From: Candidatus Zhuqueibacterota bacterium | Lineage (GTDB): Bacteria; Zhuqueibacterota; Zhuqueibacteria; Oceanimicrobiales; Oceanimicrobiaceae | Direction: 5' to 3' | DNA length: 35,919 nucleotides | NCBI GenBank assembly: GCA_029262005.1 | Contig: JAJDAG010000112.1 | Span: 1 to 35,919, forward strand | Notes under the pieces: generated by a model | Told to the model about the DNA's origin: nothing | The model's database searches: none | What the model saw: only the letters and a program-made list of their open reading frames with translations | Translations under genes and position numbers: made by a program | Part shown: positions 1-35,919 of the stretch, one piece after another | Numbering within the stretch: the stretch's first letter is position 1 | Layout: each line of letters begins with the position of its first letter

Positions 1-70
1 AATTCGTAGGGCATAGGCTTGCGTTCATGCAGTCATTAAGTTATTCATTATTTTCAATTGCAGTGGTTTC

Positions 71-1579
71 TTATCCGCTTTTCTCAGGGCGCATCTGCGG
101 GAAAAAGAGCACATCTCTGATGGAGGCTTGATCTGTAAACAACATAACGAGTCGGTCGACGCCAATACCGAGGCCACCCGTTGGCGGCATACCATATTCG
201 AGTGCACGCAAATAATCTTCGTCCAGCATTTGTGCTTCATCGTCGCCAAGCTCAAGCAGCTCTTGCTGTGCCAGAAAACGCTCGCGCTGGTCAATGGGGT
301 CGTTAAGCTCGCTGAACGCGTTGCCGATTTCACCGCCTACCATGAAGGGCTCAAACCGCTCCACCAGATTGGGGTCGTTGCGGTGACGTTTTGCAAGAGG
401 TGATAATTCAACCGGGTAGTCGGTAATGAAAGTCGGTTGAATAAGCTTCGGTTCCACTTTCTCGCTGAAAACTTCATCGATGATTTTGCCTTCACGCCAA
501 AAGGACTCTACCTCCATTTTCAGTTCCTTCGCTATTTGCCGCAATTGTTCAAGATCTTTGCCGTAGAGATTATGCCCCGTGTGTTCTTCAATGGCGTCAA
601 ACAGCGTAATCCGTTTCCACGGTGGTGTTAAGTCGATTTCTCTTCCTTGATGTAAAATGGTTGTTTTTCCATAAATTTTATTTGCGATGTAACTGACCAT
701 CTCCTCAACCAGCTCCATCATATATTTGTAATCTTTGTACGCCACATAGACTTCCATCATGGTAAATTCAGGGTTATGAAAACGATCCATGCCTTCATTT
801 CTAAAATCTTTGGAAATTTCATATACACCATCAAAGCCGCCGACGATTAAACGTTTTAAATACAGCTCATCTGCAATACGAAGGTACAATTCAACGTCAA
901 GAGCATTGTGGTGTGTGACAAATGGCCGTGCAGAAGCACCGCCGTAGATGGGTTGCAATACCGGTGTTTCAACCTCAAGAAGACCTTTATCGTCGAGGAA
1001 ACGACGCATGTGGGTAATAATTTTTGACCGAGTAATAAACACCTCTCGTACGTCAGGATTTACAACCAGATCGACGTACCGCTGGCGATATCGCATTTCC
1101 TTATCGGCAAATTGATCATAAGCAACGCGCTCGCCATCTTCGATTTTTTCCTTCACGATTGGTAAAGGTCGCAGGGTTTTGGTAAGCAACTCGATTTTAG
1201 CCGCTTTGATTGTCGTCTCGCCTGTGCGGGTTTCAAAGACTTCTCCCGTAACACCAACAATATCGCCAATATCCATTAGTTTGTAAGTTGCAAAATTGGC
1301 TTCGCCAACTTGATCTTTGCGCACATAAAGCTGAATGCGCCCCTGCGAATCCATAATGTGTGCAAAGCCTACTTTTCCATGCCCCCGAATGGACATCAGC
1401 CGGCCGGCAACGGCAACTTCTTTCTCCATTAACTGCTTGGCATTATCCACAATCTCCTGTGAAAAATGTGTCCGTTCAAAGCTATGCGGATAAGGATTGA
1501 CGCCGCTTTCCTGTAGTTTTTCCAGCTTCTGCCGCCGGACTTGCATAATTTCACTTAAATCTTTTTCCTGCTCGCTCAT
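71..1579 (-). CDS. lysS: Lysyl-tRNA synthetase, class II
   Basis: This cytoplasmic enzyme charges tRNA-Lys with lysine using ATP. The 502-residue product has the usual class II LysRS length and order. An N-terminal OB-fold anticodon-binding domain lies at about 55-135. The catalytic domain follows, with motif 2 around 255-280 ([14 protein letters not shown]) and motif 3 near 469-480 ([12 protein letters not shown]). The ending LFFPQMRPE is typical of the family. The ATG at 1579 is supported by an AAAGGA element 5 nt upstream. It is the last gene of a minus-strand run prfB-alr-lysS, 146 nt after alr. No terminator is visible in the 70 bases left in the window. Identification is secure from motifs; a search would only refine taxonomy. 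Confidence 0.97.
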
Positions 1580-1725
1580 TATTTCCTTTATCTTTCAAGT
1601 GCAAAAACAACTTAGTCTGAAAAAATCACTTTAGGGCATGAGCCACTGTGAGCGTGGAGTCATCAGGCCAATCTAAAGCCATGCCAGTGCCTTTCATTTT
1701 TAGCCATAAATCCACCTTTGAGGCA

Positions 1726-2844
1726 CTACACATAAACCCGCGGTACACGCTCGGAAATGCTGGTTATAACTTCATAAGGTATGGTTTCAAGCAAGCGGCT
1801 GATTTCGTAAACACTCACTTCCTCGCCTTCCTGGCACCCCATCAGGACAACTTCATCGCCAATTTCTATTTGGCTCTTTTCCCCGATTTCTACCATGATT
1901 TGATCCATGGAAACCGTACCAACAACAGGGTAACGCTTTCCTCGAATCAAAACAACACCGCGGTTAGACAGTTTTCGATTGTAACCATCAGCATATCCAA
2001 TCGGGATTTGAGCAACTTTGGTGTTTGATTTTGCCTTGAATGTGCGATTGTAACCGATACTTCCTCCAGCTTCAATGTTCTTTAAAGCCATAATGCGTGA
2101 TTTGAGCGTCATCGCAGGCTTAAGCAAAATACTTTCAGATGTCTCGCTGGACGGGTAGCAACCATACATTGACACACCGAGTCGCACCATATCAAAAAAA
2201 CTCGCCGGAACATCCAGTATTGCTCCGCTGTTTGCGGTATGTTTCAAAGGAACATTCAAGCCTGCTGCCGCCAAACCATCAACAACTTCTTGAAAACGCT
2301 GAATTTGCTGCAAGGTAAAATCTTTGTTTTTTGAATCTGCACAAGCGAAATGTGTATAAAGGCCTTTTATATTTAAATTGACAAATCCAGAGATTTTCAT
2401 GGCAAAATCAACTGCCTGCCGCCAATCAATTCCGGCACGCCCCATTCCCGTATCAACCTTGATGTGGATATTGAGTAACTTCTTCGCACTAACAGCAGCT
2501 CTACACAATGCCTCTGCCTGATTCAATTCAAAAACCGACAACTCCAAATCATGCTGCACAAGCCTATTGGCATGGTCAGAAAAAAAACAACCAAAGACAA
2601 GAATGGGTGCAGCTATCCCGGCCTTTCGCAATGCCACACCTTCTTCAATCGTTGCAACGCCCAGACTTGTAGCGCCGCCTTCAATTGCTGTTTTAGCCAC
2701 TTCCACATGCCCATGGCCATAGCCATTGGCTTTGACAACCGCCATCACTTGTGCAGGCGCAACTTTTTCTACAACACTTTTTACATTCTGCCGGATTGCT
2801 GCAATATCTATTTCGGCAAACGTCGGGCGCCAAAATTTACACAT
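1726..2844 (-). CDS. alr: Alanine racemase (PLP-dependent)
   Basis: The enzyme interconverts L- and D-alanine, supplying D-Ala for peptidoglycan. The 372-residue product has the two-domain Alr layout. The PLP-binding lysine is K38 in AVVKANGYGHG, and the N-terminal TIM barrel contains HIKVDTGMGRAG. The C-terminal beta domain carries the catalytic tyrosine in IGYNRTF and the conserved run PIGYADGYNR. A typical VGTVSMDQ segment follows. It starts 15 nt after the prfB stop codon, which argues for co-transcription with prfB. An AGGA element sits about 14 nt upstream of the ATG, a rather long spacing. No key residue is missing. Confidence 0.96.
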   Translation of the reverse strand: MCKFWRPTFAEIDIAAIRQNVKSVVEKVAPAQVMAVVKANGYGHGHVEVAKTAIEGGATSLGVATIEEGVALRKAGIAAPILVFGCFFSDHANRLVQHDLELSVFELNQAEALCRAAVSAKKLLNIHIKVDTGMGRAGIDWRQAVDFAMKISGFVNLNIKGLYTHFACADSKNKDFTLQQIQRFQEVVDGLAAAGLNVPLKHTANSGAILDVPASFFDMVRLGVSMYGCYPSSETSESILLKPAMTLKSRIMALKNIEAGGSIGYNRTFKAKSNTKVAQIPIGYADGYNRKLSNRGVVLIRGKRYPVVGTVSMDQIMVEIGEKSQIEIGDEVVLMGCQEGEEVSVYEISRLLETIPYEVITSISERVPRVYV

Positions 2845-2859
2845 TGGGCAATTTAAGTC

Positions 2860-3988
2860 CTATGCTGCAGCGTTGCCGGCCTTCGCGTCTTTACCAATGA
2901 GAAACGCGTGAATAAAATCATCAATATTACCATCCATAACACTCTGGACATTGCTCGTTTCGAGGTTCGTTCGATGATCCTTCACCATATTATACGGATG
3001 AAAGACGTAGGACCGGATCTGACTACCCCACGAAATATCCTTCTTGTTCTTTTCGATTTCGGACAGTTTTTCGTCTTCCTCCTCTTTCTTCCTTTGGTAA
3101 AGGCGAGCCATCAAAATTTTCATGGCAGCGTCTTTGTTGCGGTGCTGGGAACGTTCGCTTTGACATTGTACGACAATATTTGTCGGCAAATGCGTAATGC
3201 GGACCGCAGAACTGGTCTTATTTACGTGCTGTCCACCTGCACCACTGGCGCGGTAGGTATCCACCCGCAAATCGCTTGTATCTATCTGAATTTCAACATC
3301 GTCTTCAATTTCAGGATAAACGAAAACAGAGGCAAAAGAAGTGTGTCGGCGGGAGTTGGCGTCAAAAGGAGAAATGCGCACCAATCGATGTACGCCTGCC
3401 TCAGCCTTTAAATAGCCAAAAGCATACTTACCCGTAACCTCGATTGTGACACTCTTGATTCCGGCTTCATCCCCGCTCTGCAAGTCCAGCACCTGATGCC
3501 CGAACGAATTGTTCTCGATCCATCTGAGGTACATTCGCATAAGCATTTGCGCCCAGTCCTGAGACTCCGTACCGCCGGCGCCTGGATGAATCGTTACCAG
3601 GGCATTATTGGGATCGTCTTTGCCGCCCAACATGCTTTGAAATTCAACCTCATCAATCTCTTTACACAACTTCCTGAGGTCATTTTCAACTTCAGCTAAG
3701 GTCTGCTCGTCGTTCTCCTCATTAGCCAATTCCAGCAACATACAAAGGTCGTCGTGTCGAACCAAAGCCCCGTTATACAAATCCACAACTTCCTTGTTGG
3801 CGCTTATCTCACGCATGACTTTCTGAGCCGTTTCCTGGTCATCCCAGAAACCCTGGATGGATGTCTTCTTTTCGAGCTCTTCTACAGTTTTTTCACGTTG
3901 AGCAACGTCAAAGATGCACCTTTAGGTGAGCAATTCTTTCTTTCAACTTGTTCAATTCACCCTGCAACTCATCAAACATAATCGCCAT
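2860..3988 (-). CDS. prfB: Peptide chain release factor 2 with programmed +1 frameshift
   Basis: RF2 recognises UAA and UGA stops and triggers peptide release. The gene is in two frames. A 26-codon leader runs from ATG 3988 (or ATG 3979) to an in-frame UGA at 3910-3908. The main frame resumes with GAC at 3909-3907. The slippery CTT-TGA-C is preceded by an AAAGGTG Shine-Dalgarno-like element three bases before CTT, the arrangement that autoregulates prfB in many bacteria. The spliced product is 375 residues, close to the usual RF2 length. It contains the specificity tripeptide SPF (RISPFDANSRRH) and the catalytic GGQ (GAGGQHVNKTSSAVR). An AGGAG lies just upstream of ATG 3988, but only 3 nt away, so ATG 3979 is an equally plausible start. 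It is the first gene of prfB-alr-lysS. Confidence 0.95.
3908..3925 (-). promoter_or_regulatory. prfB programmed frameshift site
   Basis: On the minus strand the sequence reads AAAGGTGCATCTTTGAC. It has an internal Shine-Dalgarno-like AAAGGTG, then CTT and the in-frame UGA followed by C. Leader and main frames join into a continuous RF2 only if the ribosome slips +1 here. When RF2 is scarce, UGA is read slowly and the shift is favoured, so the protein limits its own synthesis. That mechanism is established for E. coli prfB. Its operation here is inferred from sequence identity of the elements. Confidence 0.92.
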
Positions 3989-4328
3989 TAACTCCTGACT
4001 AAGTGATGTAACGTCTTACCCAAATCGGAGGAAATATACAAACATAATTGGCCATTGTCAATGTGTTTGAAACGTGTGAAGGGAATGGATCGTGAAGTTG
4101 AAATCGACGCATGGTTACGCCTTTAAATTGGGAAGGACTCTAGATAAATCATCAGAAAAACTACGGCAGCCCAACCAATAAATGCAAAACAGAATCTGCC
4201 ATTTTTGCCTTTGCGGTTTAGTTTTTTTAAACAAAAGACTTGCGGCACCGAATTCAGAAAAAAGTGTGTGTGGTGGAGGAAATTAAAGTAAGCCAACCGC
4301 GGAGATTTATTTACGCCAAGCCATGGCC
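3989..4328. other. Non-coding stretch between prfB and pentapeptide gene
   Basis: The part near prfB holds its promoter and leader. The remainder, about 4070-4328, lies downstream of the pentapeptide gene. It has a possible TTG-started 69-codon frame on the minus strand ending in one hydrophobic stretch, which I do not accept as a gene. No convincing terminator was seen. Confidence 0.5.
4033..4061 (-). promoter_or_regulatory. Sigma-70-type promoter of prfB-alr-lysS
   Basis: Reading the minus strand, TTGACA (4061-4056) is separated by exactly 17 bases from TATATT (4038-4033). This is an almost perfect housekeeping promoter. Transcription would begin near 4026, giving a short leader of roughly 40 nt before the prfB start at 3988. 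Confidence 0.8.
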
Positions 4329-5414
4329 TCAATGCTGAAATACCATACCCAGCTCTGCTTTCATATCCGGACTCAACCAGTCAGGAAAAACCGTTTCATA
4401 GTCAAATTTTACCTGGTTGAGTCTTGTGTTTGTTAAGTTAACATTCACCAGAGAAACACCGCATACATTGCTGCCTGCCATATTCACCTGTGTGAGATTC
4501 GCGCCACGTAAATTCGCGTCCGACAAATGGGCGCCGCCTAACCGTGCCCGATACAAATTAGCACCTGACAAATCTGCATCCTTGAGGTTTGCATTTTCGA
4601 GATTAGCCCCCACCAGATTGGCTCCCTGGAGATCCGCCTTGAGAAAATTAACGCCTCGCAAATCAGTTTCTGCCAGAAAAGCGTTCGCCAATTTCGCTTC
4701 TGTAAAATTGCAACGTTCCAGGTTACTTCCCCGAAAATTGGCATATTCAAAATAACCGCGCCGCAAATCAGAACTTGCCAAATTCACCCACCTTAAATTC
4801 AAAACTTTCATCTCTTCGGCCTCAATATCAATCCACTTTCGCCTGCCAAGGATCGTCAATACAGCCTGAATGTCAGTGGAAACTTTTGAGGCGCGGGCCG
4901 AGCCGGAACGCTTCCCATTGGTGTTACCATTCGGTGTAATTGCAACCGTAGCTGTGCTGCTCTCACCTTGCCATTTGGCGTTTTCACGGATGTACGCCGT
5001 AAGAATTTCCATGATAGGCCAATGGTCTTCAGAAGACTCAAAAGCGATTCTCTCGAGAGAAAAAATGCCTCCCAACTGCACTTCAAGTTTGTAAGTGCCG
5101 AGTTGCGTGATGGCACTGTTAAAACGATCTGCAATATGTACTTCGCGGAAACCGAGCAAATTTTTCTCTATTGAGACTATCCGCCGATGAATTCTGTGCA
5201 TACCAAAAAATACAAAATACCCAATTACAATTAAAAACAGAAGACGGGGAGCATCAATTTGAAGCAGGGTAATATCCCCTGGTTCAAGAACGGTATCTCC
5301 AGAAGGTAAGATTAGGGGTGTGCTGCCAACAAAAAAAACCATTAAAACCAGCGCTATAGCCGCTGCTGCAAATATATAAGGCACAGAATTCTTTACAAAC
5401 TCACTCATTGACAT
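4329..5414 (-). CDS. Membrane-anchored pentapeptide-repeat protein
   Basis: The 361-residue protein has two hydrophobic segments near the N-terminus (about 12-31 and 57-71) with a short loop between them. A globular linker follows at about 90-200, containing a QLG...KLEVQLGGIFSLERIA stretch also found upstream of pentapeptide repeats in other proteins. About 26 pentapeptide repeats of the A(D/N)LxX type lie at about 205-337, for example ADLQGANLVGANLENANL. Such repeats fold into a right-handed quadrilateral beta helix. The repeat domain is probably cytoplasmic. Its partner is unknown; some soluble relatives mimic DNA and bind gyrase, but the membrane anchor makes that unlikely. The ATG at 5414 has AGGT about 7 nt upstream; a second in-frame ATG lies six bases on. 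It appears monocistronic. Confidence 0.85.
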   Translation of the reverse strand: MSMSEFVKNSVPYIFAAAAIALVLMVFFVGSTPLILPSGDTVLEPGDITLLQIDAPRLLFLIVIGYFVFFGMHRIHRRIVSIEKNLLGFREVHIADRFNSAITQLGTYKLEVQLGGIFSLERIAFESSEDHWPIMEILTAYIRENAKWQGESSTATVAITPNGNTNGKRSGSARASKVSTDIQAVLTILGRRKWIDIEAEEMKVLNLRWVNLASSDLRRGYFEYANFRGSNLERCNFTEAKLANAFLAETDLRGVNFLKADLQGANLVGANLENANLKDADLSGANLYRARLGGAHLSDANLRGANLTQVNMAGSNVCGVSLVNVNLTNTRLNQVKFDYETVFPDWLSPDMKAELGMVFQH

Positions 5415-5769
5415 TGTATTACCTGCACTTTAATGTTTAATTCAATACTGTCCCCCTGTTACTATAATCACATTTGGAGAAATGAAATACCGGACGTGAA
5501 ATCAAGTGCCTGTATTTTCATTTTCGCGAATTGAACACAATAATAATAATGGTTTACCAAATGTTTCCAAACAGAAACAACTATATAAGTGATAAAATGA
5601 GCCAAAATTCACAACAAGTCCGCAGTAGACAAACTGCTGCTTATTATAGAAGATAGCAACACCCGACATGTTTGCGTAAAAAAATATTTTCAAATATTAG
5701 TATCCGCTTAAAAGTAAAGATTGGTAACCGGGGCGAGTATTCAGATGGATTATAACGTATTGTACTCAA
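5415..5769. other. AT-rich intergenic DNA with no gene seen
   Basis: This is the upstream region of the pentapeptide gene. A weak -10-like TATAGT occurs on the minus strand about 55 bases before its start, without a clear -35 element. No coding frame resembles a protein, and no continuation of the neighbouring transposase fragment was found. Confidence 0.5.
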
Positions 5770-6198
5770 TTAAATCCTCGAGCGCTTTTCGGGTCTATAG
5801 GCTACTTTGTACAAGCCTGATAAGAGTTTGAATTGAGCTTTTCGCGTTATAAGGAGTTTGTAATAGCCGGCTAACAGTCTCGATAAATCTCGAATGAAAC
5901 GTTTCTTGTTGACATCTGAAAGTGTGGAACGACGAAGCTTGACTGTGCCGAAATGGTAGAAATTGGCCAGCAAAGAATGGCACGCGGAAATCGTTTCTCC
6001 TAATAAATCTCTGTTACCATGTTGCCCAACACAATGGTCCCTGCAGTGTAATTTACGAGCGCGACAGTCACCCTTAGGTCGAAATACGATTGATTGGAAT
6101 TCAAGTTTTGAAACTGACTGTAGCATTTGTGCTAAGATGGTTGTATGATAAACCATGGCTCGGTAGTCTCTTGTTTTAAATCCGGTCATCTCAAACAC
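5770..6198 (-). pseudogene. Degraded IS4-family transposase N-terminal fragment
   Basis: The 142-codon frame resembles the N-terminal DUF4372-type domain of IS4-family transposases. It has an opening like TTILAQMLQSVSKLEFQSIV. A spaced RDLLGE...ANFYHFG stretch corresponds to the family's RDSLRD...FYHLG. Then comes VKLRRSTLSDVNKKR, matching the usual RSTLADANEKR. Only the first hundred or so residues are recognisable. The C-terminal 25 residues look unrelated, and the whole DDE catalytic core is absent. It is therefore a truncated relic, not an active element. No terminal inverted repeats were identified. The family call rests on remembered consensus and needs a profile search. Confidence 0.65.
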
Positions 6199-6261
6199 TA
6201 CACAATCCCGGGTTCGGTGTTAATTTAAATAATGGCCGCAGAAGTGCTCAACCAACAGGTG

Positions 6262-6289
6262 AACCGTTTCGAGTTCAAAACGGTTTTTT
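6262..6289 (+). terminator. Orphan Rho-independent terminator-like hairpin
   Basis: AACCGTTT (6262-6269) pairs perfectly with AAACGGTT (6278-6285) around an 8-base loop and is followed by T residues to 6289. Stem GC content is modest. No plus-strand gene lies just upstream, so it may be a remnant of the decayed insertion element or a stop for spurious transcription. Confidence 0.45.
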
Positions 6290-6442
6290 ACAAAGAATCT
6301 GGGAGCGTGTGCCATACTCGATAAACTCTCTCTTTGTTATTGTTTATACTAAACAAAGATACAACAAATCTTGAGCTTAATGAGCTTTTTTTATGAGTTC
6401 AATTTCGTAACCGGACAACTTAGTAATAACAGCATGAATAAT

Positions 6443-6472
6443 TTGATTGTTCCAACAGTTTTTATTTATATT
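6443..6472 (+). promoter_or_regulatory. Probable promoter of SDR and potassium-channel genes
   Basis: TTGATT (6443-6448) and TATATT (6467-6472) are separated by 18 bases. Transcription would start near 6479 and give a leader of about 33 nt containing AAGGAG (6495-6500), 11 nt before the ATG at 6512. Confidence 0.5.
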
Positions 6473-6511
6473 CGACATTCCAGATATTTACATTAAGGAG
6501 ATACGTTATCC

Positions 6512-7303
6512 ATGCGAAACCAACAAAAGTACTGGTCACAAAAAACAGTGTTAATTACCGGCGCATCTTCAGGACTGGGCTGGGCACTTGTGCAGACACT
6601 GGCGCCTTTTCAGGTTAAATTTTGCCTGTTGAGTCGCCGTGAAAATAAAATGCGTGAACTCGCGCAGCAACTCAAAAATAGTGGCAGTTCTTTTTGGATA
6701 AAGACATGCGATGTTCGAGACAGGCAGCAAGTTTTCACAGCGATTCAAGCGTTTCACCAAACGACCGGCTCTCTTGATGTTGCCTGGATCAACAGCGGGG
6801 TTAGCATAAGCTCGGCAGTCGAAGATTGGGAATGGCAAAATATAGAAAATATGCTCGATACCAACCTCAAAGGTGCAATTTACACAACGCAGGCTTGCCT
6901 GGAAATAATGGGCCAACAAAGCTCAGGTTGCATTGTTGGAATTGGATCAGCCTCATGCATGCGCGGCCTGCCGCGTCGTGGCATTTACAGTTTAACCAAA
7001 ATTGGCTTGGAATATTTCCTGATGAGTAAAGCAGCGGAGTTGCCGCATCTGCAGTTTAGCATCCTGCACCCGGGATTTGTCGATACACCAATCAATGCAG
7101 ACAGTGAAAATCGTTTCTGGCTCTTGACTCCTGAAAAAGCTGCAAACATCATGATTCGCGCTGTGGCCAATGGTAGAAAATTCTTCGTTTTTCCAGTTAG
7201 AATGGCGATGCTGTTTCGTTTCATGCGTTATCTACCTTACCCTGTGTATCAATGGATTGCCAGAAAAACGCTCAATATCAGTCGGCCTTCAAAACGCTCT
7301 TGA
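6512..7303 (+). CDS. Short-chain dehydrogenase/reductase
   Basis: This is a 263-residue classical SDR oxidoreductase, probably using NAD(H) or NADP(H). The Rossmann motif TGASSGLG is at 16-23. The second-strand SRR (41-43), with basic residues after the strand, suggests NADP preference. NSG (94-96) replaces the common NAG, and N118 falls in DTNLKG. The catalytic triad fits S146, Y159 and K163 (YSLTK). The C-terminal part (SILHPGFVDTPI) is typical of classical SDRs. A basic, moderately hydrophobic tail (RMAMLFRFMRYLPYPVYQWIARK) suggests peripheral membrane contact. The substrate cannot be told. The next gene follows after 28 bases, so the two may be co-transcribed. Confidence 0.88.
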   Translation: MRNQQKYWSQKTVLITGASSGLGWALVQTLAPFQVKFCLLSRRENKMRELAQQLKNSGSSFWIKTCDVRDRQQVFTAIQAFHQTTGSLDVAWINSGVSISSAVEDWEWQNIENMLDTNLKGAIYTTQACLEIMGQQSSGCIVGIGSASCMRGLPRRGIYSLTKIGLEYFLMSKAAELPHLQFSILHPGFVDTPINADSENRFWLLTPEKAANIMIRAVANGRKFFVFPVRMAMLFRFMRYLPYPVYQWIARKTLNISRPSKRS

Positions 7304-7331
7304 GCTAAAAAAAAGTGGCGTATATTAAACC

Positions 7332-8360
7332 ATGAACTTAACACAAAAAATACGTTGGACCCCGCCTATCCGGGCAGGATATGCACTGTTAATGATTGTT
7401 GCTATCTTCCTGCTTGGCAGCTTCGGCTACATGCTTATTGAAGGTTGGGCCCTCATTGATGCCTTTTATATGACGGTCATCACACTTTCAACCGTTGGGT
7501 TTCAAGAGGTGCAACCGCTTTCTCAGGAAGGCCGGGTATTCACGGCATTTATGATTGTGTTGGGCATCGGAACCTTTGGCTATGGATTTGGAAGCCTGGT
7601 TGCGTTTTTTATTGAAGGCGAGTTGACAGATCTAATCAGGACACGGAAAATGGAAAAAATTATCGAGTCTCTCAGGAATCATGTAATCGTATGCGGTTAT
7701 GGTAATGAAGGCAGGCATGCTGTCACAGAACTAGCAAAGAGCAATACACCAATTCTGATAATCGAAAAAAACGAAATTCTTGCAGAAAAACTGGCGCACC
7801 AAGGACAATTGGTAATACAGGGAGATGCCACAGATGATGATATTCTGCAAAGGGCCGGAGTTGCAACTGCCAAGGGCCTGATTGCCGCTGTGCACGAGGA
7901 TACACAAAACGTCTTCCTCACTTTGACGGCTCGAGGTTTCAATCCTGGCTTGACCATTGTCGCCAAAGCTTCTGCGGAAGCGAGCGTGCCAAAATTGTAT
8001 CGAGCCGGAGCAAACAAGGTTGTGAGTTCAGCGGAAATCGGTGGACACCGAATGGCCTCTGCCCTCATCCGGCCTAGCGTTGTTCATTTTCTCGACGTTA
8101 TTATGAGCAATCAAGACCTGGCGCTCAGGCTGGAGGAAGTTACGATAGCCGAAGGGAGCGCTTTTGATGACAAATCAATTCGTGAACTGCATGTTCGAGC
8201 TCGAACAGGGGCCCTTGTTATTGGATACCAAAGAAAAAGCCAACCCATCGAAGTCAACCCGGAAGCAGGGACAGTTTTGCAAGCAGACGACATTCTTCTT
8301 GTACTGGGTAACGATGTGCAGCTAAAGAATTTACAAAAAATTGCCGGTGTCCGCGATTAG
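7332..8360 (+). CDS. Two-TM potassium channel with RCK (TrkA) domains
   Basis: The 342-residue protein is an inner-membrane ion channel of the Kch/MthK type. TM1 is at about 17-37. A pore helix and filter follow at about 40-57, with TVGF replacing the usual TVGYG, and TM2 is at about 69-95. A cytoplasmic RCK N-domain begins with VIVCGYGNEGRHAVTELA (118-135), a Rossmann nucleotide-binding site. An acidic strand end follows (IEKNEILAEKLA), then ATDDDILQRAGV. A TrkA-C-type domain occupies about 255-340. TVGF-type filters are found in prokaryotic channels and can reduce potassium selectivity, so another cation is possible. Ligand gating by a nucleotide or ion is inferred. No strong ribosome binding site precedes the ATG; translation may be coupled to the SDR gene. 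Confidence 0.88.
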   Translation: MNLTQKIRWTPPIRAGYALLMIVAIFLLGSFGYMLIEGWALIDAFYMTVITLSTVGFQEVQPLSQEGRVFTAFMIVLGIGTFGYGFGSLVAFFIEGELTDLIRTRKMEKIIESLRNHVIVCGYGNEGRHAVTELAKSNTPILIIEKNEILAEKLAHQGQLVIQGDATDDDILQRAGVATAKGLIAAVHEDTQNVFLTLTARGFNPGLTIVAKASAEASVPKLYRAGANKVVSSAEIGGHRMASALIRPSVVHFLDVIMSNQDLALRLEEVTIAEGSAFDDKSIRELHVRARTGALVIGYQRKSQPIEVNPEAGTVLQADDILLVLGNDVQLKNLQKIAGVRD

Positions 8361-8855
8361 AGCCGTAAAAACACCATGTGCAGAATGCAATATTTACCAA
8401 CCAACAAACCCAATCGCCCAACTGACATGATGCAAATGCTGCGCAAACAGTGCGCAATCAAGCGCATGGACTGCACATAACAACCCTTAACAACTTTTTT
8501 CACCTCTTACCGGTGGTTAATTCCCCAAACCCCGAAGGTTATTGCCGGCCTGGTCTCAAACCTCATTCAATTGGCATAGCCTTTGCTTTACCTCAGGGTA
8601 CAAGTGATACATTTAAGACCCGTTTATCCGGAACTACCAGCTCAAAGAAGAGGGGATGTTGGTACTTTTTTGCTTGACGTAAGAACACACCTACTCATAC
8701 GCAAAAAATGACAACATATTAACATTCAAAATTGCTAAAAAAGTATGACAAATAAAATCAATAAGATAGAATGAAACAAAATTCACTCTACACCCAGGCA
8801 GGTAGATATTATCAAGGCATTCTCCATAAAGGAACGCAGTTAATTAAGAAAAACC

Positions 8856-8884
8856 TTGACTATATTGCGTAATAATTATATATT
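8856..8884 (+). promoter_or_regulatory. Probable promoter of the envelope operon
   Basis: TTGACT (8856-8861) and TATATT (8879-8884) are separated by 17 bases, a near-consensus housekeeping promoter. Transcription would start near 8891, about 300 nt before the ATG at 9192. That is unusually long and leaves room for leader-based control. Confidence 0.6.
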
Positions 8885-8977
8885 TGCCTCAATTTAAAGT
8901 AAACAAGACACAGCCCGGGGAATTTTTTGCATTTCGTAGTCGCCCGTCGAGCTTGAAATCACTCAAAGCCATGAGAT

Positions 8978-9004
8978 AAAGGTAACCACTTTGTTGCCCT
9001 TTTT
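8978..9004 (+). promoter_or_regulatory. Attenuator-like hairpin in the leader
   Basis: AAAGGTAAC (8978-8986) pairs with GTTGCC-CTTT (8993-9002), with one bulged C and one G-T pair around a CACTTT loop, and runs into a T-rich stretch. A competing long-range pairing is possible between CTCAAAG (8962-8968) and CTTTGAG (9018-9024). This could be a weak intrinsic terminator or regulatory switch; it is not proven. Confidence 0.3.
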
Positions 9005-9159
9005 CAATTATTTTTCTCTTTGAGTAGTTCCTGCCCTACAAGTCGCGGGTCCTGACTATCTCTCCTTTGCACTGCATCTAATAAATACGTAATATCGATT
9101 CACTAGTGGTATAGCGAGTCATGGACGTTTGCTTTTAAATGAATTAGGGGGGGCCGTGT

Positions 9160-9177
9160 GGATCACTATTTTGATCC
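9160..9177 (+). promoter_or_regulatory. Perfect hairpin just before the first operon start codon
   Basis: GGATCA (9160-9165) and TGATCC (9172-9177) form a perfect 6-bp stem with loop CTATTT. It lies between the strong Shine-Dalgarno-like AGGGGGGG/GTG (9146-9158) and ATG 9192, which itself has no obvious ribosome binding site. The hairpin may influence which start is used. Confidence 0.3.
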
Positions 9178-9191
9178 CCACTGCTATTGCT

Positions 9192-12100
9192 ATGAACAAA
9201 AAACTTTCTTTTTTCAGTTGTCTTCTTGCAGCACTTCTCATTGCCAGCTCGGTCGGCCATCTTTACTCACAAGAGGATAGCCTTATTACCCAGCTTGATG
9301 TCGTTGGCAACATTGAAGCGCATATAATGCCTGGTCAGCGAGTTCGTATTGTCACAACTGCTGAAGCTGGGGGTACGGGAAAATTGGAACTCAGAATCAG
9401 AGGATTCGAACCGCCATTCTTATCAGGATGGGACTCGAAATCGGTTGATTGCTTGACCCAATGCCAGTTGGTTGACACGCTTTTCATTGAACCGACCCGC
9501 ACCCACTACGGAGAATATTCATTCACCGTGTTTGCAGAGTTCTTTGTTGACAATGAGTTGGTAGAGCAAAAAAATCGCCGGATACGAGTGAAGGTTAGCC
9601 CCATTATGATTGCAGAATCCCCATTTACAAAGGGTGCATCAAATCAACTCTGCTGGCAGCCACACGAAGACACCTTCAATTATGAACTCATTCGGGTGTT
9701 CACGTCTCACACAAACAAACAAGCCCAAAGAGACAAAGGCGAAAGCAATTTTGCCCTGGCAATCCCTGGCTCGTGCGATGTAGTGGAAAACCTTCCCGAA
9801 GGTCCGAGGTTTGGATATTATGTTCTGGCCAAGCCTCCAGACACAAACATCTCCTTCCGCTCCGACGTTGTCTACTCAATCCAGGATCAAACAACGCCTC
9901 CGGCAATTGAAATAGAAAATTTCTCTGTAAGAGCAAACGCCACCGTAGCGTTGAGCTGGCAATCAGATCCTGACGCCATAAGTTACACTGACAGCTACAT
10001 TATCCACAGAAAGCAAGTAAACTCCGGAGCTACCTTCACGCCGGTTGATACAATTTCTGTTTTTCCCGTCAAAGTGGCTGAACCCTTGAACTACTACCCG
10101 GCTGCCGCAACGCTTGACCAATCCGTATATGTTGATACAGCAGATTCGATTTTTGTCGCTGAGGTGGGCCAAAGTTTCACAATCCAACATTTACCCAATG
10201 AACTCCTGGGGAGCGCTCTGATAAAAACTGCCATTCGCGACCGCTGGAACGAATCTGAACGAGCCATTGTTCTCGAACTCAATACTGCGTCAGAAATATT
10301 TATTGCATACGATGTAGACAACAGAAACGAGTTCCAACCGGATTGGCTTGATGAACAATTTTCACCCATCGCCAAATCCCTTGATATTACCGATGGAAAG
10401 CTGAGAATTTATCGCAGCAATCAACCCTACCCTGTCGGCCAGGTTGTGCTTGGGGGTAATTTTGCCAACGGTGCACAACTTAGAAACAAGGTACCCATGA
10501 TGTACCTTGTTTTCATCAAACCTGTTGAAAAAATTTTACCCTTTGCAACGGGCGCCTGGGTAAATTATGTCGACTCGCTTGGGACAGAAAACGATTTGAA
10601 TACTTATAAGTACAAAATATCCGCTGTGGATGCTGTAGGAAATAAATCTACGGGTCCGGAATCACCTCCAATAATACTTGACTTGAACGGCCAGTGCAAA
10701 CCAATAGTAACAAAATGGTTTGTGTATGAAAACGCCAATCAGGTCAGGTTCGGGAGCGGTCGCTCAAACACGATCTGCATTCTTGATCCAAAGGAAGATC
10801 CAAATTGCCAGGGGTTCCGTGACTCTGATTCACTACAGTTTCAGGCCGCCCGCGAATCGCTACAACTGTTTGACTCAAATTCTGAACCTGACCAAAACGT
10901 GAGATTTTTTGATAGTGGTTGGCAGTCAACAACCGAACTTGACCCAGCCTTCTGCTATCGTTTCTCTTTTATAAATGAACAGAATGACCCCAATTTTGTA
11001 AACGGCAAAACCTACTATTATCGGGTGCGCACAAAGGACGGGTTTGGAAATATAGGTGAGTGGTCCGACACCCTCTCCGCCATTCAGGATGCATTTCCGC
11101 CTGATGACGTAAGCAGCTTATCGGTTGAATCTGACAGGTTTAGCAACGGTGAAAGTGGCTGCAATCGATTGACATGGACTGGCGCGCACGATCTGGTAAG
11201 CGGCGTCAAGTCATTCATCATATATCGAACTGACGTAAGCAGTCCGCAAGATTTTGCAGCCATTGACACTATTGCCGGCACAGAAAACGTTTACTGTGAC
11301 TCGTTAGGCCATTTTTCTATCAATAAGGTAGTGACCTATAAAATCGGCTCTATTGACAACGTTGGCAATATCAGAACCGCCAATGAATCCAACAAAAAAG
11401 CGACGATTCGTGCTCTGCTTGGCCCGACCCTCGCAGTTGACTCATCCCAAGTTTTTGGATGCCCGACAGGCCTGACAAGGGTTGTCGGTGACAGCATAGC
11501 GATTTCGTGGAAAGGGTTTGATAATACGGACGTAAGCGGCTATGATGTTGAAATTCAGCAGCCAGATGGCTTTACAAATAGAAAAATATTCGGCGATCCG
11601 GCCCTGGCACATATTTCCTGCCCGCTAATCCCCGGAGATGGCATTTACGCTATCCGCATGCGCGCATTTTACGCCAATCGGGATACCACCCTCTTTTCAA
11701 ACACGATTTCCGTTCGAAGAAAACAGAAGCTCGGCAGTGTGAAAAAGCTGTCGGCCACTCAAGACCCATTGCCGACCGGGAACATCCGGCTCAGTTGGAC
11801 ACACGCCGATCTTGGCGAAATTGAGGAATTTCAGATATTTTCATGGCAGGAGGGTGAAGAAAAACCAACAGAGCCGACAGCCACATTGCCAGGCGAGCAA
11901 GCAGAGTGGGTTCATGATTTCTACCGGGATAAACTAACAGCATATCGTTGCAATTATTACGCGGTCAGGGCAATCGATTGCTTCGGCTTGATCTCCGCCA
12001 TGGATACAGTCGTTTCTGCGTATTCAAACAAGCCACCTGCATTTCTCGACACTGCCACAGAAATAAGCATGGACCGTATTAAAGTCTGCTGGTCACGCCC

Positions 12101-13919
12101 GTTGCCACAGGTCAAGCCAAACCTTGCTTTTGAATCGTCAATAGTAGTCTACCAGGACTCTCTCGCATCGCAGCCATTTGAATCAGTCAGTTTTCTGAAT
12201 GACACATGCTTTGTGCTGCACAACCCAATTCCAGACCACAACTACATTTTCAAAGTTAAAGAGAAAATATTAGATGACCTTGAACAGGCTTGCAGTGATA
12301 AATTTGAAAGCAATTTTTCCTCGACCATAACGCTGCCATTCGAGAACCCCCCTGCGTCGGTGGACTTTGATGTGCAACCTTTGCCCGTTCATCCGGACTC
12401 CCTAAATGGAGCTGTTTTCCTCTCCTGGCAGATGTTCATGGATCCTGCAGTCACTCATTTTGTTTTACAATACAATTCACCAGGGCCGGGTGAAACAATT
12501 CTGGACTCCGTTCTGGTTAAAGCAGATACTTTACTTGTAACGGGACTGGATATCCACCGAAGTTATGCATTCAAATTGATTTCAGTTGACTCGCTTGGTC
12601 AACGCTCGGTTCCTGGTCCAGCCATTAAAGCGGAGTTTTTGCCAAGGTGGCTTTTTACCCCACAAATCACTGCGCTATCCCCGGGATGTTTTCGCGACAG
12701 TGTTACAATTTCATGGGCCTGGCTTAATGAATCGCTTGAAGTTACACCTGAAAATTTTGGTGCTGACAGCATTTTTATAGAACTTAGTATCGACTCAACT
12801 TTTAGTCTTAAAAAGAGTACAAAATCCCTCACGGCCACGCAGTCTCACACATTTTTCAGAGATAAGGATTTCGCCTTTGTAAACAATCAAAATGACCAGA
12901 TTTATGTCAGAATCAAGGCAAAAGATCGTTGGGGGCACTTCTCTCCGTGGTCATCAACTTACACAGAACTAGGCATTTTCTCTGGATTTTACGATGAAAT
13001 TGCCCCGGCGATTGTTGCAGCCGCCATCGACTCTGTGAAAGCCCCTCTTTTTGGTGGGCCCAACGAAGTTGACGTGCACATGCACTGGCAGGAAGTTGCA
13101 GACCAATGCAGTGGAACCGCCTTCTACGAAATTACTCGAAATGACTCAATCGTCGCAACCCAAGCCGGGGGAAACGACCTGCACTCATTTGCAGACCGGG
13201 GCTTGCAGTCAGGCAGTTCACTGCTGGCACAAACTTGGCGAATCTTCGCTGTCGACAGTGTCGGTAATCGGCAACCGACTGCAAATGAAATCAGCGTGCC
13301 TTTGACAATCACGGCTCCTGACTCAGGTTGGTGCCAGGACGATACCACATTTTGCTGGAACTCGGCTTTTGCCAGCCTGCCCGGATTCGAACCCGCTTAT
13401 TCTGTGGAAGGCGCACGTTTCCCATCCCTGCTTGGAAATCCGCTTACAAACTTGACAGGCGTGAACCTTACAACGCAATGTTTCAACTTTAAATCACCCT
13501 GGGAAAGCATTTATTGGCGTGTTAAGGCACGAATCAGCACCTTTGAAAGCGCATGGTCAGACACATTTTTTTGTAACTTGAATGACAGCGGCACGGTTAC
13601 CTCTGTAGATGCCGTAAAACCACTTCCTCCCCAATATGCTTTGAATGAAAACTATCCCAACCCTTTTAATCCAACAACGACCATCAGGTATGATATACCT
13701 GAGCTTAAAAAAAAATCGACACAGGTTACCCTGGAAATATTCAATGTAAAGGGGCAACTGATTAGAATTCTGGTCAACAAGAAGCAGCGACCAGGCCACC
13801 ATTCGGTCGATTGGGATGGCCGAAACGATGCAGGAAATATAGTTGCCAGCGGCGTTTACGTGTATAGAATTCAAGCGCAGAATTTCGTTTCGTCTCACAA
13901 AATGACTTTCATAAAGTAA
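9192..13919 (+). CDS. Giant secreted FN3-rich protein with T9SS/FlgD-like C-terminal domain
   Basis: The product is about 1575 residues. From ATG 9192 it begins with a good signal peptide (MNKKLSFFSCLLAALLIA..., cut near SQ-ED). The body is a chain of roughly nine or ten beta-sandwich modules of fibronectin-III character, with recurring LSW, LTW or ISW strands and VDxxGN turns. Two modules follow the pattern xFTxGxxNxxCW ... IQDxxxPP (about 142-237 and 517-637). The last 95 residues (about 1480-1575) contain NYPNPFNPTTTIRYD, EIFNVKGQLIR, DGRNDAGNIVASGVYVYRI. This is the FlgD-Ig/Por-secretion-tail type used for export by type IX secretion. Many cysteines suggest disulfides outside the cell. 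A GTG at 9156 behind AGGGGGGG is an alternative start adding 12 residues. It heads an eight-gene run. Its ligand is unknown. Confidence 0.85.
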   Translation: MNKKLSFFSCLLAALLIASSVGHLYSQEDSLITQLDVVGNIEAHIMPGQRVRIVTTAEAGGTGKLELRIRGFEPPFLSGWDSKSVDCLTQCQLVDTLFIEPTRTHYGEYSFTVFAEFFVDNELVEQKNRRIRVKVSPIMIAESPFTKGASNQLCWQPHEDTFNYELIRVFTSHTNKQAQRDKGESNFALAIPGSCDVVENLPEGPRFGYYVLAKPPDTNISFRSDVVYSIQDQTTPPAIEIENFSVRANATVALSWQSDPDAISYTDSYIIHRKQVNSGATFTPVDTISVFPVKVAEPLNYYPAAATLDQSVYVDTADSIFVAEVGQSFTIQHLPNELLGSALIKTAIRDRWNESERAIVLELNTASEIFIAYDVDNRNEFQPDWLDEQFSPIAKSLDITDGKLRIYRSNQPYPVGQVVLGGNFANGAQLRNKVPMMYLVFIKPVEKILPFATGAWVNYVDSLGTENDLNTYKYKISAVDAVGNKSTGPESPPIILDLNGQCKPIVTKWFVYENANQVRFGSGRSNTICILDPKEDPNCQGFRDSDSLQFQAARESLQLFDSNSEPDQNVRFFDSGWQSTTELDPAFCYRFSFINEQNDPNFVNGKTYYYRVRTKDGFGNIGEWSDTLSAIQDAFPPDDVSSLSVESDRFSNGESGCNRLTWTGAHDLVSGVKSFIIYRTDVSSPQDFAAIDTIAGTENVYCDSLGHFSINKVVTYKIGSIDNVGNIRTANESNKKATIRALLGPTLAVDSSQVFGCPTGLTRVVGDSIAISWKGFDNTDVSGYDVEIQQPDGFTNRKIFGDPALAHISCPLIPGDGIYAIRMRAFYANRDTTLFSNTISVRRKQKLGSVKKLSATQDPLPTGNIRLSWTHADLGEIEEFQIFSWQEGEEKPTEPTATLPGEQAEWVHDFYRDKLTAYRCNYYAVRAIDCFGLISAMDTVVSAYSNKPPAFLDTATEISMDRIKVCWSRPLPQVKPNLAFESSIVVYQDSLASQPFESVSFLNDTCFVLHNPIPDHNYIFKVKEKILDDLEQACSDKFESNFSSTITLPFENPPASVDFDVQPLPVHPDSLNGAVFLSWQMFMDPAVTHFVLQYNSPGPGETILDSVLVKADTLLVTGLDIHRSYAFKLISVDSLGQRSVPGPAIKAEFLPRWLFTPQITALSPGCFRDSVTISWAWLNESLEVTPENFGADSIFIELSIDSTFSLKKSTKSLTATQSHTFFRDKDFAFVNNQNDQIYVRIKAKDRWGHFSPWSSTYTELGIFSGFYDEIAPAIVAAAIDSVKAPLFGGPNEVDVHMHWQEVADQCSGTAFYEITRNDSIVATQAGGNDLHSFADRGLQSGSSLLAQTWRIFAVDSVGNRQPTANEISVPLTITAPDSGWCQDDTTFCWNSAFASLPGFEPAYSVEGARFPSLLGNPLTNLTGVNLTTQCFNFKSPWESIYWRVKARISTFESAWSDTFFCNLNDSGTVTSVDAVKPLPPQYALNENYPNPFNPTTTIRYDIPELKKKSTQVTLEIFNVKGQLIRILVNKKQRPGHHSVDWDGRNDAGNIVASGVYVYRIQAQNFVSSHKMTFIK

Positions 13920-13933
13920 CCGGAGTTGAAGCG

Positions 13934-16933
13934 GTGTTTTACCACAAAAGCACAACATTTACATTAAAATCCGCTCTGTCCGGTTTGGCCTTTTTCTACC
14001 TTTTACAGGTTGTACCGCCTGGTTTGCAGGCTCAGTCCACCAGCTCCAAGGCAAAAGAGACAGCGAATCACCTGCGGACTCTGCTTCAGCAGCTAGATGC
14101 TTCCGGCTGTCTCGAAACAGTCCCCCCTCCTATTTTGCTTGAAGAACCGCGCTACACGCAAGGCAGAAGCAACAAAATTTGTTTCACTTTACCTGCACTA
14201 AATTCTCTGCCAGTCAGCCCGGACAGCGTCAAGAATCCTTTTATCCTAACATTGGTTGACGACCTCAGTGGAAATGCTCAGTTGAAATTTCCTTTGCCCG
14301 TAGTCCTCGAAGAGGATTCAACGTACATTGAAACGATTAACGCTCTCAACGGCAATACCCTATATCATTACAGCAGCGCTCTGTTTTTACCCAAATGCCT
14401 GACAGATTGCGCTGCAGTCATCGACAGTACCCAGCTTCAACTCCTTTGCAGCCCGTATTCTGATACGGTTTCGTCTGTTCAGGACGAAGATGCGCCCAAA
14501 GTGGAACAACCTACTATCCCGCAAGTCGACCCGGCAGGTACAAACAACTGGTGGAATCAATCCGAATTTGTAGTTCAGGCCGACCTGACGGATTCTGCCG
14601 GTGTTTGGCAAGCTTTTCTTTATCGTCGTGCATGTGGGGCCGCGGAATGGCAAAACGCTGTCCTCGATACAACTTATTCCGGTGAATTGACCTCAACCGG
14701 ATTTCTCTTTCAGCAACAACAGGTTAGTGCCTTTGAACAAAATCTGGCTGATGGCTGCTACCAGTTCCGTATTGAAGCCAAAGATGCAAGCCATACGCCG
14801 GAAAGCTGTTTCGGCAAATTTGAACTGGCGGGAAATGGTGGGACAGCCAAACCCGGCGCCGAGCCCATGTTGCGCATAAACATTGATACAACGCCTCCCA
14901 TCGGCGTGGACATCGGGTGTGAGCAAATTGGTAATGCCATTCACCTTACCTGGACGCCGAGTGTCGATCCTGGAAATGGCAGTGGGCTTGCAGGCTATTC
15001 CATCTCACGCGATGGCCGGCACGTAGCCACACTACCAGCAAACCAAACGAGTTTCAGCGAATCGTTTTCAGCCGAAACGCCTGACAATAATTTTGTTTAT
15101 CAGGTCCAACCCTTTGACACTCTGGGCAATGCCGGTACAACCCCGGGTAATTCCATTATTTGTCAATTTCGAGCGATATTTGCCGTTACAATGCAGTCGG
15201 AGCCTGAGTACACAGCCGGGCAAAAAAATCGAGTCAACTGGTCGAGAATACCTAAGACAGAAACCTACTCCCTGTTTGTAGCCAGGAATGACGATTTTCT
15301 TTCGGCGATATCTTACCCTGTGCAGGATACAACGTTTAACGTCACGAATTTGATTGATGGGAATGCCTATTCATACTGGGTTGTGGCCGAAGACAACCAT
15401 AACCGCCTCGTTTATTCGGACACAGTTAAATCGATTCAAGATGCGACTTTCCCCCGCATCACCAAATTCGATATTCCAGACCGGATCTTTATAAATGGAA
15501 AAAACTGGATAAAGCAACGCAACATTGCCATAACTTTTTCTGCGCGAGATGCTCTGCCCGGCAAGATTCGACAAATAGAAATTACTGAAAACGGAAGCGT
15601 TGCTTTTGTCCTTCCTGTTGATCCGGCAATCGCAACCCTGGACACTACGATTGCATACCCCGTTCAATCTCAGGACTGTAAAGCAATCGAGCTTGCAGTC
15701 AGAGTCTTCGATGCTGCCGGCAATGCCAGTGCCGGTGAGAAAACAGAGCTGCGTCTTGATGATGCGGAACCGGCAAGTGTCCCGCAATCACAATGTGCAC
15801 AATTGGACCAAGCCAACGGCATTGGCCTGGTTTGGCACGAATCCACGGATGCGGCAGACTGTAGCGGTCTTGCAGGTTATCGAATTTTACGCGACAATAG
15901 GCTCATCGCTTCAGTCGCGCCAAATGTACTCACCTACAACGACATTTTTCCCATCAACACACCGACCAGTGTGTTTACTTATCAAATTCAATCTTTCGAT
16001 TCCGTGGGCAATATCCAGACAAACGGTGGTCTTTCTGAGTGCGATTACATTGGCGGCTCACTCATTTCAATCAATCCGATGTCAAAATTCACTGCCGGGC
16101 TGGCCAATACAGTTTGCTGGAATGTCTCAGGACAACTGGTTTCTTTAACCGCGTACATTGATGCCAATTGCGATGACACAGCCGAAGATTCCGTTACATT
16201 CATAGGGCCGGCAACAGCAGAACTCTGCCACACTTTTGACAATCTTATCGATGGACAAAACTATTGCTATTGGGTTGAAGGTGAAGACGCCCAGCAACGA
16301 AATATAAAGTCCCCATTGGTGCAATCCACCCAAGACAATTCACCTCCTGTTATCGAAAACTTCTCTTTTCCAAAGGCCGAAATGCTTAACAATCAACTTT
16401 GGGCATACTCTGCCGAGCTTGAATTGCGCCTAATTGCAAGCGATTCCAACGCTGGTGAAATTTGGAATTACATTATTTCTGAAAATCAAACCTCCGGAGT
16501 AACCGGTGCATTTATTGATTCTCTTTCGCGAATTGACAGGCCGCTTTCATACATAATTCAAACAAGAGGAAACTTCTCACAAATAATTGATCTGACTATC
16601 CGCGTTATTGACGGCGCAGGCAATGAAAGCAGAACCAGCCAATTGCGTTTGTACCTGCAAGAGCAGATACCGCCTGTTTTTGCATTTCCCAATCCGTTCA
16701 ACCCAATGCATACACCAATAACCATTCGAGTCGATGATCAAAGCGAAAATGAAGTCAACGTTTATGATTTCTTCGGCAATCATGTTCGGCGCCTCAACAT
16801 CAAAGAAAACAACCACGACTTCATTTGGGACGGACGGAACGGTGATGGCAAGTATGTGGCAAACGGAGGCTATATTTGCGTTGGCACCAAAACGCACGCA
16901 CGCTTCAAGATTGGCGTGACAAAAAGGCGCTAA
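13934..16933 (+). CDS. Second large secreted repeat protein with FlgD-like C-terminal domain
   Basis: This 999-residue protein starts at GTG 13934, with GGAG 8 nt upstream and 14 nt after the preceding stop. A signal peptide ends near QAQS (about residue 35). The body is three copies of a large composite unit beginning near residues 71, 422 and 716. Each opens with a module bearing (F/Y)TxGxxNxxxx and closing (S/T)xQDxxxP. Each continues with an Ig-like module; in units one and two a third FN3 module with SGLAGYxIxRD follows. In unit three this is replaced by the terminal FlgD-like domain (about 913-999: FPNPFNPMHTPITIRV, VYDFFGNHVRRL, WDGRNGDGKYVANGGYI). It is paralogous to the preceding protein and is probably exported to the same surface. 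Binding partner unknown. Confidence 0.83.
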   Translation: MFYHKSTTFTLKSALSGLAFFYLLQVVPPGLQAQSTSSKAKETANHLRTLLQQLDASGCLETVPPPILLEEPRYTQGRSNKICFTLPALNSLPVSPDSVKNPFILTLVDDLSGNAQLKFPLPVVLEEDSTYIETINALNGNTLYHYSSALFLPKCLTDCAAVIDSTQLQLLCSPYSDTVSSVQDEDAPKVEQPTIPQVDPAGTNNWWNQSEFVVQADLTDSAGVWQAFLYRRACGAAEWQNAVLDTTYSGELTSTGFLFQQQQVSAFEQNLADGCYQFRIEAKDASHTPESCFGKFELAGNGGTAKPGAEPMLRINIDTTPPIGVDIGCEQIGNAIHLTWTPSVDPGNGSGLAGYSISRDGRHVATLPANQTSFSESFSAETPDNNFVYQVQPFDTLGNAGTTPGNSIICQFRAIFAVTMQSEPEYTAGQKNRVNWSRIPKTETYSLFVARNDDFLSAISYPVQDTTFNVTNLIDGNAYSYWVVAEDNHNRLVYSDTVKSIQDATFPRITKFDIPDRIFINGKNWIKQRNIAITFSARDALPGKIRQIEITENGSVAFVLPVDPAIATLDTTIAYPVQSQDCKAIELAVRVFDAAGNASAGEKTELRLDDAEPASVPQSQCAQLDQANGIGLVWHESTDAADCSGLAGYRILRDNRLIASVAPNVLTYNDIFPINTPTSVFTYQIQSFDSVGNIQTNGGLSECDYIGGSLISINPMSKFTAGLANTVCWNVSGQLVSLTAYIDANCDDTAEDSVTFIGPATAELCHTFDNLIDGQNYCYWVEGEDAQQRNIKSPLVQSTQDNSPPVIENFSFPKAEMLNNQLWAYSAELELRLIASDSNAGEIWNYIISENQTSGVTGAFIDSLSRIDRPLSYIIQTRGNFSQIIDLTIRVIDGAGNESRTSQLRLYLQEQIPPVFAFPNPFNPMHTPITIRVDDQSENEVNVYDFFGNHVRRLNIKENNHDFIWDGRNGDGKYVANGGYICVGTKTHARFKIGVTKRR

Positions 16934-16965
16934 TCTTGGCGCGACAAATTCGGATAACATTATTC

Positions 16966-16980
16966 GCCGGTTATTCCGGC
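16966..16980 (+). other. Intergenic hairpin within the operon
   Basis: GCCGG (16966-16970) and CCGGC (16976-16980) form a short stem with loop TTATT. It is followed by seven A residues rather than T, so it is not a plus-strand terminator. It could protect or process the transcript between the surface-protein genes and the downstream genes; this is speculative. Confidence 0.3.
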
Positions 16981-17054
16981 AAAAAAATCAGATTAATTCA
17001 AGCTGAATGACAACTGCAGAAACGGTCTTTAAATGCAAGAAACAGTTCAAGGTT

Positions 17055-19127
17055 ATGGTAACCAGAAATAAATTCTATATAATACTGTTGCTTTGCCTTC
17101 CCTGGCACACCACGGTGAACGCTCAGGGCAATGCAGGACAGGCAGGCGAGTTCCTCCGTTGGGGGGTAGGGGCAAAGGCCCTCGGCTTGGGCAGGGCTTT
17201 TACATCCATTGCAGATGATGCAAGCTCCATATACTGGAACCCGGCAGGCATGACGGCATTAGCACAAAACGGCGCAACCCTGATGTTCATGCATCTGCCG
17301 ATTGGGCAGGACGCATCGATGAACTATCTGGGTGGCGCTTTGCCCGTGCGACTCTTCTTCGTCAACCGGCCTGGTGGGAAATTTGTCCGCGCTCTGCAGG
17401 ACCTAAAGTTAGGTGTCGGTGTGATTTGGCAGTCATTGGGCGAATTTGATTTTTACGATGGAAATGCGGCGCCGCTCTCGTCGACTGCAAAAAATACAAT
17501 TGGCGAGTCAGCCATCCTCCTGGCCGCGTCATACCCATTAAATCCCCTACTCAGAAAACTGACAAGAGACCAGGGCAGATGGCTGTCCCCATTCAAGGGC
17601 AGTCTTGAGCTCGGCTTTACCACCAAATTTCTCAAGCAGAACCTGTTTGGAGAGCATGGTTCAGCCACAAGCCTGGATTTGGGGCTCAAGTATAGCCACG
17701 CATCCGGGGTGTTCAATCTGGGCTTTGTTTGGCATGATTTCAATTCTCCTGTTTTTTCTTATGATAGCGATCTGGTTGTAGATGAAGTTCCGGCACACGG
17801 CACGCTGGGTGCCTCCCTCACACCGCCTTTCAGCCCCATGCGAGGCTTGACGCTTTCTTTCGATTACGGCATTCTGTCGGCTGCAAATCGCGAAAGAGAA
17901 ATCATGTTCGGCTTTGAATATGACTTTTCAAAGTTAAGTGCCGGTTATCCAATCAAACTGCGAATAGGTTCAAACTCAACCCACGAGTCCTTTACTTTTG
18001 GCCTGAATTTCAGCCCGGAAGAACTGTTTGAGCAGGACTGGCTGCCTTCCGGCGATTGGACCTATGCGAATGACCGCAGTAATTACAATGCCGTCGGCCA
18101 ACGCTACTCATTTTCCCTTGATAGAAATCCGTTTACAGCCAAATACTGGTACTTGAATGGACTGGCGCAACTTGAGGAGTCAATTACCGGCGCTGCCACC
18201 GACAGAGTCGAAAGCGAACGCGTTTTGCACTATATGAAAAATGCCGAACAAGCAAAAAATCCTGGAAGCCACCCATACAGGTATCAGGCTGCGCTGCGGG
18301 TTGCTGATGTTAAATTTTTTATAGAACTGGCGGCCCTGCGGACCGCCTTGCCTGTAGAATCGGACCGCCAAAGCCCTTTCATCAGGGTAACAGAAAATTA
18401 TATTAAACGAGCCACCAAGTACCAACGCCTTGATTATGGCAAGACCAACCTTGATTTTGACAGCTATTTCCGATCTTACGTTTACTACCTGCAGGCGCTC
18501 ATTCTCTCCGGGGAAACAGAGTTAGCCAGGCAGATGTGTACATCCGGCAGCGCCTTTGCAGGACAGAAGCTAAGCAGTCTCAAACAGCAACAAAGAGACC
18601 ATTTAAATTATCTGCTTGCCTATGCCTCATTTGGAAGTGAATTGAATAAGGAAGCAACTAAAATATTGCAAGAACGCCTGGCCCACAGCAGTGTTGGAAA
18701 ATTTCTACTTGCACACATCCAATTCATGCAAGGGAATTATCGTGATGTTCTCAGAAATGTCGAGCAAATCGATTTGAATGATACGGAGTTTCCACACGAT
18801 TTATACTTACCCATTACAAATGATTACACCTTTGGTGATGAAGTACTTTTTCTAAAGGCTATTTCTATTTATGAATTATCCTCAGGCACAGAGAAAGGCC
18901 GGACTTTTATCAACGAATTTGCCAAAATTCCAAGATACTTCCCGGCATCTGACTTGGCACAATTCCTGATTCAGGACGATGCCATACTCAGCGCGTTGAT
19001 AGAACAACATGAAGCCGGCAACCCGCAAGAGATGGATAAACTTGTCCGTAAAATTGTCATGTCCTATGTCAAAACGTTTTCAAATGGCACGTTGTTAAAA
19101 AACTTCTACACCTACAACTACAAATAA
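17055..19127 (+). CDS. PorV-like outer-membrane beta-barrel fused to a helical (TPR-like) domain
   Basis: From ATG 17055 the product is 690 residues with a clear signal peptide (MVTRNKFYIILLLCLPW..., ending near NAQ). An upstream ATG at 17007 would add 16 residues. Residues about 25-330 resemble the PorV/UPF0164 family of outer-membrane barrels: GVGAKALGLGRAFTSIADDASSIYWNPAGM, then alternating aromatic strands ending near SFTFGLNFSPEELF. In type IX secretion PorV carries folded cargo to the attachment complex. Residues about 355-690 are alpha-helical and TPR-like (YLQALILSGETELARQM, LLAHIQFMQGNYRDVLRNVEQI). That extension is not part of ordinary PorV and probably protrudes into the periplasm or assembles with partners. 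Location after two proteins with sorting domains fits a role in their export or anchoring. Confidence 0.78.
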   Translation: MVTRNKFYIILLLCLPWHTTVNAQGNAGQAGEFLRWGVGAKALGLGRAFTSIADDASSIYWNPAGMTALAQNGATLMFMHLPIGQDASMNYLGGALPVRLFFVNRPGGKFVRALQDLKLGVGVIWQSLGEFDFYDGNAAPLSSTAKNTIGESAILLAASYPLNPLLRKLTRDQGRWLSPFKGSLELGFTTKFLKQNLFGEHGSATSLDLGLKYSHASGVFNLGFVWHDFNSPVFSYDSDLVVDEVPAHGTLGASLTPPFSPMRGLTLSFDYGILSAANREREIMFGFEYDFSKLSAGYPIKLRIGSNSTHESFTFGLNFSPEELFEQDWLPSGDWTYANDRSNYNAVGQRYSFSLDRNPFTAKYWYLNGLAQLEESITGAATDRVESERVLHYMKNAEQAKNPGSHPYRYQAALRVADVKFFIELAALRTALPVESDRQSPFIRVTENYIKRATKYQRLDYGKTNLDFDSYFRSYVYYLQALILSGETELARQMCTSGSAFAGQKLSSLKQQQRDHLNYLLAYASFGSELNKEATKILQERLAHSSVGKFLLAHIQFMQGNYRDVLRNVEQIDLNDTEFPHDLYLPITNDYTFGDEVLFLKAISIYELSSGTEKGRTFINEFAKIPRYFPASDLAQFLIQDDAILSALIEQHEAGNPQEMDKLVRKIVMSYVKTFSNGTLLKNFYTYNYK

Positions 19128-19161
19128 TATGCGAAGTACTCTAAATAAAAGAGGTAGTGCT

Positions 19162-20811
19162 ATGAAAAAACGAACTTACCCGCATGCATGCTTGATTCCC
19201 TTGTTTTTGATATGCGCGATTGCCGCCGGTTATAGTCCGGCAAGCGCAACGAATCCTGAGCCTTTATACAAAATTGTCATAGCAGACATTTCATATGAGA
19301 AAGTCCTCAAAAACTGGCTTCTTCTCCCGACCAGTGTAGACATCAAATTGACATGGGCGATTACAACCAAAGACATAGCCCAAAACCGCGAAATTGAACT
19401 ACAGGAAGACCCGCAGGTGCTGCCATTTATTTATCAGGTCTACACATATCATGAGGGAAGCAGCCGGCCCAAAATCCGGGAATCTCAAAAAACAGATCAC
19501 ACCATTATCAAACAACTCAAAATTGGTCAGAAGTATGACTTTAAAGTGAGAATGCTGAATGCCCGCGGCAACCTGATGGGAGAAACAGCCCTGTCATCGC
19601 TGATTGTGGGAAAAAATGGCTTTGCCGGTCGTGGTGGACTTCGAAAAAAAAATTGGCTCTATTACGCCCACCCCGGCAGATGGCAACTTGCAGTTCTGCG
19701 GAAGGCCCACATCTACGACCGCTCAACAGCACTTGGCAAAGTTGCGTTCCTCTTTCTTTCAATAACTTCGACATTTAGTATCATCGTGCTCGTTTTTTAT
19801 TCCACGCGATCCCTTTACCTCGGCAACGTCTTTCCTTATAAACGTTCAAACAAAGGACTGTTCTGGTCAATGTTGTTGAGTTGTGATGCCTCCTACGAAA
19901 ATCGTCTGACCAACAAATTTAAATTCATGCTCCATGCCTGGGAAATGACCGCAACCAAGAGTAAACTTGTAGCTGAACGAGCGGTAAAAAGCATCCCAAG
20001 CAGTTTAAGTGCAACGGAAAAAATGGCCTCCGTAGATGTCGCTTGCATGGAGTACTGGATGACAGATGGTGACCGCGCCATCGAAACCATCGAGGACATT
20101 ATCTCATACCCTTACGACAATCACCCAAATGGTAAAGTCAAAAGTCCGGATGATTTGTTAACGGAACTTGTTCTCAAGATAGAAGATAGTTTTCATGAAA
20201 TTCTTCAGGATGAGCAAAACGGCTCGCTTTCAAACGGCTTACACGAAAAGGAAGATATGAAAACTCTAATTGAAGAGATATATGAGCCGGTCACAACTGA
20301 AAGAAAACCGCTATCCAGACTTCGCACCTGGGTGTTGAGAAGAGGCGTACTCGACCTGAAGAAAGGTTTGCGGCCCTTTCCAACCAGTCGCATAATTCAT
20401 GCAGGTCTGGGTATCCACCGCATAAATGGCTACCACTGGCTCAAACAGACTGAGGATGTTAAACGCGCCTTTGAAGACCGCGCTTCCAATGAAATTGAAA
20501 TGCTTAAACGTAAATCAAAAATTGAATGGTTTTGGAATTATGGCGCCCTCGCCCCTCTGGTTGGTTTGTTCGGCACGGTGACCGGCATTACATATGCATT
20601 TCAACAGCTCGCAAGCACCACCGGGTCGCCCGATTTTGTCAGCACCATTCAACAACTTAGCAGCGGCATTTTTGAGGCGCTGTGGACAACGATCCTGGGG
20701 CTTGCTAATGGCATCTGCTTCGTTGTCATCTACCACTACTATAAGCATAAGCTGGATTGGATTTACTCCAAGTGGGAAGAGCTTTACGTTACCATTACTG
20801 AAAAACTATAA
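19162..20811 (+). CDS. Enlarged ExbB/TolQ/MotA-type proton channel with N-terminal extracytoplasmic domain
   Basis: I prefer ATG 19162 (GAGG 7 nt upstream; signal-like MKKRTYPHACLIPLFLICAIAAG) over ATG 19129, giving 549 residues. Residues about 33-150 form an FN3-like beta domain expected outside the inner membrane. A TM segment follows at about 193-218, then a long cytoplasmic region (220-450). The MotA_ExbB domain at about 455-530 contains APLVGLFGTVTGITYAF and GIFEALWTTILGLANGICF; the threonines match the channel-lining positions of ExbB. Ordinary ExbB is about 240 residues, so the protein is more than doubled. With the ExbD genes it would form an inner-membrane proton-driven motor. The FN3-like domain could link it to periplasmic partners. 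Confidence 0.85.
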   Translation: MKKRTYPHACLIPLFLICAIAAGYSPASATNPEPLYKIVIADISYEKVLKNWLLLPTSVDIKLTWAITTKDIAQNREIELQEDPQVLPFIYQVYTYHEGSSRPKIRESQKTDHTIIKQLKIGQKYDFKVRMLNARGNLMGETALSSLIVGKNGFAGRGGLRKKNWLYYAHPGRWQLAVLRKAHIYDRSTALGKVAFLFLSITSTFSIIVLVFYSTRSLYLGNVFPYKRSNKGLFWSMLLSCDASYENRLTNKFKFMLHAWEMTATKSKLVAERAVKSIPSSLSATEKMASVDVACMEYWMTDGDRAIETIEDIISYPYDNHPNGKVKSPDDLLTELVLKIEDSFHEILQDEQNGSLSNGLHEKEDMKTLIEEIYEPVTTERKPLSRLRTWVLRRGVLDLKKGLRPFPTSRIIHAGLGIHRINGYHWLKQTEDVKRAFEDRASNEIEMLKRKSKIEWFWNYGALAPLVGLFGTVTGITYAFQQLASTTGSPDFVSTIQQLSSGIFEALWTTILGLANGICFVVIYHYYKHKLDWIYSKWEELYVTITEKL

Positions 20812-20888
20812 GAATTTCTGAGGAGCAAGCCTTGCATCAGGCCTGCATCCCAAAACATTAACTCTGATCATTACTGACTGCAAACGCA

Positions 20889-21479
20889 ATGCCTTTTAAA
20901 CGTTCAGAAAGTCCGCGCACACTCGAGCTCACAAGTCTGATCGATATTGTCTTTCTGCTGCTCATTTTTTTTCTCGTTTCCTTTGCATTTTCTCTTACCG
21001 GCGATGTTTCGGAATCAAAGACCAACTCAGACATCAGTCTGCCAAAAGCAAACAGCGAACTGCCTGTGCTGCCGGATGACCGGCTCGACAATCTCATGAT
21101 TCAAATCGTGCCGGACACAACAAATGTGCTGATGGCGCATCGTGTTTTCATTTTGTGGCCTGCCATGCACGATTCTGTGGGCATTACCCGTGTGCAAGCT
21201 TATCAGACGGCTCTTGAAGATTCGACTTTTTCCGGCATTGGAGCAGATTTCCTGAAACTTGACAAACAGGCTTTTGCTGCGCTGCCTGCGTGCCGGCTGA
21301 TATCAAACTCCATCGCCAAATATTTTGAGGTGAATAAATTCTCCCGGCGCAGCGGCCACTCAATGGTGGAAGTCAGGGCGGAAGAAAACACGGAATTTAA
21401 GATCATCAATTTTATAATGGCGCAATGCGGCAACAACGAGGATGCTGTTCCACAAATAATTATAAGGACAACGCCTTAG
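20889..21479 (+). CDS. ExbD/TolR-type protein, first copy
   Basis: The 196-residue protein has a short basic N-terminus and one TM segment at about 17-36. The essential proton-carrying aspartate is D19 in LTSLIDIVFLLLIFF. The rest is a periplasmic domain. ExbD pairs with ExbB to couple the proton gradient to mechanical work in the envelope. The periplasmic part is longer than in usual ExbD (about 140 residues total) and has two cysteines (AACRLIS... and AQCGNN). It lies 77 nt after the ExbB-like gene and 15 nt before the second copy. No strong ribosome binding site precedes the ATG. Confidence 0.88.
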   Translation: MPFKRSESPRTLELTSLIDIVFLLLIFFLVSFAFSLTGDVSESKTNSDISLPKANSELPVLPDDRLDNLMIQIVPDTTNVLMAHRVFILWPAMHDSVGITRVQAYQTALEDSTFSGIGADFLKLDKQAFAALPACRLISNSIAKYFEVNKFSRRSGHSMVEVRAEENTEFKIINFIMAQCGNNEDAVPQIIIRTTP

Positions 21480-21494
21480 CAGGCAAACTGTAAT

Positions 21495-22058
21495 ATGGCA
21501 TTTCGAAAACTATCTCAGGGCGACCGGCGAATACAACTGGTCTCACTGATCGACCTGATCTTTATCCTTCTGATCTTTTTTATTATCACCAGCGTTTTGA
21601 TCAAACTCACCACAGGGGAGGTACAACTCCATATTCCAGTACCGAAGAATGAACCGGGCGATGCACAAATTCTCATTCAAATCCTGGGTCGCGATTCTTT
21701 TCTCTGGTTGGATCATACCGCCATCGACACCTTGAATACCTATAGCCATCGGATGAAACAACCCTTGGAACCAAAAAGCAAAATCAATCTGCTTCTAACC
21801 AAAATGGCTGTAGATTCAGCCGGGCTGCAGCACAACATTGCAAAACTAAAATCAGCCGCACATGACAAACCCAACAAAGATTATTTTCTGATAATCCGCT
21901 GTCCCGAAGAACAGCCATATTATTACGCGACCAATATTATTGAACAGCTTACAGACACACCAAATTTTGAATACGGATGTGTTGCCGGTTCCATCGAAGA
22001 GCTGCGCAACAGCGCCAACTTTACCATTGAAGGCAACGTTTTGCAAATTGACTTATAA
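21495..22058 (+). CDS. ExbD/TolR-type protein, second copy
   Basis: The 187-residue protein has basic residues at the N-terminus (MAFRKLSQGDRR) and one TM segment at about 15-37. D20 in LVSLIDLIFILLIFF sits at the conserved proton-carrying position. A periplasmic domain of about 145 residues follows. It is clearly diverged from the preceding copy outside the TM segment. Two unlike ExbD proteins suggest a hetero-oligomeric stator or rotor. A weak AGG lies about 11 nt upstream of the start. Confidence 0.88.
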   Translation: MAFRKLSQGDRRIQLVSLIDLIFILLIFFIITSVLIKLTTGEVQLHIPVPKNEPGDAQILIQILGRDSFLWLDHTAIDTLNTYSHRMKQPLEPKSKINLLLTKMAVDSAGLQHNIAKLKSAAHDKPNKDYFLIIRCPEEQPYYYATNIIEQLTDTPNFEYGCVAGSIEELRNSANFTIEGNVLQIDL

Positions 22059-22103
22059 TTCACTGAAGTGTAACGATTCCAGCTAAAACAATAGCTTAGA
22101 GGC

Positions 22104-22694
22104 ATGCGCAAAAATTTTCCAAAATTCATTCTCTTTGGTCTGATAGCATCAGGCTCTGTTCTCCTCCTCTATCGGCAAGCGTCGCTTTCACAAATGCCGG
22201 ATGCTTTAATCAGTATACCACAGAAAATTGAACACGAAGTTATCCCCGTTCCAAGACGGCCGGGGACAAAAAGCATTCGAATTGTCGGGCCACCACTGCA
22301 GGTGCTAAAATTTCAAATTGACTTCACACAAAATCCGCTTCCAATTGATTGGCGCTTTCTTGAAAGAACCGACAAGCGGGCTGATGTGATGGTTGAAGGC
22401 CGAATCGATAACGATGGCAACTTTAATATCCGTAAAATTCGTGACCGGGGTCATCCGCAAGCAGGCCACTATATCCGCAATGTTCTCAGCTCGTGGAAAT
22501 TCAAGCAATATAAGAAAGGCACGATTCGATATTACTTCAATGTTCCAACACGCCTGGAAAACATGAAAATACAAATCGACACACGCGGACTGAACAAAAA
22601 CCGCAAACATGTACGCCAGAGCGACTTCCTGAAAAATGGTATCCTCTGCTACGCAGTCGGAATCAGTAGAAAAAATATTAAGGTGATTCAATAA
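22104..22694 (+). CDS. Short TonB-like protein
   Basis: The 196-residue protein has one N-terminal TM segment (about 8-26). A short linker follows (about 30-70), without the long proline-rich stretch typical of TonB. A domain at about 85-150 has the TonB C-terminal pattern: VEGRIDNDGNFNIRKIRD, YIRNVLSSWKFKQYKKGTIRYYFNV. A 45-residue tail of unknown type ends the protein. TonB transmits ExbB/ExbD energy to outer-membrane partners, and the position directly after two ExbD genes supports this. The linker is too short for easy contact with the outer membrane, so a periplasmic partner such as the next gene's product is possible. AGAGG lies just before the ATG. Confidence 0.75.
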   Translation: MRKNFPKFILFGLIASGSVLLLYRQASLSQMPDALISIPQKIEHEVIPVPRRPGTKSIRIVGPPLQVLKFQIDFTQNPLPIDWRFLERTDKRADVMVEGRIDNDGNFNIRKIRDRGHPQAGHYIRNVLSSWKFKQYKKGTIRYYFNVPTRLENMKIQIDTRGLNKNRKHVRQSDFLKNGILCYAVGISRKNIKVIQ

Positions 22695-22695
22695 A

Positions 22696-25600
22696 ATGCA
22701 CGATCTTGTTAAAAAATTTCAACTATTATTTTTGTTTGCAATGTATTGCTTTAATACCGCACCAGCATTTTCACAAGACTTTATCGAGGGAATTCACCTC
22801 TTCAACCGTGCTCAATACGATTCATTGATCCATTATTTTGTACCTGACTTCCTTGCCGAAAACCCGCATGAAGAAGGGTTGGCCCGTTACTTTCTGGCAG
22901 AATCTTATTACAACCAAGCCTTGCAAAATACAGATTCAGAGACTGCTATCTTTGCTATGAACCAGGCCTGGCAGGAATTTCGCCTGGCAATCCACAGTAA
23001 GGACTTAAAAATTTCCTTTCCAGAATATCACGACCAGGCTGCCTACAAACTGGCCTGGTGCTCATTTCGCCTGGCCGAACTTGGCATTGAGCCCCTTTTG
23101 AAATATCAGCAAGCATTCCGGGAATTCAAAAACCTATCACCCTATGCGTCTGATTCCCTACGAATTTTTTCAAATTACATGGCTGGAGAAAGTAAACTAA
23201 GAGAAGCGCAAATCATTTACTACTCCTTAATCGGTACTGACTTTAATCAAGGGCGAGCGTTTCAGGCTTTGGAAGCACACGAAACAGTCACAGGGTTATA
23301 CGACAAAATTCTGGCAGAAGGGCCTTCGGAGTCAACACCACAACATTTTGAGCAATTACAGAACATCGTCAAATTCAGAAAATTCAGACTGGCTTCTGTC
23401 TTTGCCAAATACTGTCTCGGATTGGCAGCATTTAACTCCGAAATCAGGTTAGATGCAGCCCTCGGTAACACTTACAAACAACAGGCGCAGCAATTTCTTG
23501 ACAAAGTCAGACTGGATTCAATCGCCGCTTATAGCGCATCAGTTCAAAAGTACAGCCAGTACCTCAAGATGAATCATCACTTGAACGAATATTTTCTCAC
23601 CAGCCAACAAAACGCTAAAAACGCCTTCCTGAATGCATGGACGCATGTTGACCCTGTTGAACTAAAAACAGAACGTTTATTCAGAAAAGCCAACCTGTAT
23701 CATGCGCATCCTGAAGTAGAAAGTGACGAGTTTAACGATTATGCTCCTGCGCTTTACGATTCTTCATCTATGATTCAGGAGTCTTATTACTGGCTCGGGG
23801 AACTCCAGATAATTCAGGGTGACAAAGAAAAAAGCCGGAAGAATTTTGCAACATTCTTAAGGCTTAAACAGAGCGACCAGAGACCGGATGCCCGGGAAAC
23901 AATGCTTGTGGAGTACGCCACTTACAGAATGTACCTTCTCGATTTCGAACGTTATTATCTGACCCAGAATAAAAAGAACCTGGGTCTATTGGCCAGGCAA
24001 CTCAAAGAATTTATACCAAAATCTCTGTTGATTCTGAAAAAAAAGGAAGAACTGGATCTTTTGACAAACTGCAGCCTAACCCGCAGCAGCAAAGAAATCT
24101 GGGGCAAAGTTTTAAAGGGCTCCGACCAGGAAAAGCTCGACCAGGCTCTTAGTACAGTCCGGTTTATTTTACCACGCGCAGCGCTCAACATTGGTGTTGT
24201 CCGTGAACGTTATATTCAACTATTGAAACGCTTGTTCGATGTCACACGCACGCGCCGCAGTAATGAAACAAGGTTCTTTCAGGGAATCGTGACATCGTTG
24301 CAAGCCGAAATTGAAGCCACTCCCCTTGACAAAATAGCGGGTTTCGAGGCAGCGGCAAAGGCCATGCTGGCCGTGGAACCAACTTTTTCCGGCAAAAATG
24401 AAGCTGATTATATTCGCGCGCGCTGCTGGTTTTTTGCCGACGACTTTGAGCGTGCCAAAGCTGCGCTTATCCCGCTGGTCAATGACCATCATTACCTGCG
24501 AGCCTTGTTTTATCTGGCGGAAATCTTCCGGTTGGAAGGGAATGCGCTGGCAGCCCGCATCTGTTACCGACACATCATAACAACACTTCAACACGCTGAT
24601 TATGTTTACGATGATTTCTGGCTGTCCAATGCACTCGCGGCCATTGAATCGACCGACGAGGAAGGGACGATTTCTGCATTAGATTCAATTGATGTGGCCT
24701 CAACTGTATTTCAGCCCGCGCTCAGGCCGAATTTTCTTACCTATGAGCGTCTGGCAGAGGAACAACTAATCAAACAGAAACTTGCCCGGGAAAGTGTTGC
24801 CTGGCTCACATTGTTGGGCCTGCCTGAAAAAGATTTTTGTCCCTCTGTTCATCAATGGCCCGCTGCACTAGCCTCGCCAATCAATCACTTTGCTTCCCCG
24901 CGCGGTGTGTTAAATGAGGTGCGCGGCCCCATCACATCATCACTTATTCTTGAAGTCATTGTACCGAAAAATGTAGAACGTCGCCTACAAGTGACATTGG
25001 GAAAAGAAACCCTGCATGAAAACAGGGGCCAATACAGACGACGATCGATTCCGCTTAACACAGAAGTAATATTGACAATAAGCAACCCGGATTGCTATGA
25101 ATTTCAACAGCAGTACCGATTCAGCAAGCCTGGCGATGTCCATCACATCGTCTCGGTTAACCGCAAGCTGGCTTATGTTCGCACTGAAAAACGGTTAAGC
25201 CTGCAAAAAGACTTTGACTACGATTTGCCGCCACGGCCGGATGCCAACACCATTTTCAAAGAATTGCCGCAGCTAAGCCCGGAATGTGACCTCAGAGCAG
25301 ATTACAGCAACCTCATTCAATTCAGGGACATGGTATTTGATGGTTCACAAGAGCGGTTTATTGCCGTAAATTCAGCCGAAAACAGCCTTTGGACCTACTT
25401 CCGTGATGGCGCGAGAGACAGCGTTATCGCAATTGCGATGGACCATGAATTAAACAGCCCGGAAGGAATAGCAGTAAATGCTGTCGGCGAAATATATATC
25501 GCGGATTGGGGCAACCACCGTATTGTTAAATTTGATTCTGACGGCAACTACTTGAATGCAGCAGGCTCCTTCGGTAAAAACACGGCTGCAGATATTGGTC

Positions 25601-25893
25601 ACCCTGTTAAATTTGTCTACCCCACCAGACTTGCAATTGTCGGAACCGGATCCCCGGGCGAGCATCGCGTCGATATCAACCAAACCTACATTTATATTGC
25701 CGATCACAACGGTGTGCATATCTGCAAGCCGGACGGCGCCTATCTCGGAACGCTTATTTCACCAGGCAGCGAAATGAAGGAAAGCTCATTTTATGGCATT
25801 TTACCTCAATTCACTGGTGAACAAGCAAGCCTGTTTCTTGTTGATAGAGCGAGCCCCAAAGGCATGGAAGTACTTGAATTTATTTCAAAATAG
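22696..25893 (+). CDS. Large periplasmic/secreted protein with TPR-like, PEGA-like and NHL-like domains
   Basis: The 1065-residue product starts one base after the TonB-like stop, with AAGGTG upstream overlapping the end of that gene. A signal peptide ends near FSQD (about 27). Residues about 30-740 are mostly helical and TPR-like, with paired tyrosine/alanine-rich helices (LARYFLAESYYNQAL, SYYWLGELQIIQGDKEKS, RARCWFFADDFERAKAAL, LFYLAEIFRLEGNALAAR). Residues about 748-825 resemble a PEGA-type beta domain. Residues about 869-1065 hold NHL-type propeller blades (SPEGIAVNAVGEIYIADWGNHRIVKFDSDGNYL). Such architecture usually scaffolds protein complexes. It closes the eight-gene run and is a candidate periplasmic partner of the motor. 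It has no C-terminal sorting domain. Confidence 0.75.
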   Translation: MHDLVKKFQLLFLFAMYCFNTAPAFSQDFIEGIHLFNRAQYDSLIHYFVPDFLAENPHEEGLARYFLAESYYNQALQNTDSETAIFAMNQAWQEFRLAIHSKDLKISFPEYHDQAAYKLAWCSFRLAELGIEPLLKYQQAFREFKNLSPYASDSLRIFSNYMAGESKLREAQIIYYSLIGTDFNQGRAFQALEAHETVTGLYDKILAEGPSESTPQHFEQLQNIVKFRKFRLASVFAKYCLGLAAFNSEIRLDAALGNTYKQQAQQFLDKVRLDSIAAYSASVQKYSQYLKMNHHLNEYFLTSQQNAKNAFLNAWTHVDPVELKTERLFRKANLYHAHPEVESDEFNDYAPALYDSSSMIQESYYWLGELQIIQGDKEKSRKNFATFLRLKQSDQRPDARETMLVEYATYRMYLLDFERYYLTQNKKNLGLLARQLKEFIPKSLLILKKKEELDLLTNCSLTRSSKEIWGKVLKGSDQEKLDQALSTVRFILPRAALNIGVVRERYIQLLKRLFDVTRTRRSNETRFFQGIVTSLQAEIEATPLDKIAGFEAAAKAMLAVEPTFSGKNEADYIRARCWFFADDFERAKAALIPLVNDHHYLRALFYLAEIFRLEGNALAARICYRHIITTLQHADYVYDDFWLSNALAAIESTDEEGTISALDSIDVASTVFQPALRPNFLTYERLAEEQLIKQKLARESVAWLTLLGLPEKDFCPSVHQWPAALASPINHFASPRGVLNEVRGPITSSLILEVIVPKNVERRLQVTLGKETLHENRGQYRRRSIPLNTEVILTISNPDCYEFQQQYRFSKPGDVHHIVSVNRKLAYVRTEKRLSLQKDFDYDLPPRPDANTIFKELPQLSPECDLRADYSNLIQFRDMVFDGSQERFIAVNSAENSLWTYFRDGARDSVIAIAMDHELNSPEGIAVNAVGEIYIADWGNHRIVKFDSDGNYLNAAGSFGKNTAADIGHPVKFVYPTRLAIVGTGSPGEHRVDINQTYIYIADHNGVHICKPDGAYLGTLISPGSEMKESSFYGILPQFTGEQASLFLVDRASPKGMEVLEFISK

Positions 25894-25979
25894 CCAGCCC
25901 AGAGCGCTATCATTTGTTATTGCAATAAATAAATCTATTCAGGAATGAATATACAAAGTGTAAGTCATTACGAATTTCC

Positions 25980-26007
25980 TTGCATTCATTTTTGAAGTTT
26001 GTAAATT
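25980..26007 (+). promoter_or_regulatory. Possible promoter of the hybrid kinase gene
   Basis: TTGCAT (25980-25985) and TAAATT (26002-26007) are separated by 16 bases in the 175-base gap between the envelope operon and the kinase gene. It is a moderate match. It suggests the kinase is transcribed separately. Confidence 0.3.
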
Positions 26008-26068
26008 TGCTACAACACTGCCCAACCACATTTAATGTTTAAAAAATTGAGATGCGTTATTCCTGATT

Positions 26069-28402
26069 GTGGATAAACAACTCAAAAATAAGACGGCCAT
26101 CCAAGCGCTAATGGATAACCTGCATGTCGGTGTTTTGCTGCATGATGCGAACGGAAGGCTTACCGGGTGCAATAAAAGCGCGCTGCAGATTCTTGGCATC
26201 AGTAAAAGCGAGTTGGAAAAGCAAAATATTTGTGCGCACAGCACTTTTTTTCTACAAGAAGATGGCTGCCCACTCCCTCTGACTGAGCAGCCTTTACAGC
26301 GTGTTCTCAAAACTCAAAAAACGATAAAAGACCTTGTGATTTGCTGGCAACGTCCAAAGGAGCATGATTTAAATTGGTTGCTTGTCAGCGCTGCTCCCTG
26401 CTTCGATGAGAACGGGGTGCTCCAGCAAGTCATTTGTAGTTTCAGTGATATTACCAGCATGAAAAATGCCGAAACAGAACTTCGCCGCACCAAACAACGT
26501 CTGGACGAAATCCTGCAACTCACTCCGGCAGTCATTTATAAATGCGGTGCGGCTCCAGACTACCCCATAACTTACATCACAGAAAACTGCCAACAACTGC
26601 TCGGATATCCTGCCGACGCTTTCCACAAAGACTCACTCTTTTGGAGTCATCACGTTCACCGGGAAGACAAAGAGCGGTTCCTGCGCGATTTGGCTCTGAC
26701 AGAAAAAAGGGACCTGCTCAGTTGTGAATATAGATTTATTTCAGGCAATGGCGATTGTATTTGGCTGTATGACACCGCCACACCGTCGTTTGACGAATCT
26801 GGTAAAATCGATGGTTTCGTTGGTAATTGCATTGACATCACACGGCTAAAACTGGCTGAAAAAACGCTCAAGGAGAGCGAAAAAAGATTACGCGATCTTT
26901 ATGATAATGCTCCGGACATGTACATCATTCTGAACCTTCAAGGTGATATTCTTGATTTCAACAAACGCTGCTACAACAGATTGGGCTATGAATACAAATC
27001 ACCTGGAAGCGCATCTTTCGTAACCATTGTTCACCCTGACGATTCTGACAGGGTAAACCATTTGTTACGGCTCATAAAACAAACAGGTGAAATTTCTAAT
27101 ATACCTGAAGTTCGGCTCATGTCCAAAGATGGTGAGATAATTTGGGTAAGCATTGAATTTTCACTTTTCACAGACTTAGATGGAACGGTGCAATCCATCC
27201 GCCTCGTCTGTCGAGATATCAACCAGCGCAGAAAGCTGCAAGATGAACTGGCCAGGACCCAACGCCTTGAAACAGCCGGACGAATCGCCGCGCAAATTGG
27301 TCATGATTACAACAATCTCCTTGCCCCTCTAACGGCTTACCCCGGTCTCATTCGGCAAGAGTACCCGGACAACGAAAATCTCACACCCATGCTCAATGAA
27401 ATGGAATCCGCCGCCAGAAAAATTGCTGATATCAATCAACAGTTATTAGCGTTAGGACGCCGCGGTCACTACAGCATGGAACCCATCGATCTCAATGAGT
27501 TTATTTTGAATACGCTCGCTCTCCACCCAATTCCGGATGAGGTTATCGTCAAAAGGACTCTTGCCCCTGAACTTCAGTTGATTAAAGGTGGCGCGGCTCA
27601 ACTTACGCGTGTGTTAACCAACCTGATAAACAATGCCATTGAGGCAATGCAAAACATCGGTATTCTAACAATCAAAACCGAGTTTGTTGTAAAAGAACGT
27701 TCGGGCACAGAAGGCAGCCCTGTTGAAAACAATGAATTTGTTAAATTGTCGATTGGTGATAATGGCACAGGCGTCAAACCCGTGAACATCAGCAAAATCT
27801 TCGAGCCATTTTTTACCACAAAAAAAATAGATAAAGTGCGAGGTTCCGGGTTGGGATTAAGCGTAGTGCATGGCATTGTTGAAGACCATCTCGGGTTTAT
27901 CGAGGTTGAAAGCACCGTTGGCACAGGCACAACTTTCCACCTTTATTTTCCAGCAAGACCAGAAAGTGAAATAATAGATAATTTTTACGAGGATAACGTT
28001 CGTGGTGGGACGGAACATCTTCTTGTGGTTGATGATGACAGCGTTCAGCGTAGAGTTACCAGTCAGCTCCTGCAAAGGATTGGTTACACCGTAAATAGCG
28101 TTGACAGTGGTGAAGCAGCCATACAATATTGCCAACGTCATGATGTAGATCTCCTCATTCTGGACATGATCATGGAAGGGATTGATGGTGCAGAAACCTA
28201 CCGCCGAATCCTGGAGTTCAGGCCGCAACAGAAGGCGATTATTGTTTCAGGCTACGTCATTTCAGCAAGGGCTGAACAAATGCTGCAAATGGGTGCAGGC
28301 CAATTTGTTCCGAAACCAATCACGCTTAAATCCATTGCCACTGCTACTCGTAAAGAATTGGACTCTACCCTTTTTACACAGAGGACAATTGGCTTAGGCT
28401 GA
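26069..28402 (+). CDS. PAS-containing hybrid sensor histidine kinase with C-terminal receiver
   Basis: This is a 777-residue signalling protein with no TM segment or signal peptide, so it is cytoplasmic. Three PAS domains lie at about 8-130, 140-262 and 275-390; the second and third end in DIT or DIN followed by a basic helix, as PAS/PAC domains do. The HisKA domain has phosphoacceptor H412 in GHDYNNLL, a tyrosine variant of HDFNNLL. The ATPase domain has N-box NLINNAIEAM, GDNGTGV, FEPFFTTK and GSGLGL (592-597). The receiver (about 650-765) has acidic residues 655-657, phosphoacceptor D699, S727 and K749. No DNA-binding output or partner regulator is adjacent. The GTG at 26069 lacks a strong ribosome binding site; ATG 26111 is an alternative. 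The signal sensed is unknown. Confidence 0.92.
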   Translation: MDKQLKNKTAIQALMDNLHVGVLLHDANGRLTGCNKSALQILGISKSELEKQNICAHSTFFLQEDGCPLPLTEQPLQRVLKTQKTIKDLVICWQRPKEHDLNWLLVSAAPCFDENGVLQQVICSFSDITSMKNAETELRRTKQRLDEILQLTPAVIYKCGAAPDYPITYITENCQQLLGYPADAFHKDSLFWSHHVHREDKERFLRDLALTEKRDLLSCEYRFISGNGDCIWLYDTATPSFDESGKIDGFVGNCIDITRLKLAEKTLKESEKRLRDLYDNAPDMYIILNLQGDILDFNKRCYNRLGYEYKSPGSASFVTIVHPDDSDRVNHLLRLIKQTGEISNIPEVRLMSKDGEIIWVSIEFSLFTDLDGTVQSIRLVCRDINQRRKLQDELARTQRLETAGRIAAQIGHDYNNLLAPLTAYPGLIRQEYPDNENLTPMLNEMESAARKIADINQQLLALGRRGHYSMEPIDLNEFILNTLALHPIPDEVIVKRTLAPELQLIKGGAAQLTRVLTNLINNAIEAMQNIGILTIKTEFVVKERSGTEGSPVENNEFVKLSIGDNGTGVKPVNISKIFEPFFTTKKIDKVRGSGLGLSVVHGIVEDHLGFIEVESTVGTGTTFHLYFPARPESEIIDNFYEDNVRGGTEHLLVVDDDSVQRRVTSQLLQRIGYTVNSVDSGEAAIQYCQRHDVDLLILDMIMEGIDGAETYRRILEFRPQQKAIIVSGYVISARAEQMLQMGAGQFVPKPITLKSIATATRKELDSTLFTQRTIGLG

Positions 28403-28534
28403 GCTATTTATGACTGGGCGGATTCGGTGCACAAGCTTCAATGTAAAAACACCTGCCACGGCTATTACGCCTATATTACATATAACTAGGCAACGCATTG
28501 GGGTAGTGTGATATGATATTACAGCAAACCAGAT

Positions 28535-28549
28535 TGCACAATCTGTGCA
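28535..28549. promoter_or_regulatory. Inverted repeat upstream of recQ
   Basis: TGCACA-ATC-TGTGCA is a perfect 6-bp inverted repeat with a 3-base centre, 20 bases before the recQ ATG. Its spacing would suit a dimeric repressor or an RNA hairpin in the leader. It does not match the LexA boxes I know. The neighbouring sequence is AT-rich but has no clear promoter pair. Confidence 0.3.
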
Positions 28550-28569
28550 TCAAAAACATATAGGTTGAG

Positions 28570-30774
28570 ATGCCTGACACAGCAAGAAAAATTCTGAAAG
28601 AAGTTTTTGGGTACAATGAGTTCAAACCCTTACAAGCTGAAATCATCCAGAATATTCTAGAGAAAAATGACACGCTGGTTATCATGCCAACCGGTGGTGG
28701 CAAATCACTTTGTTACCAAATTCCGGCATTGATATTCGATGGTCTGACCGTTGTCATTTCTCCTCTCATCTCACTCATGAAAGATCAAGTCGAACAACTG
28801 GCCGCGCTCAATGCACCAGCCGTTTTTCTGAACAGCACACTTTCCCAGGAGGCATACAGTCGCAATGTAAATCGTGTGCGCAGCGGACAAGCCAAATTGC
28901 TGTATGTGGCGCCGGAAACACTGTTTACAACACGCACTCAAGCCTTACTCGCCATGCTGCAAGTTGACTGCCTGACCATTGATGAGGCGCATTGTATCTC
29001 TGAATGGGGACACGATTTCAGGCCGGAATATCGCAAGCTTGTTGACGTCAGGAAAAAATTCCCAAATGCGGTTTGCGTTGCGCTGACTGCCACAGCCACG
29101 CCGCAGGTGCAAGAAGATATAAAACAAAACCTTGGGTTTAAAGATGCGGGCCACTTTCTTGCAAGTTTCAATCGTGAAAATCTATTTATCCGGGTTGTTC
29201 CCAAGATTAATCCAGTCGATCAAGCCATCGAATTTCTGCGAGAGTTTCCTGAAAAATCCGGCATTATTTATTGTTTTTCCCGGCGCCAGGTTGAAAATCT
29301 GGCTGAAACGTTGGCATCGAGCGGCTTCTCAGTCCGGCCGTACCATGCCGGTTTACCGGACATTGAACGTAAGCAAAATCAGGAACTATTTATTCGTGAC
29401 AACATTCAGATCATCGTTGCGACCGTGGCTTTTGGCATGGGCATCAACAAACCCAACGTCCGTTTTGTGCTGCACTATGATCTGCCGAAAAACATAGAAG
29501 GCTACTATCAGGAGATCGGTCGTGCCGGACGCGACGGCCTGCGTGCTGAATGCATGCTGCTTTTTGGTTACGGCGATATTAGCAAAATCAGATTCATCAT
29601 CAGCCAAAAAGAGGAGCAGGAACAACGCCTGGCCACCAAACTTCTCAATGCCATATTACGCTACGCCGAAACAGATGCGTGCCGCCGAAAAAATTTTCTC
29701 ACCTATTTTGGCGAAACCTACGAAAAAGCCAATTGCGGCATGTGCGACAACTGCCTCTCTCTAAACCGGCAGCAGACAGATATCACAGTGCCGGCGCAAA
29801 TGTTTCTTTCTTGCGTAAAACGCACAGGCGAACGTTTCGGCGCCAACCACATTATCGATGTGCTGCGGGGTTCCAAGTCGCAAAGAGTGCTCAACTTCCG
29901 GCACAGCCAATTGTCGACCTACGGAATTGGTAAGGATTATACGAAGAAACAATGGTTTCACCTCTCCAGGCAATTCCTGCAAAAAGGCTTGCTTAAACAA
30001 GACCCCGAGTTTGGCGGTCTATTGCTTTCAGACAAAGCGGCCGGTGTTCTCAGAGACGGCGAAAAAGTATCCGGAAAAATTGAAGAAGATCTCGGCAAAA
30101 TTCAAGTTTCCAAAGCTGAGTTAAAAGACTATGATGTGGAATTGTTTCAGGTATTGAAAAAAAAGCGCAAGCATCTGGCCGATCAAGCAGACGTACCGCC
30201 CTATGTTATTTTTTCAGATCGATCGCTCATTGAAATGGCTTCATGTTTTCCACAGTCAAACGCCTCCCTGCTGCAAATCCACGGTGTGGGTCAAGCCAAG
30301 CTGGATAAATACGGAAAAGGCTTCCTCTCAAGCATTTCTGGCTACTGCCACCGAAAAGGCATTAAAGAAAACATGCCCAAACCTGCTGTGGCACGCAGCG
30401 TGCAAAATCCGGCTGCGGCAACGCCCAGGTCCACGCAGGCTGCCGAGTTGCTAAACCAGGGCCGGTCTCTACAGGAGATCATGAAAATCATGAACGTGCA
30501 AGAGCCAACCGTTATCGATTATTTGGGGCGCTACGTTTTGAATGGCAATACGATTAGTGCGGAAATGAAACAGATGCTTCTCAAACAAAGCAAATTACCT
30601 GAAAATATTCAACGCAAGGCATTTGACGCTTTTGTACGCCTCGGAACAGAACGCCTGAAGCCTGTGTTTCTTGACCTGACTGAAACCGCAAGCTACGATG
30701 AATTGAAGATTTTACGACTGGTTTTTTTGTCTGAAAATCGCCCGGAGGAGACAAAAAAGAACCCCGGAACCTGA
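28570..30774 (+). CDS. recQ: ATP-dependent DNA helicase RecQ
   Basis: This 3'-5' DNA helicase acts in recombination and fork repair. The 734-residue protein has the full RecQ layout. Motif I is TGGGKS (K45). The DEAH box is at 138-141 (TIDEAHCISEWGHDFR), with ALTATAT (171-177) and the motif VI region YYQEIGRAGRDG. The RQC zinc site uses C371, C389, C392 and C395, followed by a winged helix. HRDC lies at about 521-595. A C-terminal extension at about 622-715 (LLNQGRSLQEIMKIMNVQEPTVIDYLGRYV) is of the helix-turn-helix type found in many longer RecQ proteins. Classical E. coli RecQ is about 610 residues. ATG 28570 is preceded by AGGTTGAG. The gene ends inside the stem of a terminator serving the opposite strand. 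Confidence 0.96.
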   Translation: MPDTARKILKEVFGYNEFKPLQAEIIQNILEKNDTLVIMPTGGGKSLCYQIPALIFDGLTVVISPLISLMKDQVEQLAALNAPAVFLNSTLSQEAYSRNVNRVRSGQAKLLYVAPETLFTTRTQALLAMLQVDCLTIDEAHCISEWGHDFRPEYRKLVDVRKKFPNAVCVALTATATPQVQEDIKQNLGFKDAGHFLASFNRENLFIRVVPKINPVDQAIEFLREFPEKSGIIYCFSRRQVENLAETLASSGFSVRPYHAGLPDIERKQNQELFIRDNIQIIVATVAFGMGINKPNVRFVLHYDLPKNIEGYYQEIGRAGRDGLRAECMLLFGYGDISKIRFIISQKEEQEQRLATKLLNAILRYAETDACRRKNFLTYFGETYEKANCGMCDNCLSLNRQQTDITVPAQMFLSCVKRTGERFGANHIIDVLRGSKSQRVLNFRHSQLSTYGIGKDYTKKQWFHLSRQFLQKGLLKQDPEFGGLLLSDKAAGVLRDGEKVSGKIEEDLGKIQVSKAELKDYDVELFQVLKKKRKHLADQADVPPYVIFSDRSLIEMASCFPQSNASLLQIHGVGQAKLDKYGKGFLSSISGYCHRKGIKENMPKPAVARSVQNPAAATPRSTQAAELLNQGRSLQEIMKIMNVQEPTVIDYLGRYVLNGNTISAEMKQMLLKQSKLPENIQRKAFDAFVRLGTERLKPVFLDLTETASYDELKILRLVFLSENRPEETKKNPGT

Positions 30775-30788
30775 CCTCGATTCCGGGG
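30762..30788 (-). terminator. Rho-independent terminator embedded in the recQ 3' end
   Basis: CCCCGGAA (30762-30769) and TTCCGGGG (30781-30788) form a perfect 8-bp stem. Read on the minus strand, the hairpin is followed by TTCTTTTTT. It therefore terminates transcription from the VWA lipoprotein gene (stop near 30816). On the plus strand there is no T run, though the stem may still help recQ mRNA. The last codons of recQ lie within the stem. Confidence 0.85.
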
Positions 30789-30815
30789 CGCTTTGGGGGA
30801 GTGGAACTTTATTCG

Positions 30816-31592
30816 TTAATTAACACGACGACCGCGAACACCAAAATCCACATTATCTTTCACCCAGGAAAAAAAGTACGCCTGCTCCTCAATTGAGGTA
30901 TCCGGCTGGAGAATCTTCGGGTCCTTCCATGCGACCATCACCTCCGCATCCTGTGTCCACACTTTGACGCGCCTTCTGGGCACGCCTCGCTGCCAGTTGC
31001 TGCCAACAACAGCATCAGTGTAAAGCAGTCTCACGGTAACATTTCTGGCAAGCTGCTCAAGCGGCTTTAGTTTGAGACTGCGAAAGTCTGTTTTACCATC
31101 TTTTTTTACATCCGGAACACCATCACTCAACATGATAATGGAGATAGGGCGGAGTACCAAATTCTTATTTTTTACCATCAGCGCACACTGTTCGAAAAAG
31201 GCATTGAAGTCCGTAAATTGATTCGGCTTGCTCGTATTGAACTTCCCAATCAAGGTCTGCCGAATCTCTACAACCGTTTTGTTTTCGAATGTTTGAATCG
31301 GATAAAACGTTTTTGCCTCTCCGACTTTCGCACCGCCAATTGAGCTTACAAACAATACATTCGGCACTTCCAGACCACCGACACCATTGATATGACTGTA
31401 AATGTAATGTGCAAGAAAATCCAACGAATCCTCATAATATCCACTTTTGTGAAAAGATCCGCTAACATCAATTCCAACAAACATGGTCATTCTCGCTTTC
31501 GGTTTGGCCTCAGAATCAAAGACCGTGCAGCCGGATGAGACCAGGCCCAAAGCGACCCCTAGCAACAGTGTCATTTTACTGAGTTTTAACAT
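30816..31592 (-). CDS. VWA-like lipoprotein
   Basis: The 258-residue protein has a lipoprotein signal peptide ending SSGC, so C22 would be lipidated. A von Willebrand A-like fold follows. It opens with the metal-site motif DVSGS (D42, S44, S46) in MFVGIDVSGS. Later come a threonine-containing region (QFTDFNAFFEQCA) and SIIMLSDGVPDV, the place of the third metal ligand. It therefore probably binds a divalent metal and a protein partner at the envelope. The start has GGGGAG 7 nt upstream and overlaps the 3' end of the upstream gene by 17 bases, so the two are co-transcribed and probably act together. The function is unknown; VWA proteins often assist complex assembly. Confidence 0.75.
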   Translation of the reverse strand: MLKLSKMTLLLGVALGLVSSGCTVFDSEAKPKARMTMFVGIDVSGSFHKSGYYEDSLDFLAHYIYSHINGVGGLEVPNVLFVSSIGGAKVGEAKTFYPIQTFENKTVVEIRQTLIGKFNTSKPNQFTDFNAFFEQCALMVKNKNLVLRPISIIMLSDGVPDVKKDGKTDFRSLKLKPLEQLARNVTVRLLYTDAVVGSNWQRGVPRRRVKVWTQDAEVMVAWKDPKILQPDTSIEEQAYFFSWVKDNVDFGVRGRRVN

Positions 31593-32841
31593 TTTGAAAC
31601 TCCCCGAAGCTTGGTTGTGAGTGACGAACAGGTTGATCTACAACCAATGGTTCACTATCAGCCTGAATTTCCCTAGTGGCTGAATACACCTGCAAATCAT
31701 CCAGAGTCTGAAACGGTAAATCAAACAAATGATTACCGGAGAGCAGCAGTGTGCAGAAATTAATTGCTGCCGCAACAATTTGCAGGGGAGGCAAGATCAA
31801 CGCTGTCAACAACGCTTCCCCTGTCTGCTCAACCCAAAGCATGTCTGCTTTAATTCTATTGATAAATTCAGACGAAATTGACTTGTGATGAACCGCCGTG
31901 TGCTCGTGAGCTTGAGCCAGTTGTAATCCCCTGCCCTGAATTACTTTCATGATGGTTGGTGTGCCGTGGGCGGCAAACAAGAACCAGGATAAACTGCGAA
32001 TGCCGAACCAGACAAAAGTTGAAATAGCCAGTGTCCAGAAGATGCCGAGCTCAAAATTATTTGAGTACTGGGCAAACCATGGCACCAATGCATCGACAAA
32101 TTCACGGTACAAAAAGACAACCTCAACAAACAGGACCACAACTTCGATAACCCCGATTCCCACGATGGTAGAAACCCGTTTTTCAGAAATCGAATCTACG
32201 AAAGTGGACAGTACGGCATAACTTCCCAGCACAACAAACAGCAAAAAAATGAACAACGGAATACGAATCGCTGTTTCCGTAAGATTGTCGCCTGTGATGT
32301 TGGAAAAGGTATCCACGACGAGGGGGGTGGTGACATAAGTAAAAATAACCGCTTCAATCAAACACCAGAACAATGTGAGTACCACGGCAATCCACGGGAT
32401 TGAAGATGTAGCAACGCTTCGCCCCATATTGCCAAGTAGGCGGAACGGCATCAGTACAAATTCCTGAATAAGTGACCAAACTGCAATTGCGGCAACCCTG
32501 ATAAAGCCAATGGTTGCAACAGAAAAAGTGAAGACAAACTTTATAAATCCCCCCCAAAAAGTAGCGATGGCTTTCCCCAGATCCCACCAGGTGATGAAGA
32601 TGTTTTTCACATATTCCTGACGATTTGGCCGGATGACCGCCGAAAGGAAGCAGGCCACACTTAGCCAGCAGGCCAAAATAATGGCTGAAATTGGAATGAG
32701 CAGAAAAAAACGCTTGCTCATCATGACCCAGAAAGGATCTTGCGCTCCCCAGGCGAACAATAGAAATGCCTCCTGGAAGAAAGTCGGGAACAGCAGGATC
32801 GACAAGATCATCTTTACGAGACCACTGTTGTCGTTTAGCAT
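31576..32841 (-). CDS. Polytopic membrane protein of unknown function
   Basis: I do not recognise this 421-residue protein. It has about seven to eight hydrophobic segments, near 9-31, 46-69, 92-122, 148-170, 192-214, 225-246, 266-290 and perhaps 345-367. A histidine-rich stretch (AHEHTAVHHK, about 311-320) follows the seventh, and a hydrophilic tail of about 45 residues ends the protein. No transporter or enzyme motif is evident. The start has AGGAG 7 nt upstream. The downstream VWA-like lipoprotein gene overlaps it, so both are probably parts of one membrane complex. It is not known whether they connect to other genes in this window. Confidence 0.7.
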   Translation of the reverse strand: MLNDNSGLVKMILSILLFPTFFQEAFLLFAWGAQDPFWVMMSKRFFLLIPISAIILACWLSVACFLSAVIRPNRQEYVKNIFITWWDLGKAIATFWGGFIKFVFTFSVATIGFIRVAAIAVWSLIQEFVLMPFRLLGNMGRSVATSSIPWIAVVLTLFWCLIEAVIFTYVTTPLVVDTFSNITGDNLTETAIRIPLFIFLLFVVLGSYAVLSTFVDSISEKRVSTIVGIGVIEVVVLFVEVVFLYREFVDALVPWFAQYSNNFELGIFWTLAISTFVWFGIRSLSWFLFAAHGTPTIMKVIQGRGLQLAQAHEHTAVHHKSISSEFINRIKADMLWVEQTGEALLTALILPPLQIVAAAINFCTLLLSGNHLFDLPFQTLDDLQVYSATREIQADSEPLVVDQPVRHSQPSFGEFQNVKTQ

Positions 32842-33138
32842 TTTTGTACTCCTGATTGGTGAAAAATCGCTGTTACAGCTACTCGCCCCATAGCTTTAAT
32901 CCGTTGATACGCAACTACTGTACCCAAATCACGATGCCGGTTCATTTGAGGCTGAATTTAAATAACAACTCTGGCGTCGGAAAATATCTTGCTTGTAATT
33001 TTTACATGGTCTTTACGGAAAGTCTACCCCGGTGTGAATTCATTTCCAGGGCATCGCCCTTCGCGAATGCATTTTGACTCGCTGTGGCATTTTACCAAAA
33101 TCCAGTTATGCTGAGTTAACTGCCCTGAATTATGAACT

Positions 33139-33290
33139 GGCCGCAGAGGCAAAGAGGGCACAGAGTTTTAAAAAAACAGACAAAGAAAGCTTGAAAAATG
33201 TGAGAATCCTCATTGGCCCTTAAAATTTTTCTTTATTGAGAGCATTTGTTCTAAGTTATGTATTCTCAGTGTATTCCGTGACTCTGTGGC
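33139..33290. repeat. MITE-like imperfect inverted repeat (GCAGAG family)
   Basis: The left end reads GGCCGCAGAGGCAAAGAGGG and on to CACAGAG (33139-33165). The right end, on the opposite strand, reads GCCACAGAGTCACGG and on to CACTGAG. Over 25 aligned positions, 17 agree. Both ends show the repeated CAGAG/AGAG spacing of a dispersed intergenic repeat type common in many bacterial genomes. It is about 152 bp, has no coding capacity, and presumably spread with help from another element. Confidence 0.6.
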
Positions 33291-33346
33291 AATATTTATA
33301 AATAGAGCAGACTGGATAACCATAGCCTATTAATTTGGTGCACACG

Positions 33347-33446
33347 GCCAACAGCCAAAATCGTAATGGTTGTTGGCTGAACAAAAACTCGAACAGCTCT
33401 ATCACTCCGGCTTTTTTTATGCCGGAACCGCATGATTTCAGCAGAC
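33347..33446 (+). ncRNA. Candidate structured RNA upstream of an orphan terminator
   Basis: Two hairpins precede a strong plus-strand terminator where no plus-strand protein gene exists. GCCAACA (33347-33353) pairs with TGTTGGC (33371-33377). An overlapping alternative is CAGCCAA (33352-33358) with TTGGCTG (33373-33379). TCCGGC (33406-33411) pairs with GCCGGA (33421-33426) around a T-rich loop. A small RNA is one explanation. A promoter is not clear; a weak TTGAGA/TATGTA pair sits near 33236-33260. Both transcription and identity are unproven. Confidence 0.3.
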
Positions 33447-33447
33447 G

Positions 33448-33496
33448 ATTCCCGCACAAATATTCGCGCGAATGACTGTGCGGGAGTGTTTTTATT
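33448..33496 (+). terminator. Strong Rho-independent terminator (plus strand)
   Basis: CCCGCACA (33451-33458) pairs with TGTGCGGG (33477-33484), extended outward by further pairs. An inner palindrome ATTCGCGCGAAT (33462-33473) caps the stem. TTTTTATT follows at 33489-33496. On the minus strand the hairpin has no T run, so it does not serve the leftward rhomboid gene. Confidence 0.7.
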
Positions 33497-33617
33497 CAAA
33501 CACTATTTACAAAAATTGAGTGACGATTGGTGCAAAGATGGGTTTTAAAGGCAGTGAAATGGAAGTACCCCGGGAAAAGCAATTTGGGCATTCACTTCTT
33601 AGGGAGGAATTTAAAAA

Positions 33618-34466
33618 CTATCCCATTAAATAACGTAAAAACGATGGCCCGTTAATGAGAGCCAGCAGGAAAGCCAGCAAAGTCAGGCACACAGCAACGA
33701 AAGCCGCGATAAGATGTACATGGGTCTCGCGCTTTGATTCGATGAAACCGAGTGCCGCGGCTGCGAGATACCCGCCAACAAAACCGCCTGCATGCGCATA
33801 GTTGTTGATTCCGGGAAACAGAAAGCCAAAAATAAACATGACAATGGCCCACTGGCCCATTTGTCGGAAGATAGCGGTTCCAAAGGCGCCGCCACGTTTA
33901 CGGCCATAATAAATCAATGCACCCAGCAAACCAAAAATAGAACCTGATGCCCCGATTGTAAACGGAACCCCCATATAATTCGACACAACAAAGCCGGTTA
34001 CACCTGAAATAGTAAAAATGAGAAAACTGCGGGAAATGCCAAACAGCTCTTCGACAGCCACCCCCAATTGGCGGATCCACAATACATTAAAAACAATATG
34101 CAGCAAACTTCCGTGCAAATACACCGCGGTTATGAGTGTCCACCAAAAGCGGCCATCAACGGCATAACTGCCTGTGGCCCCGAGCAGGGCAAGACTTTTG
34201 GAGTTCACTGAGAGAATACCCAGGATGCTACCGGAGAACAAACTTGGCGCAGCGAGCAACAGGCTGATCACATACAAACCAATGCAAACAGCGGAGACAA
34301 TAGGAACAAAACTCATTTGCCCGCCAAATAGCTTTCTGAGCACACCCGTCATCCCCCAAAGGTTCGGATTTTTCATGCCGCAGTGCATGCACTTTTCGGT
34401 GGTGGCGCTGATCAATTTTTTGCAATTTGGGCAAATGATTGCCCCTAGATTATTCTGCTCGGACAT
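33618..34466 (-). CDS. Rhomboid family intramembrane serine protease with N-terminal zinc ribbon
   Basis: The 282-residue protein begins with a zinc-ribbon-like motif (C12, C15, C26, C29: CPNCKK...CMHCG), which sits in the cytoplasm. Six or so TM segments follow. Rhomboid landmarks are H123 and N127 in HIVFNVLW, catalytic serine S174 in GASGSIFG, and catalytic histidine H225 in NYAHAGGFVGG. Rhomboids cut single TM helices within the membrane; the substrate here is unknown. ATG 34466 has GGAG 7 nt upstream. The histidine and serine are intact, so an active enzyme is expected rather than a pseudoprotease. Confidence 0.92.
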   Translation of the reverse strand: MSEQNNLGAIICPNCKKLISATTEKCMHCGMKNPNLWGMTGVLRKLFGGQMSFVPIVSAVCIGLYVISLLLAAPSLFSGSILGILSVNSKSLALLGATGSYAVDGRFWWTLITAVYLHGSLLHIVFNVLWIRQLGVAVEELFGISRSFLIFTISGVTGFVVSNYMGVPFTIGASGSIFGLLGALIYYGRKRGGAFGTAIFRQMGQWAIVMFIFGFLFPGINNYAHAGGFVGGYLAAAALGFIESKRETHVHLIAAFVAVCLTLLAFLLALINGPSFLRYLMG

Positions 34467-34492
34467 GCAAGCACTCCATCCGGCCGGACCGG

Positions 34493-34738
34493 TCAGTTAA
34501 ATTCTATTTTTGGGGAAATGATGACGGATATTTGCGCATGGCGTTCATCTACGCTCACACAATGTAACTTGTTTCGTGAAAAGACCCAGTGGCAAGATTT
34601 CAATCCGTTCTCGTGTTGAAATGGTCGGTGCTGCGCCGTGAGCGGACGCACCTGCAAAAGTGCCAGTCTCGAAACCTCAACCGTCCACCACAACCTTGCG
34701 AGCAATGAAATGACAACAAGGGAAAACTTGCTTTTCAT
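34493..34738 (-). CDS. Doubtful small protein, possibly secreted
   Basis: This is an 81-codon frame starting MKSKFSLVVISLLARLWW, with AGAGG 7 nt before the ATG. The start is signal-peptide-like, but the hydrophobic stretch is short and interrupted. Residues 40-80 have two cysteines and several histidines (HENGLKSCHW, NKLHCVSVDERH). It sits between the oxidoreductase terminator and the rhomboid start, with 26 bases to the latter. I recognise no family. The frame could be chance; the ribosome binding site is the main support. Confidence 0.3.
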   Translation of the reverse strand: MKSKFSLVVISLLARLWWTVEVSRLALLQVRPLTAQHRPFQHENGLKSCHWVFSRNKLHCVSVDERHAQISVIISPKIEFN

Positions 34739-34842
34739 AAGTACGCCTCTTGTCCTGTAAACGCATAAGAACGTTGAAGTTTCACCATAACAACAAAGCC
34801 CCGCCGGCAGCGAGGCTTTGATTAGGCATATCAATCGCTATC
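34739..34842. other. Gap between oxidoreductase and small ORF
   Basis: It contains the terminator of the oxidoreductase beta-subunit gene and the ribosome binding site of the doubtful small frame. Nothing else is seen. Confidence 0.4.
34794..34820 (-). terminator. Terminator-like hairpin after the oxidoreductase beta gene
   Basis: CAAAGCC (34794-34800) pairs with GGCTTTG (34814-34820). The hairpin begins 22 bases beyond the stop codon on the minus strand and is followed by TTGTTA. The T run is short, so termination may be partial. Confidence 0.55.
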
Positions 34843-35880
34843 CTACTTCACTTCCCATGTATCTCCCCCTTCCAACAAAGCTTGCAGGTCCGGCTTGTCA
34901 CCAAATTCATTTTGAACCATTTTTACCTGATCGTTCAACGCCTCATCGTAGCACATCTTGCTTATAGCACGGAAGACACCCACAGGCACTGGGAGTGTTG
35001 AATCTTCCATCATGTGGCTCAATATGAACGAATAGGTGGAATCCACCCGTTTCTCATCGTGAACAAGAAGATCGGATTCATTGTAGCTTCCGTCTGAGAG
35101 CGAAACAACCTCTGGTTTGAAGCCGTCCAGACGTACCCCTTTGTCTCTGTTTGCACCAAAAACAAGCGGTTGGCCATGTTCAAGATAGACAACATTATCC
35201 GCCTTAGTCTCTTTCTCGGTATATTTCATCCAGGCGCCATCATTAAAAATGTTGCAGTTCTGAAAAACCTCTACAAACGATGTCCCTTTATGCCGGGAGG
35301 CAGCTTCTAACATTTTTTTAAGGTGGCCCGGATCACGATCCAGGGTTCTCGCTACAAAGGTAGCACCACAACCGATTGCTACGCTGATAGGGTTGAACGG
35401 GTGATCAACCGAACCGTACGGAGATGATTTAGTGACCTTGCCAAATTCAGATGTAGGCGAATATTGTCCTTTGGTCAGTCCATAAATTCGGTTATTAAAG
35501 AGGATCATGTTAATGTCCACGTTCCGGCGAATCAAATGGATAAAATGATTTCCGCCAATGCTCAAGGCATCGCCATCGCCCGTTGTAACCCACACTGACA
35601 ATTCGGGGTTGGTGATTTTGACACCGGTAGCAATGGCAGGCGCCCTACCGTGGATTGTATGAAATCCGTAGGTATTCATGTAATAAGGGAAACGGCTGGA
35701 ACAACCAATGCCGGATACAAAAACATAATTTTCACGCGGACTATCCAGACCCGGTAATGTGCGTTGAGTTTGAGCGAGAATCGAGTAATCGCCACATCCC
35801 GGACACCAACGTACTTCTTGATCTGATTCAAAGTCCTTTTTCGTCAACTTCAGTTCAGTTGGACCATTTGTCGTACTCAT
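34843..35880 (-). CDS. korB: 2-oxoacid:ferredoxin oxidoreductase, beta subunit (probably 2-oxoglutarate type)
   Basis: This is the TPP-binding subunit of an oxygen-sensitive enzyme. It oxidatively decarboxylates a 2-oxoacid to the acyl-CoA and reduces ferredoxin; the reverse reaction can fix CO2. The 345-residue protein has WCPGCGDYSIL (25-35), SGIGCSSRFPYYMNTYGFHTIHGRA (56-80), and the TPP/Mg motif GDGDALSIGGNH...NMILFNN (101-130). GLTKGQYSPTS is also typical of the Kor-type beta subunits. The C-terminal extension after about 225 is common in this group. The ATG at 35880 has GGAG 8 nt upstream. It follows the end of a probable alpha subunit by two bases. The substrate assignment to 2-oxoglutarate is by family resemblance only. 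Confidence 0.9.
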   Translation of the reverse strand: MSTTNGPTELKLTKKDFESDQEVRWCPGCGDYSILAQTQRTLPGLDSPRENYVFVSGIGCSSRFPYYMNTYGFHTIHGRAPAIATGVKITNPELSVWVTTGDGDALSIGGNHFIHLIRRNVDINMILFNNRIYGLTKGQYSPTSEFGKVTKSSPYGSVDHPFNPISVAIGCGATFVARTLDRDPGHLKKMLEAASRHKGTSFVEVFQNCNIFNDGAWMKYTEKETKADNVVYLEHGQPLVFGANRDKGVRLDGFKPEVVSLSDGSYNESDLLVHDEKRVDSTYSFILSHMMEDSTLPVPVGVFRAISKMCYDEALNDQVKMVQNEFGDKPDLQALLEGGDTWEVK

Positions 35881-35882
35881 CT

Positions 35883-35919
35883 CTATTCTCCAAGTATTTC
35901 GTCAATTTTAGCTTCAATT
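35883..35919 (-). CDS. C-terminal end of probable 2-oxoacid:ferredoxin oxidoreductase alpha subunit (partial)
   Basis: Eleven codons remain before the window edge, reading ...IEAKIDEILGE and stopping with TAG at 35885-35883, two bases before the beta-subunit ATG. The frame carries the GGAG ribosome binding site of the next gene. Alpha and beta genes are commonly adjacent in this order, so identity is inferred from position. Confidence 0.5.
   Translation of the reverse strand, partial: IEAKIDEILGE

Follow-up and report, generated by a model that had tools for sequence, protein, structure and literature searches.

A conserved eight-gene cassette combines an ExbB/ExbD-type motor and a TonB-fold protein with a PorV-like barrel and two predicted surface proteins

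Analysis of a 35,919-nucleotide stretch of DNA (the window, which makes up the entire contig C16 of a Candidatus Zhuqueibacterota genome of 5.77 Mb and 98.7% completeness) identified a cassette of eight genes, A to H, in which a putative proton motor is encoded beside a PorV-like outer membrane barrel and two large repeat proteins with sorting-type tails. The same genes occur in the same order in distant lineages and, judged from sequence comparisons, all eight are inherited together. We give an even chance to the reading that the eight proteins make up a single trans-envelope machine, driven by the proton motive force, which acts mechanically on the surface-anchored A and B proteins via C. 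All eight open reading frames were located on the plus strand between positions 9192 and 25893 of the window, as follows.

9192..13919, + strand: A, 1575 aa, secreted Ig/fn3-repeat protein with a C-terminal T9SS type A sorting domain
13934..16933, + strand: B, 999 aa, Ig/fn3-repeat protein with a FlgD/PorZ-like C-terminal domain
17007..19127, + strand: C, PorV-like 14-strand outer membrane barrel with a helical TPR-like tail of ~330 residues
19129..20811, + strand: D, enlarged ExbB/TolQ-like proton channel
20889..21479, + strand: E, first ExbD paralogue
21495..22058, + strand: F, second ExbD paralogue
22104..22694, + strand: G, 196 aa, TonB-like transducer
22696..25893, + strand: H, 1065 aa, exported TPR / PEGA-like / NHL beta-propeller protein

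The gaps between consecutive genes measure 14, 73, 1, 77, 15, 45, and 1 bases, and none of these internal gaps contains a terminator-like site on the plus strand; in the window as a whole, 22 such sites were observed compared to 22.4 expected, which is the chance level. The open reading frames, the gap lengths, and the terminator scan therefore confirmed the first-pass annotation, which had described eight same-strand genes with gaps of 1 to 77 bases and no terminator inside. An intergenic stretch of ~830 bases lies on the 5′ side of A, which starts with the ATG at 9192 and has an in-frame TTG at 9129. On the 3′ side of H, a PAS/histidine-kinase open reading frame follows on the same strand after 175 bases. 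Searches of the window with Rfam returned zero RNA elements, and PADLOC gave zero matches to D to H as a defense system. Elsewhere in the window, at 30816-32841 on the minus strand, a pair of overlapping open reading frames encodes a small secreted probable lipoprotein and a multi-TM membrane protein of unknown function.

The order A-B-C-D-E-F-G-H on one strand was found in every sufficiently long contig examined, a conservation far exceeding chance. The f1 relatives with long enough contigs carry all eight genes in this order between different flanking genes, and families f5, f10, and f15-f23 have loci with the same arrangement. The enlarged D gene is carried by 31 of the 82 genomes of the phylum, counting only long frames with E values of ~1e-40 or lower; a broad profile at 1e-20 also catches ordinary ExbB proteins of 200 to 300 residues. 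Outside the phylum it is carried by 4 of 306 genomes, a set picked by the search tool, and the sample consists mostly of metagenome-assembled genomes and of sequence data throughout. These four genomes belong to three families (loci L101-L104) and have the A-H order as far as the contig extends. The D profile also added divergent cassettes in f3 and f5 (L105-L107, L109-L111) and a second cassette in genome G027 (L108), which likewise show that order to the extent of their contigs. At some of the divergent or outside loci, G or H fell below profile detection and was then placed by position and length, and some of these loci have two or more ExbB-type genes. At one locus outside the phylum, L104 (G159:C235:4001-24000), four ExbB-type genes are present, and three of these form a tandem array. 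The D-carrying and H-carrying genomes are nearly identical sets. A search for H outside the phylum found nothing, a false negative that probably arose since scoring was limited to two candidates per genome; the four genomes there were found later, with the D profile. The H match in genome G035 is truncated by the end of its contig and is not a pseudogene. In families f18-f23, an additional gene of ~250 to 390 aa lies between C and D (for example, L046:7675-8841 and L052:11101-12213), and two of these tested against NCBIfam gave no match. Outer membrane barrels end in an aromatic residue, and the last residue of this additional gene product is mostly aromatic.

Genomes with two cassettes bear on how the genes are inherited. 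Genome G007 has two (L047 and L060), one copy being very divergent, and genome G004, of family f16, has L040 and L048 on the same contig (C14), ~38 kb apart. In the trees of C, of D, and of H, one of the G004 copies clusters with the f5 cassettes (SH-aLRT 98/95/99), and the other clusters with its own class. The agreement of the three trees shows joint inheritance of C, D, and H, with the cassette handed down as a unit. Within the set D to H, the pairwise distances of the five proteins correlate with each other (r 0.73-0.90), and A and B track the motor genes less closely (r 0.49-0.69). The earlier proposal that the motor block (D to H) and the surface block (A to C) belong to one locus was borne out by the neighborhood comparison, in which the two co-occurred as one conserved cassette and separation was not seen. 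This synteny suggests that A and B are what the motor serves.

D, E, and F carry the sequence features of a motor. In D, a signal peptide is followed by an fn3-like domain of ~170 aa, TM1, a long cytoplasmic loop, TM2, and TM3, with the MotA_ExbB domain at residues 436-550. The GTVTG motif and the TT pair in TM2/TM3 are invariant or nearly so (G482-T483, G486, and T520-T521 are invariant), and the TM3 glutamate E516 is nearly invariant. Both E and F have an ExbD domain scoring over the cut-off, and the TM aspartate (Asp19 in E) is kept in both across all 29 aligned sequences. With the channel residues thus conserved, the three proteins probably form an ExbB/ExbD-type motor for which proton flux and force are predicted.

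The G sequence alone had zero Pfam matches. Its structural model has an inner membrane TM anchor (residues 7-29), then ~40 linker residues modeled with low confidence, and a beta-beta-alpha-beta domain (residues 94-146) modeled with confidence. All of the six top-ranked PDB matches of G are TonB C-terminal domains, at modest E values of 0.01-0.18. A profile of 23 G sequences against the PDB also ranked TonB first (E 0.03). When G was compared by hhalign with three TonB-like proteins encoded in the same genome, no usable match was obtained, and G is therefore identified as TonB-like from its fold and from the PDB profile. A linker of this length falls far short of spanning the periplasm; therefore, G should act on a periplasmic partner, and H would be the obvious one. 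H of the window scored over the cut-off for NHL and weakly for TPR, and it weakly matches the CpoB/YbgF model (E 1.2e-5). In the alignment of H, NHL repeats were found in 22 of 23 sequences and TPR in some. The homologue at L101, in another phylum, has TPR matches and scores over the cut-off for both NHL and PEGA.

The C protein matched the PorV/PorQ model with an E value of 5e-19 and 69 bits, below the curated cut-off of 90 bits. Its predicted structure (23 sequences, mean pLDDT 84) has 14 beta strands at residues 74-357 followed by helices only at residues 362-689. In Foldseek, the first and second hits were 8gl6_F (E 4e-8) and 6h3i_F (E 8e-7), which are the PorV chains of the T9SS SprA translocon; FadL/TodX ranked below them, and TPR proteins, matching the tail, ranked further down. 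The 14-strand model and these best PDB matches uphold the earlier description of a PorV-like barrel with a helical extension. The tail would be expected in the periplasm because an even-stranded barrel brings the C terminus back to that side. The CxC motif of the SprF periplasmic tail is absent from C, whose cysteines are only at positions 10, 30, and 511.

The A protein has a signal peptide or hydrophobic N-terminal segment, and its C-terminal tail (NYPNPFNPTT...GVYVYRI...) scores 30.4 bits against TIGR04183 (cut-off 23), which places it among T9SS cargo proteins of type A. The same model was matched by 20 of 21 aligned A homologues, among which NPFN..T is invariant. B has a weaker signal peptide than A, and its tail scores over the Pfam cut-off for FlgD_ig (36.8 versus 27) and below that for TIGR04183 (13.6 versus 23 bits). 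The B protein of the window aligns with the C-terminal end of the PorZ model, which 17 of 23 B homologues match, compared to 5 of 23 that match TIGR04183. The homologues vary from 357 to 1603 aa, a range that would fit a stalk built of repeats. Of the identities proposed for the parts in the first-pass annotation, those of the A tail, the C barrel (by fold), D, E, F, the G fold (a TonB C-terminal domain in the model), and the NHL repeats of H stood; the B sorting tail and the TPR of H were weaker; and PEGA did not reach the cut-off in H of the window, only in the L101 homologue.

The cassette is not self-contained, as had been suggested, because the translocon SprA and the sortase PorU are encoded elsewhere and the cassette has no outer membrane export pore of its own. 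Both were found in the same genome on other contigs (SprA at G000:C133:10039-11391, E 2.8e-26; PorU at C191:943-4362, E 2.2e-253). In the phylum, SprA was found in 78 of 82 genomes and PorU in 80 of 82 at E 1e-30 (73 of 82 over the cut-off), and ten genomes had from 56 to at least 150 sorting-domain matches each. None of the 82 genomes has GldL over the cut-off, and 15 genomes searched for the GldM C-terminal domain gave no match. The phylum therefore has a T9SS in which SprA and PorU are near-universal and the known motor was not detected. The possibility that the cassette is the general T9SS motor was rejected, since most SprA genomes lack it and most cassette-free genomes retain SprA, PorU, and (where sampled) many CTD proteins. 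The parallel drawn earlier with the energizing of type IX secretion by GldL/GldM is thus an analogy only: no GldL homologue scores over the cut-off in the 82 genomes, and most of those with SprA and many CTD proteins lack the cassette. The same genome has five further ExbB-type motors (L065-L069, on G000 contigs C14, C3, C33, C170, and C93), and therefore the cassette motor is an additional one and presumably dedicated. They comprise a TolQ-R-A-B-like set (L065), a Glt-like motor (L067) encoded together with large TPR proteins and a TonB_C protein, a motor adjoining ftsZ-like genes, a simple ExbBD-TonB set, and an ExbB-ExbD-ExbD set preceded by a TPR protein of 1501 aa. The idea of gliding as a replacement for flagella was also rejected; carriers occur with or without flagellin, and there was no flagellin association.

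Several known systems share parts with the cassette. One of them is the Bacteroidota gliding/T9SS chain of GldLM, the GldK/J/N track, SprF, and SprB (PMC12635249), which likewise has an inner membrane proton motor and a barrel carrying a long T9SS-exported surface protein, and whose periplasmic link from barrel to motor would have a counterpart in the cassette. However, the cassette motor consists of ExbB, two ExbD, and a TonB-fold protein, with GldL over the cut-off in none of 82 genomes and the GldM C-terminal domain in none of 15; the barrel is PorV-like rather than PorP/SprF-like and has no CxC tail; and a TPR/NHL protein takes the place of the lipoprotein track. The Myxococcus Agl-Glt/Nfs core (AglRQS, GltD/E/G/C; PMC3169522) similarly has one TolQ/ExbB-type and two TolR/ExbD-type proteins, a TonB-like transducer, and large TPR proteins. 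However, G lacks both the FHA domain and the TonB-like, proline-rich region of GltG, and the published glt/agl genes include no PorV barrel or CTD-tailed surface proteins. Vibrio TtpC is a MotA/TolQ/ExbB-family protein. The Vibrio TonB2 system with TtpC and TtpD2 (PMC6957404) is an ExbB-ExbD-TonB operon that also ends in a TPR protein, which is essential; it serves TonB-dependent siderophore receptors, whereas the cassette has a PorV-like barrel, two surface proteins, and no receptor, and the linker of G is very short. The PorV/PorQ-PorZ attachment complex of the T9SS resembles the cassette in the PorV-type barrel and the PorZ-like tail of B, but in the cassette the barrel has a helical tail of ~330 residues and the genes are grouped with a motor. 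No published description of this gene set was found among open-license papers.

In the machine reading, A and B would be exported through the SprA translocon encoded elsewhere, and C would retain them at the surface by their tails, like PorV and SprF with their respective clients. H would bridge the periplasmic tail of C to G, and the D/E/F motor would pull or turn the C-H-G chain. The output might be movement of adhesins along the surface, as in gliding, their extension or tensioning, or their loading onto the cell. This reading is based on the conserved order, the joint inheritance, the C/PorV and G/TonB matches, the conserved motor residues, and the presence of SprA, PorU, and CTD proteins in the genome. 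A known analogue is Flavobacterium SprB, a T9SS-exported adhesin held by SprF, whose periplasmic C-tail attaches to a proton-driven track and so produces movement (PMC12635249). The cassette has a candidate counterpart for each step: A/B as adhesin, C as carrier, H as periplasmic element, G as transducer, and D-E-F as motor. In addition, type B substrates use specialized shuttles that are frequently encoded adjacent to them (PMC12618676). We infer the coupling, localization, contacts, and direction of force, as well as the output, be it motility, adhesion, display, or uptake. Against the machine reading are the looser distance correlation of A and B, the lack of a CxC motif in C, and the B tail below the T9SS cut-off. 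Further, TonB-fold proteins mostly act on import receptors.

In another reading, the cassette is an energized uptake system. C would be a channel of the FadL/PorV type, A and B would take hold of a polymer or particle at the surface, and D to H would drive its passage or gating. The parts of TonB-dependent transport, ExbB, ExbD, and a TonB-fold transducer, are all present, the fold of C is shared with FadL/TodX transporters, and the TPR gene comes last in the operon, like TtpD2 in Vibrio (PMC6957404). An ExbB-ExbD-ExbD-TonB operon of Fibrobacter succinogenes that is up on cellulose was read as an uptake system (PMC6851124), and we count it on this side. However, C is nearer to PorV than to FadL, none of the eight proteins is a plug-domain TonB-dependent receptor, the neighbors of the cassette in the f1 loci include no recurring transporter or enzyme gene, and the genome has other ExbBD-TonB sets; we consider uptake quite unlikely. 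A Tol-Pal-like role in envelope maintenance, in which the system tethers the outer membrane and A and B are a structural surface layer, appears very improbable. The motor, transducer, TPR, and propeller parts do resemble TolQRA, CpoB, and TolB, with H giving the weak CpoB/YbgF match, but no Pal/OmpA or TolB model matched any of the eight proteins, L065 supplies a separate Tol set in the same genome, and the cassette is missing from ~50 of the 82 genomes of the phylum and is therefore not housekeeping.

The product of the remaining alternative would be a static surface coat. Here, the cassette would be a dedicated energized station for secretion or attachment, with the motor powering the export, proofreading, or release of A and B at the outer membrane and with C as their private shuttle. 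The PorV-like C, the resemblance of the B tail to that of PorZ, and a phylum with near-universal SprA and PorU and no detected GldL or GldM C-terminal domain are consistent with such a station. However, the cassette encodes no export pore, and most cassette-free genomes keep SprA and PorU, with abundant CTD proteins in the sampled ones. This means that the T9SS there runs on something else, which could do so for A and B too, and we consider a dedicated secretion station rather unlikely.

The cassette may represent an undescribed class of proton-driven surface machine found in several phyla, in which a TonB-type motor, acting through a periplasmic TPR/propeller bridge and a PorV-type barrel, would mechanically move or tension two T9SS-exported proteins. 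Such a machine would be a separate, independent route to gliding or active adhesion in bacteria other than Bacteroidota and Myxococcota, a proposal that we hold tentatively, at somewhat less than an even chance. The set is sharply defined, with eight genes in fixed order in distant lineages, and it links named surface proteins with a proton motor in bacteria whose cell biology is almost blank. The predicted chain runs from the motor through the TonB-fold transducer, the TPR/NHL bridge, and the PorV-like carrier to the surface protein and can be tested step by step. The cassette suggests that a motor other than GldLM can be joined to carriers of the PorV type and to proteins with T9SS tails, and it bears on how type IX secretion may be energized where SprA and PorU are near-universal and GldL is not found.
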